Assembly (NCBI GenBank): GCA_017447875.1
Contig: JAFSMP010000030.1
Span: 1 to 54,077 of the forward strand
DNA: 54,077 bases
Direction of reading: 5' to 3'
From: Paludibacteraceae bacterium
Lineage (GTDB): Bacteria > Bacteroidota > Bacteroidia > Bacteroidales > Paludibacteraceae
The translations under genes and the position numbers were made by a program. Positions 1 through 54,077 of the stretch are shown in pieces. Position 1 is the first letter of the stretch, and every line of letters starts with the position of its first letter. The notes under the pieces were generated by a model that searched no databases, had not been told where the DNA came from, and saw nothing but the letters and a program-made list of their open reading frames with translations.

Positions 1-796
1 GGCAGGCGTTGGTCTGTGGCAAGACAGCCTCTCGCTGCTGAGCGACGCGGGACACAACTTAAGCGATGTATTCTCGTTGCTGTTAGTGCTGGTGGCTTTT
101 CGACTTGCGAAAGTGCACAGCAACGAACGCTACACCTACGGTTATCGCAAATCGACCGTACTGATCTCGCTACTCAATGCTGTCATTCTGCTCGTGGCAG
201 TTGGCGCTATCGTTATTGAGAGTATTCATAAGTTCAGCGAACCCGCCGAAGTGAACGGTATTGCTGTGTCGTGGACTGCCGGTGTCGGAATACTCATCAA
301 CGGTCTGACGGCTTTCCTGCTGATGCACGGACAGAAGAACGACCTCAACGTCCGCGGCGCGTTTCTGCACATGGTGGCCGACACGCTGGTCTCGGTGGGC
401 GTAGTCATCAGCGGAATCATCATCTATTATACCGGTTGGAATATGGTGGACCCTATCGTCAGCCTCATCATCGCCGCGGTTATTCTTATCTCCACATGGG
501 ACTTGCTATCCGATAGCTTGCGTCTTGCCGTGGACGGTATTCCCGAAGGCGTGGATAAGAAAGAGATAGAGCAAGAACTCTTGGAAAACGAACATGTGAG
601 CGAAGTTCACCACGTCCATATATGGGCTATCAGTACCACCGAAACAGCCCTCACAGCACATGTGGTTGTGGACAATTTGGCTAACTGGCCGCAAGTGTCA
701 CACCAACTCAAGCACGAACTATCTGAGCACGGCATTGCTCACGCCACTCTCGAACCCGAAACACCCTACACGCATTGTGCTGACCATGAGTGCTGA
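1..796 (+). CDS. Cation diffusion facilitator (zinc/cation exporter), 5' end outside the window
   Basis: Inner-membrane antiporter of the CDF family (CzcD/ZitB type) that exports zinc or similar divalent metal in exchange for protons. The frame is open from base 2, so the first membrane segment and the start lie before the window. Both intramembrane metal-site pairs are visible as HxxxD: HNLSD in the first visible helix and HMVAD about 105 residues later. Four or five hydrophobic segments follow in order. The cytoplasmic C-terminal domain has the usual HVHIWAIST strand, and the chain ends with a Cys/His-rich tail (CADHEC) that may bind metal. No neighbour in the window points to a specific metal, so substrate is inferred from the family. 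Confidence 0.93.
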   Translation, partial: AGVGLWQDSLSLLSDAGHNLSDVFSLLLVLVAFRLAKVHSNERYTYGYRKSTVLISLLNAVILLVAVGAIVIESIHKFSEPAEVNGIAVSWTAGVGILINGLTAFLLMHGQKNDLNVRGAFLHMVADTLVSVGVVISGIIIYYTGWNMVDPIVSLIIAAVILISTWDLLSDSLRLAVDGIPEGVDKKEIEQELLENEHVSEVHHVHIWAISTTETALTAHVVVDNLANWPQVSHQLKHELSEHGIAHATLEPETPYTHCADHEC

Positions 797-974
797 GTGT
801 GGAACCTTTGCCTAAACGCTCAATTTATCCTCACGCGCACGCGCGTACCTTATAGTATTTATATATCCTTCTTCGCTGTCGCTCGAAAAAAAAAGAGAGA
901 GACCTATTTCTTTTTGAGAGAGCCCCAAATGTTTTTTTATGTCCCATGAGTGAGCGGCGCCGTTATCCTCCCGG

Positions 975-1130
975 TGCATCAGAGGCGCGGGGCGGGCGGC
1001 GGTGTGCGCGCCTGCGGCGCGCGGGAGAGAGAGCGGAGCGGGCAGAGGCGGGAGACAGCGGAGCGGAGAGGGGCGAGGGCACAGGGCAGAGAGAGGGCAC
1101 AGGGCAGAGAGAGGGCGCAGAGAGAGAGAC
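975..1130. repeat. GC- and GA-rich low-complexity tract with 18-base tandem repeat
   Basis: A strongly purine- and GC-rich stretch unlike anything else nearby. It contains a perfect 18-base tandem duplication (acagggcagagagagggc at 1081-1098 and 1099-1116) followed by a partial third unit. Open frames run through it in several registers, but their translations are Arg/Glu/Gly-rich nonsense typical of such DNA, so no gene is called. It sits exactly where the 5' half of the adjoining 5S rRNA should be. The region 797-974 upstream of it holds nothing I recognise. Confidence 0.8.
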
Positions 1131-1180
1131 AGCATCGCCGATGGTACTGCACTGCGTTGTGGGAGAGTAGGTAGCCGCCA
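1131..1180 (+). pseudogene. 3' half of a 5S rRNA (truncated)
   Basis: The stretch carries the conserved 5S 3' half: CGCCGATGGTACTGC, then GGGAGAGTAGG and a terminal GCCGCCA. The 5' half is absent: neither the CCGAACNNNGAAGTTAAG loop nor a strand able to pair with the 3' end to form helix I is found upstream, where a GA-rich repeat tract lies instead. A terminator follows at the distance expected after an rRNA operon. It is therefore either a genomic remnant of an rrn operon or a mis-join in the assembly. Confidence 0.8.
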
Positions 1181-1186
1181 CTTTGA

Positions 1187-1223
1187 GAACCTCTGAGATT
1201 CGTCTCAGGGGTTCTTTTCTTTT
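1187..1223 (+). terminator. Intrinsic terminator of the 5S remnant
   Basis: A 12-base stem (GAACCTCTGAGA at 1187-1198 with TCTCAGGGGTTC at 1203-1214, one G-T wobble) closes a TTCG tetraloop and is followed by TTTTCTTTT. This is a classic rho-independent terminator placed just after the 5S end. Confidence 0.92.
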
Positions 1224-1246
1224 GCGTCTATACAATCAACTCTCCT

Positions 1247-1558
1247 TTATACAAGGATGTCTTGGTATTCGTCGGTGCGGGTGAGGAGGGCTTGGGCGTA
1301 GGAGCAGACAGGGATGATTTTACGGTTGTTGGCGCGCGCAAAATCCACTGCGGCAAGAACCATCTGCCGGGCAATGCCGCGTCCCTCAAAACCGTCAAAA
1401 ACGCGTGTATGGTCAATTATCACCCGTTGTGAAGTGGGGCGTTGGTGCGTCATTTCACCTACTTGCACCGGCTCGGCACATGCTCCTTCTTCCGTGGCTC
1501 TCATCCATGCCTCAAAAACGCCGCTTTTCTCGGTCTCTTGGTGTTGAATAGTTATCAT
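1247..1558 (-). CDS. Small GNAT-fold N-acetyltransferase (COG2388/YjdJ type)
   Basis: A 103-residue single-domain acetyltransferase-like protein. The acetyl-CoA loop is seen as FEGRGIARQM (residues 57-66), followed by the helix and the KIIPVCSYA strand (80-88) typical of the YjdJ subgroup. The substrate is unknown. The start at 1558 is chosen because its ATG overlaps the ogt stop by four bases (ATGA); the longer open frame upstream of it is the shadow of ogt. It is the last gene of a four-gene leftward operon otherwise devoted to DNA repair. Members of this subgroup are short, so the length is normal. Confidence 0.85.
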   Translation of the reverse strand: MITIQHQETEKSGVFEAWMRATEEGACAEPVQVGEMTHQRPTSQRVIIDHTRVFDGFEGRGIARQMVLAAVDFARANNRKIIPVCSYAQALLTRTDEYQDILV

Positions 1559-2034
1559 AGTTGCTCCAGTTCTAATAATCGTTTCTTTATCTCTATGCCG
1601 TATTCGTACCCGCCTATTTTGCCATGCGCGGCAATGACTCGGTGGCAGGGGATGATAAGAGCAATAGGATTGGCTCCCACGGCTTGTCCGACCGCTTGTG
1701 CGGAACGACAATCCACCATCTTGGCGATTTCTCCATACGTCTTGGTCTGACCAAACCAGATGGTAAACAAAGCCGTCCAAACGCGCTTCTGGAAAGCGGT
1801 GCCTTGCGGGCCGAGTCGCGGCACATTACATGGTCGTTTGCCCGCAAAATAATCATCTAACCATTGGATTGTTTCCGCGATAATAGGTATCGTAGTAGTT
1901 GTTTCTTTTGGGGCCTCTTTTGGGGCGGTTGAGGCTTTCTCGCTACTGAACCGCAGACTTGTTATCGCTTGGCCGTCACTTTCGATGACGATAGGTCCCA
2001 GAGGTGAGGTATATGTGGTAGTAAAGGTTTTCAT
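1555..2034 (-). CDS. ogt: Methylated-DNA--[protein]-cysteine S-methyltransferase
   Basis: Suicide repair enzyme that removes alkyl groups from O6-alkylguanine by transferring them to its own cysteine. The active-site motif IIPCHRVI is present with Cys130, preceded by the helix-turn-helix with the arginine finger (region 106-120) and followed by GGYEYG. Length (159 residues) is normal for Ogt. An in-frame low-complexity insert, APKEAPKE (residues 38-45), is coded by an 11-base direct repeat (1904-1914, 1916-1926) in the linker between the N- and C-terminal domains. It overlaps the upstream glycosylase gene and the downstream GNAT gene by four bases each, which indicates translational coupling. 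Confidence 0.95.
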   Translation of the reverse strand: MKTFTTTYTSPLGPIVIESDGQAITSLRFSSEKASTAPKEAPKETTTTIPIIAETIQWLDDYFAGKRPCNVPRLGPQGTAFQKRVWTALFTIWFGQTKTYGEIAKMVDCRSAQAVGQAVGANPIALIIPCHRVIAAHGKIGGYEYGIEIKKRLLELEQL

Positions 2035-2645
2035 AGCAGACCGATAGTTTCGAACATCCGCCGATAGGCAGCGGCTTTCATATCCAGCGATAGCGGGTAA
2101 GCGCGAGAGGAAGACGGCATTCGCCAGAAACGGATAGTCCTGCCGGCGAAGGCGGTTTCGATATATTCGCCTGGTTTGGGTGTAGCGGTATGTAGTAGCT
2201 TGGCTAATGTCTCTGCGGCTTTGCCGCCGGTGCAGCAGATGTCATGGCATTGCGGGATTTGTTGCAATAATGCGGCTATGTCTGTCTGCTCGACAATCTC
2301 CAGATGTTCATCAGCCGCGTTGCCTTGCAAGCGTCTAACGGCTTGCGCTGTGTCAAAGATAGCGATACCTTGCTCTCGGCAGAAAGAGACGATCTCTGTG
2401 TAATTAAAGATCGCTTTACGCCCCTTTGTACCTTGTACCTGATCACTTTGTACTTCAAAGTGCTGTTTGTCGCCGAAGAAGACATGTCCCATAATCCGCC
2501 ACATGTCGTTCTGCGGGTTAGGGTAGAAAAAATCCATACACCACCGTTCTTTGGGCGGCGGAAAACTGCCGAGCATCAGCACTCGTGCATTCTCCGGCAG
2601 AAACGGTTGCAGCGGGTGACGTTCTATTTCGATTGTAACAGGCAT
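2031..2645 (-). CDS. Uracil-DNA-glycosylase superfamily protein (hypoxanthine/uracil type)
   Basis: A 204-residue protein of the uracil-DNA glycosylase fold. The N-terminal motif LGSFPPPKERW (about residues 26-36) followed by FYPNPQNDMW matches the family-6-like glycosylases that excise deaminated bases and lack the classical GQDPY motif. The partner loop near residue 150 (CCTGGKA) is in the usual place. A short-repeat-coded insert (DNA 2424-2460, around VQSDQVQGTKG) interrupts the region after FFGDKQHF. It starts 2 bases after the stop of the upstream gene and overlaps ogt by four, so the two repair enzymes are made together. Base specificity cannot be fixed from sequence. Confidence 0.82.
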   Translation of the reverse strand: MPVTIEIERHPLQPFLPENARVLMLGSFPPPKERWCMDFFYPNPQNDMWRIMGHVFFGDKQHFEVQSDQVQGTKGRKAIFNYTEIVSFCREQGIAIFDTAQAVRRLQGNAADEHLEIVEQTDIAALLQQIPQCHDICCTGGKAAETLAKLLHTATPKPGEYIETAFAGRTIRFWRMPSSSRAYPLSLDMKAAAYRRMFETIGLL

Positions 2646-2647
2646 TT

Positions 2648-3298
2648 CTATTTTTCCAATTTCAGTTGTGCGTATATGTCAAGACCTTTTGCTGTGAGGC
2701 GGTAGGCTTGTTCCGGTTTATTAGGCGTATTAGGGTAGGCGTGGTCAATGAGGCTACGTTCCCATGCTGGGCGGAGATAGTTGTTGATAAAGGTGTGGCG
2801 GCTCTGTTGACGCATACCCAAGTCAGCAATGATCTGGCGGCGGGGTAAAACCTGTTTCCCTAAAACTAGAACCAATTTATATACGCGCGCCTCTTCCTTG
2901 TCTTTGGGAATAAGACGCGGTTGTGGTAGAGAGCATGTTTTTTCTGTTCCAGACTGCGGTTGGTTTTCAGATTGTTCGTGTGCCGCTTGTGATTCTTCTT
3001 CGATAGCTTCGATATAGAAACTAAATGGCCGGAAGCCATCGTTACAGCTGATCATGGCGCTCATGGGATTCTTCATCCAACCATCAAAGAAGTTACCTTT
3101 TCCATGTGCCAGAGATTCTACAAACGGTTTCATGGTATCCCATGCAGAAGGACATAATCCATCCGGGCAATTGACGTTGACGGATATCCATTGTTGTCCT
3201 TGTTGGATGTCGCAGGCATGCTCGATGGGATTCTCGTACTGTGCAATCAGGTCGTTATATATTGTCTGACGGATGGCTGTGATGCGAACTTTGAGCAT
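2648..3298 (-). CDS. TIGR04076-family protein fused to a winged-helix domain
   Basis: Two parts are visible. Residues 1-100 resemble the TIGR04076 family: an opening KVRITAIRQT strand, a CPSAW motif near 50, the GNFFDGWM turn and the SCNDGFRPFSF strand. After a Glu/Gln-rich linker (about 100-122), residues 125-216 form a probable winged helix like those at the C terminus of Fic and RecG-like regulators (LPRRQIIADLGM, then FINNYLRPAWE and a YRLTAKGLDIY wing). Function is unknown; the fusion suggests a sensor joined to a DNA-binding unit. It is the first gene of the repair operon and has its own promoter at 3327-3357. Confidence 0.7.
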   Translation of the reverse strand: MLKVRITAIRQTIYNDLIAQYENPIEHACDIQQGQQWISVNVNCPDGLCPSAWDTMKPFVESLAHGKGNFFDGWMKNPMSAMISCNDGFRPFSFYIEAIEEESQAAHEQSENQPQSGTEKTCSLPQPRLIPKDKEEARVYKLVLVLGKQVLPRRQIIADLGMRQQSRHTFINNYLRPAWERSLIDHAYPNTPNKPEQAYRLTAKGLDIYAQLKLEK

Positions 3299-3326
3299 AA
3301 TCTTTGTTGTTTATTGAAATCGACTG

Positions 3327-3357
3327 CAAAATTACAAAAAAATATTGATATAGACAA
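3327..3357 (-). promoter_or_regulatory. Promoter of the repair operon
   Basis: Read leftward, TTGT (3354-3357) is followed after 19 bases by TAATTTTG (3327-3334), the Bacteroidetes -33/-7 pair. It lies about 30 bases upstream of the first gene. Confidence 0.75.
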
Positions 3358-3360
3358 TAA

Positions 3361-3413
3361 CTTGTGTCTTTTTCTTGTTGGAGTAACCATAAATTGACAA
3401 AAAAAGACACAAG
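3361..3413. repeat. Hairpin repeat TTGTGTC, copy 1
   Basis: Arms CTTGTGTCTTTTT (3361-3373) and AAAAAGACACAAG (3401-3413) are a perfect 13-base inverted repeat around a 27-base spacer. The right arm continues into CTATA. The same arms recur at 3469-3520 and 4661-4710. This copy follows no gene directly. Confidence 0.85.
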
Positions 3414-3468
3414 CTATAGGGGACAAGTAGGATAAAAAGAGAGTGGATTAATCGGAGTAGAAATAGGG

Positions 3469-3520
3469 TTGTGTCTTTTTTGGGGGTTGGTGTTAGTGTT
3501 TTTATATAAAAAGACACAAG
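3469..3520 (-). terminator. Hairpin repeat TTGTGTC, copy 2, probable vsr terminator
   Basis: Arms TTGTGTCTTTTT (3469-3480) and AAAAAGACACAAG (3508-3520) flank a short spacer. On the leftward strand the vsr stop codon TAG runs straight into the first arm. The long T runs in both directions suit a bidirectional intrinsic terminator. Confidence 0.7.
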
Positions 3521-3958
3521 CTATTTAAGTATCTTCAATAAGTTTTGATTCAGGGTGACGGCGACTTGCTGCATGGTAGTTTCCAATTCCTGTTTGGTTA
3601 ATTTACATTGCCACAGAACGATTACTTGCCAACCGGCGTGCGTTAGTTCATCGTAGTTCCGTTGGTCGCGCTCGCGGTTACGGGCTATCTTGGTTTGCCA
3701 GAAGTCAGTATTTGTTTTAGGTAGGACAAACTGCTTGCAGCCTTCGTGGCCGTGCCAGAAACAACCGTTGACGAATATTGCCGTTCTGTATCTGCGCATC
3801 ACTATATCCGGCTTGCCCGGCACGCTCTTCACGTTCAGCCTGTACCGGTATCCGTGCGCCCAAAGCCATTTCCGGACCGTTATCTCCGGCTTCGTCGCCT
3901 TGCTGCGTATATGAGACATGCAGCGGTGGCGTTGTGCAGGTGTCAGAACATCGGGCAT
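3521..3958 (-). CDS. vsr: Very short patch repair (Vsr) endonuclease
   Basis: Mismatch endonuclease that nicks 5' of T in T:G mismatches left by deamination of 5-methylcytosine. The catalytic GKPDIV motif puts Asp at residue 51, the same position as in E. coli Vsr. The zinc/catalytic cluster C66-FW-H69-G-H71-xx-C74 and a late cysteine (C118) are present, and length (145) is normal. Vsr normally partners a cytosine-5 DNA methyltransferase, but none is encoded in this window, so it is an orphan here. The upstream region 3959-4050 contains two ~38-base repeats that could be operators. Its AT-rich composition matches the neighbouring defence island. Confidence 0.95.
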   Translation of the reverse strand: MPDVLTPAQRHRCMSHIRSKATKPEITVRKWLWAHGYRYRLNVKSVPGKPDIVMRRYRTAIFVNGCFWHGHEGCKQFVLPKTNTDFWQTKIARNRERDQRNYDELTHAGWQVIVLWQCKLTKQELETTMQQVAVTLNQNLLKILK

Positions 3959-3979
3959 AGACAGATTACTTTATATTTT

Positions 3980-4050
3980 TGGGACATGTCTCAAAACTTG
4001 TCTTAAAATATCGATCTTTTAGGACATTGTCTCAAAAGTGTCTTATAAAT
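3980..4050 (-). repeat. Two-copy direct repeat upstream of vsr
   Basis: Read leftward, AAGACA(A/C)..TTTTGAGACA.TGTCC occurs twice with a period of about 38 bases (copies near 4020-4047 and 3982-4009). Each includes the partial palindrome GACATGTC or GACAATGTC. Position between vsr and its presumed promoter suggests regulator-binding sites, but no regulator gene is identified. The rest of 3959-4174 holds no gene I can support. Confidence 0.5.
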
Positions 4051-4174
4051 CATTCTGCTTTAAATATATTGCTCCGCGTTTTTCAAAACTTCTAATACTA
4101 AACCGAAGGATTTATTATACATCTTCTAAAAAATCGGTTGATTTATCGCATATAGCATTATCAATTTTTAATTC

Positions 4175-4591
4175 TTAGTCATAATAGACTCCGATGTTAA
4201 GGAAGGCACGGAAATTGAACAGACCGAGTTGAGTTGTTTTGCTCCCGACATTGATGACGTGACCAAATTGTAACTTTAAGTCTTTCAGCCGTTTACCTTT
4301 ACATAAAATATATCCGTTCGCCGATAATTCATCTGCAAATTGTTCAATATAACGCTCTATTGTTCGTTCGTCCACTTCATAGAAGTCTGCTACCATCTTT
4401 TTGGTAAAGCGGTATTCGTCTTCGAACAACATGCCGGTAATGCCAAGGCTGTTTTGAATATTGGCAATGGCATACTTATTATTCAAAACGTTTTGCGTTC
4501 TATATTCGAAACTGTTAAATCGTTCATTATAATGTCTATTAATATTTCGGATTATTTCTTTTTGTCCATCAACTCGCTCCAGGTCATGAAA
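4175..4591 (-). pseudogene. Truncated DNA-binding protein gene of a Bacteroidetes family
   Basis: The translated core (FTKKMVADFYEVDERTIERY, then GYILCKGKRLKDLKLQFGHV and TTQLGLFNFRAFLNIG) resembles the N-terminal third of a Bacteroidetes DNA-binding protein family that, as I remember it, is about 300 residues long. Here the frame stops right after FLNIGVYYD at 4175. At the other end the homologous frame continues without an ATG from the TTG at 4486 back to a stop at 4592-4594 (FNSFEYRTQNVLNNKYAIAN is readable), so the natural start also appears lost. I therefore call it a broken gene rather than a 103-residue protein. The family identity is from memory. Confidence 0.55.
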
Positions 4592-4660
4592 TCAGGCTTG
4601 GTGGTTTGGGTGTTTTGGGGTGTTGCCGTTTAATCAGTTGTTTTGTTTTGAGGTGTAGGG

Positions 4661-4710
4661 TTGTGTCTTTTTTGTGAGTAGTGGGTTGTGTTTGGTAAAA
4701 AAAGACACAA
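4661..4710 (-). terminator. Hairpin repeat TTGTGTC, copy 3, probable terminator of the defence operon
   Basis: Arms TTGTGTCTTTTTT (4661-4673) and AAAAAAGACACAA (4698-4710) form a perfect 13-base inverted repeat. Read leftward it follows the DUF6485 stop codon immediately, with TAG merging into the repeat exactly as at vsr. It would end the long leftward transcript that begins near 13900. Confidence 0.7.
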
Positions 4711-4711
4711 G

Positions 4712-4858
4712 CTAAGATTGCCATTCAATCCCCCTCAAACAAGCTGGTAGTTTTTTTCCGTGTTTTTTGTGATGTGCAACGCACTCGCAGCACTTTCCGT
4801 GCCGCGGACAGCCTTCTTTCGTGCAAGGACAGTCGATATTGTTATGTGGACAAGACAT
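4712..4858 (-). CDS. DUF6485-like cysteine-rich small protein (48 residues)
   Basis: A 48-residue protein starting MSCPHNNIDCPCTKEGC and containing RHGKCCECVAHH followed by KLPACLRG near the end. Nine cysteines and four histidines in this spacing match the small DUF6485 family, thought to bind metal; no activity is known. The ATG at 4858 lies 3 bases after the mutT stop, so it is the last gene of the defence operon. The stop codon is part of hairpin repeat copy 3. It is too short for most gene finders, but the cysteine pattern makes it convincing. Confidence 0.8.
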   Translation of the reverse strand: MSCPHNNIDCPCTKEGCPRHGKCCECVAHHKKHGKKLPACLRGIEWQS

Positions 4859-4861
4859 AAG

Positions 4862-5245
4862 TTATTGCTTTAGTTCGTTTATTATCTCTTCATCTGCTGG
4901 CAACCACTTCACCGAATCCAACTCTTCGGTTTTGAGCCATTTAGCGGCTTCGTGTTCCAATAGCGTGACGTGACCTCCAGCAAGTTTGCACTTGAAACAA
5001 TGCATCGTCAGATGAAAGTTTGGATAGTCGTAATCAATCGTGCGCAATAGTTCGCCAACCTCTATCTCAGCATCTAACTCTTCGTGGATCTCGCGCTTTA
5101 AGGCTTGTTGGGGTGTTTCTCCGGCTTCCATCTTTCCTCCGGGGAACTCCCACCAATCCTTCCATTCACCATATCCTCGTTGTGTAGCAAATATTCGTTC
5201 TTGCTCGTCAAAGATGATGGCGGCAACTACTTCTATTGATTTCAT
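4862..5245 (-). CDS. mutT: MutT-type Nudix hydrolase (8-oxo-dGTP diphosphatase)
   Basis: A Nudix enzyme that hydrolyses oxidised dGTP before it enters DNA. The Nudix box is complete: GGKMEAGETPQQALKREIHE followed by EL, with the catalytic REIHEE glutamates. Length (127 residues) equals E. coli MutT, and WEFPGGK before the box and the late WLPADEEI segment (purine-binding region) also match. The start at 5245 is chosen since its ATG overlaps the upstream jetD stop by four bases. Its place between an SMC defence operon and a cysteine-rich protein is unusual; whether it serves defence or just shares the transcript is unknown. Confidence 0.92.
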   Translation of the reverse strand: MKSIEVVAAIIFDEQERIFATQRGYGEWKDWWEFPGGKMEAGETPQQALKREIHEELDAEIEVGELLRTIDYDYPNFHLTMHCFKCKLAGGHVTLLEHEAAKWLKTEELDSVKWLPADEEIINELKQ

Positions 5246-6087
5246 ATGATATAGCCCTCCTGATCGTAACACCTATGATAGTGGTTTATCATGTTATACA
5301 AAGGCAAAAGCCTTGTATCTTTTGGAATGTAGCTTTTGAACTTAGCATACTGGGTATTGTATCGTTCAGTACTGCCGTTAGATATTCTGGTTTCAATGTC
5401 GGCCGGAATGAAAAACGATGCTCGACTACCGAGGAACTTATGGAACTCGGTTTCAAAGATCCGCATTCCTGCCAAGTCAAAATCGCCAAAATGGAGATAG
5501 TCGTTGGAGATGTTTTGTAGCCAATTTCGTAAGTCAGTAGACTGCGGATAGCGTGACACAAAGAGAATTGGTCTATCTGTCGGGAATAAGTGTCGTTGTT
5601 CTCTAATACGACGGAAGTTCTCCATGTTTTCTATTCCTACTACCAGGACTTCTTTTGGAATCTCAAATTGATCCCAGTCTGCGACAAAAAGCATCGTGCC
5701 CTCTTGCGGAGCAATAACAATATCTTTGCCGTTTAATTTTGCATAAACAGGGTCATAACTATTTACCATGAACCCAGGGCAAGAACGAATCTCTTTTGTC
5801 TTGGAATTGCCAGAGTTTGCAGCTAATTCAGAACGTGAGATGGCAGTTGAAAAATCTTCACTTCTCCAATCCATACCTCTGAGTTCTTCAAAGTGGTGTT
5901 CAAGGAACATCTTTAAAGCCTCAGCATTAGGCACATATATCGATTTGCGGCTACGATTCGTTTTGATGATAATCAAGTCTTCACCAATCAATGTATTTCG
6001 CATATCAGTATTCAAGGAAGACCACGCTATAGTCTCACCTCTCAATAATCGTTGGAGTTGCTGTATTTGATTTTTAGATAGGCTCAT
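5242..6087 (-). CDS. jetD: Wadjet-like JetD subunit, compact TOPRIM nuclease
   Basis: The predicted DNA-cleaving subunit of a Wadjet-like (MksBEFG-like) anti-plasmid SMC complex. The TOPRIM signature is seen as VVGIENMEN with Glu153 and, 49 residues on, HFGDFDLAG with Asp202 and Asp204, the acidic triad that holds magnesium in topoisomerase VI-like nucleases. The protein is 281 residues, clearly shorter than JetD of well-studied Wadjet type I systems, so the N-terminal arm is reduced (about 120 residues before the TOPRIM core). It overlaps jetC by four bases upstream and mutT by four downstream. The family is assigned by motif and context. Confidence 0.8.
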   Translation of the reverse strand: MSLSKNQIQQLQRLLRGETIAWSSLNTDMRNTLIGEDLIIIKTNRSRKSIYVPNAEALKMFLEHHFEELRGMDWRSEDFSTAISRSELAANSGNSKTKEIRSCPGFMVNSYDPVYAKLNGKDIVIAPQEGTMLFVADWDQFEIPKEVLVVGIENMENFRRIREQRHLFPTDRPILFVSRYPQSTDLRNWLQNISNDYLHFGDFDLAGMRIFETEFHKFLGSRASFFIPADIETRISNGSTERYNTQYAKFKSYIPKDTRLLPLYNMINHYHRCYDQEGYII

Positions 6088-9000
6088 TCGTTACTCTCAT
6101 GCTTTAATAAACGATATATCTTAGTCATGGATTTTTGATCCTTTTCAAGCATATACGTGTATTTGTAATCATATGCGTTCATTGACTCTGGAGAAGAGTT
6201 GATGAGGAAGATATTACGTTTGGTTGCGAAATGCAGTATTCCTCTCACATTATTTGAGTGCAATTTTCCTATTTCATCCAACATACAGTGGATAATAAAC
6301 TCTTGATCCTTATTACGCGCCGCCTTCTTCTTGAATACATTGATAAGCATGATATTTATCATGGCCTTTACCAATATATCGGTACCATCGGAACCTACGT
6401 TGTTGATACGCTCTACCCAATTTGTATCTTGATCATTTTCTTTGATACGGAACTGAAGATTGAATGTGTCAGATAAGGTAAGTTGCTGTTTACTCGGGTC
6501 TTTCTGTAATAATTGCATAAACCGTCTGAGATAGTCTACAACCTTACGATTGATTTCATCGTTATTCCCATTAGAAAATAGATTCGCCGCACCAAGATTG
6601 AAATCATTTTCTTCTGTAAAGGTTTTTATCTTGTACAGCAAACGCATAATAGTATCATCTGAAGGTTCTGAACGAAGTTCAATGCTCTTAATTACCTCAG
6701 CAAATTTATTATCTTCATAGTCCCGGTTAATTTCTCGAATAACTTTATCTATCTCTGATTGGTGAGCCATCAGTTTACCCACTTCACGTGATACCGCTTG
6801 CAGTATGCTTTGATAGTGTTCACTAGTACGAGACCGATACTCCTCTATTTTGTTCTTCTCGATAAACTCAGACAAACTAATTGCGATATCCGTAAAGTGT
6901 CTTTCCTCATAAGGATTGATATTGAAGTGGAAGATATTATCAGGGGTAAAATTGTTATTAAACAAGCGGACTCTTGATTTCAGTTCTTTCAGTTTCTCTT
7001 CCTTGTCAGTAATGGAACCTCTTAATTCGGCGAGAACCTGTTGGCAAGTTTTTGTAGTTTGAACAGATTTCTCATCTTGGAGATACATTTCTGATAAAAG
7101 ATGTGCCACTTCTATCTCTTGACGATATTGTTCCAAACCATCCTGCCATGTTTTAATTTTAGCATCTTGTTTATTCCATTTATCTTGCAATTCAGAGAGA
7201 CGCACGTTAATACGTCGTGTTTTCTCTTCATATTGACCACGGAGATTTTGGATTTTCTCCTCGATGGCTGCTTTCTCTTGTTTAAGAGTATCCTCTTTGT
7301 CGAAGAGTTCTTCCTTGTCCTTTAGATATCCGATTACCAAATTGCGTTGGTCTTCAATTTTCTTTAATTGGCCATCGATATCACGAATATGTTCTTCTTG
7401 TTTCTTAATAGCGGCAGTATCCGCACCCTCACCTTTCAGTTCGGCATCGCGATCCTCTTCATATTTACGTTTTTGTTGAGCATAGTGCGCTTCCTCTGCT
7501 TTTAACTCTTCTTTTTGCGTTGTTTGTAACTCATCCAAAGGTTTCCGTAGTTCTCTCGCTTTGCTCTCAAAAGTAGCATTTATTTGATTTTTTGCTTTTT
7601 CCCATAATGCTCTCTTAGCACTAAGTTCGTTTTTGGCTTGCGAGTGTTTTAGTATAACCTCATTGAGTTCGGTTTGCTTTTCCTCTATTTTAGCTTCTCG
7701 TTCTTCCTTCTCTTTACGTTCGAGAGTTGCCAGATCCGTTTTCTTATTCCTTCGTAACTGAGGTATTTGTTCCAAACGAACGCGGAAATATGCCGCTTCT
7801 TGTTGAAGTGGTTTTATCTTATCGGATAATTGATCGCTAATCTTAGCAATATTCTCTTCTTTTGCTAATAGTAGATCACTTAATTGCTTCTTAATTGCTT
7901 CAATTTGGCTATCTAATTCTTTCGCACGTTTTCTATAATCATCAGGAGAACGATGGGTTGATTCTACTTGAGATAAATCCAGTTGGACGCCGAACAAGGT
8001 GCTATTATCCTTGCTCGCTAATACAGGTGACAGACCTTGAGCGTACAATACGCGCTCTTCATCTACCACTTTCCCTATTGTTTCTTCCCAAGGCAATTCG
8101 CTTTGAGCAAGCCACTCATAGAAAGAGCCTTTATATCGCGATAGAAGAGAGTTTATATTATTTAGTTCGTCCTGTAATTGTTGCTGTTTAGTACGTAATT
8201 GCTCATCTTGAATTTTATGCTCAGTTTCTATTTTATTTACTTCGCTCTGAGCTTCTGTCCGTAATCGTGCTATTTCTTGTTCCTTAGCAATTATTGTTGC
8301 GCCTGCTTCTTTTTCTTCAATATCCAACTGGTGCAATTCTGCTTGAACAGCCTCCTTTTCTTTAGCATATGGCTGCCAAGTCCGTAACTCTTGAATTTTA
8401 AGTTCTATATTCTTTTGGTCTGTTTGAAGGCCTTCTATTCGTTGTTCTATCTCTTCGCGACTTGCATTATACTGACCTTCCGCAGCCTCCAATTGCGCTC
8501 TACGCTCTTTCTCAAACACTTCACGCTGCTTCTGCATTTCGTTGCGCACATAGTTAAGTCTCTCGTTTTGCCGATTCTTGAAGTCTTGGAAGTTATTGTC
8601 TAACGTACCGAATAACAATTTATATTTAGCCTCAATACTATCAAACTGCTTTGTTAAGGCCTCAAGAATTGCTTGTTGCTGTGCACGTTCACTCTGTAAT
8701 TTAGGCATAGACTCATGTAGACGCAACATTTCTTCGATTCCTATTTGTGCATAGTTCTTCCGCTTGTCACGAATCTCTTTGAGTTTATTGTTCTTGACGC
8801 CTAAATTCTGATCGAGAGTACTCTTGTCTTTTTGGAAGTTAGTTTCAACTTCTTTTCTTCTATTCTTCTCATCTAGAATAAGTTTTTCCGTTTCCTTGAT
8901 CTCTTCTTGGGCTACAGGTAGTTGCTCACGTGCTTGTTGAACGGCATAGTTTAACTCATGGATAGAGCGACGTATTTGCTGCTCATATGCCAGCATTGCT

Positions 9001-9764
9001 CTATAAGAACTAATGACTTGTTGTGCTTGTCGTTGCACAATTATATCTCCGTTCTTCTCCTTCTTAAACCAGAGTTCGATGTCATCGTACAGACGTTCAA
9101 AACGAGCTAACTGATCACGATATACGCTCAATTTGATAGCTTCTTCAGTCTCGCTTTCAGACATAGACTCTATGATAGTTTTCTTAACAAATTCAGCATC
9201 TAATTTGCTATTAAGGAAAACGTTTTGAATACTACGAGGTATGTTTTGATATCGTGAACTTTCAACAATAGCATACTTGGCAAACTTATTACCTCTCTCA
9301 TGGTAATTACCGAAGATTATATCACGGTAGTTCATACAACCAAAGAGAGGACTAATATCAATCGTTGCATCCTTTGTGATATTTTGACGAATCTTTGTCC
9401 ATTCACTCAAAGCTTCACCTGATTCATTGATAATCCAATCTCTGTTATACGGGGCGTCTATAAAACGGAACATCGTTGTTCCTTGACTACGTGCAACGAG
9501 AATCGTATATGGACCTATCTCACGCTGAACTTCATACAAGATATATGAATTGGCATGCTCAAAATAGAATTGATCAAATGATAGTTGACCTTGCTTGATA
9601 CCAAGGTGCGTTTTGTCAGCATTATAGAAGAATAGCAATGCACGCAGAAGTGTACTTTTACCTGTTCCTTGCGTACCGGTAAAATGCACATTACCATCCA
9701 ACATTATCTCCGCATAGCGTATATGAGCGCTATTGATAAATATAATTTTATTCAGGTATCTCAT
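6084..9764 (-). CDS. jetC: Wadjet-like JetC subunit, SMC ATPase
   Basis: A 1,226-residue SMC/MukB-like ATPase, the motor that extrudes DNA loops in Wadjet. The Walker A loop GTQGTGKST is at residues 30-38, right after a short first strand. Residues from about 250 to 960 are Glu/Lys/Gln-rich coiled coil, interrupted by a hinge-like segment around 550-600 (FYEWLAQSELPWEE, GLSPVLASKDNS). The signature loop (NNVGSDGTD) and Walker B (IIHCMLDEIGKLH, about residue 1160) close the head. It overlaps jetB by 17 bases and jetD by 4. Codon use is AT-rich compared with the efflux and ATPase operons to the right. Confidence 0.87.
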   Translation of the reverse strand: MRYLNKIIFINSAHIRYAEIMLDGNVHFTGTQGTGKSTLLRALLFFYNADKTHLGIKQGQLSFDQFYFEHANSYILYEVQREIGPYTILVARSQGTTMFRFIDAPYNRDWIINESGEALSEWTKIRQNITKDATIDISPLFGCMNYRDIIFGNYHERGNKFAKYAIVESSRYQNIPRSIQNVFLNSKLDAEFVKKTIIESMSESETEEAIKLSVYRDQLARFERLYDDIELWFKKEKNGDIIVQRQAQQVISSYRAMLAYEQQIRRSIHELNYAVQQAREQLPVAQEEIKETEKLILDEKNRRKEVETNFQKDKSTLDQNLGVKNNKLKEIRDKRKNYAQIGIEEMLRLHESMPKLQSERAQQQAILEALTKQFDSIEAKYKLLFGTLDNNFQDFKNRQNERLNYVRNEMQKQREVFEKERRAQLEAAEGQYNASREEIEQRIEGLQTDQKNIELKIQELRTWQPYAKEKEAVQAELHQLDIEEKEAGATIIAKEQEIARLRTEAQSEVNKIETEHKIQDEQLRTKQQQLQDELNNINSLLSRYKGSFYEWLAQSELPWEETIGKVVDEERVLYAQGLSPVLASKDNSTLFGVQLDLSQVESTHRSPDDYRKRAKELDSQIEAIKKQLSDLLLAKEENIAKISDQLSDKIKPLQQEAAYFRVRLEQIPQLRRNKKTDLATLERKEKEEREAKIEEKQTELNEVILKHSQAKNELSAKRALWEKAKNQINATFESKARELRKPLDELQTTQKEELKAEEAHYAQQKRKYEEDRDAELKGEGADTAAIKKQEEHIRDIDGQLKKIEDQRNLVIGYLKDKEELFDKEDTLKQEKAAIEEKIQNLRGQYEEKTRRINVRLSELQDKWNKQDAKIKTWQDGLEQYRQEIEVAHLLSEMYLQDEKSVQTTKTCQQVLAELRGSITDKEEKLKELKSRVRLFNNNFTPDNIFHFNINPYEERHFTDIAISLSEFIEKNKIEEYRSRTSEHYQSILQAVSREVGKLMAHQSEIDKVIREINRDYEDNKFAEVIKSIELRSEPSDDTIMRLLYKIKTFTEENDFNLGAANLFSNGNNDEINRKVVDYLRRFMQLLQKDPSKQQLTLSDTFNLQFRIKENDQDTNWVERINNVGSDGTDILVKAMINIMLINVFKKKAARNKDQEFIIHCMLDEIGKLHSNNVRGILHFATKRNIFLINSSPESMNAYDYKYTYMLEKDQKSMTKIYRLLKHESNE

Positions 9765-10299
9765 CTTCGTTGTGGATTGTTAGTAAGTTCACCAAATCTT
9801 CTGCATAACGATATGCCGAAGTTACTTTATACGTTGCTGTTTCTTCTTCTATTTGTTCAGCAAATCCCATTGTTTCCATTTCACTAATTAACTTCTCTAC
9901 CTTCTCCGGGAATGTTTTCTGCTGAGAGAATAAACGACGAGCCTTATCCTTTAGATCCGCATTAACATCTATCTCGTTTTCTATTTGCGCTTTGCTAAAT
10001 TGGTAGCCAACAGAAAACGTAGAGTCGAATGTCTTGAAGAAATCCAAATAATCAATCCATTTGCAGAAATTCTCCAAACGTCTTTCGATATCCACTTTAC
10101 TATCATTGATAGTGGAGAAATAGTAATAACCATTTCCACTTTCAAGACGAAAACCTATCTGCTGAAAGAACTCTGAGTATTCTTCAAAGTTATCTTCAAC
10201 ATCTTTAAACAGACGTTTGATATCTGCTTTAGTACTATCTGCTGCGAGGAATCCACCTCGTATCAGACGTTCATAAATGGCTTGTGTATTACTTAGCAT
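9748..10299 (-). CDS. jetB: Wadjet-like JetB subunit (MukE/MksE-like)
   Basis: A 183-residue, highly charged helical protein in the position of JetB, the small winged-helix dimer that clamps the kleisin and SMC heads. It begins MLSNTQAIYERLIRGGF and has the typical late Ala-Tyr-rich segment (TSAYRYAEDLVNLL). It overlaps jetA by 11 bases and jetC by 17. Sequence alone is weakly diagnostic; the assignment rests on length, helix-rich composition and the invariant order A-B-C-D. Confidence 0.77.
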   Translation of the reverse strand: MLSNTQAIYERLIRGGFLAADSTKADIKRLFKDVEDNFEEYSEFFQQIGFRLESGNGYYYFSTINDSKVDIERRLENFCKWIDYLDFFKTFDSTFSVGYQFSKAQIENEIDVNADLKDKARRLFSQQKTFPEKVEKLISEMETMGFAEQIEEETATYKVTSAYRYAEDLVNLLTIHNEDEIPE

Positions 10300-11488
10300 A
10301 AATTAAAGGATATTCAAGGTTTTCGTATGTTACATATTTGTCTGTGATTCGACATTCGTTAGGATGCTGAACAGCTAATTGGCAGAATAGCACAGCGTGT
10401 TGCTCTATAGTGCGTTCTTGCTTATAGTCGTACGACAATATAAATGAGAATAAATCGTTGCTACCTGCACGGAATGCTCTCCACACTTCTTGTTGATTAA
10501 CCTCATTCAATGGTGAAACATTTTCCCTTAGCTCGTCCTCTGTTAATGGAAGGGCAGAAGTCCGAGATTTGCGAATAATGCCTTCCTTTTCCGCTACTCT
10601 ACGCATAAGAGCCGACATCTCTTCGCTACTTTGTAACATTTCAAGAGACACACGCATCCTATTGTACTGTCTGTTTTCCATCCAAACAGGGTTCATTCTC
10701 GATACAACAGGAATGATATCGGTACTCTCTTTAATGGTCAGCTGATCCCGCAGATATTTAAGCTTACGAATCTTTTTAATGAGCAGATTTTGTTGCTCTA
10801 TTAAGTGGATGTATTCTATTATCTGGGTTTCAATTGATAGCAAATTATAGTAGGCATCAGTGAAGTCATTACGTACATCTGCAATGGTGCTTGCCATTTG
10901 TGGATTAGACGTAAATGAGAAAAAGGCTTTATCTTCTTCCATTAGCCTCTCACAGGCTTCCATTAGCGCACGAATACTTTTCCGTTTCTCATCCAAGTTT
11001 CTTAGTTTCTGAATTTTAATATCATAGTTCGGCTCTTGTTTGTAAGCAGTATCTACATTGCGTTTTAAGTCAATCACGTTACGAATTGTACGTACTCCAA
11101 TATCACGCAGTTTCCTTTGAACGATTGAAAGATAATGGTATTTGCGTTTATCAGTTGTTTCTTTCTGATAATAAACTATATTCTCTTTAAGGGAGTCTAT
11201 GCACTCTTTTACACTTGCAATATTAATTTCCTCATTAACATCCAAAACATCCTCAAAGAAGCGGAGATATACTTCTTCTAACTCTAAAAAATTTCCACTT
11301 TCGTGAATAACTCCATAGTTAATCAGGTACTGAATACGATCTCGTTTATATTCGACTAATTCCATCGCAAGCTCCGTAGTAAAAGAATGTGTTTTGCGAT
11401 CACCGAAAGCAGTGCGCAACATATCCTTCTCCTTGTTAATACATCTAACAAGTTCATCAATATTTCGGAAATGCGATTGATTTTCCAT
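10289..11488 (-). CDS. jetA: Wadjet-like JetA subunit (kleisin, MukF/MksF-like)
   Basis: A 399-residue mostly helical protein placed first of the four SMC-complex genes, as JetA is. An N-terminal winged-helix-like region (about 1-100, including VEYKRDRIQYLINYGVI) precedes long helices (100-270), and the C-terminal region (315-399) contains the SPLNEVNQQEVWRAF segment and a short terminal domain. It would bridge the SMC heads. It begins 36 bases after the upstream helicase gene with no promoter visible in the gap, so the two are probably cotranscribed. Direct homology to MukF is distant. Confidence 0.75.
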   Translation of the reverse strand: MENQSHFRNIDELVRCINKEKDMLRTAFGDRKTHSFTTELAMELVEYKRDRIQYLINYGVIHESGNFLELEEVYLRFFEDVLDVNEEINIASVKECIDSLKENIVYYQKETTDKRKYHYLSIVQRKLRDIGVRTIRNVIDLKRNVDTAYKQEPNYDIKIQKLRNLDEKRKSIRALMEACERLMEEDKAFFSFTSNPQMASTIADVRNDFTDAYYNLLSIETQIIEYIHLIEQQNLLIKKIRKLKYLRDQLTIKESTDIIPVVSRMNPVWMENRQYNRMRVSLEMLQSSEEMSALMRRVAEKEGIIRKSRTSALPLTEDELRENVSPLNEVNQQEVWRAFRAGSNDLFSFILSYDYKQERTIEQHAVLFCQLAVQHPNECRITDKYVTYENLEYPLIYAK

Positions 11489-11524
11489 GACAATTTTATA
11501 TTAAGCAGCTTTCAAGAATTGTGG

Positions 11525-13645
11525 TTAAATTTCCTTCAACCCCAGACTTTTAAGGTATTTGTACGTTCCGTTATAGAACTCTGGCAGACGAGTTGCGTCT
11601 TCAGGGAAACCTTCTGGAGTAATGCGGTCATTGCCGGCAGGGACACAGATAACGATGCCTTGACGAGCACGAGTTAGCAGCACACGATAGGCATTGAGCA
11701 TATATTTCTGGTTCTCTGCGTTGTTCTCCGGAATCCATTTGTTTTTGCCGTTGAACTTATGGTACGTCCATGTATTTCCGTCACATCGCATATCAGCATC
11801 CCATAGGACACAAGCATAGTCTAACTCCAATCCTTGTACTTGTATTTCCGTTGCGGCATCTTCAAGATAGTTAGACGATCGAACGTCTGTCTTGTCTTCG
11901 AGGAACCAGTGTACGGCATTTTCGTCACCTTGCGCAAGGATGTTTACTGCAAGCGGTTTGAAACGCGCGGCAACTTTCGTTACCAACACACCTGTCTGTT
12001 GCGTCCCACGTGCTTGTTTTCTAAGCCATGCACGAGCCTTGTCCATATCACGTGTTAACACGATAGGATACCTGTCTTTGATGTCGTTATACAGCGAAGA
12101 AGCGTCCGGCTGGAAAGATAACAACGAATGAATAAAAGCGGACATCGTCTCAGCTCGGAAGGAACGTTGACTAACGGCGAGGTGTAGCTGGTCAGAGAAA
12201 GTCACTCGGTCATTATTTTGTAACAACTCATTTACGCGTCCTTCTGCATATTCCGGTTCGGTCAGTTTATCGGAGATATAGATATTCCAGTATGGGAAAC
12301 GATTGTTGAGCGCCTTAATCCATTCGGAGATACCTGCTTCGCCGGTGTTAATCTCCTGACCACCACCAACCAAACATACAATCACCGCCCAATCTTCTCG
12401 CTGATCAAGTGACCAAATTAGGAACTCAGCCTCCGACATAGGGAAGTTAGGCACTTTCAGTTTGTTGCCGTACGTACCACCTCGTTTAAGATAATCAGCG
12501 ATACGCTTATGCGTCCAACTGCGTTGTGCCTCATCGAAGATAGCCACATGCTCCACCTCTCCATAGCCGGTTGCCTCTTGTTTGACAGCTTTTTCGGGAT
12601 CAATTTCCACGATACCATTCTCTACAGGATTCTTAATTTTTGCGAGCATGTTATCGCGGTAGCGGTGGATGATTTGGATAAATTCACTCACCTCACGGCG
12701 TGAGTCAGATAGATTCTTCTTCTCCCCTCTTTCTGCACACTTCTTAAGATTATCCCTTGCAAGCGCTTCGGTGAGTACAGCTACTAAAGGACCATTGCCG
12801 GAAAGATAAACTGCTCCGTTTTCTTTGTCTAACTCGCCGTCTTTGTAAGTTTGCTTAATCGCCACATCCAAACCGACAAGTGTCTTACCTGCTCCTGGAA
12901 CACCGGTTATAAAACAGATACTTTTGGCATTTTGCTTTTTGCTCTGCTGAATAACTCGCAAGATATAATTGGTAGTGGCGTCTGTGAATACTTTTTCTGC
13001 TTCGTGTTTGGTGATATCTTCTACCGAGTGGTTTTCGTATAGGGAACGTGCTGCTTCTATGATGGTGGGCGTCGGAGTGTATGGGCTGATTATCCAATTG
13101 TCGTTATTTGCAGAAGGTGTGGTTACACCTGCGTGTTCTAATACTCCGCTTATGAGATTTTGGAGATTATCCGCTCCGGATATTAACGGATTGTATATAC
13201 TATCGTCATAAACCGAAGGCTGAAATTCGGTTGTTACAGTGGTATAACTGGTGGGTACAAGAATCGGAACGATAGTTCTGTCGTGGCTATATAAGTGAAA
13301 GTTTTTCAGGTCTAAAGCATAGTCCATTACTTGCTCCACATCAGCCTGCAACGCGGATGATTGCCCAACTTTGAACTCTAAACAGAAGATAATACCACGC
13401 AGTAAAAGAACTACATCTATGCGTTTTCCCAAACGAGGAATGTCATACTCAAAGATGATTTGTGAAGGCTCTTCTTTCCATGGAAGAAGGACTTGCTGCA
13501 ATAGAGTTATCTCGCCAATCCAAGCATCGTCCGTAGTAGTCAAGGCTTCACCATGATAGTTCAAGTGTAACGTACCTAAAATCTCTTTAGGAGCTGTGTC
13601 TATGAACTGACGAAATGTGGTATTATATAAGCAACGATTACTCAT
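11525..13645 (-). CDS. PD-(D/E)XK nuclease fused to a DUF2075-type SF1 helicase
   Basis: A 706-residue two-part protein. Residues about 40-130 carry a PD-(D/E)XK-like core: GKRIDVVLLL with Asp77, then IFCLEFKVGQ with Glu90 and Lys92. From about 240 a superfamily 1 helicase of the DUF2075 (Schlafen-related) type follows: Walker A GVPGAGKTL (248-256), Walker B VAIFDEAQRSW (about 368), a VGGGQEI motif and the late EIQGLE-like segment (TEIQVQGLELDYACVLWD) with VLLTRARQG near the end. Such proteins occur in defence islands but are not a standard Wadjet part. It shares the promoter and strand of the jet genes. Confidence 0.85.
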   Translation of the reverse strand: MSNRCLYNTTFRQFIDTAPKEILGTLHLNYHGEALTTTDDAWIGEITLLQQVLLPWKEEPSQIIFEYDIPRLGKRIDVVLLLRGIIFCLEFKVGQSSALQADVEQVMDYALDLKNFHLYSHDRTIVPILVPTSYTTVTTEFQPSVYDDSIYNPLISGADNLQNLISGVLEHAGVTTPSANNDNWIISPYTPTPTIIEAARSLYENHSVEDITKHEAEKVFTDATTNYILRVIQQSKKQNAKSICFITGVPGAGKTLVGLDVAIKQTYKDGELDKENGAVYLSGNGPLVAVLTEALARDNLKKCAERGEKKNLSDSRREVSEFIQIIHRYRDNMLAKIKNPVENGIVEIDPEKAVKQEATGYGEVEHVAIFDEAQRSWTHKRIADYLKRGGTYGNKLKVPNFPMSEAEFLIWSLDQREDWAVIVCLVGGGQEINTGEAGISEWIKALNNRFPYWNIYISDKLTEPEYAEGRVNELLQNNDRVTFSDQLHLAVSQRSFRAETMSAFIHSLLSFQPDASSLYNDIKDRYPIVLTRDMDKARAWLRKQARGTQQTGVLVTKVAARFKPLAVNILAQGDENAVHWFLEDKTDVRSSNYLEDAATEIQVQGLELDYACVLWDADMRCDGNTWTYHKFNGKNKWIPENNAENQKYMLNAYRVLLTRARQGIVICVPAGNDRITPEGFPEDATRLPEFYNGTYKYLKSLGLKEI

Positions 13646-13657
13646 ATTATCCTCTTT

Positions 13658-13750
13658 TTAATGGCAATACCCATCAGGATTGTCGAGGTACTCCTGAACT
13701 GCATCGTAGATACGTTCTTCCAACGCTTGAATGTCTTGAATGCTTGCCAT
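13658..13750 (-). CDS. Micro-ORF (30 residues) at the head of the defence operon
   Basis: A 30-codon frame, MASIQDIQALEERIYDAVQE continuing to a DNPDGYCH end, ends 12 bases before the helicase start and lies inside the only leader between promoter and helicase. It has a plausible helical, acidic composition and an ordinary ATG. It may be a small protein in its own right or a leader peptide that couples translation to the helicase. I do not recognise it. Confidence 0.45.
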   Translation of the reverse strand: MASIQDIQALEERIYDAVQEYLDNPDGYCH

Positions 13751-13764
13751 AGTTGTTTTAATTT

Positions 13765-13847
13765 GGTCTTTTATGGATTCTAATCCCTTCTAGGCGGAGG
13801 CCACTCTTCCCGATTAACGGGACGACGCTCCGGGTCTTTTATGGATT
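13765..13847. repeat. 15-base direct repeat in the defence-operon leader
   Basis: GGTCTTTTATGGATT occurs at 13765-13779 and 13833-13847, 53 bases apart. The segment between them includes the small inverted repeat CCCGATTAACGGG. The arrangement could be a duplicated leader element or the footprint of a short insertion. Confidence 0.7.
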
Positions 13848-13885
13848 AATATTATGTTGTGCTCTTTGTGCCAGGTTGGCGACCT

Positions 13886-13902
13886 GCACACAAAAAGTGT
13901 GC
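13886..13902 (-). promoter_or_regulatory. Operator-like palindrome at the defence-operon start point
   Basis: GCACAC-AAAAA-GTGTGC is a perfect 6+6 inverted repeat directly downstream of the -7 element, covering the expected transcription start. A second imperfect hairpin (CAGGT-TGGCG-ACCTG) follows at once. The position fits a repressor site or a 5' stabilising hairpin. Confidence 0.5.
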
Positions 13903-13932
13903 AAAGATACTAATTTTTTCTGACATATGCAA
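13902..13932 (-). promoter_or_regulatory. Promoter of the defence operon
   Basis: Read leftward: TTGC (13929-13932) within TTGCATATGTC, 19 bases, then TATCTTTG (13902-13909). It matches the Bacteroidetes housekeeping promoter and is the only good candidate upstream of the helicase and jet genes. Bases 13951-13980 behind it are a TTTAAACTTT-type repeat tract; no gene is seen between 13751 and 14068. Confidence 0.85.
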
Positions 13933-14068
13933 GAAAAATCATAGATTTTTAGTTGAAAGTTTAAAGTTTAATGTTTAAAGACAGCAGGATGCACGGAGCA
14001 GCGGAGCTTTCGCTCCTTGTCGGGGACGTAATCTAAACGGATAGTATCCGTGGTAAGGGACAAACGTC

Positions 14069-14416
14069 TTACTTGCCGGATTTCAGTTCGGCGTTGAGGG
14101 TGGCGATGATGAAGCCGCGGAGAGTGGAGTAGTAATGGGAGGATGAAGAGGCGCGATAGTGCTTGCGGTAGGAGGCATAACGGCGCTCCCAATCGGCTTT
14201 CTGTTCGGGATCTTTGAGGATGGCTGAGGCTTGCTTGACAGCCATGCCGAAGGTAGAGCGGGTTTGGGCCTGTTCTTCCGATGCAGTGCCGCGGAAGGGA
14301 TGGTCGAACGCATATGCGTGGGTGCGACCATTTCGTGTGCGGTAAACGATACGATCATTGCGTTTGAGTTTCCCTTGGAAGGAATCGATTGCTACATTTG
14401 TTTCTACATGTGCCAT
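14069..14416 (-). CDS. Small basic protein of unknown function (115 residues)
   Basis: Not recognised. The ATG at 14416 gives a 115-residue basic protein: an N-terminal strand-rich part (RIVYRTRNGRTHAYAFDHPF), a Gln/Arg-rich helix with MAVKQASAILKDP, a YASYRKHYRAS segment and a C-terminal helix ending ELKSGK. An upstream TTG at 14443 would add nine residues, but the ATG is preferred. A good promoter (14585-14615) and a 168-base leader with three 11-base repeats precede it, which argues that it is a real gene. Its composition suggests nucleic-acid binding, an inference only. Confidence 0.6.
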   Translation of the reverse strand: MAHVETNVAIDSFQGKLKRNDRIVYRTRNGRTHAYAFDHPFRGTASEEQAQTRSTFGMAVKQASAILKDPEQKADWERRYASYRKHYRASSSSHYYSTLRGFIIATLNAELKSGK

Positions 14417-14499
14417 ACGCGTGTGGGTTTTATGATCCGTCAATCTTGGCGGATACGATGGTTGTTATTAGCGTGTTCTCTGCTTCGTCTCGGCTTAAT

Positions 14500-14532
14500 C
14501 GTCCGTATATCCTCCGTATATCGTCCGTATAT
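14500..14532. repeat. Three tandem 11-base repeats in a leader
   Basis: CGTCCGTATAT, CCTCCGTATAT and CGTCCGTATAT follow one another without gaps at 14500-14510, 14511-14521 and 14522-14532. They lie in the transcribed leader of the unknown protein. An 11-base period places copies on one DNA face, as in protein-binding arrays. Confidence 0.7.
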
Positions 14533-14584
14533 TGTACGTAAGAAATACGTGGATGATACGACGGCATAGTGACGAAATACGGTG

Positions 14585-14615
14585 CAAAGGTAGTGAAAAT
14601 ATTTGATATATGCAA
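14585..14615 (-). promoter_or_regulatory. Promoter of the unknown small protein
   Basis: Leftward TTGC (14612-14615) in TTTGCATATATC, 19 bases, TACCTTTG (14585-14592). The T run of the terminator at 14614-14643 forms the upstream edge of this promoter. Confidence 0.8.
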
Positions 14616-14643
14616 AAAAAATCGTCCTTTTGGGCGATTTTTT
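14614..14643 (-). terminator. Terminator of the sigma/barrel operon, overlapping the next promoter
   Basis: AAAAAAATCGTCC and GGGCGATTTTTTT pair (one wobble) around TTTT. Read leftward it follows the barrel gene and ends in a T run that continues straight into the TTGC element of the next promoter. A GGGGTTA-type repeat fills 14645-14676. Confidence 0.8.
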
Positions 14644-14699
14644 TAGGGGTAGGGGTTAGGGGTTACCGGTTACGGGATTCTCGGATGTACAGAAGCATC

Positions 14700-17048
14700 T
14701 TATTTTGTACCACTCAAGATACCATTCTCTTTGTCCTCATTGTTGAGACGTTGCCAACCCTCGCGGTGCTTGGTTCCAAAGTCCAGATTGACGTTGAAAT
14801 TGAGCATCAGCACTTGGCGATAGTTCTGCATAACGGCGGTATTGGAAGTCGGGGCAAGGGAAGACAAGTCTTTTGTGACGGTTCTGGAGCCGTGCGGAGA
14901 GAATGGATTAACCATCATAATACCAAAACCGAAATGCTCCGAGTTATAATTGATACCTATATCGTGCGTCAACTCGCCGATGGTCAGCGTTTCGCCCCAC
15001 AAGTTATGCTGTGCCGTGACTACATCGGCATAGAACCGCCAACCCTTCAGCAGATAGAAAATGCCTCCACGCACACCGTAATTAACATGCTCATGGTGGT
15101 AGTTGTTGCCCAGACTGACCATGTATTTGACAAATGGCGTGACATTGAACATCAGTTTGTTATCAAGCAGTTTAACCTGCAAACTCGGCGAGACATTCAA
15201 TTTATGATAGCCGCGCTGGTTGTCATACATGCGGATGGCATAAGGCGACCCGTCTATGATTTCCTCAAAGGTTTCTTCCATAATAGGCTTGTGGTCGTAG
15301 CTATAGTTTGCCCAAAGGTTGAGATTGACATGCTTGGACTGCCACGATAGTTCCATCTCATTCGACACATACATGACAGATTTCAGGTTGGGGTTGCCTC
15401 GCCTCATTTGGTACTTGTCAATCTGTTGTGTAATATCGGACAACTGCGACAAAGAGGGTTGGTAGCCAGACACATAACCTTTGTATTTCCAGAACCAACC
15501 TTTTCCAAAATCATAACTCATGGTCAACTGCGGGCGTGCAATCCACGTGCTTTGTTTCTGTCCGGCTTGGTCAATGAGAGTGTGCATAACTCCGATACCT
15601 ACCACATACGAAAACTTATCTACTCTGTGCCGCATTTCTGCAAACGCGTAGGTCTCGGCGGTGGTCATATTGACGGTCGCGGCGGTACTGCCTAAGTACG
15701 TGTTCTTCACCCATTGTTGGTTATGCCGTGCACCTATGGTGAGCATGATATTTTCCCATTCCTTTTCATAGATGGCTTCGCCGATGAGAGACCACTTGTC
15801 TCCTCTCACACGAGATAAAACATAGACCGCTTCGCTCAAAGTAGAAAGACCGCTATCGCTCAAAGTAGAAAGAGGCAACTGCTCAAATCGGCGGTCGCTG
15901 TGCGTGTTGATGTATGTACCGACCACATCAAAATACAAGTGCTGTTTGTTCGGCAGGTTGTGCTGATAGTAGATATCCAATGACGGTGACTGACTGCTGC
16001 TGTTTTCGTGGTCGTGTATTTCAAACGAGTCCGTCGGCTGATACAGACGGCTGTCGCGGTCTGACGGTCCGAAAGGAGTATATGCCATATTATCACGCAA
16101 GCGGATGTTCAGCATGTTCATGTCGCCGTTCGTCCAATTATAGTTCAACGAGACATTTATGGGATAAGTCTTATAGCGTGTCGGTTCGCCTACTTCGTTG
16201 TTCTCTACCTTGCCAGTAGTAAAATGGTAGGTCTCATTGTTGGTGCGCGTCCAATAAATATCGTACGGCGCATAAGTAGCCACTGCCTGTATAGACGATT
16301 TACCGAAATGAACCTTACCCGCCAAATAGTAATTACCGATACCCGGCAGGGTCAATCCGTTTGTTCCTGCAAGCATAAGACTGCCTCCGGTGTCGCGGTG
16401 TTTGACAATATAATCCACCACCGCAGCTGCACCGTTGTATCGTACGCCCGGTTGGTCATGATACTCCACGCGGATAATATCTTTCGGATTGATAGCTTTT
16501 ACATCTGCCGTGCTTGCCTCTACACCGTTGATGCGTAACTGTACACTCTCGTCAGAAAGCGTTTTGACGGAGTTGTCAATCGGACTGATTACGATACGCG
16601 GAATTTGCAAGTTCTGTAGCAGGGAAACGCCATCCGAGGAAGCCTGCATCTGCTCTTTTGATGGCAGAAGGATTTGCCTGTCCACTTTCTGAATAATGGC
16701 TTGACTTTCCACTACCACCTCACCTAATTCCGTCGCGCCTTCTTGCATGAGGATGTCGCCGATGTGGGTGTTGTCGTTCACGGTAAGAGCCATACGGATG
16801 GTTTCATAACCGATATAAGAAAGTTCAAGAATATAATCGCCCTTCTCGGCATTCAGCGTGAATTTGCCGTTGTTGTCGGTGGTCGTTCCGGCTATCTGCA
16901 CCGTGTCCTGCATCAGCAAGACAGTTGCGCCGATGACGGCTGATTTGTCGTTAGCGTCTTTGATACGACCGGAGATTTTGGCATCATTCGCCGTTGCGGT
17001 CATTGTTGCACAGAGCATCGCCGCGAAAAGAAATATAGAGTGTTTCAT
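14700..17048 (-). CDS. TonB-dependent-receptor-like outer membrane barrel protein
   Basis: A 782-residue outer membrane protein. A signal peptide (MKHSIFLFAAMLCATMTATA) is followed by a carboxypeptidase-regulatory-like domain (about 24-110: SGRIKDANDKSAVIGATVLL, DNNGKFTL, LSYIGYE), a plug-like region (about 115-215, ending VEYHDQPGVRYNG) and a C-terminal beta-barrel. This is the architecture of the Bacteroidetes barrel group that resembles TonB receptors; the ligand is unknown. The barrel holds a 24-base tandem duplication (15824-15870) coding LSTLSDSG/LSTLSEAV. It is the last gene of an ECF-sigma operon and probably its effector. Confidence 0.87.
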   Translation of the reverse strand: MKHSIFLFAAMLCATMTATANDAKISGRIKDANDKSAVIGATVLLMQDTVQIAGTTTDNNGKFTLNAEKGDYILELSYIGYETIRMALTVNDNTHIGDILMQEGATELGEVVVESQAIIQKVDRQILLPSKEQMQASSDGVSLLQNLQIPRIVISPIDNSVKTLSDESVQLRINGVEASTADVKAINPKDIIRVEYHDQPGVRYNGAAAVVDYIVKHRDTGGSLMLAGTNGLTLPGIGNYYLAGKVHFGKSSIQAVATYAPYDIYWTRTNNETYHFTTGKVENNEVGEPTRYKTYPINVSLNYNWTNGDMNMLNIRLRDNMAYTPFGPSDRDSRLYQPTDSFEIHDHENSSSQSPSLDIYYQHNLPNKQHLYFDVVGTYINTHSDRRFEQLPLSTLSDSGLSTLSEAVYVLSRVRGDKWSLIGEAIYEKEWENIMLTIGARHNQQWVKNTYLGSTAATVNMTTAETYAFAEMRHRVDKFSYVVGIGVMHTLIDQAGQKQSTWIARPQLTMSYDFGKGWFWKYKGYVSGYQPSLSQLSDITQQIDKYQMRRGNPNLKSVMYVSNEMELSWQSKHVNLNLWANYSYDHKPIMEETFEEIIDGSPYAIRMYDNQRGYHKLNVSPSLQVKLLDNKLMFNVTPFVKYMVSLGNNYHHEHVNYGVRGGIFYLLKGWRFYADVVTAQHNLWGETLTIGELTHDIGINYNSEHFGFGIMMVNPFSPHGSRTVTKDLSSLAPTSNTAVMQNYRQVLMLNFNVNLDFGTKHREGWQRLNNEDKENGILSGTK
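15824..15870 (-). repeat. In-frame tandem duplication inside the barrel gene
   Basis: Unit AGACCGCTTCGCTCAAAGTA plus GAA (15824-15846) is repeated with one inserted base as 15847-15870. The core AGACCGCTTCGCT is the same word that is tandemly repeated inside yggS at 37446-37502, more than 21 kb away. Confidence 0.8.
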
Positions 17049-17185
17049 TGTTTGTCTGATTTTGTTGGGTAAAGGGCATAGAGCAACCGTTCCACATACT
17101 ATGGTATGAAGAAATTTATGCGAAAAAACTTTGATAGCCGCAGAACGGTCGCTACAAAGCCTTCTTTATAGAAAAGAGTGATAAC

Positions 17186-17638
17186 CTATTGCATCAGCTT
17201 GGCGACTTCTTCTTTTGTGAAATTGCCGACGATGACAATCATCGAACTATCCAGTTTTCCGACAGAGCCGATGATCAGTTCGTGCGGCTTGCGCTTATTG
17301 GAAAAGATGAACACATTATCCCCTTCCTCGGAATGACTAGTCATAAGGATTTCATATTCATCGCTATTAGAAAGCGTACTGATGTCTTTGTCTATCTGTT
17401 TCTTGCCCTGTTTGTTGTCCGCGCTGATGATAAGGAGTTTATCTATATTACTCAACTTCCCTAAGGAATCATCTCCTGTCGCTGTTTTTATGAAAGATGA
17501 GCCAAGATTGAACATGGCTTTGTTGATGCAGACAAAACTGATGCTATCCATCGAAGCATACTTGGTAAATATCTTGTTCTGTGCTTGCGTAGACATTGCA
17601 CATGCAAGGATACAGATTGCAATAATAATCTTTTTCAT
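17186..17638 (-). CDS. DUF4252 domain protein, exported
   Basis: A 150-residue protein with a clear signal peptide (MKKIIIAICILACAMSTQAQ) and the DUF4252 pattern: early SISFVCINKAMFNL, then a KLSNIDKLLIIS strand, a region naming an unstructured EILMTSHSEEGDN loop, and a late GKLDSSMIVIVGNFTKEE. The family occurs beside ECF sigma factors in Bacteroidetes; its activity is unknown. Here it lies between the anti-sigma gene (12 bases upstream) and the barrel protein (137 bases downstream). It may act in the periplasm as part of the signalling chain or as a target of the sigma factor. Confidence 0.88.
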   Translation of the reverse strand: MKKIIIAICILACAMSTQAQNKIFTKYASMDSISFVCINKAMFNLGSSFIKTATGDDSLGKLSNIDKLLIISADNKQGKKQIDKDISTLSNSDEYEILMTSHSEEGDNVFIFSNKRKPHELIIGSVGKLDSSMIVIVGNFTKEEVAKLMQ

Positions 17639-17650
17639 AACTATATGTTT

Positions 17651-18235
17651 TTAGAATGTTATATGTTTATTGATTATTTCTTTTGTGTCTTCTACCTGCT
17701 CAAAAGCATTGCGAGTAGGGGCTAAGCATTGCTGCGATGCCTTGGTAATCATCGCATTGGCTTTGTGCAGTTCTGCTGCAGCTTCTTCCGGTGTGCTACA
17801 CGTGTCGCGGAATGGGTCGTTTTGCTTCTGGTGTGAGATAACACCGCCGCCTATTGTGAGAAGAATAGCCACCGTTGCTGCCACGCGATACCACATCTTC
17901 GGAGGTGTTTTCAAACGGAAGATCACACCTTTGTGCTGTTTGTCTTCAGGGATAAGTGGTTGTATCTTCGTTTGCCCGAGGTTGTTCTTATCTCGTTCCA
18001 CTCGAACGATGTTTTCCACAAAAGCGGTGATTTCCTCGGCTATGTCCTGCGGCATCTCCTGTTCGGATGTCTGCGCAAGCAATAGGAAGAGTTGCTTGTC
18101 TTGCTGCAAATCTTCCGGCACATCTTCACGACGGAAATACGCAGCCAACAGCCGTTCTTCTTCCGGTGTCGTTTGTCCCTCATAGAAACGAGAAAGAAGC
18201 GATTTGATTTGTTCTATGGTCATGTTGTATGTCAT
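17651..18235 (-). CDS. Probable anti-sigma factor, single membrane span
   Basis: A 194-residue protein with a cytoplasmic N-terminal part (about 1-120, starting with a short helix LLSRFYEGQTTPEEERLLAAY typical of Bacteroidetes sigma regulators), one hydrophobic span (VAATVAILLTIGGGVI, about 123-138) and a short periplasmic C-terminal part. Its ATG overlaps the sigma stop codon by four bases (ATGA), the usual coupling of an ECF sigma with its inhibitor. It lacks a FecR-like periplasmic domain, so it is not of the FecR class. The role is inferred from layout. Confidence 0.75.
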   Translation of the reverse strand: MTYNMTIEQIKSLLSRFYEGQTTPEEERLLAAYFRREDVPEDLQQDKQLFLLLAQTSEQEMPQDIAEEITAFVENIVRVERDKNNLGQTKIQPLIPEDKQHKGVIFRLKTPPKMWYRVAATVAILLTIGGGVISHQKQNDPFRDTCSTPEEAAAELHKANAMITKASQQCLAPTRNAFEQVEDTKEIINKHITF

Positions 18236-18717
18236 AACTTTGCAGTCAGTTCTTTTAATGTTTTTCTTGCTCTCGATAGCAAGGTATAAATGTTTTCGCG
18301 ACTGAAATGGGTCAGTTCTTGTATCTGTTCGATCTCCAGTCCGTCAATGGTGCGTAACCGTAAAATAATTTGTTGGTCGCTTGGCAGTTTGTCAATCAGT
18401 TGTATTACTGCGTTGAGGTCACTTGCCGCTTCAATCTGATTTTCGGTGTTGTGGTCTAAAAGCGTCTCAAGGGTTTCGTCATCTGCTTGTGCACTTCTGG
18501 ACTTGAGACGGTCGAGGCAGTTGTTCCGCACCATCGTTAACACAAACGGAAGTGGTGGTTTGTCGGGTTCTATCGTGTCCCGTTTGATCCATAACTCGGA
18601 GTACACATCTTGCACGCAGTCTCGCGCCTCGTCACGGTTACGGAGCAAGTTGTATGCAAGCGCATACATCTTTCCGCTGAACGGTAAATATATTTGCGTA
18701 AACTGCTCGTGCGTCAT
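18232..18717 (-). CDS. ECF RNA polymerase sigma factor
   Basis: A 161-residue group 4 sigma factor. Region 2 (about 8-70) includes LAYNLLRNRDEARDCVQDVY, then LPFVLTMVRNNCLDRLK; region 4 (about 105-158) includes LPSDQQIILRLRTIDGLEIE and the recognition helix FSRENIYTLLSRARKTL. It would direct polymerase to a small regulon, most likely including its own operon. First gene of the operon; the promoter at 18894-18924 is of the housekeeping type, and I did not find a distinct ECF-type promoter. Confidence 0.93.
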   Translation of the reverse strand: MTHEQFTQIYLPFSGKMYALAYNLLRNRDEARDCVQDVYSELWIKRDTIEPDKPPLPFVLTMVRNNCLDRLKSRSAQADDETLETLLDHNTENQIEAASDLNAVIQLIDKLPSDQQIILRLRTIDGLEIEQIQELTHFSRENIYTLLSRARKTLKELTAKL

Positions 18718-18893
18718 GGGAATTTAGAACTGCTTTCGTGCGTTTGTACGTTTTTTTATTTTAGTTTTGTTATTGTATTATTTTGCCCTCAAATCATGTG
18801 CCATTTGCCACTATTTGTAAAGGCTTTCTATATGTAATACGATTTTCCCGCCCAAATCTTACAACCGCACTTCATTTTTTCCGAAAAACTGCA

Positions 18894-18924
18894 CAAAGGT
18901 ACAATATTTTTTCGAGATATGCAA
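18894..18924 (-). promoter_or_regulatory. Promoter of the ECF sigma operon
   Basis: Leftward TTGC (18921-18924) in TTTGCATATCTC, 19 bases, TACCTTTG (18894-18901). It leaves a leader of about 170 bases before the sigma gene. The rest of 18718-19267 shows only a decayed promoter-like pair (TTGC 19017-19020, TAACTTGG 19040-19047) and the doubtful frame at 19090-19278. Confidence 0.8.
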
Positions 18925-19089
18925 ATAATTTTGTGATTTATATGCGCGTGCGTGTGTTTGATATATGGTGTGCCTGATATATCATGTGTAGTCTTGTCTT
19001 ATAAATCGGAATATTTTTGCCTATGTCAAAAAACTATCGTAACTTGGTATCGTTTTTTATTTTCTTTCCCCATAAGGTGTTCTCCGCCG

Positions 19090-19278
19090 CTACGCTCTGT
19101 CGATTATTACGCTCTGCTCGAAGTCTGTCCCTTTCCCATATACCTCTAAGTCGTTTAAATTAAAGCCGCCAAACAAGCGGTTGAGAACGACGTCCATGTC
19201 TTGGGTGTCCTCTGCAAAAGTCGTTATGCAACTCTTGATGCAGGAGTAATTCTGATCTAATTTATAGAAAAATGACAT
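19090..19278 (-). CDS. Doubtful 62-residue frame
   Basis: An open frame (MSFFYKLDQNYSCIK, later LFGGFNLNDLEVYGKG) with reasonable composition but no recognised family and no promoter reading toward it. Its start codon lies within the inverted repeat of the 19268-19301 hairpin. It may be a remnant of a larger gene or chance. Confidence 0.2.
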   Translation of the reverse strand: MSFFYKLDQNYSCIKSCITTFAEDTQDMDVVLNRLFGGFNLNDLEVYGKGTDFEQSVIIDRA

Positions 19279-19315
19279 GCGTACTTGCGTATGTCATTTT
19301 TTTTGTGTAATTTTG
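19268..19315 (+). promoter_or_regulatory. Hairpin-overlapped promoter of the reductase gene
   Basis: Arms AAAAATGACAT (19268-19278) and ATGTCATTTTT (19291-19301) form a perfect 11-base inverted repeat. The -33 element TTGC (19285-19288) lies in the loop; TAATTTTG (19308-19315) follows after 19 bases. Nearly the same module, to the base in the right arm and -7 region, recurs at 51769-51817. Confidence 0.8.
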
Positions 19316-19334
19316 CAGGCAAAATCGTGCAAAT

Positions 19335-19949
19335 ATGAAAGTTCTATTGATTAATGGTTCGCCGCGGAAGAGCGGGAACACGTATCTGGCGCTGAAGGAA
19401 GCGGCGCAGGAGTTGGAGAAAAACGGCATCGAGACCGAGATCGTAGGTGTCGGAACGAAGCCGGTTAGAGGCTGTATTGCTTGCTCGACGTGTAAGACGA
19501 AGGGCAACAACCGCTGCGTGTTTGACGACGATATCTGCAATGAGGTAAGCGCTAAGATGGCAGCAAGCGACGGACTTATCGTGGGTTCGCCGGTGTATTA
19601 CGGGCAACCGAACGGAACGGTGATCGCGTTGGTGCAGCGAATGCTGTATTCGAATGGTGCAGCCTTCAACGGTAAGCCGGCAGCCGGTGTGGCAGTTTGT
19701 CGTCGAGGCGGTGCAACAGCAGCGCTGCAGACGCTCAATATGCCGTTTCAGTTGCTCAATATGCCGATTGTGACCTCGCAGTACTGGAATATCGTCTATG
19801 GTCGGTTGGAAGGCGAAGCGGCGCTGGATGCCGAAGGCCTGCAGACCATGCGATCGTTAGCGAAAAACATGGCGTATCTGCTCAAAGCCACAGAGGGTAG
19901 GGAGAAACCCACCTACGAACCTCGCCAGGCTATGCATTTTATACGATAA
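19335..19949 (+). CDS. NADPH-dependent FMN reductase-like flavoprotein
   Basis: A 204-residue flavodoxin-fold oxidoreductase. The phosphate loop is INGSPRKSGNT (residues 6-16), and VRGCIACSTCKTKG (about 48-61) carries closely spaced cysteines as in iron-sulfur flavoproteins and their relatives. The GSPVYYGQPNG loop (about 85-95) contacts the isoalloxazine ring. Members reduce quinones, metals or other acceptors; the true substrate is not known. It is the first gene after the hairpin-overlapped promoter and is followed 19 bases later by a yqeY gene on the same strand. Confidence 0.9.
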   Translation: MKVLLINGSPRKSGNTYLALKEAAQELEKNGIETEIVGVGTKPVRGCIACSTCKTKGNNRCVFDDDICNEVSAKMAASDGLIVGSPVYYGQPNGTVIALVQRMLYSNGAAFNGKPAAGVAVCRRGGATAALQTLNMPFQLLNMPIVTSQYWNIVYGRLEGEAALDAEGLQTMRSLAKNMAYLLKATEGREKPTYEPRQAMHFIR

Positions 19950-19968
19950 ATATAACAAAAACAAGCAT

Positions 19969-20415
19969 ATGAAAAATGAATTGAATGCCTTGATCATGGA
20001 GGCAATGAAAAACCATGACACGGTGCGCACGGAGAGTCTGCGCGCGATTAAGAGTGCGTTTTTGAACTGGTCAACCAGCAAGGAGAACGCCGGTAAAGAA
20101 CTGACCGAAGCGGACGAGATCCAGATCATCAAGAAGATGGTCAAGCAACGTCAGGAGTCGGTGGAGCAGTATATCGCTGCCGGTCGTCAGGACTTAGTGG
20201 ATGCGGAGCAGGCACAGATCAACGTGCTGGGGACCTTCTTGCCGCAGGCCGCGAGTGAAGAGGATATCGTACGTGCATTCAATCAGGCCAAAGAGGCCAA
20301 CGGTTGGACAGCAGAGAAGAAGAGCATGGGTTTGTTCGTCAAAGCCATCAAAGCCGCGCTACCGAATGCCGACGGCAAGATGGTTGCACAAGTTGTGCAG
20401 AATCAGTTGGCGTAA
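19969..20415 (+). CDS. GatB/YqeY domain protein
   Basis: A 148-residue stand-alone YqeY protein, related to the C-terminal tRNA-binding domain of GatB. It shows the family pattern: the opening NELNALIMEAMKNHD helix, RTESLRAIKSAFLNW, the EIQIIKKMVKQRQES helix and a final AALPNADGKMVAQVVQNQL. Role probably linked to tRNA or aminoacylation, but not established. It shares the reductase transcript; a new promoter for the efflux operon follows it. Confidence 0.93.
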   Translation: MKNELNALIMEAMKNHDTVRTESLRAIKSAFLNWSTSKENAGKELTEADEIQIIKKMVKQRQESVEQYIAAGRQDLVDAEQAQINVLGTFLPQAASEEDIVRAFNQAKEANGWTAEKKSMGLFVKAIKAALPNADGKMVAQVVQNQLA

Positions 20416-20429
20416 AAACATCCAAAAAT

Positions 20430-20460
20430 TTGCATATGTCAGAAAAAAGCAGTACCTTTG
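20430..20460 (+). promoter_or_regulatory. Promoter of the RND efflux operon
   Basis: TTGC (20430-20433) in TTTGCATATGTC, 19 bases, TACCTTTG (20453-20460). The start codon of the adaptor gene lies 27 bases downstream, giving a very short leader. Confidence 0.88.
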
Positions 20461-20487
20461 CCGCAAATTTCAAATTATTCAGTAAAA

Positions 20488-21513
20488 ATGAACTTGCATA
20501 AGCAACTCATCTTGGCCTTGGCGGCAGTAGTAATGCTGTGCGGATGTGGCAAGAAAAGTAAGTACACGCACCTCAAAGACAAACCGATCCCGGTGGAGAT
20601 AGAGGTAGTAGGGGAGAGTAGTCAGTTAGTGTCGAACACCTATGTGGGTGAGATTCGTCCGCAGGTCGATATCTCGTTGGTCTTTCCGTTAGGCGGTCAG
20701 CTCACCGGTGTGTTCGTCAAGAGCGGTGACCGTGTGAAAGCAGGTCAACTCATCGCCACGGTGGACAGCACGCAGGCGAAATCGATGTTAGAGAGTGCGG
20801 AGGCGATCTATCGTCAGGCGGATGATGCCTGGCATCGTCTGCAACCGCTGCATAAAGAAGGCGGTATCAGTGACCTCAAATGGGTGGATATGGAGACGAG
20901 TCTGGAGAAAGCCCGCTCGATGGCTATCTCGTCGCGTAAGCGCTACGAGGACTGCACGATGCGTGCGCCGCAGAGCGGTATCGTCAATATGTCCAATGTG
21001 GATGTAGGACAGTATATCAGTTTCGGTCAACCGATCGGTTCGCTGATGGACCTGAGTGCCTACTGCGTGGAGTTCACGGTGCCGGAGAACGAGGTGGGAC
21101 AACTGACTATCGGTCAACCGGTGATTGTCAGTATGCCGGCCTTAGGCAAGCAGTACGAAGCCCGTCTAAGTGAGAAATCGATCTCGGCTACGCACTTGGC
21201 CCATACGTATCTTGTGAAGGCGAATATCACCTCTCCGGAGGCGATGAAGGACCTGCTGCCTGGTATGGTCTGCCGTGCGTTGATCTCCGACCGGGAACAG
21301 AGAGGATTCATCCTCTCCGCCGGTTGTGTCCAGACGCAGCAGAGCGGTCATAGCGTGTGGGTGATTCGCAACGGTCGTGCCGAGCGACGGATGATCACCA
21401 TCTGTGACTTCGTCGAGAACGGCGTGCTGGTGAGCGAAGGTATCGCACTCGGCGACACGGTTATCAGTAAAGGCTATCAGAAAATGTTCAACGGCGCCAT
21501 CGTCGAATTTTAA
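20488..21513 (+). CDS. RND efflux periplasmic adaptor, lipoprotein
   Basis: Membrane fusion protein that links the inner-membrane RND pump to the outer-membrane channel. The start at 20488 gives a lipoprotein signal with lipobox LCGC (Cys20). Then come the first beta-barrel and lipoyl halves (about 50-90: GGQLTGVFVKSGDRVKAGQL), a short alpha-hairpin (about 90-150), the second lipoyl half (TMRAPQSGIVNMSNVDVG) and barrel and proximal domains to 342. A TTG upstream at 20458 would remove the lipobox from its place and is rejected. Three bases separate it from the pump gene. Confidence 0.93.
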   Translation: MNLHKQLILALAAVVMLCGCGKKSKYTHLKDKPIPVEIEVVGESSQLVSNTYVGEIRPQVDISLVFPLGGQLTGVFVKSGDRVKAGQLIATVDSTQAKSMLESAEAIYRQADDAWHRLQPLHKEGGISDLKWVDMETSLEKARSMAISSRKRYEDCTMRAPQSGIVNMSNVDVGQYISFGQPIGSLMDLSAYCVEFTVPENEVGQLTIGQPVIVSMPALGKQYEARLSEKSISATHLAHTYLVKANITSPEAMKDLLPGMVCRALISDREQRGFILSAGCVQTQQSGHSVWVIRNGRAERRMITICDFVENGVLVSEGIALGDTVISKGYQKMFNGAIVEF

Positions 21514-21515
21514 CC

Positions 21516-24500
21516 ATGAGTACTCGCAATCATATAGAAGCCGCGATGCGTCATAACCGTATTATCTATGCGATTGTGTTCGTGCTGGTGGCATTTGGTA
21601 TCTTTGCGCTCGACCGGATGAACAAGGATGAGTTTCCGCAAGTGACTATCCGTCAGGGACTTATCGTGGCTGTCTATCCGGGTGCTACGGCGCAAGAGGT
21701 GGAGGAACAGGTGGCCAAACCGATTGAGCAATACCTGTTTACGTTCCAGGAGATCGACAAACGCAAGACCTACAGTCTGAGCAAGGACGGTATGTGTTAT
21801 GTCTTTGCCGCATTGTCGCAGAAAGTGATGAACAGCAACGAGGCATGGTCGAAGATTCGCGGCGGTATCAGTCTGCTAAGACAGGTGCAACTGCCGTCGG
21901 GTCTGCTGGCTGTCGTCGTGATCGATGACTTCGGTAACACGAGCAGTATCCTCCTGGCGCTGGAGAGCAACGAGCGTTCGCCGCGTGAACTGGAGGACTA
22001 TGCCAATATCACCGCTGACCGTCTGCGTGAGATCAATGAGATGGGGAGTATCAAACTGCTCGGACAGCAACACGAAGAGATAGCCGTGACCTTGGATGTG
22101 GAGCGGATCTCCAAATACTCGATTGACCAGAATATCATCCTGGCGCGTCTGGCGGCACAGGGTTTCCGCACGATGACCGGCGAGATAGCCAACGATACGG
22201 GGGCGGCCCTGGTGCATGTGGATATGCCGTACCGCACGGAGTATGAGTTGGGTCAGCAGATCATCTTCTCCGATCCGGTCACGATGCAGACGATACGTCT
22301 GCGCGACATCGCCCATATCGAACGGCGGTACCAGGAGGTGACCAAATATATCCGGCGGTACGACGAGAAAGGCGACGGCAACTGTCTGCTGCTCAATATC
22401 GAGATGCAACCGGGTAATAACATCGTCGCCTTCGGAGAGAAAGTGGATGAGAAACTGGAGCAGGTGCTGGCCGGTCTCCCGCCCGACGTACGCATGCATA
22501 AGATCACCGACCAACCGCGCGTCGTGAACGCGAGCGTGCGCTCGTTTCTTAAAGACCTGGTGGTATCCGTGCTGATCGTGATCGCGGTGATGCTGGTGCT
22601 TTTCCCGATGCGTACGGCGCTCGTCAGCTCGACCGGTCTGCCGGTTTGTATCGCGATCACCTTGGGTATCATGTACCTGGCAGGCATCGAACTGAATACC
22701 GTTACCTTAGCCGCGTTGATTGTGGTGCTGGGTATGGTGGTCGATGACTCGGTGATTGTGATCGACGGGTATAGCGAATTGCTGTCGCAGGGTCACTCGC
22801 GGTGGTATTCGGCAGCCGTCTCAACGCGGGATCTGTTTGTGCCGATGGTGCTGGCGACGACCTCTATCTCGGGTATGTTCTTCCCGATGTTAGGCTTGAT
22901 GACCGGTAGTCTGGCGGACTTTATCAAGCTCTTCCCTTGGGCAATCTTCATTGCCCTAACCTGCTCGATCCTCTATGCCGTTTGGATCATACCGTTCATG
23001 GCGAGTCGTTTCATCCGTCGCAAACCGGCGGATGCCCAACCGACCTTCATCGAACGTACGCAGGATAAGTTCTTCGGTGCTTTGCAGGCCGGTTATCAGA
23101 AACTGCTCGACCTCTGTTTCCGCCATCCGTGGTGGACGATAGGGCTGAGTCTGGGTTCGGTCGTACTGGGTGCGTATATCTTCACCCTGCTGGATATCCA
23201 ACTGATGCCGAAAGCCGACCGCGACAGTTTTGCGGTGGAGATCCACTTGACCGAAGGATCGTCTATCGACCAGACACAAGCGATCGTGGACAGTCTGGGT
23301 TCGGTGCTTAATGCTGACGAACGGGTAGCGAGTGTGACGGCTTTTGTGGGTATGTCCAGTCCGCGTTTCCATGCTACCTATGCGCCGCAGATACCGGGTG
23401 AGAACTACGCGCAGTTCATCGTCAATACCGTCTCGCCGGAAGCGACAGTAGCCCTTATCGCGCAATATCAACCGCAGTACGAGAATGCGTTCCCGAATGC
23501 CTACTGCCGATTCAAACAACTGGATTATCAGGCTGTGGCGAACCCCATCGAGATCCATGTGCAGGGCTCGGATATCGGCGAACTGGAGGTGGTGGCAGAC
23601 ACGCTCAAAGCGTTCCTGGCGCAGTTCCCTGCCTTGACCTGGATTCATTCGAACTACGACGAGACCGTGCAGACCATCCGTCTGCGACTCAAGGACGACG
23701 AGGCGAGCCGTTTGGGCGTCACGCAGTCCACGCTCTCGATCTACCTCAACGGGGCGTTGCACGGACGAGGGATGACCTCGCTCTGGGAAGACGGATACAA
23801 GACGCCGGTCGTGCTCTATACCTCCGGAACGGACTCGCTCTGCTATGAAGATATCGGTAACCTGATGATCCCGACGCTGGTGCCGGGTCTGTGGGTTCCG
23901 CTGCGTCAAGTGGCGGATATCGAACCGGACTTCCACCATTCGGAGATCAAGCGCCGCAACAGTATCCGTACGATCACGGTAGCCGCCGACACGCGTGGCA
24001 AGACCGCGGCGTTGACCGCTATGCGACCCATCGTCAAGTACGTGCGCAAACTGGAGAAGACCCTGCCGGACGACGTGCAGATCACTTACGGCGGTGCGCT
24101 GGAGCAGTCGCTGATGATGCTGCCGGGACTGATAGCGTCCGTAGGAGCGGCCTTACTCGTGCTGCTCGTGCTGCTCGTCTATCACTTCAAGAAACTGAAC
24201 ATCTCCTTCCTCGCGCTCAGCTCCAGTCTGCTGTGCCTCTTCGGTTCGGCCTTCGGTATGTGGATCTTCCATATGGATATATCCGTGACGGCTATCCTGG
24301 GTGTGATCTCGCTCATCGGTATCATCGTGCGCAATGCGATTATCATGTATGAGTACTCCGACCATCTGGTAGAGCACGAGCATCTGACCGCCAAAGAGGC
24401 GGCGTACCTCGCCGGACAGCGTCGTATGCGACCAATCTTCCTCACGACGGCTACCACAGCGCTGGGTGTTGTACCGATGATCCTTGCTGCTACCGACCTA

Positions 24501-24623
24501 TGGATGCCGATGGGTGTGGTCATCTGCTTCGGTGCGATCCTCACCATGCCGATGGTAGTGACGCTGCTGCCGGTCGCTTATTGGAAACTATTCGAAAAAT
24601 CTACCCGCCGTTATGAGAAATAA
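21516..24623 (+). CDS. RND efflux pump, inner-membrane permease (AcrB/MexF-like)
   Basis: A 1,035-residue proton-driven exporter with the RND plan: first membrane helix, periplasmic porter loop, helices 2-6 (from about 345), second porter loop (about 560-860) and helices 8-12. The conserved VLGMVVDDSVIVID in helix 4 carries the paired aspartates of the proton relay, mirrored in the second half by the GIIVRNAIIMYEY segment. EQPxxxPIE-like AKPIEQYLF near 67 is typical. Substrates are unknown (drugs, bile salts or metals are possible; the CzcA metal motif is not evident). It overlaps the tolC-like gene by 11 bases. Confidence 0.95.
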   Translation: MSTRNHIEAAMRHNRIIYAIVFVLVAFGIFALDRMNKDEFPQVTIRQGLIVAVYPGATAQEVEEQVAKPIEQYLFTFQEIDKRKTYSLSKDGMCYVFAALSQKVMNSNEAWSKIRGGISLLRQVQLPSGLLAVVVIDDFGNTSSILLALESNERSPRELEDYANITADRLREINEMGSIKLLGQQHEEIAVTLDVERISKYSIDQNIILARLAAQGFRTMTGEIANDTGAALVHVDMPYRTEYELGQQIIFSDPVTMQTIRLRDIAHIERRYQEVTKYIRRYDEKGDGNCLLLNIEMQPGNNIVAFGEKVDEKLEQVLAGLPPDVRMHKITDQPRVVNASVRSFLKDLVVSVLIVIAVMLVLFPMRTALVSSTGLPVCIAITLGIMYLAGIELNTVTLAALIVVLGMVVDDSVIVIDGYSELLSQGHSRWYSAAVSTRDLFVPMVLATTSISGMFFPMLGLMTGSLADFIKLFPWAIFIALTCSILYAVWIIPFMASRFIRRKPADAQPTFIERTQDKFFGALQAGYQKLLDLCFRHPWWTIGLSLGSVVLGAYIFTLLDIQLMPKADRDSFAVEIHLTEGSSIDQTQAIVDSLGSVLNADERVASVTAFVGMSSPRFHATYAPQIPGENYAQFIVNTVSPEATVALIAQYQPQYENAFPNAYCRFKQLDYQAVANPIEIHVQGSDIGELEVVADTLKAFLAQFPALTWIHSNYDETVQTIRLRLKDDEASRLGVTQSTLSIYLNGALHGRGMTSLWEDGYKTPVVLYTSGTDSLCYEDIGNLMIPTLVPGLWVPLRQVADIEPDFHHSEIKRRNSIRTITVAADTRGKTAALTAMRPIVKYVRKLEKTLPDDVQITYGGALEQSLMMLPGLIASVGAALLVLLVLLVYHFKKLNISFLALSSSLLCLFGSAFGMWIFHMDISVTAILGVISLIGIIVRNAIIMYEYSDHLVEHEHLTAKEAAYLAGQRRMRPIFLTTATTALGVVPMILAATDLWMPMGVVICFGAILTMPMVVTLLPVAYWKLFEKSTRRYEK

Positions 24624-25986
24624 ACGATATATAGTCTGTACTCTGTATTCTGTACTCTGTATTCTCTGCGCACAGGCGCAGTTGCAGGTTCTGACGCTGG
24701 ACTCGTGCCTGAGCAGTGCCAGACAGCATAACTGTACCATCCGTTCGGCCCAACTGGAGGTGGCTATCTCCCGTGAGGTGAAGAAACAGATGCTGTGGAA
24801 ATACTTCCCGCAAGTCAGTCTTGAAGGTTTTGCTTTCGGTGCTGCCCGTCATCTTGTTGATGCGGATGTGACCGAGGTGGGACTGGGCGGTAACACAAGT
24901 GACTTCCTCAAGGGAGCCTTCGAACTGCTTACCGCAATCGGACAGGTCGATGATCCGAATTATCAACTCAGTTCGGAATTGAAACTGCTGCGATGGGGTG
25001 CCTCGGCACAAGCGAGAGCCCTGCAGCCTATCTACTGGGGCGGACAGATCGTCAATGCCAACAAACTCGCCAAACTGGGAATCAGCGCTGCGGAACTCAA
25101 GCAAGAGGTGTCCGAGCGCGATGTGCTGCAAGAGGTGACGGAGACCTACTGGCTCGTGGCCGGACTGCTGGAGAAACGGGCAACGGTGCGTAAGGCATCC
25201 GACCTGCTGGACACGATCGCTCACGTAGCACAGACTGCATATAACCACGGTCTGGTGACGACCAACGACCTGATGCGTGTGCAACTCAAGCAGAACGAGA
25301 TCAACACCAAAGCACTGCAACTGGAGAACGGAATCCGTATCGCCAGCCGCCTGCTGTGCCAACTGTCCGGACTGCCGTACAGCGACGCGCTGATGCTCGA
25401 GACCTTACCCGAAGAAGAGACAATAGACGAACTGCCGCAGACGCCGGAGTCCATCAATATCAGCAGTCGACCCGAGACCAAACTGCTGGACCTCAATATC
25501 CGCTATAACCAATTGATGAAAAAAGTGACGATCGGTGAGACCCTGCCGCACCTGGCGATCGGCATCAGCGGAGGATATACCAATTTCTTCGAGAAAAACA
25601 AGTTCAACGCGATCGCCTTTGCACACCTGTCTATTCCGCTGACCGGATGGGGCGAGACCGCGCATAAGATCAAGCAGCATAAACTGCAGATCCAACAGGC
25701 CGAGATGATGCGGGATGACCTGCGTGCGAAGATGGAGATTCAGAACGCGCATGTTTATGACCAACTGACGGAGGCGATCAAACTGGTAGCGCAACATCGC
25801 TCCAGCAGGGATCTGGCTAAGGAGAACTACCGAATCGCTATGATGAACTACGAGGCGGGAATAGGCACCATGACCGAACTCATGGAGTCCGAGGCACTCC
25901 TTCTCCAAGCCGAGAATGCCTACACCGACGCCCGTATCGCTTACCGCACTTCCCTCCGTAGGTTTAATGATTTTAATGCGGAGTAA
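24613..25986 (+). CDS. TolC-family outer membrane efflux channel
   Basis: A 457-residue outer membrane channel completing the tripartite pump. The signal peptide ends CAQA before QLQVLTLDSCLSSARQHN; two TolC repeats follow with long helices (about 150-230 and 350-430, ending ENAYTDARIAYRTSLRRFN). The core of the signal peptide (CTLYSVLCIL) is coded by a perfect 14-base tandem repeat at 24636-24663. Its ATG lies within the 3' end of the pump gene (11-base overlap). The following 131 bases contain a hairpin and the ATPase promoter. Confidence 0.93.
   Translation: MRNKRYIVCTLYSVLCILCAQAQLQVLTLDSCLSSARQHNCTIRSAQLEVAISREVKKQMLWKYFPQVSLEGFAFGAARHLVDADVTEVGLGGNTSDFLKGAFELLTAIGQVDDPNYQLSSELKLLRWGASAQARALQPIYWGGQIVNANKLAKLGISAAELKQEVSERDVLQEVTETYWLVAGLLEKRATVRKASDLLDTIAHVAQTAYNHGLVTTNDLMRVQLKQNEINTKALQLENGIRIASRLLCQLSGLPYSDALMLETLPEEETIDELPQTPESINISSRPETKLLDLNIRYNQLMKKVTIGETLPHLAIGISGGYTNFFEKNKFNAIAFAHLSIPLTGWGETAHKIKQHKLQIQQAEMMRDDLRAKMEIQNAHVYDQLTEAIKLVAQHRSSRDLAKENYRIAMMNYEAGIGTMTELMESEALLLQAENAYTDARIAYRTSLRRFNDFNAE
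24636..24663 (+). repeat. Perfect 14-base tandem repeat coding a signal peptide core
   Basis: CTGTACTCTGTATT occurs twice without a gap (24636-24649, 24650-24663). Fourteen bases is not a multiple of three, so the two copies are read in different registers yet both give hydrophobic residues. Confidence 0.85.
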
Positions 25987-26033
25987 AGTGGAAAAAAACA
26001 TACCAAAATTGAAAAAAAATATAAAAAATCATT

Positions 26034-26081
26034 AAAAATGGCATAAACTCTTGTTTATGTCAATTTTTTTTTGTAACTTTG
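26034..26081 (+). promoter_or_regulatory. Hairpin-overlapped promoter of the V-ATPase operon
   Basis: Arms 26034-26048 (AAAAATGGCATAAAC) and 26053-26068 (GTTTATGTCAATTTTT) pair around TCTT with one wobble and one bulge and run into T9, a terminator for the efflux operon. The -33 TTGT (26051-26054) lies at the hairpin tip, and TAACTTTG (26074-26081) follows after 19 bases. Confidence 0.8.
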
Positions 26082-26117
26082 CCGCCGAATTGTGAATCAT
26101 CAAAATCTATATACTAT

Positions 26118-26702
26118 ATGAATCTTTCAGAAATCACTGAGAAAATCTACGCGGAAGGCGTAGAGAAAGGAAATGTGCAGGCGCAGGAGATCGTAGCGCA
26201 GGCGAACGAGAAAGCCGCTGCTATCATCGCAGAGGCTGAGAAGAAAGCAGCTGCACTCGTAGCGGAAGCTGAGTCGAAAGCGGCTGACCTGGACAAGAAG
26301 ACACGTGCGGAACTGAAGTTGTACGCTGAGCAGAGCGTCAATGCGGTGAAGACCGAGATCGTGAACCTGCTCTCCGACAAGATCGCTGCGGACAGCGTGA
26401 AGGCTGCTTCGGCTGATGCGAAGTTCATGCAGGGTCTGATCGCGAAGTTGGCAGAGCAGATGGCTAAGAACGGCGAAGTGCTCGTCGAGACCAAGGATGC
26501 CGAGGCACTGAAGAAGTACTTTGCGGCTAATGCCAAAGGCTTGCTCGAGAAAGGCGTGAAGATCGCCGAGGTGAAGGGTATCAAGACCGATTTCACCATT
26601 CAGCCGGCAAAGGGTGGGTACAAACTTGCCTTCGGTGACGCTGAGTTCATCGCTTATTTCAAGGAAATGCTTCGTCCGCAACTCGTAGAAGAACTCTTCT
26701 GA
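26118..26702 (+). CDS. ntpE: V-type ATPase subunit E
   Basis: Peripheral-stalk subunit of the V/A-type ATPase. A 194-residue protein with a long Ala/Glu/Lys coiled coil at the N terminus (about 15-75, EKAAAIIAEAEKKAAALVAE) and a mixed C-terminal domain with GKLAFGDAEF-like strands near the end (YKLAFGDAEFIAYFKEML). The ATG at 26118 is 36 bases after the promoter; the extra residues upstream would need a TTG. First gene of the operon, with one base to the next gene. No separate subunit G/H gene is seen. Confidence 0.88.
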   Translation: MNLSEITEKIYAEGVEKGNVQAQEIVAQANEKAAAIIAEAEKKAAALVAEAESKAADLDKKTRAELKLYAEQSVNAVKTEIVNLLSDKIAADSVKAASADAKFMQGLIAKLAEQMAKNGEVLVETKDAEALKKYFAANAKGLLEKGVKIAEVKGIKTDFTIQPAKGGYKLAFGDAEFIAYFKEMLRPQLVEELF

Positions 26703-26703
26703 T

Positions 26704-27315
26704 ATGACTTACGAATATTTATTGGCGGGATTGCCGGAACTGAAGGCAGGAAGTGACAGTCCGATCTCCATGGAGAAACTGGACGAACTGCTGGATGAAC
26801 AGCTGTCCGCGTCGGATAAGAAATACCTGGAGCTGCTGCGTGCGCCGATGGACGAGGCGGTTTTGGCCGAAGGGCTGAAAGCGCGGAACTCGTTCGTGCG
26901 GGAGTGGTTTGCGTTCAATCAGGATATGAACAATGTCCTGGTAGCGCAGATATGCCGTAAGCACGGGTTCGATGCCAAGACCCAGATCGTCGGAGAAGGG
27001 GAAGTGGCTGAGCAGTTACGCAGCCACGTGAACCAGAAAGACTTCGGTCTGAACGAGGTAGCCGGTGACTGGACGGAGATTCTGGCGCTGGCCGGTATCG
27101 AGGACCTGATGCAACGCGAGAAAGCGCAGGATGCGATACGGTTCGAGTGGTTGCAAAACCGCACGGAGTTCGATTTCTTCTCGCCGGAGATGGTGTTTGC
27201 GTATTACCTCGAGGCAGTGATGCTGCATCGCTGGTCCATCCTCACCATCGAAGAAGGCGAAAAGATCTTCCGCGAGTTAGTCGCAGATATGAAAAAGGGA
27301 ATTAAATTAGACTAA
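26704..27315 (+). CDS. DUF2764 protein, probable V-ATPase central-stalk subunit (C/d-like)
   Basis: A 203-residue protein beginning MTYEYLLAGLPELKAG, the hallmark of DUF2764. The family is nearly always found between ntpE and ntpA in Bacteroidetes and spirochaete-like V-ATPase operons and is thought to replace subunit C (d), which joins the rotor ring to the central stalk. Helices with RNSFVREWFAFNQDMNN and VFAYYLEAVMLHRWS are visible. One base separates it from ntpE and three from ntpA. The functional assignment is by position. Confidence 0.87.
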   Translation: MTYEYLLAGLPELKAGSDSPISMEKLDELLDEQLSASDKKYLELLRAPMDEAVLAEGLKARNSFVREWFAFNQDMNNVLVAQICRKHGFDAKTQIVGEGEVAEQLRSHVNQKDFGLNEVAGDWTEILALAGIEDLMQREKAQDAIRFEWLQNRTEFDFFSPEMVFAYYLEAVMLHRWSILTIEEGEKIFRELVADMKKGIKLD

Positions 27316-27318
27316 GAT

Positions 27319-29076
27319 ATGACAACAGGAAAAGTAAAAGGTATCATCGCGAACCTCGTGACTGTGGCGGTCGATGGTCCTGTAGCACAAAATGAGATTT
27401 GCTACATCTATGTGGGCGAGACCAAGTTGATGGCGGAGGTCATCAAGGTCATCGGCGCAAATGTGTACGCGCAGGTGTTCGAGTCCACCCGTGGCCTGAA
27501 AGTGGGCAACAAAGTGGAGTTCACCGGTCACATGCTGGAAGTGACGTTGGGTCCGGGTCTGCTGAGCCGTAACTACGACGGTTTGCAGAACGACCTTGAC
27601 AAACTGACAGGTGTGTTCCTCAAGCGCGGTGAGTATAACTTCCCGCTGGACGAGCAGAAGAAATGGTCATTTACGCCGATCGCTAAAGTGGGCGATAAGG
27701 TTGAGGCTGCTGCTTGGCTCGGTGAAGTGGATGAGAACCATCAGCCGCATAAGATCATGGTGCCGTTCGTGTTCGAAGGCACGTACACCGTGAAGTCGAT
27801 TGCCAAGGCGGGTGAGTACACCATCAATGAGACGATGGCGGTGCTGACTGACGCGGAGGGTAATGACCACAACGTGACGATGGTGCAGAAATGGCCGGTG
27901 AAGAAAGCCATCCTGGCGTACCGCGAGAAACCGCGTCCCTTCAAGTTGCTGGAGACAGGTGTGCGTACGATCGATACCGCTAACCCGCTCTGCGAGGGTG
28001 GTACAGGATTTATCCCGGGTCCGTTCGGAACCGGTAAGACCGTGCTCCAGCACGCTATCTCCAAACAAGCCGAAGCAGACATCGTGATCATCGCTGCCTG
28101 CGGTGAGCGTGCCAACGAGGTTGTGGAGACCTTTACGGAGTTTCCGGAACTGGATGACCCGCATACCGGCCGTAAGTTGATGGAGCGTACCATCATCATC
28201 GCCAACACCTCGAACATGCCTGTCGCATCCCGTGAGGCGTCTGTCTATACGTCCATGACAATCGCCGAGTACTACCGTTCGATGGGTCTGCGTGTCCTCC
28301 TTATGGCGGACTCCACTTCCCGTTGGGCACAAGCACTGCGTGAGATGTCTAACCGTCTGGAAGAACTTCCGGGTCAGGACGCCTTCCCGATGGACCTTTC
28401 CGCTATCATCGGTGCTTTCTACGCACGTGCAGGATACGTATATTTAAATAACGGTGAGACCGGTTCGGTTACTTTCCTGGGTACCGTATCACCGGCCGGT
28501 GGTAACCTCAAGGAACCGGTGACGGAAGGAACGAAGAAAGTGGCACGTTGTTTCTATGCACTCGAGCAGGCACGTGCGGACCGTAAGCGTTATCCGGCTG
28601 TAAACCCGATTGATTCGTACTCCAAATATGTGGAATATCCTGAGTTCGCGGACTATATCAGCCAACTGATCGACAAAGACTGGCTGCCGATGGTCAACGA
28701 CATGAAGACCTATCTGCAACGCGGTAAGGAGATTCAGGAGCAGATCAACATCCTCGGTGACGACGGTGTGCCTGTGGACTACCACGAGGCGTTCTGGAAA
28801 GCCGAAGTGATTGACTTCGTGATCCTGCAGCAAGACGCGTTCGATAAGATCGATGCCGTGTGTCCGCTGGAGCGTCAGCAATACATGCTGCGTCTGGTGA
28901 TGGACATCTGCAACCATGACTACGACTTCGATAACTTCCTCGACGTTACCGATTACTTCAAGCGCGTGATCAATTACTGCAAGCAGATGAACTACTGCGA
29001 GTTCCACAGCAAGGAGTTCGAGGATTACAAGAAGAAACTCGATGAACTGTTGGCAGAAAAACAAATTAAAAAGTAA
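27319..29076 (+). CDS. ntpA: V-type ATPase catalytic subunit A
   Basis: Catalytic subunit that hydrolyses or makes ATP. At 585 residues it has the usual length; the N-terminal barrel is followed by the A-specific insertion (about 110-190), the P-loop GPFGTGKT (about 234-241), the catalytic GER glutamate (CGERANEV, near 257) and the SxxxR-containing LLMADSTSRWAQALRE. The C-terminal helical domain follows from about 450. Six bases separate it from ntpB. Codon use here is GC-richer than in the defence island. Confidence 0.97.
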   Translation: MTTGKVKGIIANLVTVAVDGPVAQNEICYIYVGETKLMAEVIKVIGANVYAQVFESTRGLKVGNKVEFTGHMLEVTLGPGLLSRNYDGLQNDLDKLTGVFLKRGEYNFPLDEQKKWSFTPIAKVGDKVEAAAWLGEVDENHQPHKIMVPFVFEGTYTVKSIAKAGEYTINETMAVLTDAEGNDHNVTMVQKWPVKKAILAYREKPRPFKLLETGVRTIDTANPLCEGGTGFIPGPFGTGKTVLQHAISKQAEADIVIIAACGERANEVVETFTEFPELDDPHTGRKLMERTIIIANTSNMPVASREASVYTSMTIAEYYRSMGLRVLLMADSTSRWAQALREMSNRLEELPGQDAFPMDLSAIIGAFYARAGYVYLNNGETGSVTFLGTVSPAGGNLKEPVTEGTKKVARCFYALEQARADRKRYPAVNPIDSYSKYVEYPEFADYISQLIDKDWLPMVNDMKTYLQRGKEIQEQINILGDDGVPVDYHEAFWKAEVIDFVILQQDAFDKIDAVCPLERQQYMLRLVMDICNHDYDFDNFLDVTDYFKRVINYCKQMNYCEFHSKEFEDYKKKLDELLAEKQIKK

Positions 29077-29081
29077 GTACT

Positions 29082-30410
29082 ATGGCTAAAGCATTTCAAA
29101 AGATATATACACAGATCACGGCCATTACCAAGGCTACGTGTTCTTTGAAGGCCGAAGGAGTAGGTAACGACGAGTTGGCTACCGTGAACGGTAAGTTGGC
29201 GCAGGTGGTGAAGATCATCGGTGACGAGGTGACGCTGCAGGTGTTCCAGGGAACCGAAGGTATCCCGACCAATGCCGAAGTGGTGTTCCTCGGTAAAGCT
29301 CCGAGTTTGAAGGTTTCGGACCAACTGGCCGGTCGTTTCTTCAACGCTTACGGTGACCCGATCGATGGCGGACCTGCTATCGAAGGTAAAGAGATCGAGA
29401 TCGGCGGTCCTTCCGTGAACCCCGTTCGTCGTAAACAACCGTCGGAACTGATTGCTACCGGTATCGCCGGTATTGACTTGAACAACACGCTGGTGTCCGG
29501 TCAGAAGATCCCGTTCTTTGCGGATCCGGACCAACCGTACAACCAGGTGATGGCCAACGTAGCGCTGCGTGCGCAGGCCGATAAGATCATCCTCGGAGGT
29601 ATGGGTCTGACTAACGATGACTACCTCTATTTTAAGAACGTCTTCACCAACGCGGGTGTGCTGGATCACATCATCTCGTTCGTCAACACCACCGAGAACC
29701 CGCCGGTTGAGCGTCTGCTTATTCCGGATATGGCGCTGACTGCAGCTGAGTATTTCGCAGTAGAGAAACACGAGAAAGTGCTCGTCCTCCTCACCGATAT
29801 GACACTATACGCCGATGCGTTGGCTATCGTCAGCAACCGTATGGACCAGATTCCGTCGAAAGACTCTATGCCGGGTTCGCTCTATTCGGACCTCGCTAAG
29901 ATATACGAGAAGGCCGTTCAGTTCCCGGAGCAGGCTGGTGGCGGTTCGATCACCATCATCGCTGTGACGACGCTTTCCGGTGGTGACATCACACACGCAA
30001 TTCCGGATAATACCGGTTATATCACGGAGGGTCAGTTGTACCTGCGTCGTGACTCCGAGATCGGTAAGGTCATCGTCGATCCGTTCCGTTCGTTGTCTCG
30101 TCTGAAACAGTTGGTTGCCGGCAAGAAGACGCGCGAAGATCACCCGCAAGTGATGAACGCTGCTGTTCGTCTGTACGCCGATGCCGCCAACGCCAAGACC
30201 AAGAAAGAGAACGGTTTCGACTTGACGGACTACGATTTGCGCTGCCTCGATTTCGCACGCGACTACAGCCGCGAGATCCTGGCGATCGACGTGAACATCA
30301 ACACCGTTCAAATGCTCGATATAGCATGGACGCTGTTTGGCAAATATTTCAAGCCCGAAGAAGTAAATATCAAGGCTGCACTTGTTGACAAGTATTGGCC
30401 GAAAGCATAA
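29082..30410 (+). CDS. ntpB: V-type ATPase regulatory subunit B
   Basis: Non-catalytic nucleotide-site subunit forming the A3B3 ring with NtpA. It is 442 residues and lacks a P-loop, as expected. Typical segments include LAGRFFNAYGDPIDGGP, IATGIAGIDLNNTLVSGQK, and the arginine-finger region GYITEGQLYLRRD. Six bases separate it from subunit D. Confidence 0.97.
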   Translation: MAKAFQKIYTQITAITKATCSLKAEGVGNDELATVNGKLAQVVKIIGDEVTLQVFQGTEGIPTNAEVVFLGKAPSLKVSDQLAGRFFNAYGDPIDGGPAIEGKEIEIGGPSVNPVRRKQPSELIATGIAGIDLNNTLVSGQKIPFFADPDQPYNQVMANVALRAQADKIILGGMGLTNDDYLYFKNVFTNAGVLDHIISFVNTTENPPVERLLIPDMALTAAEYFAVEKHEKVLVLLTDMTLYADALAIVSNRMDQIPSKDSMPGSLYSDLAKIYEKAVQFPEQAGGGSITIIAVTTLSGGDITHAIPDNTGYITEGQLYLRRDSEIGKVIVDPFRSLSRLKQLVAGKKTREDHPQVMNAAVRLYADAANAKTKKENGFDLTDYDLRCLDFARDYSREILAIDVNINTVQMLDIAWTLFGKYFKPEEVNIKAALVDKYWPKA

Positions 30411-30416
30411 TAGGTT

Positions 30417-31016
30417 ATGGCAATAACTTATCAATTTAATAAAACATCGTTGCAGAGTCTGGAGAAGGACCTGAAAATGCGTCAACGAACGCTTCCTACG
30501 CTGCAGAGCAAGGAAACGGCACTTCGTCTGGAGGTGAAGAAAGCCAAGAAAGAGTTGGCTGACCTCGACGAGGAAGTGAACCGCCGCATCAAGGACTACG
30601 ATCAGATGATAGCACTTTGGGGAGAGTTTGACACCTCGCTCATTCACGTGGACGACGTACGCATGTCTATTAAAAAGATCGCGGGCGTGCGCGTGCCTGT
30701 GCTGGATGAGGTGGTGTACTCGACCAAAGAGTTCTCGCTGTTCTCCAGCCCGAAATGGTTTGCAGATGGTTTTGAGCAACTCAAAGCTATCGCCGATGTA
30801 GGTATCCGCCAGGAGTTTGTGCGTCGCAAAGTGGATCTGCTCGAGTACGCGCGTAAGAAAACAACGCAGAAAGTGAACCTCTTTGAGAAAGTACAAATAC
30901 CTGGTTATCAAGACGCTATCCGTAAGATTAAACGCTTTATGGAAGACGAGGAGAACCTGAATAAATCGAGTCAGAAGATCGTGAAATCCAAAAAGGAAAG
31001 GGAGGCTGCCGCATGA
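30417..31016 (+). CDS. ntpD: V-type ATPase subunit D (central shaft)
   Basis: Rotating shaft subunit inside the A3B3 ring. A 199-residue protein of two long antiparallel helices at the ends (about 5-65, NKTSLQSLEKDLKMRQRTLP; about 140-195) with a central region containing GVRVPVLDEV. No subunit F gene follows; in many operons F lies next to D. Its stop overlaps the ntpI start by four bases (ATGA). Confidence 0.93.
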   Translation: MAITYQFNKTSLQSLEKDLKMRQRTLPTLQSKETALRLEVKKAKKELADLDEEVNRRIKDYDQMIALWGEFDTSLIHVDDVRMSIKKIAGVRVPVLDEVVYSTKEFSLFSSPKWFADGFEQLKAIADVGIRQEFVRRKVDLLEYARKKTTQKVNLFEKVQIPGYQDAIRKIKRFMEDEENLNKSSQKIVKSKKEREAAA

Positions 31017-32776
31017 TTACACAAATGAAAAAATATACCTTCCTGGTATTCCATCGTGACTACGAGCCTTCCTTGGAGCAACTTCGTGAACTCGGAGTAG
31101 TACATATCACGCAGAAAGCAGCCGGTCTCATCGAAGATGATGCGGATCTCCAAGCCGCTCTGCGGCACGAAGATGAACTGCGTCGTCTGTTCAAGCAAGG
31201 TGCGCCCGATCAACTGATTGCCGAGCGCAATGAGGTGAACGAGCGTATCGTTGCCGCCCAGGAAGCCGCTAAACAAGCTGCCGTATGGGGAGATTTTGAT
31301 GCCAAACGTATTGCCGAACTCAAGGAAGCCGGTTATACCCTGCATTTCTATGAGTGCGCAAGCAAAGCTTTCCGGGAAGAGTGGGGTATAAAAGTGAACG
31401 AAGCCAACGGCAAGACCTATTTTGTCGTTATCTCGACATCTCGAGATCTCGAGACCTCGAATATCGAAGATCACGCAACTCTGTTACCCGTTCCTGAAAA
31501 ATCCGCAGCTGCATGGAACCAAGAAGTAGAGCACCTCAAAGGTCTGCTCGCAGCCGCTAATGCGCGTATCGAGGCTTGGCAACTGGCGAATATCGAAGAT
31601 ATCAAGGCGCAGCTTGTAGAGGCGCGTCAACAGATTGATTGGAAGCGTGTTACACTCTCTACCGATAAACTGGTAGAAGGTGCTTTGTGCTTGTTCGAGG
31701 GTTTCTGCCCGATAGACAAGGAAGCAGAACTGAACGCTATGTTGGCTGAGTCTCAAGTCTATTACGAGGAGACAACGCCGACCAAAGAAGACAATACGCC
31801 GATAGAACTGAAGAATAACTTCTATACGCGGCTCTTTGAACCGATCACGCGTCTCTATTCGCTGCCCAACTATGCAGAATTGGACCCGACGCCGTTCTTT
31901 GCGCCGTTCTTCATGCTCTTCTTCGGTCTTTGTTTGGGCGATGGAGGCTATGGCCTCGTCATCCTTTTGGCAGGTCTTGCAGTCATCTTCAAGGCTCCGA
32001 AACTCAAAGAGTGGGGTTGGCTTGGCGTGTTCATGGGCTTTACGACCATGGTCGTTGGTATTCTGACCGGCATGTTCTTCGGTATCAACTTGGAAGAGGT
32101 GGCCGTATTGGCGCCTATCAAACAGTATTTCATTACCGAGACGAATGCCACCGTGCATGTCATGGGCGGTTCGTACCACCCGATGATGGTATTTGCTATC
32201 ATGATAGGTGTCTTCCAGATCCTGTTTGCGATGGGCTTCAAGGTAGTGAAAATTACGCTCCGCGATGGTTTCAAGTATGCAGCATATGACTGCGCTTGGC
32301 TCGTTGCTTTAGTGACGCTCATCGTATGGGCTATCTTTGCCGGTTCGCTCTCGACCATCGGATTATATAGCATTTATGCTATATTGGGTCTCTGTGCTTT
32401 GTTCATCATGTTCTACAGCAACCCCGACCGCAAAGTGCTGTTACTCAATATCGGCGGTGGCCTGTGGGGTACGTATAACATGGTCAGCGGACTCTTGGGT
32501 GACATCCTCAGCTATATTCGTTTGTTTGCCCTCGGTTTGGCCGGCGGTATCCTCGGAAACGTGTTCAACGCCTTGGCTTTGCAGGCCGGTGGAGCGTGTC
32601 CTTCATGGATTGGATGGCTACCGACCTTGCTGATCTTGGTATTCGGCCACTCGCTGAACTTCGCCCTCTGTTTGATCTCCTCGGTTGTTCACCCGATGCG
32701 TTTGACCTTCGTGGAGTTCTACAAAAATGCCGGTTTCGAAGGTGGCGGGAAAGAGTACAAACCTTTCAAGAAATAA
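31013..32776 (+). CDS. ntpI: V-type ATPase subunit I (a-like stator)
   Basis: Membrane stator subunit providing the ion half-channels. The 587-residue chain has a cytoplasmic N-terminal half (about 1-290) starting QMKKYTFLVFHRDYEP, then about seven or eight membrane helices (from FFAPFFMLFFGLCLGDGGYG). The conserved GDGGYG turn and the late LLGDILSYIRLFALGLAGG segment with its essential arginine (SYIRLFALGL) are present, as is GHSLNFAL. A CTCGA-type short repeat (31430-31466) codes part of the cytoplasmic domain. Confidence 0.95.
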   Translation: MITQMKKYTFLVFHRDYEPSLEQLRELGVVHITQKAAGLIEDDADLQAALRHEDELRRLFKQGAPDQLIAERNEVNERIVAAQEAAKQAAVWGDFDAKRIAELKEAGYTLHFYECASKAFREEWGIKVNEANGKTYFVVISTSRDLETSNIEDHATLLPVPEKSAAAWNQEVEHLKGLLAAANARIEAWQLANIEDIKAQLVEARQQIDWKRVTLSTDKLVEGALCLFEGFCPIDKEAELNAMLAESQVYYEETTPTKEDNTPIELKNNFYTRLFEPITRLYSLPNYAELDPTPFFAPFFMLFFGLCLGDGGYGLVILLAGLAVIFKAPKLKEWGWLGVFMGFTTMVVGILTGMFFGINLEEVAVLAPIKQYFITETNATVHVMGGSYHPMMVFAIMIGVFQILFAMGFKVVKITLRDGFKYAAYDCAWLVALVTLIVWAIFAGSLSTIGLYSIYAILGLCALFIMFYSNPDRKVLLLNIGGGLWGTYNMVSGLLGDILSYIRLFALGLAGGILGNVFNALALQAGGACPSWIGWLPTLLILVFGHSLNFALCLISSVVHPMRLTFVEFYKNAGFEGGGKEYKPFKK

Positions 32777-32797
32777 AAGTATAATCTAATAAATTAA

Positions 32798-33283
<486 letters not shown>

Positions 33284-33285
33284 TC

Positions 33286-34158
33286 ATGGCAAAAGCATTC
33301 GTATTCCCGGGGCAGGGAAGCCAGTTCCCGGGTATGTGCAAAGATCTGTATGATGTCCACGTTGAAGCACGCGAGATGTGTCAGGCAGCCGACAGGCTGC
33401 TTGGCTTCTCGCTGACCGATGTGATGTTCAACGGCACGGCAGAGGATCTGAAGCAGACCAAAGTGACGCAACCGGCTGTGTTCCTGCACTCCGTGGTAGC
33501 GCAACGTCTAATGACGATTGAGAAACCGGATATGGTTGCCGGTCACAGTCTCGGTGAGTTTTCGGCTTTGGTAGCATGTGGCGCTTTGCGCTTCGAGGAC
33601 GCCTTATTATTAGTGAGCGCGCGTGCGCAAGCGATGCAGGCTGCCTGTGAAGCCAATCCCGGCACGATGGCAGCAGTCCTCGGTTTGCCAGATGAACAAG
33701 TGGATGAGATCTGCAAAGCCCACAAGGATGGGGTAGTGGTAGCCGCTAACTTCAACTGCCCGGGTCAGATTGTGATCTCCGGAGAAGAAGAGGCGATCGA
33801 TGCCATCTGTCCGGTATTCAAAGAAGCAGGTGCACGTCGTGCTTTACGTCTGCCGGTAGGTGGTGCTTTCCACTCGCCGCTCATGGCTCCTGCAGCCGAA
33901 GATCTGGCCAAAGCGATCAACAAGACAGAGTTCCACAAACCTTTCTGTCCGATTTATCAAAACGTGACTGCACAGGCTTCTGTAGAACCCGAAATCATTC
34001 GCGAAAACCTACTCAAACAACTCACAGCCCCCGTTCGCTGGACGCAGAGTGTACAGCATATGATAGCAGATGGGGCCACGGAGTTCTATGAGTTCGGTCC
34101 CGGAGATGTGTTAAAGGGTCTGATTCGTAAAATTAATTCTGACGTGCAGGTGGGTTAA
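33286..34158 (+). CDS. fabD: Malonyl-CoA:ACP transacylase
   Basis: Loads malonyl groups onto acyl carrier protein to start fatty-acid synthesis. The 290-residue chain has FPGQGSQFPGM at the start, the nucleophile elbow GHSLGEFSAL with Ser88, and the catalytic His in GAFHSPLM (about 196). It starts 2 bases after ntpK, so it is read with the ATPase operon, a linkage with no obvious pathway reason. After the stop a short CTGTTAAA-type repeat (34155-34194) leads to pfkA. Confidence 0.96.
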   Translation: MAKAFVFPGQGSQFPGMCKDLYDVHVEAREMCQAADRLLGFSLTDVMFNGTAEDLKQTKVTQPAVFLHSVVAQRLMTIEKPDMVAGHSLGEFSALVACGALRFEDALLLVSARAQAMQAACEANPGTMAAVLGLPDEQVDEICKAHKDGVVVAANFNCPGQIVISGEEEAIDAICPVFKEAGARRALRLPVGGAFHSPLMAPAAEDLAKAINKTEFHKPFCPIYQNVTAQASVEPEIIRENLLKQLTAPVRWTQSVQHMIADGATEFYEFGPGDVLKGLIRKINSDVQVG

Positions 34159-34194
34159 ACTGTTAAATCGTTAAACTGTTAAACTGTTAGACAG
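34155..34194. repeat. Short tandem repeat at the fabD/pfkA joint
   Basis: Units of the word CTGTTAAA (with a CGTTAAA variant) recur every 8-9 bases and end CTGTTAGACAGTTATG, the last bases being the pfkA start. It is one of several short repeats at operon joints in this window. Confidence 0.75.
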
Positions 34195-34196
34195 TT

Positions 34197-35171
34197 ATGT
34201 TAAAAACAATAGGTGTACTTACTTCCGGAGGAGATGCTCCGGGCATGAACGCTGCCGTACGTGCCGTTGTGCGTGCAGGTATTGCGCAAGGATTAGAAGT
34301 GAAAGCGATCTATCGCGGTTATAAAGGTCTGATAGACGGCGAAGTGAAGACCTTTACTTCACAAGACGTGTCGGGTATCATCCCGCGTGGCGGAACGATC
34401 ATCAAGTCCGCTCGTTGTATGGAGTTTAAGACTCCGGAAGGACGTAAGCAGGCATATGAGACTTTACAAAAGGAGCATATCGACGCACTGATCGTGATCG
34501 GTGGTGATGGTACATTCACTGGTGGACGTATGTTTGCACAGGAGTTTGATGTGCCGGTGATCGGTATTCCCGGAACGATCGACAATGACCTGTGGGGCAC
34601 AGACGCCACGATAGGTTATGACACCGCGCTGAATACCATCATGGAGTGTATCGATAAACTGCGTGACACCGCTACTTCGCATGAACGCGTGTTCCTGGTT
34701 GAAGTCATGGGTCGTGATGCAGGATTCCTGACGCTCAATGCTGCTATTGCCGGTGGCTGTGAAGCCGCTATCATCCCGGAGCGTAAGCCTATCGTTGAGC
34801 AGATTGAAGAAGCGATTGGTAGCGGCAGACGTAAGTCGAAGAACTCGTCTATCGTGCTCGTTCAGGAGCATGCAATCGAAGGAGGAGCTGCGACAGTAGC
34901 GCAGATGATTGAGAAAGTACACCCCGAGTACTCCACGCGTGTTACTGTGCTCGGTCACTTGCAACGCGGTGGTAGTCCTACCGCCAACGACCGTATCTTG
35001 GCTTCTCGAATGGGTGTTGCTGCCGTACAGGCACTCATCGATGGCCAGCGGAACGTTATGGTGGGTATTCAGAACGATGATATCGTCCTCGTGCCGCTCA
35101 GCAAAGCCATCCACCAGAAGAAAGATATCAAGGAAGACTCCTGGCAGGCTATGATGGTACTGAGTATCTAA
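34197..35171 (+). CDS. pfkA: ATP-dependent 6-phosphofructokinase
   Basis: Phosphorylates fructose-6-phosphate in glycolysis. The 324-residue length and motifs match bacterial Pfk[11 protein letters not shown] (11-20), [10 protein letters not shown] with Gly105 after Asp104, and [14 protein letters not shown] with Gly126 and catalytic Asp129. Glycine at these two places marks the ATP-using enzymes; pyrophosphate-using ones carry Asp and Lys. The [15 protein letters not shown] segment near 258 binds sugar phosphate. It follows fabD after 38 bases without a recognisable promoter and precedes an acid phosphatase by 7 bases. Confidence 0.97.
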
Positions 35172-35178
35172 AAATTCA

Positions 35179-35895
35179 ATGGATATGAAGAAGATTCTTG
35201 TGATTATTCCCGCTTTGTTGCTGTCGTTAAGTATGACAGCCGGTAAGCCGCATCCTTATTTCAAATCTCCGGAGATGCCCAATGCCCTGCATTACATGCC
35301 GGGTCCGCCTCAAGCGGGTGAGATGCGTTATGCGTATGACACAGCGCAGTACGAGTGGGGTAAGCGTATGCGTCCCACGGAGCGTGGAGCGAAGGCGAAG
35401 GCAGATGCGGAGTACAGCATCGAACGCATGGCGGTTATTTTCTCTCCGGTAATGGGAGTAGAGATATCCAAAAAGAACACGCCGGAGTTATGGAAATTGC
35501 TGACGGATGCCAATTATACGACGCATTTTGCTTGCGACAGTGCGAAGATTACGTATATGCGCCCTCGGCCGTATATGGTTTTTAATGAGCCGACTTTAGT
35601 GCCGGAGGATGAAGAGGCGTTACGTCATAATGGTTCGTACCCCTCTGGGCATACGACTTTGGGATGGACCACCGCCCTGATCTTATGCGAGATCTATCCG
35701 GAGAACCAGGATGCGATTCTTAAGGAAGGTTTTGAGTACGGTCAGAGTCGTGTTATTGCCGGTTTTCACTGGCAGAGCGACGTGGATGCAGCCCGTGTGA
35801 TCACCGGTGCCGCTTTTGCCCGTCTGCATACCAGTGATGCGTACCTGAAGCAGTTACGCAAGGCACAGGAGGAGTTTCGCGCTAAGAAGAAATAA
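35179..35895 (+). CDS. Class A non-specific acid phosphatase (PAP2 family), periplasmic
   Basis: Exported phosphatase that removes phosphate from a range of monoesters. The signal peptide (MDMKKILVIIPALLLSLSMT) is followed by the three PAP2 motifs: K123-x6-R130P131 (KITYMRPRP), P155SGHT and S190R-x5-H197-xxx-D201 (SRVIAGFHWQSD). The early region (YAYDTAQYEWGK) is typical of class A enzymes. Two starts (M1, M3) are possible. It converges with the SDR gene; only three bases lie between their stops, so no terminator fits between them. Confidence 0.93.
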   Translation: MDMKKILVIIPALLLSLSMTAGKPHPYFKSPEMPNALHYMPGPPQAGEMRYAYDTAQYEWGKRMRPTERGAKAKADAEYSIERMAVIFSPVMGVEISKKNTPELWKLLTDANYTTHFACDSAKITYMRPRPYMVFNEPTLVPEDEEALRHNGSYPSGHTTLGWTTALILCEIYPENQDAILKEGFEYGQSRVIAGFHWQSDVDAARVITGAAFARLHTSDAYLKQLRKAQEEFRAKKK

Positions 35896-35898
35896 GGC

Positions 35899-36651
35899 TT
35901 AGAACCACCCGAGTCTTCTGATCTGACGTAAGAGACAGGTAGGAATCAGAAGGATGATGAAACACAGTATCCGCCAGAAAACGGTGGGTACTGTTGTTTT
36001 TGCCCGACCCCAAAACAGGGCACGTAAGGCGCGACGCACGAGCGTCTGCGGACTGACGATGATACCAAGACACTTACCGATTTTGGTCATGAACGGAGGG
36101 ATGGAGTAGAGTCCGGTGTCCACCGCTCCGGGGCTGACATCCGTCACATGTACACCGTACTTGCGTAACTCGATATGCAGGGCGCGGGTGAAATGGGACA
36201 GGAAAGCCTTGGTACCACCGTACGTACCTAAGCGCTGCGCTGCCATCTTCGAGGTCACGGAGCATACGTTCAGGATATAACCTTTGCGACGCTCCCGCAT
36301 GTCTTGTCCGAAGAGGTAACAGAGCATGGCAGGCGTGTACATATGCAGATTCATAATGAGCCCGGTGAAGGCTTCGCTGTCATCAAGGATATCCTTATCG
36401 TGATACACACCGGCATTGTTCACCAGCACCTCCACCTCCATATCGTGCGTATGCGTGTATTCGTATAACTCACGCGCCGAGCTTTGTAGGCTGAGGTCCA
36501 TCACCAGCCCTGTGGCGGACAGTTCTTTGGCGCGGTCCAGCACCGCTTCTTCGTTGCTGACCATGAGCAGGTTATAGCCGCGTTGGGCTAACTGGCGGGC
36601 AAACTCCAAGCCCATACCGGAGGAGGCACCTGTGACTAATGCGTATGGCAT
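35899..36651 (-). CDS. Short-chain dehydrogenase/reductase
   Basis: A 250-residue NAD(P)-dependent oxidoreductase. The dinucleotide loop is TGASSGMG (7-14), NNAG is at 78-81, and the catalytic set is a serine in CSVTS (130-134), Tyr144 and Lys148 in YGGTK. The C-terminal 40 residues are unusually hydrophobic (FWRILCFIILLIPTCLL), suggesting membrane attachment, as in the DltE/YdfG-like long-tailed SDRs. Substrate unknown. It is the last gene of the long leftward run; six bases separate it from the HAD gene, in a GGTTATT-type short repeat. Confidence 0.88.
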   Translation of the reverse strand: MPYALVTGASSGMGLEFARQLAQRGYNLLMVSNEEAVLDRAKELSATGLVMDLSLQSSARELYEYTHTHDMEVEVLVNNAGVYHDKDILDDSEAFTGLIMNLHMYTPAMLCYLFGQDMRERRKGYILNVCSVTSKMAAQRLGTYGGTKAFLSHFTRALHIELRKYGVHVTDVSPGAVDTGLYSIPPFMTKIGKCLGIIVSPQTLVRRALRALFWGRAKTTVPTVFWRILCFIILLIPTCLLRQIRRLGWF

Positions 36652-36656
36652 AATGG

Positions 36657-37334
36657 TTATAGGTTATTGGTTATTGTTGTCTCGAACCATTGCAGTAAAG
36701 CCGCCATGTCCGGGAAGATCTTATCTGCATGTTCGGCTGCCAAGTCAGAGTCGGGTAATATGCCGGTGTTTACGGCGCAGGTGAACAGGTCCGCTGCTTT
36801 CGCCGCCCGTACACCCAGCGGTGCGTTTTCTACCACGACACACTCTTCTTTCTTGAATCCGCACCGTTCCCATGCTTTGAGATAGGGTTCCGGATCGGGC
36901 TTGCCTTTTTGTACGTCAAAAGAAGAGATAATGCCGGAGAAGACATTGTTAAAGGTGCCATTGAGCGCATTGATGAGGTTCTTCTGTCCGGAACCCGTCA
37001 CTACCCAGCAGGCGATACCGTGCTCGTGCAGGAAGTTCAGCACGCGATCCACGTCAGGAATGATACCGGGAAAACCACCGGTCATCTCGGTGAAATGCGC
37101 TGTCTTATCCTTGTATATCGCTTCCACCAACTCCGGTGAAGCAGGCGTGCCGTACATCCGTTGATGTAACTCCTGAATCACACCGACACTGGTGCGTCCT
37201 TCATTGCGATAGGTCTCCATCGCCGTATAGGGCAGACCATGCTTGGTCATCGCCCACGCCCACGACTCTGCGTGATACGGCATGGAGTTGTATAGCACAC
37301 CGTCTTGGTCAAAAAAAACTGCTTTAATAGTCAT
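36657..37334 (-). CDS. HAD-family phosphatase (beta-phosphoglucomutase-like)
   Basis: A 225-residue HAD hydrolase. Motif I is AVFFDQDGVLYNSM with nucleophile Asp9 and Asp11; motif II is VVTGSGQKN, motif III is the KGKPDPEPYLKAWE lysine and motif IV VVENAPLGV. The helical cap after motif I is of the subclass IA type seen in beta-phosphoglucomutase and sugar phosphatases. The start at 37334 begins one base after the yggS stop; another ATG four codons upstream (37346) would overlap that gene. Substrate unknown. Confidence 0.88.
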   Translation of the reverse strand: MTIKAVFFDQDGVLYNSMPYHAESWAWAMTKHGLPYTAMETYRNEGRTSVGVIQELHQRMYGTPASPELVEAIYKDKTAHFTEMTGGFPGIIPDVDRVLNFLHEHGIACWVVTGSGQKNLINALNGTFNNVFSGIISSFDVQKGKPDPEPYLKAWERCGFKKEECVVVENAPLGVRAAKAADLFTCAVNTGILPDSDLAAEHADKIFPDMAALLQWFETTITNNL

Positions 37335-37335
37335 T

Positions 37336-38004
37336 TTATTTGTCATTGTTGTATGTTCGTTCACCGAAAATGGAACTGCCGATGCGAACCATCGTGGATC
37401 CACACTCGATAGCTGTCTTATAGTCGTCTGACATGCCCATAGATAAGACCGCTTCGCTGTTAGATGTGAGACCGCTTCGCTGTTGGACCGCTTGCGCTGT
37501 TAGAAAACACCGTCTTATCTCCTGCTCATCCTCTGTATTCGTCGCCATCGTCATCAATCCCCGTACGCGGACATGGTTAAAATCTGCAATCTTCAATCTT
37601 ACATCTTCCATCTCCGAAGGGCTAAAACCAGTCTTGGTTTCTTCTTGGGCTACATGTACTTCGAGCAGCACATCCTGGATGATGCCTTGTCTGGCCGCTT
37701 CGTCGTTGATGGCTTGCAGCAGATGTTCGGAGTCCACGGACTGGATGAGGTAGGGACGTAATTTCAGCAGATCCCGCACCTTATTCGTTTGCAGATGTCC
37801 GATAAAATGCCAGTGGATATCAGCCGGCAGTTGGCTCGTTTTAGCTTTCAGTTCCTGAACCCGGCTCTCTCCGAAATGGCGTTCTCCGGCCTCATACGCT
37901 TCGCGTATCGCCTCCACGGGTTGGAACTTGCTCACGCATACGAGTGTGACGGATGCCGGAATAGATGCCCGAATCTCTCTTATTGCCTCTGCGATGCCAG
38001 CCAT
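37336..38004 (-). CDS. YggS-family PLP-binding protein
   Basis: Single-domain TIM-barrel PLP carrier (PLPBP/YggS) involved in vitamin B6 and amino-acid balance. The PLP lysine is Lys26 in VCVSKFQPVE; GERHFGESRVQE, WHFIGHLQTNKVRDL and SMGMSDDYKTAIECGSTMVR follow. Two short-repeat tracts lie within the gene: GACCGCTTCGCTGTT three times (37446-37502), coding the loop VQQRSGLTSNSEAV before SMGMS, and an ATCTTCC-type tract (37588-37613). It overlaps glsB by 25 bases. Confidence 0.94.
   Translation of the reverse strand: MAGIAEAIREIRASIPASVTLVCVSKFQPVEAIREAYEAGERHFGESRVQELKAKTSQLPADIHWHFIGHLQTNKVRDLLKLRPYLIQSVDSEHLLQAINDEAARQGIIQDVLLEVHVAQEETKTGFSPSEMEDVRLKIADFNHVRVRGLMTMATNTEDEQEIRRCFLTAQAVQQRSGLTSNSEAVLSMGMSDDYKTAIECGSTMVRIGSSIFGERTYNNDK
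37446..37502 (-). repeat. Three-copy short repeat inside yggS
   Basis: AGACCGCTTCGCTGTT at 37446-37461, again at 37469-37484, and a variant GGACCGCTTGCGCTGTTA at 37485-37502. The shared word AGACCGCTTCGCT also forms the tandem duplication in the barrel gene at 15824-15870. Here it codes a surface loop between barrel elements. Confidence 0.85.
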
Positions 38005-38912
38005 TCGATATAAGGATTGATATAACGGTCTTTCTTCTCCTGATAGACGGTAGCGATCTCCACGGCGATTCCGCTCTCGAACACGTTCGACAGTTCGTCA
38101 TTGATGGCATTGCCGAAGAACAGCAGGTCATTGGTCAGGTTGAGGTACGCGGAGAACATCGGAGGTAAAACCGCTCCTTGTTCGCGCACGATGCGTTGTA
38201 AGATATGGTAGTTCTCCTGTTTGTCTTCTCCGTCAAAGGGCGAAGGTATCACGGGATCAATCGGAAGTGGTTGGTAGGGTGTCATCAGTCCTTCGGGTCC
38301 GTGATGGTACTGATCGAGGTACGCATAGATGAGTTCGCGTGCTGTCTTGTTGTAGTCCGGATAGATAGTCACCTTACCGAACATATATTTCAGTTGCGGG
38401 TTATTATACACCAGTGCCCCGATGCCGTCCCATATGTTATCCAGCGCAAAGAGTGCCTTTACTCCCATCTCCCGTGTCTGGTAAGCAGGTTGCACGAAGG
38501 CGCGTCCGAACTCGATGGTGTAGGGCAGGTACTGCTGAATGAACCTGTCGGAATAATGGAAGAGGTGGGCGGAAGTGATATATGGTTGTCCGTTCCGTAT
38601 CTCAGCGTCACTACCGAAGAGGTAGCGGTATCCACCGATGATCTGCTTATGCTCCGGGTCCCAAACGATGAGTTGATGGTAAGGTTTCTCCATCGTGTCC
38701 ATGTCGTCCATGTCCATCTCCTTACCGGTCGCACCGCCTCCGTCCCGATAACTGATCTCACGCAGACGTGCTATCTCCCGCATCACGTTCGGACACTCGT
38801 GTGCCGTGATGTCATAGATGAGATTATCTGCCTTATTCGACGGACGTAACAAATGACCCTCTAACTCATCAAGCAGTAATTCCGTATCAACAGGGTTAAT
38901 GACAGGTTCCAT
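37980..38912 (-). CDS. glsB: Glycine N-acyltransferase-like protein (GlsB)
   Basis: A GNAT-like acyltransferase of the ornithine-lipid/OlsB hemolysin-related group. In Bacteroides thetaiotaomicron GlsB N-acylates glycine in the synthesis of glycine lipids. The 310-residue chain has LREISYRDGGGATGKEMDMD, then WDPEHKQIIGGYRYLFG and TIEFGRAFVQPAYQ, the typical core. The adjacent PlsC-type gene matches GlsA, the O-acyltransferase of the same pathway, and the genes overlap by about 17 bases, which supports the assignment. It starts at 38912 or six bases earlier. Confidence 0.85.
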   Translation of the reverse strand: MEPVINPVDTELLLDELEGHLLRPSNKADNLIYDITAHECPNVMREIARLREISYRDGGGATGKEMDMDDMDTMEKPYHQLIVWDPEHKQIIGGYRYLFGSDAEIRNGQPYITSAHLFHYSDRFIQQYLPYTIEFGRAFVQPAYQTREMGVKALFALDNIWDGIGALVYNNPQLKYMFGKVTIYPDYNKTARELIYAYLDQYHHGPEGLMTPYQPLPIDPVIPSPFDGEDKQENYHILQRIVREQGAVLPPMFSAYLNLTNDLLFFGNAINDELSNVFESGIAVEIATVYQEKKDRYINPYIEWLASQRQ

Positions 38913-39720
38913 ATACAATTGATTTTACGTGTTGTGCCCACTCTTTGGGCGTTTTGGTATTATCGAAGGTGGTGTACGGGATGGGAGGCAACACATGCAC
39001 CTTAAAATGTTTGCCGTGTGCACCGTACATCTCATCCACCAGGTAAAGCATCTCTATATTGATTTTGATGTGCAGCAGTTTGCGAAGGCAGGCTAAAAAG
39101 TAGAAGAACTTGCTATTCTTGCCTTCAAAGTAGATAGGCACGATATCCCGTTGGTACTCACGGGCACGTTGGATAAAGTTCTTCTGCCATTCCAGATCGC
39201 GTATCTGCCAGTGACCGTCGAGATGCTGTAGTCGGCTGCAGGCACCTGCCGGAAAGGTCAGTACATCGGTCTCGGATTCCCACATCCGTTGTTGTTCCGC
39301 GGCTTGCTCTTTGCTGATGAGCGAGGTCTTGCTCACCGGTGCCCATAGGTTATTAATCGGCTCCATGTACATCAGCAGTTCATTGACGATCACCTTCAAA
39401 GGCCTCGGTCGTGTCTCATGGATCATCTGCGCGATGATCATCCCGTCGAGACCACCGAGGGGGTGGTTACTCACGAAGATGACGGGTTTGCCGTCGGCAG
39501 GGATGTTTTCCGTGCCCTCGATCGAGGCGGAGCATCCGAGTTCTTCATGGATCACCCGATCGATGAACTCGTATCCTTTGAGGTCCGGGTACTTACGCAA
39601 GAACGCGTTCATCTGCTTGACATGCACGATACGCTCCAGATACCGGATGACCAAATTCGGAATCTTGGCTTTCGGAGCTTTGCTCTTGATGATCGCACGT
39701 ATGTCAAATTGCAGCGGCAT
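38896..39720 (-). CDS. glsA: PlsC-type O-acyltransferase (GlsA)
   Basis: A lysophospholipid-acyltransferase-fold protein (274 residues). The catalytic HX4D motif is VSNHPLGGLDGM, with the second motif FPAGACSRLQ near 155 and the third IVPIYFEGKNSKF near 190. Beside glsB it is expected to O-acylate the N-acyl glycine intermediate. Its ATG shares one base with the DUF4494 stop (TAATG). Confidence 0.87.
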   Translation of the reverse strand: MPLQFDIRAIIKSKAPKAKIPNLVIRYLERIVHVKQMNAFLRKYPDLKGYEFIDRVIHEELGCSASIEGTENIPADGKPVIFVSNHPLGGLDGMIIAQMIHETRPRPLKVIVNELLMYMEPINNLWAPVSKTSLISKEQAAEQQRMWESETDVLTFPAGACSRLQHLDGHWQIRDLEWQKNFIQRAREYQRDIVPIYFEGKNSKFFYFLACLRKLLHIKINIEMLYLVDEMYGAHGKHFKVHVLPPIPYTTFDNTKTPKEWAQHVKSIVYGTCH

Positions 39721-40136
39721 TATTGTACAGCGTGCAGGATATCCATGATCGGTGTTTTGGCTACGGAGATGATCTCGCAGTCGTAGGATTTCAGGGCTTG
39801 CTTAAGGGCAAAGACCGCATCATCCAGCATGTTCGCTTGCACCAGCACCGGTACGGTCTTACGGGTCTCTTTCTCGCCGTCAATGGTGATCATCTCCACG
39901 CGGGCTTTGTACCAATACGCACCGCCTTCGTTGGGGAAGACCTCAAAGAACTGGCTGCGTTTGCAACTCTGCACCTCGCAGTCTCCGAAGATGAAGGGTT
40001 TGATCTCATCCATCAGGCAGTTCTCCGCATCGGCAAAACTGACTGCACCATCTACCAGGTAGATCTCTTTGACCTTACCCGGGTTATCTTCGCCGGTCTG
40101 GCGTTCATAACTAACTTTAATCTCGTGAAATATCAT
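39720..40136 (-). CDS. DUF4494 domain protein
   Basis: A 138-residue member of the Bacteroidetes DUF4494 family: WYKARVEMITIDGEKE in the centre, an early FHEIKVSYERQTGEDNPGKV and a C-terminal AKTPIMDIL. No function is established. It is cytoplasmic by composition. A short ATCTAAAAT-type repeat (about 40137-40165) separates it from the upstream phosphatase-like gene. Confidence 0.9.
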   Translation of the reverse strand: MIFHEIKVSYERQTGEDNPGKVKEIYLVDGAVSFADAENCLMDEIKPFIFGDCEVQSCKRSQFFEVFPNEGGAYWYKARVEMITIDGEKETRKTVPVLVQANMLDDAVFALKQALKSYDCEIISVAKTPIMDILHAVQ

Positions 40137-40161
40137 AATTCTAAAATCTTAAATCTCAAAT

Positions 40162-41622
40162 CTAAAATATCAACTCTGCCACTTTAGTAGCGTCCAGTTG
40201 CTCCTGCGGCATGGGTCGTATCGTTCCGCTCCATAGCAGAACGGGGGAGGTGGGGTTGTCATCGACGACGCGGTCGATAGCATGTTTCTCATTTTGCATC
40301 AACTGCCATCCGGGTTGCAGCATAAAGACCACATCGCCTGTATGGCGTTTGCAGAGGGTGGAGTTGAGCGTCGGATACCGCATAGCTTCGTAACCCGGCA
40401 TCGCTATCTGTACGCCTTCGAAATCCATGAGGAAATTGGCCACTTGTCGTTGGATGGTCTCCAGGCTCAACCGTTTCTGCTCGATCAGGTTCCGATTGAG
40501 GTATATCGACTGTCCGTACCCGCCGTCCACCCATCGCTCGTGACCGTAGAGCGCCATGAGATAGGTGCCGGTGAGTGCCGCTGCATGGTCGACGTTGAAC
40601 GGCTGCACCGGCATATGGAGGTCACTGAGGGTTTGCGGATCGGTGCCTAAGACCGGTCGGCCTACCACCAGTATCTGGTAGTTCGCCCGTCCGATACGAC
40701 GGTCGAGTTGTTCCATGAGGTAACCCAGGTCCTGGTTCAACCAAAGGTACATATCTTCCTGTTCGGCACTGCTGATCCGGTCGGACTGCGCCTGCGGACT
40801 CAGGGTGTTGAGTTGCAGCATAACGAGGTCGGGCTGGGCATCCATACCGAGTTGCTCGGATTGTTGGATAGCGAGTGCCAGTTCGATAACCAGCGTGTTG
40901 GCTTGCGGAGAACGCATCAGCACCTCTGCCGCTTCATAGGCAAAGCCTTTCTTCTTCTCCTGTTCGGTAGGGCAGGTATAGGTAGGTATATCCATGCGCG
41001 GGATCCAACGCCGTGCAGCGAGGGTAGCTATCCGTCCGCTGGTGTTCTGTTCATACGCTGCCGAAGGCAGGCCGTCGCTGTAGGCCGTAGTGGTTACCCA
41101 CTGTTTGCTGTCCGCATCGAGCCAACAGCAGGCGTTGGCGGTATGTCCGGCGAGTAGCACGGTGGTCTGAGCTTGAAGACCGATAGCGTAAATCTTCGCC
41201 TGAGGACATAAGAGTCTCATACGGTCGGTCATCGTCTGGGAGAGCAGGGCGGCCGGAGAGAGATGCATCTCGGTTCCGATACCCTGCGCCTGTTTGTCTT
41301 CGAGCATCGTATGGATATTCCGGTCACGCCGCGCGAAATATGCGTCCATCGTGTATCCGTGCCGATCGGGTGTCGCTCCGGTGACGAGTGTCGCAGTAGT
41401 CTCATTACCGCCGTACACCAGATGGGGATAACGGACGGTGGTCTGATAAGCCTCTTCAGTGAGCGTCCGCATACCGCCTTGCGACCAGAAAGGACGCAGG
41501 CTGTTGAGGTTCTCGGTGGTCAGACCGTCCACTACAGCCACTACCGTCAGACGCGGAGCGGCTATCATACCAACGGTCATCAGACCGGCTATTAACGTAC
41601 TATATAAACGATTCGTGCGCAT
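40162..41622 (-). CDS. Alkaline-phosphatase-fold protein with a degenerate metal site
   Basis: A 486-residue exported protein (signal peptide MRTNRLYSTLIAGLMTVGMI, cleavage near APR) of the type I phosphodiesterase/PafA superfamily. The first ligand motif VVAVVDGL (Asp32) and the nucleophile strand GGNETTATLVTGATPDRHG are kept. The expected metal Asp-His pair (ADHG-like) is replaced by VVGRPVLGTDP, and the C-terminal HG-xxY-xxDTHVP block reads NPTSPVLLWSG, so most zinc ligands are missing. It may be a non-catalytic binding protein. The start at 41622 is chosen by the signal peptide; it overlaps the DUF4105 gene by 31 bases. Confidence 0.78.
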   Translation of the reverse strand: MRTNRLYSTLIAGLMTVGMIAAPRLTVVAVVDGLTTENLNSLRPFWSQGGMRTLTEEAYQTTVRYPHLVYGGNETTATLVTGATPDRHGYTMDAYFARRDRNIHTMLEDKQAQGIGTEMHLSPAALLSQTMTDRMRLLCPQAKIYAIGLQAQTTVLLAGHTANACCWLDADSKQWVTTTAYSDGLPSAAYEQNTSGRIATLAARRWIPRMDIPTYTCPTEQEKKKGFAYEAAEVLMRSPQANTLVIELALAIQQSEQLGMDAQPDLVMLQLNTLSPQAQSDRISSAEQEDMYLWLNQDLGYLMEQLDRRIGRANYQILVVGRPVLGTDPQTLSDLHMPVQPFNVDHAAALTGTYLMALYGHERWVDGGYGQSIYLNRNLIEQKRLSLETIQRQVANFLMDFEGVQIAMPGYEAMRYPTLNSTLCKRHTGDVVFMLQPGWQLMQNEKHAIDRVVDDNPTSPVLLWSGTIRPMPQEQLDATKVAELIF

Positions 41623-42584
41623 AGATGTGTCAAAGGAATAATGAGTAAACGCCATCCGAAGCCAACGAGCGGATGGCAGGAAAAGAAAGTAAGAAACGTC
41701 ACGATGACGAGCAGCAGACCGTACGGTACGGCAGCAACCAGTTCCACCCACCACGACCAGCGTTGGCGCTTGCGGTCATAGAGGCTCATCGTGAGCACTA
41801 ACAGGAAATAAAGCACCAGTCCCAAGGGCCAGGAGGCGTACCAAGGGGTAGGACTGACCGCAAACGGTGCTATATGACTGCGGTTCACCAGCGGAGTACC
41901 GTCCGGTGTATGAGCTTGCTGCAGGTAGTACATCAGTTCTTCGGGTAAGAAGAGCCGCTGTTCGTTGCTCATCACACGATCCGCTTTGGGACCGAAGAGC
42001 AGGTTGATGCCGGCGTTCTCCCAGGACAGGGCACCGGTATAATGACGGATAAAACGACGGTAGGTCTGTCCTTTATAACCGATATAATCCGATACGATCG
42101 AGTCTCCGATAGCGCTCTTGATCAGTTCATACGGCCGTGTGGCGCAGTTATCGAAGACGAAGTTATACAGGTACTCGCGGTTCTCCGGCTTGTCATTCTC
42201 GCAAAGCGCCTGCCATACGTTCTCGCGCTGGGCGGGCGTGAGGTTCAGCATCTGTTCGTACACCGGGCGCTGCTCTTCCTCATAGTCTTCGAAGAACCAC
42301 TTGGCGGACGAGGTGCCTAAGCTGTACCAGGTCTCGCCCTTCACGAATTTCCAGTAGAAATGGTCGGTGTTAAAACTGAAGATACCGTAGTTAAACAGGA
42401 TGTCGAACGGATACTCGGGATCGCATACGCGGATGGCGGTGTGGCCGTACCGTGCGTACAGTTCCTGACCGGGAGCACAGGTGACGAGTGAGATAAAAGC
42501 TCGGTCACTCAGGGTATACGCCTGCATGCCGGTGCTCAGCGCCAGCAGGATCCATAAACCATATGTGCGTAACTTATGCCCCAT
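41592..42584 (-). CDS. DUF4105 domain membrane protein
   Basis: A 330-residue protein with a signal anchor, a periplasmic DUF4105 (Lnb-like N-terminal) domain and three membrane helices at the C terminus. The domain shows the conserved YARYGHTAIRV, FNYGIFSF and YNFVFDNCATRP motifs, whose His and Cys suggest a thiol-protease-like fold. Function is unknown, although Lnb proteins act on lipoprotein acyl chains. It overlaps its neighbours by 11 and 31 bases. Confidence 0.88.
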   Translation of the reverse strand: MGHKLRTYGLWILLALSTGMQAYTLSDRAFISLVTCAPGQELYARYGHTAIRVCDPEYPFDILFNYGIFSFNTDHFYWKFVKGETWYSLGTSSAKWFFEDYEEEQRPVYEQMLNLTPAQRENVWQALCENDKPENREYLYNFVFDNCATRPYELIKSAIGDSIVSDYIGYKGQTYRRFIRHYTGALSWENAGINLLFGPKADRVMSNEQRLFLPEELMYYLQQAHTPDGTPLVNRSHIAPFAVSPTPWYASWPLGLVLYFLLVLTMSLYDRKRQRWSWWVELVAAVPYGLLLVIVTFLTFFSCHPLVGFGWRLLIIPLTHLCARIVYIVR

Positions 42585-43206
42585 AGAGATAGAAAGGTAA
42601 GAAAGTACACGCTATTCCCAGCAGCCATCCCGCACACACCTGCGCGGGCGTATGTGCGTTCAGGTACACGCGCGCGTACATTAACACTAACGACAGGCCG
42701 AGCCATAAAGCCAAGGTACCGTAAGAAGGAACGGCACCGATACCCATATAATAACTCATCATACCGCCCACGAGTCCGCCAATGCCGGTGAGGTGCGCAC
42801 TGATCTTCCATCGTCGGTTGATGAGCGCCACAAGGATGATCGCTACCGTGGCACCGATACTGACCAGACCGATGAACCGCGGGGCATGTAAGACCGCCAG
42901 CATCAGGTAACACCAGAAACCGAAGCCCATGATCGTATAGACGAACGGCATGGTGCGTTGTCCGGCATCGGCTATCTGCAAATCCGTCACCCGTCCTTGC
43001 CGAATGAGGATCCAGATGGCGGTGACCGGTAACACGCAGGTGAGCACGAACGTACCGATGATCGCTACAGCGAACCAAACCGCCGGTAGCACATGCATCT
43101 GCCGGGCAAAAGCCAGGCAGAAAAGCACCATGCCGTAGGTGGGAACGAATAGCGGGTAGAGTACCACACTCAACGCTTTCGCTGCTATGTCGGTCCATCG
43201 GTTCAT
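42574..43206 (-). CDS. PAP2-like integral membrane protein with weakened motifs
   Basis: A 210-residue, six-helix membrane protein of the PAP2 superfamily. The three motif positions are recognisable but altered: QIADAGQRTMPF in place of KX6RP, ISAHLTG in place of PSGH, and ARVYLNAHTPAQV in place of SRX5HX3D. Members of this short class can act on lipid-linked pyrophosphates, but activity is uncertain. It overlaps rpoN by four bases and DUF4105 by eleven. Confidence 0.7.
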   Translation of the reverse strand: MNRWTDIAAKALSVVLYPLFVPTYGMVLFCLAFARQMHVLPAVWFAVAIIGTFVLTCVLPVTAIWILIRQGRVTDLQIADAGQRTMPFVYTIMGFGFWCYLMLAVLHAPRFIGLVSIGATVAIILVALINRRWKISAHLTGIGGLVGGMMSYYMGIGAVPSYGTLALWLGLSLVLMYARVYLNAHTPAQVCAGWLLGIACTFLPFYLYGA

Positions 43207-44708
43207 ATGCTCTTGCGTAAACGGGCTACGGGGATGCCTAACAGGTCCCGGTATTTGGCTACGGTACGGCGGGCGATGGGGTAACCGTGTTCACGGAGCA
43301 CCTCCACCATCTGCTCGTCCGTGCAGGGGTTGGTCTTATCTTCGGCATCAACCAGTTCTTGCAGTATCTTCTTGATCTCCCGTGTCGATACCTCATCTCC
43401 TTCACTGTTGGTCATCGCCTCCGAGAAGAAATATTTCAAGGCATAGACGCCGAACCGCGTAGCGACGTACTTGCTGTTGCTCACACGCGAGATGGTCGAT
43501 ACGTCATATCCGGTCTTGTCTGCGATGTCTTGCAGCACCATAGGTTTGAGACTGGTCTCTTCGCCGTCCAGGAAGAACTCATACTGGTATTTGAGGATGG
43601 CGGTCATGGTGCGCATAAGGGTCTCGTTGCGTTGCTTGATGGCGTCGATGAAATAGCGGGCGCTGTCCAGTTTCTGCTTGATGAACTGCGTCGCCTGCCT
43701 GTTCTCTGCGGTCTTGGGCATGCGGCTGTAGTCTTCGAGCATCGCGCTGTATTCACGACTCACATGTAACTCCGGTATATCGCCTGTGTTCAGTACTACG
43801 TACAACTCCTCATCCCGCTCTTCGATCGTGAAATCCGGGATGATGGTCTCGCGTTGGGTCTCATAGACCGAACCGGTGAAGGCGTTGGCGGGTTTCTGAT
43901 TGAGATGGACGATCTCCTGCACAGCCGCTTGGAACTGCTCGTCCGTGCAACCGATACGTTGTTTGATCTTATCGTAATGATGCTTGGAGAACATCTCAAA
44001 GTACTGCTCTAAGATCGTGTAGGCCAAACGGGTAGCGTCGGTCTGCTGTTCCTTGCGGTTCAATTGCGTCAGCAGGCATTCCTGCAGGTTAGCACTGGCG
44101 ATACCGGGCGGGTCGAACTGCTTGATCTGCGCTACGATGGATGCCATCTGTTCGTCGGTCACATCTATCTGCTCCTGGAACAGCAGGTCATCCACCAGTT
44201 GTTCGGTCGTGCGACGCAGGTAACCGTCATCGTCGATATTACCCAATACCCACTTGGCGATATGCCGTTCGGCTTTGGTCATGTTCGTCAGGTACACCTG
44301 CGCCTTCAGTTCTTCTATCAGACTGCTGCCTCCGATGATCGGCACTTCGCGCCGGTCTTCATCCACGGGGTTATTGGGCTGATGCAGCATGTAACCCGGT
44401 GTCTCATCGTCCGACACGTACTGCTCGTAGTTGAAATCCTCGTTCTGCAGCGGGTCGCGGTCACGACCGTCACTGTAGCCGTCATCCGGCATGTAGTTAT
44501 CATCGAACTCGTCCTCTAATCCGTTCATCCCTTCCGCCGTCAAACTCTCGTCCTTCCCCTCTTCCAGGGCAGGATTCTCCTGTAACTCCTCGTTGATCCG
44601 TTGTCCCAACTCGATAGAAGGCACTTCGAGCAAACGAATGACCTGTATCTGCGCCGGAGACAACTTCGTCGTCTGGGTGAGCGATTGTTGAAGACTGACC
44701 TTTTGCAT
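43203..44708 (-). CDS. rpoN: RNA polymerase sigma-54 factor
   Basis: A 501-residue alternative sigma factor. The N-terminal activator region is Gln/Leu-rich (QSLTQTTKLSPAQIQVIRLL), followed by an acidic stretch, the core-binding domain and the C-terminal RpoN box ARRTVAKYR (about 483-491) that reads the -24 element. No bacterial enhancer-binding protein is encoded in the window. A CGATTTAAC-type short repeat (44708-44748) separates it from the aminotransferase gene. Confidence 0.97.
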   Translation of the reverse strand: MQKVSLQQSLTQTTKLSPAQIQVIRLLEVPSIELGQRINEELQENPALEEGKDESLTAEGMNGLEDEFDDNYMPDDGYSDGRDRDPLQNEDFNYEQYVSDDETPGYMLHQPNNPVDEDRREVPIIGGSSLIEELKAQVYLTNMTKAERHIAKWVLGNIDDDGYLRRTTEQLVDDLLFQEQIDVTDEQMASIVAQIKQFDPPGIASANLQECLLTQLNRKEQQTDATRLAYTILEQYFEMFSKHHYDKIKQRIGCTDEQFQAAVQEIVHLNQKPANAFTGSVYETQRETIIPDFTIEERDEELYVVLNTGDIPELHVSREYSAMLEDYSRMPKTAENRQATQFIKQKLDSARYFIDAIKQRNETLMRTMTAILKYQYEFFLDGEETSLKPMVLQDIADKTGYDVSTISRVSNSKYVATRFGVYALKYFFSEAMTNSEGDEVSTREIKKILQELVDAEDKTNPCTDEQMVEVLREHGYPIARRTVAKYRDLLGIPVARLRKSI

Positions 44709-44738
44709 AACGATTTAACAATTTATCGATTTAACGTT

Positions 44739-45926
44739 TTAACGAATCAGATCGAGTACATTGGTAACAATGTAGTCGAGTTGCTCCTGATCAAGTTCCG
44801 TATGCATCGGCAGGGACAGCACGCAGGCTGCCAGTTTCTCGGCTACAGGGAAGTCTCCGTCTTGGTAACGGGGATCGAGGTACGCTTTCTGCTGATGCAG
44901 CGGAACGGGGTAGTAGATCATAGCAGGAATACCGCGTTCAGCCAGTCCTTCACGCAGCTTGTCGCGATCGGCTCCTACTACACGTAGTGTGTACTGATGG
45001 AACACATGCGTCGAGTGCGCCTGACGACCCGGGATCAGCAGTTTGTCATTACCGCTGAAGGCCTTATCGTAGTACGCTGCAGCTTGTTGACGCGCTGCGA
45101 TATACGCATTCAGGTGCGGAAGCTTGGCATCCAGCACAGCGGCCTGGATACTGTCCAGACGGCTGTTGACACCGATCATGTCGTGGTGGTACCGAACGAC
45201 CATACCGTGGTTCGCTATCGCACGCATACGCGCTGCCAACTCATCGTCATTGGTGAAGATAGCACCGCCGTCTCCGTAGCATCCCAGGTTCTTCGAGGGG
45301 AAGAAGGAGGTACAACCGATATGTCCGATGGTGCCGGCCTGCTTGGTCTCGCCGTTGGAGAATGTGTACTGCGCACCGATAGCCTGACAGGCATCTTCCA
45401 CGATGAACAGCTTATGCTCCTTAGCCAGCGCCATGAGCGGCTCCATGTCGGCACACTGACCGAACAGGTGCACCGGTACGATGGCTTTGGTACGCGGCGT
45501 GATGGCACGGCGAACGGCTTCGATATCCATGTTCATCGTCTCCCAGTCCACATCCACTACGACCGGCGTCAGACCTAACAAGGCGACAACCTCGGCGGTT
45601 GCGATGAAGGTGAAGGTAGGGGTGATGACCTCATCGCCGGGTTTGAGTCCCAGACCCATCAGGGCGATCTGTAAGGCATCGGTTCCGTTACCTACGTTAA
45701 TCACATGTTTGGCTCCGGTGTACTGCTCCAAGTGCGCCTGAAAATCCGCCACTTTCTGTCCTTTGATGAAAGCGGCTGAGTCAATCACTTCTTGAATACC
45801 GGCATCTATGTCCTGCTTGATCTTCGCATACTGCGACTGCAGGTCCACCATTTGTATCTTTTTCTTAGGCACAAGGCCACGATTAACTTCTTTACCCGCA
45901 AGGGGTACGATTATTTCGTTTTTCAT
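44739..45926 (-). CDS. DegT/DnrJ/EryC1/StrS-family sugar aminotransferase
   Basis: A PLP-dependent aminotransferase for nucleotide-linked keto sugars in surface glycan synthesis. The 395-residue chain has VNVGNGTDALQIAL, the EDACQAIG aspartate (178) and the PLP lysine Lys212 in FFPSKNLGCYGDGG. The ATG at 45926 overlaps the ybbR stop by four bases and so is preferred over the internal Met at residue 26, which would be the more usual family start. No other sugar genes are near, so its glycan is unknown. Confidence 0.92.
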   Translation of the reverse strand: MKNEIIVPLAGKEVNRGLVPKKKIQMVDLQSQYAKIKQDIDAGIQEVIDSAAFIKGQKVADFQAHLEQYTGAKHVINVGNGTDALQIALMGLGLKPGDEVITPTFTFIATAEVVALLGLTPVVVDVDWETMNMDIEAVRRAITPRTKAIVPVHLFGQCADMEPLMALAKEHKLFIVEDACQAIGAQYTFSNGETKQAGTIGHIGCTSFFPSKNLGCYGDGGAIFTNDDELAARMRAIANHGMVVRYHHDMIGVNSRLDSIQAAVLDAKLPHLNAYIAARQQAAAYYDKAFSGNDKLLIPGRQAHSTHVFHQYTLRVVGADRDKLREGLAERGIPAMIYYPVPLHQQKAYLDPRYQDGDFPVAEKLAACVLSLPMHTELDQEQLDYIVTNVLDLIR

Positions 45927-46846
45927 TGTTCTTGTTGTATCAATAGATATTCCACTTCAGCGGGGTAGGCCCAGGCGAAGGTGATATAGGGTTTGGTATA
46001 ATGCAGTTCCACATCCAGTTGGTCTTTACGTGCAGGCGAAAACGTGCATACGGCGCGTAGGTCGTACGGTTGCACTTGTGCGAAATGACTGATACCTACG
46101 CGGACAGTCACCTCCACCTCACGCGGGAACAGACGAATCGTATATCCTTCCGGCACGCCTATGGCATGCAGAGGGATGGTAAACTTCTTCTCCGTGAATC
46201 GCTCGGCGAAAACCACCATATCCACGCTGTCGGTCGGAGTCCGCATGCCTTTGGGTAAAGCCAATGCCAGGCGTGTCACGGTTGTGTCACTCGTCACCTC
46301 CACCTGCGCCGCTTCGGTATAGATCGTGTCGATGGCAGCCAGTGCTTTGTCTTGTCCGTAAATCTTGACGAAGGAGTGACGAAGAGTAGGGGTGCTTACC
46401 AACTGATACTCATTCGCCAGGCTCACTTGTCCGGCAAAAACCACCGGAACGGTCTTCTCCTGCTCCGTAAAATAAGTGCAGGTGATCTGTTCCGGAGTGG
46501 TCTCAATCAATCGGCTTGTACCTTGCAAAATATCGCTGATACTGCGTCGTAAGGCATCCGAAGGCACCTGTATCGTCCCTTTCTCACCGTGGATATAGGT
46601 TCTCAGATCAATCGTCAGACGAAGCGGTTCGCGGTGATAGGCGTTCAACCGTGCTCCGGCATCACGCACCTCTATCATCACCGTGTCCGGCAGTCCTTCT
46701 TCTCCCAATCCTATCGCCCCGGGTTTACCCGTATAATGAATGAGCACCGGTACGCGGGTGTTGCGCACCGATTGCAGGGCATGACCGTACCATAACACGG
46801 CGGCCATGATCAGGAAAAGCAGGAATGTCAGAACCTCACGTCTCAT
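45923..46846 (-). CDS. YbbR-like domain protein
   Basis: A 307-residue protein anchored by one N-terminal helix (VLTFLLFLIMAAVLWYGHAL) with two or more extracytoplasmic YbbR repeats of beta structure (VPVLIHYTG, TVPVVFAGQV, KFTIPLHAIG). In Firmicutes the related CdaR regulates a diadenylate cyclase, but no cyclase gene is seen here. It lies 14 bases downstream of yajC and is coupled to the aminotransferase. Confidence 0.87.
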   Translation of the reverse strand: MRREVLTFLLFLIMAAVLWYGHALQSVRNTRVPVLIHYTGKPGAIGLGEEGLPDTVMIEVRDAGARLNAYHREPLRLTIDLRTYIHGEKGTIQVPSDALRRSISDILQGTSRLIETTPEQITCTYFTEQEKTVPVVFAGQVSLANEYQLVSTPTLRHSFVKIYGQDKALAAIDTIYTEAAQVEVTSDTTVTRLALALPKGMRTPTDSVDMVVFAERFTEKKFTIPLHAIGVPEGYTIRLFPREVEVTVRVGISHFAQVQPYDLRAVCTFSPARKDQLDVELHYTKPYITFAWAYPAEVEYLLIQQEQ

Positions 46847-46860
46847 TTACCATGTACCAT

Positions 46861-47196
46861 TTACTTCTGCTCTGCGGAAGCCGCTGCATCCGATGCATCG
46901 GCGAAGACACTGTCTTTACTTACTTTGATGGTGACATCCTTGGCGATAGTGATGATGAAGGTCGTCTCCTGCACCTCTTTGATCTCACCGTAGATACCGC
47001 CTGCGGTAACGACCTTGTCGCCTTTCTTCATGCTCTCGCGTTGCTTCTGAATCTCTTTCTGACGCTTGGTCTGCGGACGAATCATAAAGAAATAGAAGAC
47101 GACGAAGATGGCGATCATCATGATCCAAAAACTCCATTGACTCTGCTGCTGACCTTCAGCAGCCATTTCTGCTTGTAATAAAATCAAATTCAACAT
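46861..47196 (-). CDS. yajC: YajC, preprotein translocase subunit
   Basis: A 111-residue protein with one membrane helix (WIMMIAIFVVFYFFMIRP) and the conserved RPQTKRQKEIQKQRESM and GDKVVTAGGIYGEI segments. It associates with SecDF. The spacer to the nusB gene (47197-47250) consists entirely of short repeats. Confidence 0.95.
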   Translation of the reverse strand: MLNLILLQAEMAAEGQQQSQWSFWIMMIAIFVVFYFFMIRPQTKRQKEIQKQRESMKKGDKVVTAGGIYGEIKEVQETTFIITIAKDVTIKVSKDSVFADASDAAASAEQK

Positions 47197-47250
47197 AAAC
47201 TATAAACTATAAACTTTAAACTTTAAACTTTCAACTTTAAACTTTCAACT
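47197..47250. repeat. Short tandem repeat at the nusB/yajC joint
   Basis: ATAAACT units pass into ACTTTAAA and ACTTTCAA units, filling the gap between two genes. The ACTTTAAACTTTCAAC word also occurs at 50288-50318 and, inverted, at 13951-13980. Confidence 0.8.
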
Positions 47251-48204
47251 TTACTTCACGGTAAACGCCTTCACGAAACTTCCTTCATTACGCATCTCGC
47301 GCAGGATCTCGGTCAGGATTCCGTTGATGAACATATAGCTCTTGTCACCCGAATATTCCTTGGCTAACTCGATATACTCGTTCATCGAGACGGTCAGCGC
47401 TATCTCATCGAAGGTAAGAATCTCCGCCAGTGCGGTCTCGATGATGATGCGGTCCATACCGGCGATACGGTCTGCGTCCCATCCTTTGAGGTGGGCATTG
47501 ATCAGCCGTTCGTACTCGTCATGACCTTTGAGCGCCTCGTCCAGCAGACGATGGCCGAACTGCAGTTCCTCTTCGCTGTCGAACATCTCCAGCAGCGGTT
47601 CCTCCGGTGTGCTGTCCGCTTTAAAACGCTTGAGGGTCTTGATGATATAACTGATCACGATATCGGCATCGGTGGTCCAGTTGGACTTGTCCAGCACCAC
47701 CTCCATCTCATCCAAGGCTTCGGCCAGCACCTCGCTGTTCGCCAACAGATACTGGTACACCTGCCGCCAGAAACGCTTGTCATCCTCGTACGTACACGAC
47801 TCCGCGTCCATGTACGCGCGATAGAAATCGCTCTCTACCATCCGCCGGTACACATCGCTCACGGCGGTCATACCGCTGTCCCAAGACAAACGCTGCTCGG
47901 CGATGCGGGCACGTAAGGCACGGTTATCAAAAATCTGCTGCGCCAGACGGTTATTCACCATCCTGCGATTCGCTGTCCAGTCCGAGTGCGTAGCTCGTGC
48001 CCGACCGATCTGCTCCTCCATCTGCTTCTGCGCGTACGCCGTCAACTCATTGATGAAATCCAGCAGTATAAAATATAAATCATAGGTGTCGGCAAAACCC
48101 TTATCCAGTTCCTTATGCACACGCAAGGTCGTCTTGCCCGGGTTCTGATAGTAAGCGAAAAGCGTCTGAATGATACGCGTTCGCACCATGGTTCTGTTAA
48201 TCAT
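47251..48204 (-). CDS. nusB: Transcription antitermination factor NusB
   Basis: A 317-residue NusB of the long Bacteroidetes form: an N-terminal extension of about 170 residues precedes the canonical NusB helices (ILTFDEIALTVSMNEYIELA and KSYMFINGILTEI near the end). NusB with NusE binds boxA RNA in rRNA transcription. It is the first gene of the leftward run, with its promoter at 48231-48261. Confidence 0.9.
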   Translation of the reverse strand: MINRTMVRTRIIQTLFAYYQNPGKTTLRVHKELDKGFADTYDLYFILLDFINELTAYAQKQMEEQIGRARATHSDWTANRRMVNNRLAQQIFDNRALRARIAEQRLSWDSGMTAVSDVYRRMVESDFYRAYMDAESCTYEDDKRFWRQVYQYLLANSEVLAEALDEMEVVLDKSNWTTDADIVISYIIKTLKRFKADSTPEEPLLEMFDSEEELQFGHRLLDEALKGHDEYERLINAHLKGWDADRIAGMDRIIIETALAEILTFDEIALTVSMNEYIELAKEYSGDKSYMFINGILTEILREMRNEGSFVKAFTVK

Positions 48205-48230
48205 ATAGTGTCTTTTACTAAAAAACGCTG

Positions 48231-48261
48231 CAAATTTAGTGAAAAATTTCTATTTATGCAA
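48231..48261 (-). promoter_or_regulatory. Promoter of the nusB-to-SDR gene run
   Basis: Leftward TTGC (48258-48261), 19 bases, TAAATTTG (48231-48238). The -33 element lies in the first copy of the 37-base repeat. No other convincing promoter was found between the 14 genes that follow. Confidence 0.8.
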
Positions 48262-48320
48262 ATAAATGCGATTATTTTAAGTAAAAAATTTCTATTTATA
48301 GAAATAAATACGATTATTTT
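48242..48320. repeat. 37-base tandem repeat between divergent promoters
   Basis: Copies 48242-48278 and 48284-48320 differ at three of 37 positions and repeat with a 42-base period. Each holds an ATTTCTATTTAT..AAATAAAT inverted repeat. It lies between the nusB and DUF3276 promoters. Confidence 0.85.
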
Positions 48321-48330
48321 TCACAAATTT

Positions 48331-48361
48331 TTGCATATATCCAAAAAAAATCGTACCTTTG
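48331..48361 (+). promoter_or_regulatory. Promoter of the DUF3276 gene
   Basis: TTGC (48331-48334) in TTTGCATATATC, 19 bases, TACCTTTG (48354-48361). The start codon lies 30 bases downstream. Confidence 0.85.
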
Positions 48362-48391
48362 CAGCGAATTTTAACAAATTTACAAGAAAAC

Positions 48392-48757
48392 ATGGAAAAT
48401 CAGAAGGAAGACAGACGTGAACAGGAGATCGTTTACAGTCGTTCAGTGAAGGCCGGCAAGCGTATCTATTACCTGGATGTACGCAAGGCGCGGAATGAAG
48501 ATTTGTATCTCTGTATCACGGAGAGCAAACGCAAACAGGCTGAGGGAGAAGAAGCTCCTTCGTTCGAGAAACATAAGGTATTTCTCTACAAAGAAGACTT
48601 TGCTCATTTTGTAGAAGGTCTGCAAGATGTGATCGGATACGTGGAGAAAGAGTTGGGTCAGATTGAAGAGCGGCAAGAATGGCATCCGGAGGATGCAGAG
48701 GAAGCTGCTGCTGAAGAAGAGCCTAAGAAAAAAGGACTCTTCGGAATCTTCAAATAA
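48392..48757 (+). CDS. DUF3276 (PUR-like) nucleic-acid-binding protein
   Basis: A 121-residue member of the DUF3276/PUR family, related in fold to PUR-alpha and spirochaete BpuR, which bind DNA and RNA. The PUR repeat is seen in EIVYSRSVKAGKRIYYLDVR and KVFLYKEDFAHFVEGLQDVI; a Glu-rich tail ends KKKGLFGIFK. The start at 48392 follows the promoter closely. Its 3' end overlaps that of the convergent coaBC gene by eight bases. Confidence 0.9.
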   Translation: MENQKEDRREQEIVYSRSVKAGKRIYYLDVRKARNEDLYLCITESKRKQAEGEEAPSFEKHKVFLYKEDFAHFVEGLQDVIGYVEKELGQIEERQEWHPEDAEEAAAEEEPKKKGLFGIFK

Positions 48758-49967
48758 GCGTTTCTACTATCGTTTCGGCAACAACCGATTTGCTTAATAA
48801 AGGTAACTCGGTTGTCTTGCCATCCGCCCGCATGAGGGTGACTACATTGGTGTCCGTACCGAAACCTGCGCCTTGGTCGCGCAACGAATTGAGTACGATA
48901 GCATCCAAGTGCTTGCGTTCCATCTTACGGAGCGCATTTTCTTTTTCATGTTCGGTCTCGAGCGCAAAACCGATCAGCTTTTGGCCAACCTGCTTGCTTT
49001 CGCCTAAGGCTTTGGCGATGTCCTTCGTCTCTTTTAACTGAATACTGAAAGCTGAATACGGATCACTGATTGCCTCCTTCTTGATCTTCTCGGAGGCGGG
49101 GCTTGCCGGCGTGAAATCCGCTACGGCTGCGCAGAGGATAGCGGTATCGCTCTTGGGCCATACTTCCATGCAGGCCTCGTACATCGCCTGTGCCGAGATC
49201 GCATCAATGCGGCGGATATGACCGAAGGGATTGAGCAGGGGAGCAGTCACGGCACCGCATACAAGGGTCACTTCCGCTCCGCGACGTGCGCAGGCATGCG
49301 CCAGCGCCATACCCATCTTACCCGTCGAGTAGTTACTGATGAACCGCACGGGGTCGATCTTCTCTTGCGTGCCGCCGGCGGTGATGAGCACGTGTCGGCC
49401 GGGCATCGTCTGCGGAGTCAAAGCATAGGTCACCGCTTCCTGCAGCACCTCTATCTCCGGCATCCGTCCTTTGCCGTTCACGCCGCAGGCTAACGCACCG
49501 CAGTCGGGTTCGAGCACCCTCACCTGTTCCCAACTGCGCAAGGTTGCGATCGCCTGTTGCGTAGCGGGATTCTCCCACATCTTATCATTCATCGCGGGCG
49601 CAAAGATAATAGGTTTGCGCGCGACGCACGAGCATATAGTGGTAGTGAGGGCATCATCGGCGATACCGGCCGCACTCTTGGACAACACGTTCGCCGTAGC
49701 CGGTGCCACGATCATCGCGTCGCACCAGTCGGGTAGGGAGATATGCTCGGTGGCATGTTCGTTGATAGCCGCGAACACATCTGAATAAACCCTGCTTCCG
49801 GAAACCGTTTGCAGGGTTAACTCAGTAACAAACTCCAGGGCGTTCTTCGTCGTCGCTACCCGAACCTCTGCGCCCGCTTTGGTGAGCGAACGGATCAGTT
49901 CCGGGATCTTATACGCCGCTATCCCGCCGCTGATACCGACTAATATGTGCTTATTTGAGAGCGTCAT
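48750..49967 (-). CDS. coaBC: Bifunctional phosphopantothenoylcysteine decarboxylase/synthetase
   Basis: Two successive steps of coenzyme A synthesis. The N-terminal CoaC half (1-180) has the flavin-binding GISGGIAAYK, the catalytic His in HISLPDWCD and the PAMNDKMW motif; the C-terminal CoaB half (190-405) has TAGGTQEKIDPVRFISN and NYSTGKMG. The CTGAATAC-type repeat at 49038-49070 codes SDPYSAFSIQLKETKD in a CoaB loop. It overlaps the omega gene by 17 bases. Confidence 0.96.
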   Translation of the reverse strand: MTLSNKHILVGISGGIAAYKIPELIRSLTKAGAEVRVATTKNALEFVTELTLQTVSGSRVYSDVFAAINEHATEHISLPDWCDAMIVAPATANVLSKSAAGIADDALTTTICSCVARKPIIFAPAMNDKMWENPATQQAIATLRSWEQVRVLEPDCGALACGVNGKGRMPEIEVLQEAVTYALTPQTMPGRHVLITAGGTQEKIDPVRFISNYSTGKMGMALAHACARRGAEVTLVCGAVTAPLLNPFGHIRRIDAISAQAMYEACMEVWPKSDTAILCAAVADFTPASPASEKIKKEAISDPYSAFSIQLKETKDIAKALGESKQVGQKLIGFALETEHEKENALRKMERKHLDAIVLNSLRDQGAGFGTDTNVVTLMRADGKTTELPLLSKSVVAETIVETLI

Positions 49968-50283
49968 CGCGGTTGCCGGAGCGATAGACGAGGTCGCCGT
50001 CGATAAACTCCTGGGTAGCCATCAAGGTCGGTTTGGGCAGGCGCTCGTATTGACGGCTGATCTCGATCTGCTCTTTGTTCTCGAAGGTCTCATCGATAGA
50101 GTCCTGCGGGATAGAGAAATCCTGCAATTTAGCGTCTAACTCACGCTTGATGCCTACGCTGATCTGGTTCGCACGTTTGGCGATGATAGCTACCGTCTCA
50201 TACACGTTTCCTACCGGTTCGGTCAACTGGTTGATGTCACGGGTCACCGTGTTCTTGGGGGCTTTACTGCTTTTGTAATCCAT
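49951..50283 (-). CDS. rpoZ: RNA polymerase omega subunit
   Basis: A 110-residue protein of the Bacteroidetes omega type, with the conserved NVYETVAIIAKRANQISVGI helix pair that wraps the beta-prime C terminus. The tail LPKPTLMATQEFIDGDLVYR is characteristic of the phylum. It lies between bamD and coaBC, a neighbourhood common in Bacteroidetes. Confidence 0.9.
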   Translation of the reverse strand: MDYKSSKAPKNTVTRDINQLTEPVGNVYETVAIIAKRANQISVGIKRELDAKLQDFSIPQDSIDETFENKEQIEISRQYERLPKPTLMATQEFIDGDLVYRSGNRDDALK

Positions 50284-50287
50284 ATAT

Positions 50288-50318
50288 CTTTAAACTTTAA
50301 ACTTTCAACTTTCAACAG
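50288..50318. repeat. Short tandem repeat at the bamD/omega joint
   Basis: CTTTAAACTTTAAACTTTCAA followed by CTTTCAA: the same repeat word as at 47205-47250 and (inverted) 13951-13980, three unlinked places. Confidence 0.78.
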
Positions 50319-50321
50319 TCA

Positions 50322-51125
50322 TCATTCCTTGATGACTTTGCGGATATTGTTAAACATCTTCTCTACTTCTTTGCGGTGCTTGGAGTCCGGATACTCGGTG
50401 ATGAAGTTATAGTACTCATCCTGGGCATCGCGTGCACGGTCCATCTTCTTGTCTTCCACCGAGTGTACCATCTGCTGGTATTTGGACTGCATCATGAGCC
50501 AACTGAACTCCTCCTGGTACTTGTTGCTGGGGTAGTTCTTGAGCGCATTCTTCGCTACGATCTCGCAACTGAGGTAGTTATTGCCTAAGTACGAACCGAG
50601 GTTGTAATACAGCCGTGCGCTGTACAACTCCTTGAGCGCCAGTTTGTCGTATAACTCACTCATCTCCTCATACGCCTGCGCGGCATACGGACTCTCGGGA
50701 TACTGCTCTACGAACACCTGGAAGGCCTCGATCGCTTTCTTCGTGATGTCCTGATCCAGACGGGCATCGGGCGAGTCCAGATACTGGCAGTGCCCTACCT
50801 GAAAATACGCCTCCGTCGCATATTTACCCTTTGGGTAATTGCGGATATACGCCTGGTAATAATCGGTAGCGGACTCGTAGGCTTTCTGACCCATGTAGCA
50901 CCGCGCCAGATACGCCAGCACATCTTCCGAACGCTCCGTACCCTTGTAGTACGCACTCACGTCGTCGAGTAACTGCTGCGCCCTCACATACTGCTTGTTG
51001 TTGAAATACATCAGCGCCGCCTGGTATTTCTCCTCCGCGTCCCGTGATTTCAGCAAACGCTGGTACTCTCCGCATCCCGTGAGCACGATCGCTATAAGCA
51101 ATATGAACAGTCCCTTTTTACGCAT
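50322..51125 (-). CDS. bamD: Outer membrane assembly lipoprotein BamD
   Basis: Essential partner of BamA in inserting outer membrane proteins. The start at 51125 yields a lipoprotein signal with lipobox LTGC (Cys18). Five TPR-like helix pairs follow (KYQAALMYFNNKQYVRAQQLL, VLAYLARCYMGQKAYESA, TEAYFQVGHCQYLDSP, and others), normal for the 267-residue family length. The longer open frame upstream lacks a signal. Confidence 0.94.
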   Translation of the reverse strand: MRKKGLFILLIAIVLTGCGEYQRLLKSRDAEEKYQAALMYFNNKQYVRAQQLLDDVSAYYKGTERSEDVLAYLARCYMGQKAYESATDYYQAYIRNYPKGKYATEAYFQVGHCQYLDSPDARLDQDITKKAIEAFQVFVEQYPESPYAAQAYEEMSELYDKLALKELYSARLYYNLGSYLGNNYLSCEIVAKNALKNYPSNKYQEEFSWLMMQSKYQQMVHSVEDKKMDRARDAQDEYYNFITEYPDSKHRKEVEKMFNNIRKVIKE

Positions 51126-51143
51126 AATAATCAAAAAAGCCTG

Positions 51144-51174
51144 CAAAATTACTGCTTTTTTTTGATATATGCAA
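51144..51174 (-). promoter_or_regulatory. Promoter of bamD-omega-coaBC
   Basis: Leftward TTGC (51171-51174) in TTTGCATATATC, 19 bases, TAATTTTG (51144-51151). Confidence 0.85.
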
Positions 51175-51200
51175 ATTTTTAAGCAAAAATCGTTCATTTT

Positions 51201-51231
51201 TTGCACATATGCGCATAAATTTGTACCTTTG
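51201..51231 (+). promoter_or_regulatory. Promoter of the DUF2147 gene
   Basis: TTGC (51201-51204) in TTTGCACATATGC, 19 bases, TACCTTTG (51224-51231). It is divergent from the bamD promoter with only 26 bases between the two -33 elements. Confidence 0.85.
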
Positions 51232-51250
51232 CAACAAATTCAATGAAGAT

Positions 51251-51694
51251 ATGAAACACAGATGGTTGGGTTTAGCCCTTTTTATTATGATGAGCATCAC
51301 CGCATCGGGACAAGTCAGTTCCTTGCTCGGTGAATGGGTAACGGTAGATGACAAGACCGGTGAACAACGTTCGGTAGTGAACCTGTATCAAGGAAAAGAC
51401 GGGTTGTATTACGGAGCGATCTCCCGGTTGCTGATTGATTCACCGGAGACGCTTTGTACGCTCTGTCCCGGTGAGGATAAGAACCGCCCGATTGTAGGCT
51501 TGGTCATTATTCGCGGGATGAAGTACAACGCGAAAGATAACCAACTGCAAGAAGGCAGAGTGTTGGATCCTGAATCGGGCAATTTCTATTACGGCAGGAT
51601 TTACCTGAAAGACGGCAAACTGGTGCTTCGCGGTTCTATCGACAAACGCGGTTTCTTAGGTCGCAACCAAACCTGGATCCGAAAGAGTTCCTGA
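51251..51694 (+). CDS. DUF2147 domain protein, exported
   Basis: A 147-residue exported protein: signal peptide MKHRWLGLALFIMMSITASG, then the DUF2147 domain (SLLGEWVTVDDKTGEQRSVV, LCPGEDKNRPIVGLVIIRGM, SGNFYYGRIYLKDGKLVLRG). The domain is a lipocalin-like barrel of unknown ligand. The start at 51251 is set by the signal peptide. It is monocistronic. Confidence 0.9.
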   Translation: MKHRWLGLALFIMMSITASGQVSSLLGEWVTVDDKTGEQRSVVNLYQGKDGLYYGAISRLLIDSPETLCTLCPGEDKNRPIVGLVIIRGMKYNAKDNQLQEGRVLDPESGNFYYGRIYLKDGKLVLRGSIDKRGFLGRNQTWIRKSS

Positions 51695-51711
51695 TTTCCT
51701 CCAGACAGGAT

Positions 51712-51735
51712 CTCACCGGCAGCGTAAAAAAGCGG
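51712..51735 (+). repeat. Direct repeat flanking the DUF4160/DUF2442 pair, left copy
   Basis: CTCACCGGCAGCGTAAAAAA plus GCGG. The right copy is at 52421-52443 and differs by one substitution and one A. In this copy TCACCG and CGGTGA can also pair as a hairpin after the DUF2147 gene. Confidence 0.75.
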
Positions 51736-51768
51736 TGACATAAATCAATAAAAATTGAATAAATTCTC

Positions 51769-51817
51769 AAAAAATGACATACAAATTTGCGTATGTCATT
51801 TTTTTTGTGTAATTTTG
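51769..51817 (+). promoter_or_regulatory. Hairpin-overlapped promoter of the DUF4160/DUF2442 pair
   Basis: Perfect 13-base arms AAAAAATGACATA (51769-51781) and TATGTCATTTTTT (51792-51804) with the -33 TTGC (51787-51790) in the loop; TAATTTTG (51810-51817) follows after 19 bases. It is almost identical to the module at 19268-19315. Confidence 0.82.
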
Positions 51818-51843
51818 CAGCGCAAAATGTAATAACCAACACA

Positions 51844-52146
51844 ATGCCAAAGATTTTTGAATATTTCGGATTTGTCTTTTTCTTCTATTCGAATGAACAT
51901 GAGCCTATTCATGTGCATGTCACCCATAAAGGATGTCAAAGTATTTTTGAACTTATTATGGATAATGGTGTTTTGGTAGAGATCCGAGTTCGCGAGAAGG
52001 CAGGGGAAGAACCGTTGTCATCCAAGGATCAAAAGACAGCCGAGGAATTTATTCGGAAATATAGCAAGAATATCATTACAAAATGGATTAAATTCTTCGT
52101 ATTGAGGCAAGCAGTAAAAAGTACAACCATTAAAACCAAATTATAA
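51844..52146 (+). CDS. DUF4160 domain protein
   Basis: A 100-residue protein with the DUF4160 pattern: MPKIFEYFGFVFFFYSNEH followed by EPIHVHV, then a basic C-terminal half (KWIKFFVLRQAVKSTTIK). DUF4160 genes are habitually paired with DUF2442 genes, an arrangement proposed to be toxin-antitoxin-like, though the activity is not demonstrated to my knowledge. The ATG at 51844 fits the promoter; two bases separate it from the partner. Confidence 0.87.
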   Translation: MPKIFEYFGFVFFFYSNEHEPIHVHVTHKGCQSIFELIMDNGVLVEIRVREKAGEEPLSSKDQKTAEEFIRKYSKNIITKWIKFFVLRQAVKSTTIKTKL

Positions 52147-52148
52147 CT

Positions 52149-52403
52149 ATGAGCAGACTTTGTATAATAGGAGCAAAAGACGCGGGTAACTGTACTGTGG
52201 ATTTGCAGTTTAGCGACCAAACGACCCGCCGAGTGGATATAGGTGACTTCATCCGTCGTCACCCTCATCCGCAGTACAATAAGTATCTTGACCCTCGTAA
52301 TTTTCGCCGTTTTGAGATAGAAGACGGAAATATAGTGTGGGGCAAGAGTTGGGATTTGGTATTCCCGGTAGAACAGTTACACGCAGGTGTAATTGAAGGT
52401 TAG
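52149..52403 (+). CDS. DUF2442 domain protein
   Basis: An 84-residue protein with the DUF2442 core: LQFSDQTTRRVDIGDFIRRH, then NKYLDPRNFRRFEIEDGNIV and a final WGKSWDLVFPVEQLH. It is the usual partner of DUF4160. The pair is enclosed by direct repeats and followed 43 bases later by a tRNA gene. Confidence 0.88.
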   Translation: MSRLCIIGAKDAGNCTVDLQFSDQTTRRVDIGDFIRRHPHPQYNKYLDPRNFRRFEIEDGNIVWGKSWDLVFPVEQLHAGVIEG

Positions 52404-52420
52404 TACTATCCAGGTCTGAC

Positions 52421-52443
52421 CTCACCGACAGCGTAAAAAGCGG
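52421..52443 (+). repeat. Direct repeat flanking the DUF4160/DUF2442 pair, right copy
   Basis: CTCACCGACAGCGTAAAAA plus GCGG, ending three bases before the tRNA gene. Together with 51712-51735 it brackets the gene pair and its promoter, as att-like or transposition footprints would. Confidence 0.75.
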
Positions 52444-52446
52444 GAA

Positions 52447-52520
52447 GGGGTATTAGCTCATCTGGCTAGAGCGCGACACTGGCAGTGTCGAGGTGGGGAG
52501 TTCGAGTCTCCCATGCTCCA
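52447..52520 (+). tRNA. tRNA-Ala (anticodon GGC)
   Basis: A complete cloverleaf of 74 bases: acceptor GGGGTAT/ATGCTCC, D arm GCTC/GAGC, anticodon arm CGACA/TGTCG around CTGGCAG (anticodon GGC, for GCC and GCU), T arm GGGAG/CTCCC with loop TTCGAGT, discriminator A. The acceptor has a G3-U70 wobble pair, the main identity element for alanyl-tRNA synthetase. CCA is not encoded. The following 52521-52740 holds no gene I can support, only a few imperfect inverted repeats around 52588-52615. Confidence 0.96.
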
Positions 52521-52740
52521 CATAGGAGACTGCGGTTCTTAGCCCCAAGGGCACGATTATCTCGAGTCCGCTATCGCGAATATCCAATTGTGAACACACT
52601 GCGTTCCCAATTAAACTGGAGCCAATATCGTTCGCAATTCAAATTCCGTCCCCTCTCCAAGACGTTAAACCCGGAGCAATGTAGGCTCTGTCCCGCATAT
52701 ATGACCGATTAAAAAATATCAAATCAACCAACCACCGCCT

Positions 52741-53774
52741 ATGGCAGACAAAACAGTAAATATACAAGCATCAACACCTGTAGAGAAAGAAAAAGACTTT
52801 CGTCAGGTGCATGATATTGTTGTTTTCCATCGTTCTGAAGTAGCTCGAAAAGTGAATACCGAGATGCTTCAAATGGCTTGGGAAATCGGACAATATATAT
52901 CCGCTCGTATCAAGTCTGCCGGTTGGGGAGCTAAGGTGGTAGATGAACTATCGGAGTACCTGCAGCAGCAAGAACCCGGTAGCAGAGGATTTGGAAGGCG
53001 CAACTTGTATAACATGGTGACTTTCTATGATAAATACAGCACGCCGGAGTTCTGTGAGATAGCCAAATCGTTAACCAACAGCCTTTTTGTGCAGCACAAG
53101 ACGCAATCTGAAATTGTGCAGATGCCGTCTGCACAAATAGAGAATTTGGAAATTATGCAGATGCCGTCTGCACAAATGGAATTCGCTCCGTTACCGTCTA
53201 TCCTTACCATTACCACTTTCTCTAACCATTTGGAGATACTCAACCGCACACATAGTTACCAAGAGGCAGTTTTCTATATGCTTTATGCCGCTCAGCAGCA
53301 GTTGACAACTAATGAGTTACGACGCACTATTGTCACGCAGACTTACGGCAGTATTATGAGCAAAGAGAAACAGTATACGCCTGCAATGTTGTCACAATAC
53401 CCGGGCGCGTCGTTCTTGTTGAAGGACAGGCTGATTCTTGATTTCCTGAACCTGCCGCAAAACGTCACTTTGCTGTCCATGCCAAAGGCGATTCCATGCT
53501 TCCAAAAATCAAAGACGGAGATATCTGTATCTTTGAATGGTATACAGCCGGTTCGCGCGAAGGAGAAATTGTTCTCACGCAAAGTGGCGAGTACGATTCC
53601 GAATACGGAGGACGTTACACCATCAAACGCTATCACAGCGAGAAGACCGTTACCGATGAAGGCTGGCAACATGCTTCCGTCCAACTCCTCCCGCTTAATA
53701 AAGATTACGAACCCATAGAGTTGGATGAGTTTGGAGAATATCGGACTATCGGAATATTCAAATGCACTTTGTAA
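52741..53774 (+). pseudogene. Chimeric pseudogene: YhcG/DUF1016 N-terminal part joined to an S24-peptidase C-terminal part
   Basis: From 52741 to about 53455 the frame codes the DUF1016 N-terminal domain of YhcG-type nucleases (VNTEMLQMAWEIGQYISARI, GRRNLYNMVTFYDKY, SNHLEILNRTHSYQEAVFYM, FLLKDRLILDFLNLP). The C-terminal PD-(D/E)XK nuclease domain is missing. From about 53454 a different frame (mod 0) codes an S24/LexA-like segment: HFAVHAKGDSMLPKIKDGD, then a WYTAGSREGEIVLTQ strand and a GRYTIKRYHSEK segment with the Ser and Lys expected for the peptidase dyad, ending at 53774. The first frame reads on as nonsense to 53718. A deletion joining two genes out of frame explains this. Confidence 0.8.
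53110..53177 (+). repeat. In-frame 29-base repeat with palindromic core
   Basis: GAAATTGTGCAGATGCCGTC... at 53110-53138 and 53149-53177 (28 of 29 bases identical, period 39 = 13 codons). Each has the palindrome TGCAGATGCCGTCTGCA and codes E-I-x-QMPSAQ in the linker of the DUF1016 protein. Confidence 0.85.
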
Positions 53775-53817
53775 TAGCCTTCATCGAAAATGATGATTAA
53801 ACCAATGAAATAATCCT

Positions 53818-53851
53818 AACGCGCCTCAATGAGGCGCGTTGCTTTTTATTT
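53818..53851 (+). terminator. Strong intrinsic terminator
   Basis: A perfect 10-base stem AACGCGCCTC/GAGGCGCGTT with a three-base loop (AAT), followed by GCTTTTTATTT. It ends transcription from the chimeric gene. Confidence 0.95.
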
Positions 53852-53896
53852 GAGATAAAGCAGATTATTATTCCTTTTTCTTTTTCTGTGAAAAAT

Positions 53897-53927
53897 TTGG
53901 TTATTTCAGATTTTTGCTGTACCTTTG
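53897..53927 (+). promoter_or_regulatory. Promoter near the right edge
   Basis: TTGG (53897-53900), 19 bases, TACCTTTG (53920-53927). It reads rightward into a repeat array and off the window; no coding region is visible after it. Confidence 0.7.
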
Positions 53928-53940
53928 CAGAAAATTTGTC

Positions 53941-54075
53941 TTTTCCTAAATTTAGTAGACATTTTTTTTGTTAGTTTTCTACGTCAGTAGACATTTGTCC
54001 TAATTTCATAGACATGTTACTGTCATTTCAGACATATTCCTAATATCTTAGTCGCTTTCCTATAAATTTAGACAT
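53941..54075. repeat. Degenerate tandem array, 20-22 base units ending in AGACAT
   Basis: Units end at 53962, 53994, 54015, 54035, 54055 and 54075; most close with AGACAT and contain CCTAA-TTT. The last four follow one another at 21, 20, 20 and 20 bases. Read on the other strand each begins ATGTCT. The array starts just after a promoter and may continue outside the window. Confidence 0.65.
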
Positions 54076-54077
54076 CA

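Follow-up and report, generated by a model that had tools for sequence, protein, structure and literature searches.

Does a set of overlapping SMC genes in a Bacteroidales genome encode a Wadjet system, and if so, of which type? The window analysed here is a stretch of 54,077 nucleotides from a Paludibacteraceae bacterium (contig JAFSMP010000030.1, positions 1 to 54,077). A sequence-only reading had described in it a four-gene, Wadjet-like set with compact subunits, possibly an uncommon branch in Bacteroidales.

Organization of the operon

The four genes lie on the minus strand in the order jetA-jetB-jetC-jetD and run from window position 11488 to 5242 (Table 1). Translation shows them to be intact, and neighbours overlap by 11 bp (jetA/jetB), 17 bp (jetB/jetC) and 4 bp (jetC/jetD). 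All four reading frames are thus open where the sequence-only reading had placed them, and the P-loop that it reported in JetC and the acidic residues E153, D202 and D204 that it reported in JetD are found at the same positions. The strong Pfam matches of JetB and JetC, the near-cut-off match of JetD and the recurrence of the set in relatives show that this is no chance assembly of genes.

Table 1. Genes and motifs of the operon, in window positions
Feature	Position	Strand	Description
jetA-like gene	10289..11488	-	399 aa; putative kleisin, with helices between two winged helices in a low-confidence model
jetB-like gene	9748..10299	-	183 aa, MksE/KITE subunit; Pfam MksE PF21980
jetC-like gene	6084..9764	-	1,226 aa, DUF3584 SMC/MukB-like ATPase with coiled coils; Pfam DUF3584 PF12128
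JetC Walker A, GTQGTGKST, residues 30-38	9651..9677	-	counted on the translation
JetC Walker B acidic pair D1163-E1164, in CMLDEIGKLH	6273..6278	-	invariant in 20/20 members
jetD-like gene	5242..6087	-	281 aa, predicted winged helix and TOPRIM nuclease; sub-cut-off Pfam matches and model
JetD E153	5629..5631	-	aligns with the type I TOPRIM glutamate; 61/61 members
JetD D202-x-D204	5476..5484	-	61/61 members
JetD Q276-E277	5257..5262	-	aligns with the LEQE motif of type I JetD

The description of the subunits as compact holds for JetA (the PADLOC JetA1 models seen have 480-557 positions) and for JetD (345-472 positions in the JetD1-3 models seen, one model of 234 apart). JetB is only slightly short of the JetB1 models seen (189-321 positions), and JetC is not compact at all, the JetC1 models having 1,093-1,215 positions.

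Two of the subunits are tied directly to type I Wadjet by profile comparison. JetB matches Pfam MksE at 3.9e-39, which agrees with the MukE fold expected of it, and aligns with type I JetB (hhalign 91%, E 1e-6). JetC matches DUF3584 at 1.2e-68 and aligns with type I JetC over its N-terminal part (hhalign 95%). Across 20/20 JetC members, the Walker A residues G30, Q32, G33, G35 and K36 are invariant, as are D1163, E1164, G1124, S1125, G1127, T1128 and D1129; we take D1163-E1164 to be the Walker B acidic pair and GSDGTD (1124-1129) to be a signature-like motif. By sequence, JetC is an SMC ATPase whose Walker A and Walker B motifs are both intact. Searches of PDB sequences with the JetB profile (E limit 1) and the JetC profile (E limit 0.001) returned no related chain.

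The nuclease and kleisin candidates

Assignment of the two remaining subunits draws on a homologous gene set, in the order C-B-A-D, that large plasmids of Pseudomonadota and a cyanophage carry.

JetD matches Pfam DUF7281 at 4.7e-6, which is 0.3 bits under the cut-off, and JetD_C at 0.01, also under the cut-off. Its structural model (pLDDT 84.8) contains a winged helix and the TOPRIM domain that had been proposed for it, and the best PDB matches found by Foldseek are Spo11 and Top6A. The E, DxD and QE positions line up with those of type I JetD. Conservation extends to the C-terminal pair (Q276 in 61/61 members, E277 in 60/61), and D202-x-D204 is also invariant in the 13 JetD of the C-B-A-D group. 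Judging by motif position, E153 would be the counterpart of MksG E236. JetD is shorter than type I JetD by about 100 N-terminal residues in the alignment, and Pfam DUF3322 is absent from it at E values up to 1 but present in the control locus L055. No conserved tyrosine was found in the winged helix when residues 1-147 of 61 members were examined; the sole tyrosine column in this region to reach 30/61 is Y111 (49/61), which lies outside the predicted winged helix. Cleavage should therefore be hydrolytic and metal-dependent. On its model, JetD is a minimal Spo11/Top6A-like nuclease of one winged helix and a TOPRIM domain.

The link between JetD and type I JetD depends on the intermediate C-B-A-D group. 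A direct profile comparison gives 17.3% (E 0.0014) when the branch alignment excludes C-B-A-D members, and 66% when it holds two of them. The branch matches the C-B-A-D group at 99.2% (99.8% with those two members in the alignment), and the C-B-A-D group matches type I JetD at 94.3%; twelve cross-subunit control comparisons (A, B and D) all gave 1.5% or less.

JetA has no Pfam match above cut-off, and none in PADLOC or NCBIfam. The top five Foldseek PDB matches of its model (pLDDT 60.7) are four chains from MukF, MukEF or MukBEF entries and E. coli JetA 8q72_E, all weak (E 0.0019-0.008). The third gene in the C-B-A-D operons of Pseudomonadota encodes a homologue of JetA (346 columns, hhalign 85%). 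Comparison with the type I JetA profile gives no link (3.3%), and DUF3375 is absent at E values up to 1 whereas the type I control L055 has it. The model makes JetA a probable kleisin.

PDB sequence searches found no related chain for JetA (E limit 5; repeated with 55 members, E up to 10) or for the branch JetD (E limit 1; repeated with 61 members, E up to 10). These negatives are informative because type I profiles do recover the solved JetA and JetD chains. With the JetD profile of the C-B-A-D group, the single match at E up to 10 was Top6A 2zbk (E 0.059).

Distribution and mobility

The branch is present in many gut and rumen bacteria. One pattern scan of contigs, with one genome per species, yielded 390 JetD relatives confirmed by tblastn, and 77 of the best 80 of these are titled Bacteroidota. 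This count, like the homologous systems of a cyanophage and of Pseudomonadota plasmids, gives no support to the suggestion of an uncommon branch in Bacteroidales. The genes occur as A-B-C-D on one strand in 64 of the 80 relatives retrieved, and this order is kept in all 64 loci that show jetA; the other 16 start no more than 227 bp from where the retrieved stretch of contig ends, and only upstream genes are missing from them. Among 295 genomes of the order, at least 19 carry DUF3584 (a lower bound, as two candidates were scored per genome), and 16 of those 19 have a JetD.

The operon is inherited and transferred as a unit. The window and a related locus, L063, are 97.0% identical over window positions 5249-11489 (6.24 kb), with no homology found between their flanks. 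Bacteroides muris and Parabacteroides distasonis, members of different families, share a 10.6-kb stretch that includes the operon at 97.8% identity. These patterns indicate, from sequence comparison, that the operon moves as a cassette. Within it, JetD is often, though not always, more diverged than JetC: of 16 chosen close pairs, 6 have a JetD identity at least 5 points below that of JetC and 2 have one at least 5 points above it, and the window and L063 add another case of a more diverged JetD (85.1% identity versus 99.4% for JetC). No universal partner gene was found, the largest neighbour cluster occurring in 13/80 loci. Five of ten scanned neighbour or insert proteins strongly match PADLOC candidate or known defence families, a figure with no background rate for comparison.

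In scans of IMG/VR, 0/178 pattern matches were confirmed as relatives with JetD, 0/2 with a cyanophage SMC and 1/98 with the SMC alignment, the last being a JetC at a contig end with no JetD detected there.

Operons with jetA, jetB and jetC but no jetD occur in a Parabacteroides distasonis record (L143), in Persicobacter (L144) and in genomes G121 (L172) and G258 (L173), which indicates that JetABC can do something without the nuclease. Trees of 84 JetC and of a reduced set of 22, which have long branches and quick support only, require three label changes for the four JetD-less rows (L171 was left out of the smaller tree because its contig ends just after jetC). We tentatively count three losses of JetD.

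Proposed mechanism and alternatives

By sequence and model, the operon encodes an SMC ATPase, an MksE-type KITE protein and a probable kleisin, together with a TOPRIM protein whose acidic residues, of the metal-binding type, are conserved. We consider it probable that these form a four-subunit Wadjet-like system, a loop-extruding nuclease acting against extrachromosomal circular DNA, and we infer plasmid cutting by analogy; plasmids, phages or both may be the target. In steps taken from the Wadjet literature, JetABC would act as a dimeric motor, extruding DNA into loops. On a small circular DNA the motors would run out of DNA, meet and stall, and the stalled complex would activate a JetD nuclease dimer, whose double-strand cut would destroy the invading circle. 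Linear and very large DNA would escape cutting.

Instead of forming a separate lineage, the operon could belong to Wadjet type II or III and have been overlooked there. We scanned 55 JetA, 61 JetD and 20 JetC members, together with the JetB of the window, against PADLOC. The JetC3 model PDLC00582 is matched by 3/20 JetC (best 5e-5), PDLC00581 by one (1.4e-5) and a JetC2 model by one (4e-4), and JetD3 models are matched by up to 3/61 JetD (best 4e-4). More members match the type I models, all weakly (14/20 JetC and 37/61 JetD), and none of the proteins scanned strongly matches a type II or III model. The PADLOC remark 'DUF3584' does not discriminate, since JetC1, JetC2 and JetC3 models all carry it. 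PADLOC JetA models of any type recognise 0/55 JetA, and the branch JetD is shorter than the JetD2 and JetD3 models seen. Across 247 genomes of the phylum, a JetD3 search found nothing and a JetD2 search found one partial match, the type I locus L055 in G420. We regard membership in type II or III as unlikely. Type I membership proper was rejected as well, JetA having no DUF3375 and JetD no DUF3322.

Two further alternatives keep the SMC complex and change its purpose. A phage or another mobile element, and not plasmids, might be the natural target of a Wadjet-like machine, as for Lamassu, which targets phages and plasmids. Among the neighbours in related loci are some with matches to candidate anti-phage families, and the homologous operons in a cyanophage and on plasmids would fit conflict between mobile elements; but the SMC matches LmuB weakly (two models, each in 1/20 members) and JetD showed no match to a Lamassu effector, and we regard such a target in place of plasmids as quite unlikely. 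Alternatively, the complex might be a chromosomal MksBEF-like condensin with the TOPRIM protein as an accessory decatenase or repair factor rather than a defence effector. The JetD-less operons favour this, as does the failure to find a conventional condensin: TIGR02168 scores over cut-off in 0/21 genomes of the window's family versus 10/14 controls, and ScpA has no match in the window's own 76.7%-complete genome, although the ScpA model is silent in a Bacteroides control too and may miss the phylum. Set against this are the patchy DUF3584 count in the order, the cassette exchange and cross-family transfer, the invariant TOPRIM residues and the carriage on plasmids and phage, which together make a condensin very unlikely. 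An MksBEF condensin defined by having no TOPRIM nuclease in its operon was also rejected, as jetD overlaps jetC, and Topoisomerase VI-A/Spo11 proper was rejected for the want of a catalytic tyrosine in the 5Y-CAP winged helix.

Implications

If a Wadjet-like system of this kind does restrict plasmids, then a sizeable group of gut and rumen Bacteroidota, at present unlabelled, has a barrier to plasmids, which would bear on genetic access and on the flow of genes within the gut. Large plasmids of Pseudomonadota, both environmental and host-associated, would be equipped with it too, and there it would presumably be turned against smaller competitors. With the minimal JetD one could test in a simple way which parts of JetD the SMC motor needs in order to control it, and the JetD-less relatives provide a natural comparison of the motor with and without its nuclease.

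Comparison with known systems

The Wadjet-like architecture proposed earlier is borne out, with JetB and JetC tied directly to type I and JetD mainly through the C-B-A-D group; so is the divergence of the branch, to judge from JetA. Neither of the findings named beforehand as fatal to the reading turned up: JetD is modelled with a TOPRIM domain, JetB is an MksE protein, and the JetA model ranks MukF-type and JetA chains first, though weakly and from a poor model. The best reading is of a compact lineage, so far unlabelled, that would lie outside PADLOC's models of types I-III. Evenly balanced, in our view, is the broader proposition of a distinct fourth Wadjet lineage, in which a DUF3584 SMC is combined with a minimal Spo11/Top6A-like DUF7281 nuclease. 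Such a lineage would have two main gene orders, A-B-C-D in mobile cassettes of Bacteroidota and C-B-A-D on plasmids of Pseudomonadota, large and often conjugative, as well as in a cyanophage, there as a weapon between mobile elements; more than one loss of the nuclease would have left JetABC-only, condensin-like complexes.

Like Wadjet type I (JetABCD/MksBEFG of E. coli GF4-3, P. aeruginosa PA14 and C. glutamicum), the branch has four overlapping genes in the order A-B-C-D, KITE and SMC subunits homologous by profile, and a TOPRIM subunit linked through the C-B-A-D group with E, DxD and QE aligned. Unlike type I, its JetA has no detectable link to the DUF3375 JetA, and its JetD has the shorter N-terminus. 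A few JetC and JetD members weakly match the type II and III models, but the branch JetD is shorter (281 residues versus 345-472 in the JetD2/JetD3 models), a comparison made through PADLOC models. The branch resembles MukBEF/MksBEF in its MksE-type KITE, in a JetA model nearest to MukF-type chains and in the occurrence of JetD-less versions, and differs in having a TOPRIM subunit beside the SMC in 16/19 genomes of the order. Topoisomerase VI-A and Spo11 provide the best Foldseek matches of the branch JetD, whose winged-helix domain has no conserved tyrosine; the partner of Topoisomerase VI-A is a GHKL ATPase, whereas that of the branch JetD is an SMC complex.

An intact Wadjet-like operon in the window

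The sequence-only reading had described a four-gene Wadjet-like operon, and all four genes are present as it had described them (see the table). The genes overlap by 11 bp (A/B), 17 bp (B/C) and 4 bp (C/D), and the set is real, intact and Wadjet-like. Its source genome (2.25 Mb in 70 contigs, 76.7% complete; the window is C62:1-54077) holds a single DUF3584 gene and a single JetD from the window branch. A contig from a goat-abomasum Paludibacteraceae MAG (L062) is 100% identical to window 514-5983.

Coordinates of the window operon, neighboring genes and related loci
Feature	Sequence	Position	Strand	Product or match
jetA-like	window	11488-10289	minus	399 aa
jetB-like	window	10299-9748	minus	183 aa
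jetC-like	window	9764-6084	minus	1,226 aa
jetD-like	window	6087-5242	minus	281 aa
helicase gene	window	11525-13645	minus	Schlafen group 3; PDC-S41, 2e-244
vsr	window	3521-3958	minus	Vsr endonuclease
short ORF	window	4175-4486	minus	PDC-M59A, part
C-D-A-B set	L049	7602-2346		SMC 887-909, TOPRIM 263-269, then ~400, ~175 aa
C-D-A-B set	L052	12954-7779		SMC 887-909, TOPRIM 263-269, then ~400, ~175 aa
extra jetB/jetC gene	L070	4786-6330		Schlafen AlbA_2/RecG-C-like (scanned)
extra jetB/jetC gene	L073	4786-6330		Schlafen AlbA_2/RecG-C-like (by clustering)
extra jetB/jetC gene	L121	4704-6338		Schlafen AlbA_2/RecG-C-like (by clustering)
extra jetB/jetC gene	L175	4597-5637		DUF1016/YhcG nuclease (PDC-S02)

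The helicase gene, which matches a PADLOC candidate model and shares the strand of jetA, stops 36 bp upstream of it; 3 of 80 relatives (L093, L106, L140) have a homologue no more than 150 bp from the operon, on either its upstream or its downstream side. The short ORF matches just positions 15-114 of a 338-position candidate model and is apparently a remnant. The prokaryotic SMC model TIGR02168 scored above cut-off in none of 21 genomes of the window's family (its own and 20 others) versus 10 of 14 controls. The window's own genome, 76.7% complete, gave no ScpA match, and conventional Smc-ScpAB was not found with models that may be too strict for the phylum.

Subunit recognition by existing models

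In Pfam, JetB of the window matches MksE (3.9e-39) and JetC matches DUF3584 (1.2e-68). JetD reaches DUF7281 at 4.7e-6 (26.7 bits against a cut-off of 27) and JetD_C at 0.01 only, and JetA has nothing near the cut-off. Among the PADLOC models, those for JetB1, JetC1 and JetD1 give matches that are weak and partial, and none matches JetA; NCBIfam returns none for A and D, with B and C far under cut-off. In L055, a type I control locus of the same phylum, PADLOC recognizes all four subunits, which Pfam assigns to DUF3375, DUF4194/MksE, an SMC-type ATPase and JetD_C/DUF3322. Across the branch alignments, PADLOC models recognize 0 of 55 JetA members; one JetD1 model matches 37 of 61 JetD members (best 1.4e-6), a second 15 of 61 (best 2.8e-7) and the JetD3 models at most 3 of 61; and one JetC1 model matches 14 of 20 JetC members (best 1.9e-7), with 3 of 20 for a JetC3 model. 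Because a canonical Wadjet call in PADLOC requires all of JetABCD, as set out in the accessible part of PMC9252829, the branch would probably escape it.

Relationship to type I Wadjet

We compared branch alignments with alignments of Bacteroidota type I proteins (5-7 members each) using hhalign. JetB matches type I JetB at 91% (E 1e-6) and JetC matches the N-terminal part of type I JetC at 95% (E 5e-8), with JetA at 3.3%; twelve control comparisons between different subunits (A, B, D) did not exceed 1.5%, with E no better than 0.034. JetD scored 66% (E 5.6e-5) when its alignment included two members of the C-B-A-D group, the homologous operons described below, and 17.3% (E 0.0014) without them, with the same TOPRIM stretch aligned. 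The JetD link to type I is mainly transitive, because C-B-A-D group JetD matches type I JetD at 94.3% and Bacteroidota JetD matches the group at 99.2% (E 1.7e-19, 264 columns). With both members included, the alignment begins at branch column 118 and type I column 216, so that approximately 100 N-terminal residues of type I JetD are missing from the branch. In this alignment E153, D202/D204 and Q276-E277 stand opposite the E, DxD and QE positions of type I, and by motif position they would be the counterparts of the residues in Weiss et al. All 61 members carry E153, D202, D204 and Q276, and 60 of them carry E277. Y111 (49 of 61), the sole tyrosine column reaching at least 30 of 61 within residues 1-147, lies outside the predicted winged helix.

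The AlphaFold model of JetD (pLDDT 84.8, from 9 sequences) runs, on our reading, from a winged helix through strands to TOPRIM, the domains being named from secondary structure. Its top Foldseek match among 350,542 PDB chains is the Spo11 core (E 2e-4, the sole match below 1e-3), followed by Top6A of M. mazei and 2zbk. The JetA model (pLDDT 60.7, from 5 sequences) has as its top five matches MukF or MukEF/MukBEF-entry chains (9gm7, 1t98, 3rpu, 7nz2) and E. coli JetA 8q72_E, at E 0.0019-0.008 and TM 0.22-0.27 on the query; for this predicted fold the ranking is specific but its scores are weak. Sequence searches of the PDB found no related chain for any of the subunits (C searched to E 0.001 only), whereas type I profiles retrieved three JetD and four JetA sequences there (5e-25 to 9e-37).

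Family size and cassette behavior

A scan of genome contigs yielded 390 JetD relatives confirmed by tblastn. Among the best 80, 77 have titles naming Bacteroidota and 64 show a visible jetA, always in the order A-B-C-D on one strand (64 of 64, with jetC split in two pieces in 3); the remaining 16 loci start within 227 bp of the end of the fetched stretch. In three of the 80 loci a single additional gene separates B from C. Complete A to D sets occur in 62 sequences including the window, with a median span of 6,249 bp.

Cassette ends were analyzed in the 47 sequences whose flanks are 1 kb or longer on each side, giving 172 non-independent pairs aligned across the whole operon. At both ends, homology stops no more than 100 bp from the jetA start and the jetD stop in 54 of 63 pairs at 75-85% identity, 5 of 10 at 85-95%, 1 of 5 at 95% or more and 29 of 94 below 75%. 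The window and locus L063 (RUG456) are 97.0% identical across window 5249-11489 and share no further match above 200 bp. A longer shared stretch joins Bacteroides muris (Bacteroidaceae) and Parabacteroides distasonis (Tannerellaceae) records, where operon and flanks are 97.8% identical over 10.6 kb.

Between the window and L063, identity is about 100% from 10500 to 5900 and drops across jetD to 55% at the gene end. By gene, nucleotide identity is 96.7% in A, 99.8% in B, 99.4% in C and 85.1% in D, and dN/dS is at most 0.144 in all four. In this pair, as in L064/L066 and L105/L080, divergence is far greater in jetD than in jetC although the operons are otherwise close, which suggests that the nuclease is exchanged or evolves fast; the pattern is reversed in two other pairs.

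JetD-less and rearranged forms

DUF3584 occurs in at least 19 of 295 sampled genomes of the order, a lower bound with two candidates scored per genome. In 16 of these (including G035, of the rarer C-D-A-B form) a JetD is next to the SMC or elsewhere on its contig; two (G121, G258) have none there, and one contig stops after jetC. The DUF7281 model alone finds 10 of 295 and misses several JetD carriers. Further A-B-C operons that lack JetD lie in a P. distasonis record, whose 117 kb contain no JetD at all, and in Persicobacter pPP3 (~20 kb read); on a reduced tree, the four JetD-less rows require three label changes.

The C-D-A-B form, with an SMC of 887-909 aa, was found in L049, L052 and, in part, L176. 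JetC and JetD of L049 and L052, plus JetA of L052, weakly match the window branch, and the last gene of the L052 set is an MksE match. Two loci of the same phylum, L050 and L051, hold a further compact set (437-456, 215-224, 1,056-1,080 and 305-317 aa). The L050 SMC has a MukB N-terminal Pfam match, and the first, third and fourth L050 proteins match no PADLOC model at E up to 0.01.

Homologous operons on Pseudomonadota plasmids and a cyanophage

Searching with the window JetC gave matches in nine plasmid records and one phage, and a Vibrio breoganii plasmid gene as query gave 36 plasmid records, a few being the same Bacteroidota records. MOB-suite classes the 36 as 17 conjugative, 5 mobilizable and 14 non-mobilizable. 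The query was covered to at least 80% at one place in 11 of them and to just 16% in several enterobacterial records. In eleven plasmid regions and that of cyanophage Dfl-JY45, three genes of 205-224, 399-421 and 266-301 aa come after the SMC gene; the plasmid annotations read 'ATP-binding protein' and three hypothetical proteins, and the phage annotation calls all four hypothetical. The V. campbellii set is present with split annotation, one Pseudomonas record is unannotated and the Citrobacter region is a fragment only. The V. breoganii and phage sets match DUF3584, MksE and DUF7281 in Pfam.

Because profiles of this group (12-13 members) match the Bacteroidota branch at 85% for A (346 columns), 98% for B, 100% for C and 99.2% for D (264 columns), the C-B-A-D and A-B-C-D sets are homologous in all four subunits, with gene order changed. 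E145-N146, D197, D199 and Q263 are invariant in the group's 13 JetD sequences.

Among the 30 plasmid records listed, 27 exceed 100 kb, a count that is no test because large plasmids hold more genes; the exceptions are a 40-kb Acinetobacter and two 65-76-kb Phocaeicola records. The plasmid label of the P. distasonis record is doubtful because it bears ribosomal and housekeeping genes.

Comparison with known Wadjet systems

The accessible parts of the Wadjet, MksBEFG and DUF3584 literature (including PMC10586767, PMC10123090, PMC12287153, PMC12647877 and PMC9252829) hold no description of the branch that we found, and one may exist in subscription papers; DUF7281 gave no literature match. By its model matches, the branch is a compact lineage that falls outside PADLOC's type I-III models, set apart from types II and III through those models only. 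Wadjet, in the accessible parts of PMC10586767 and PMC12647877, comprises three types and is a dimeric loop extruder that cuts upon completed extrusion and spares linear DNA and plasmids larger than about 100 kb. We infer the function of the window system, and from its subunits the branch would be expected to work by the same loop-extrusion-then-cutting mechanism as known Wadjet.
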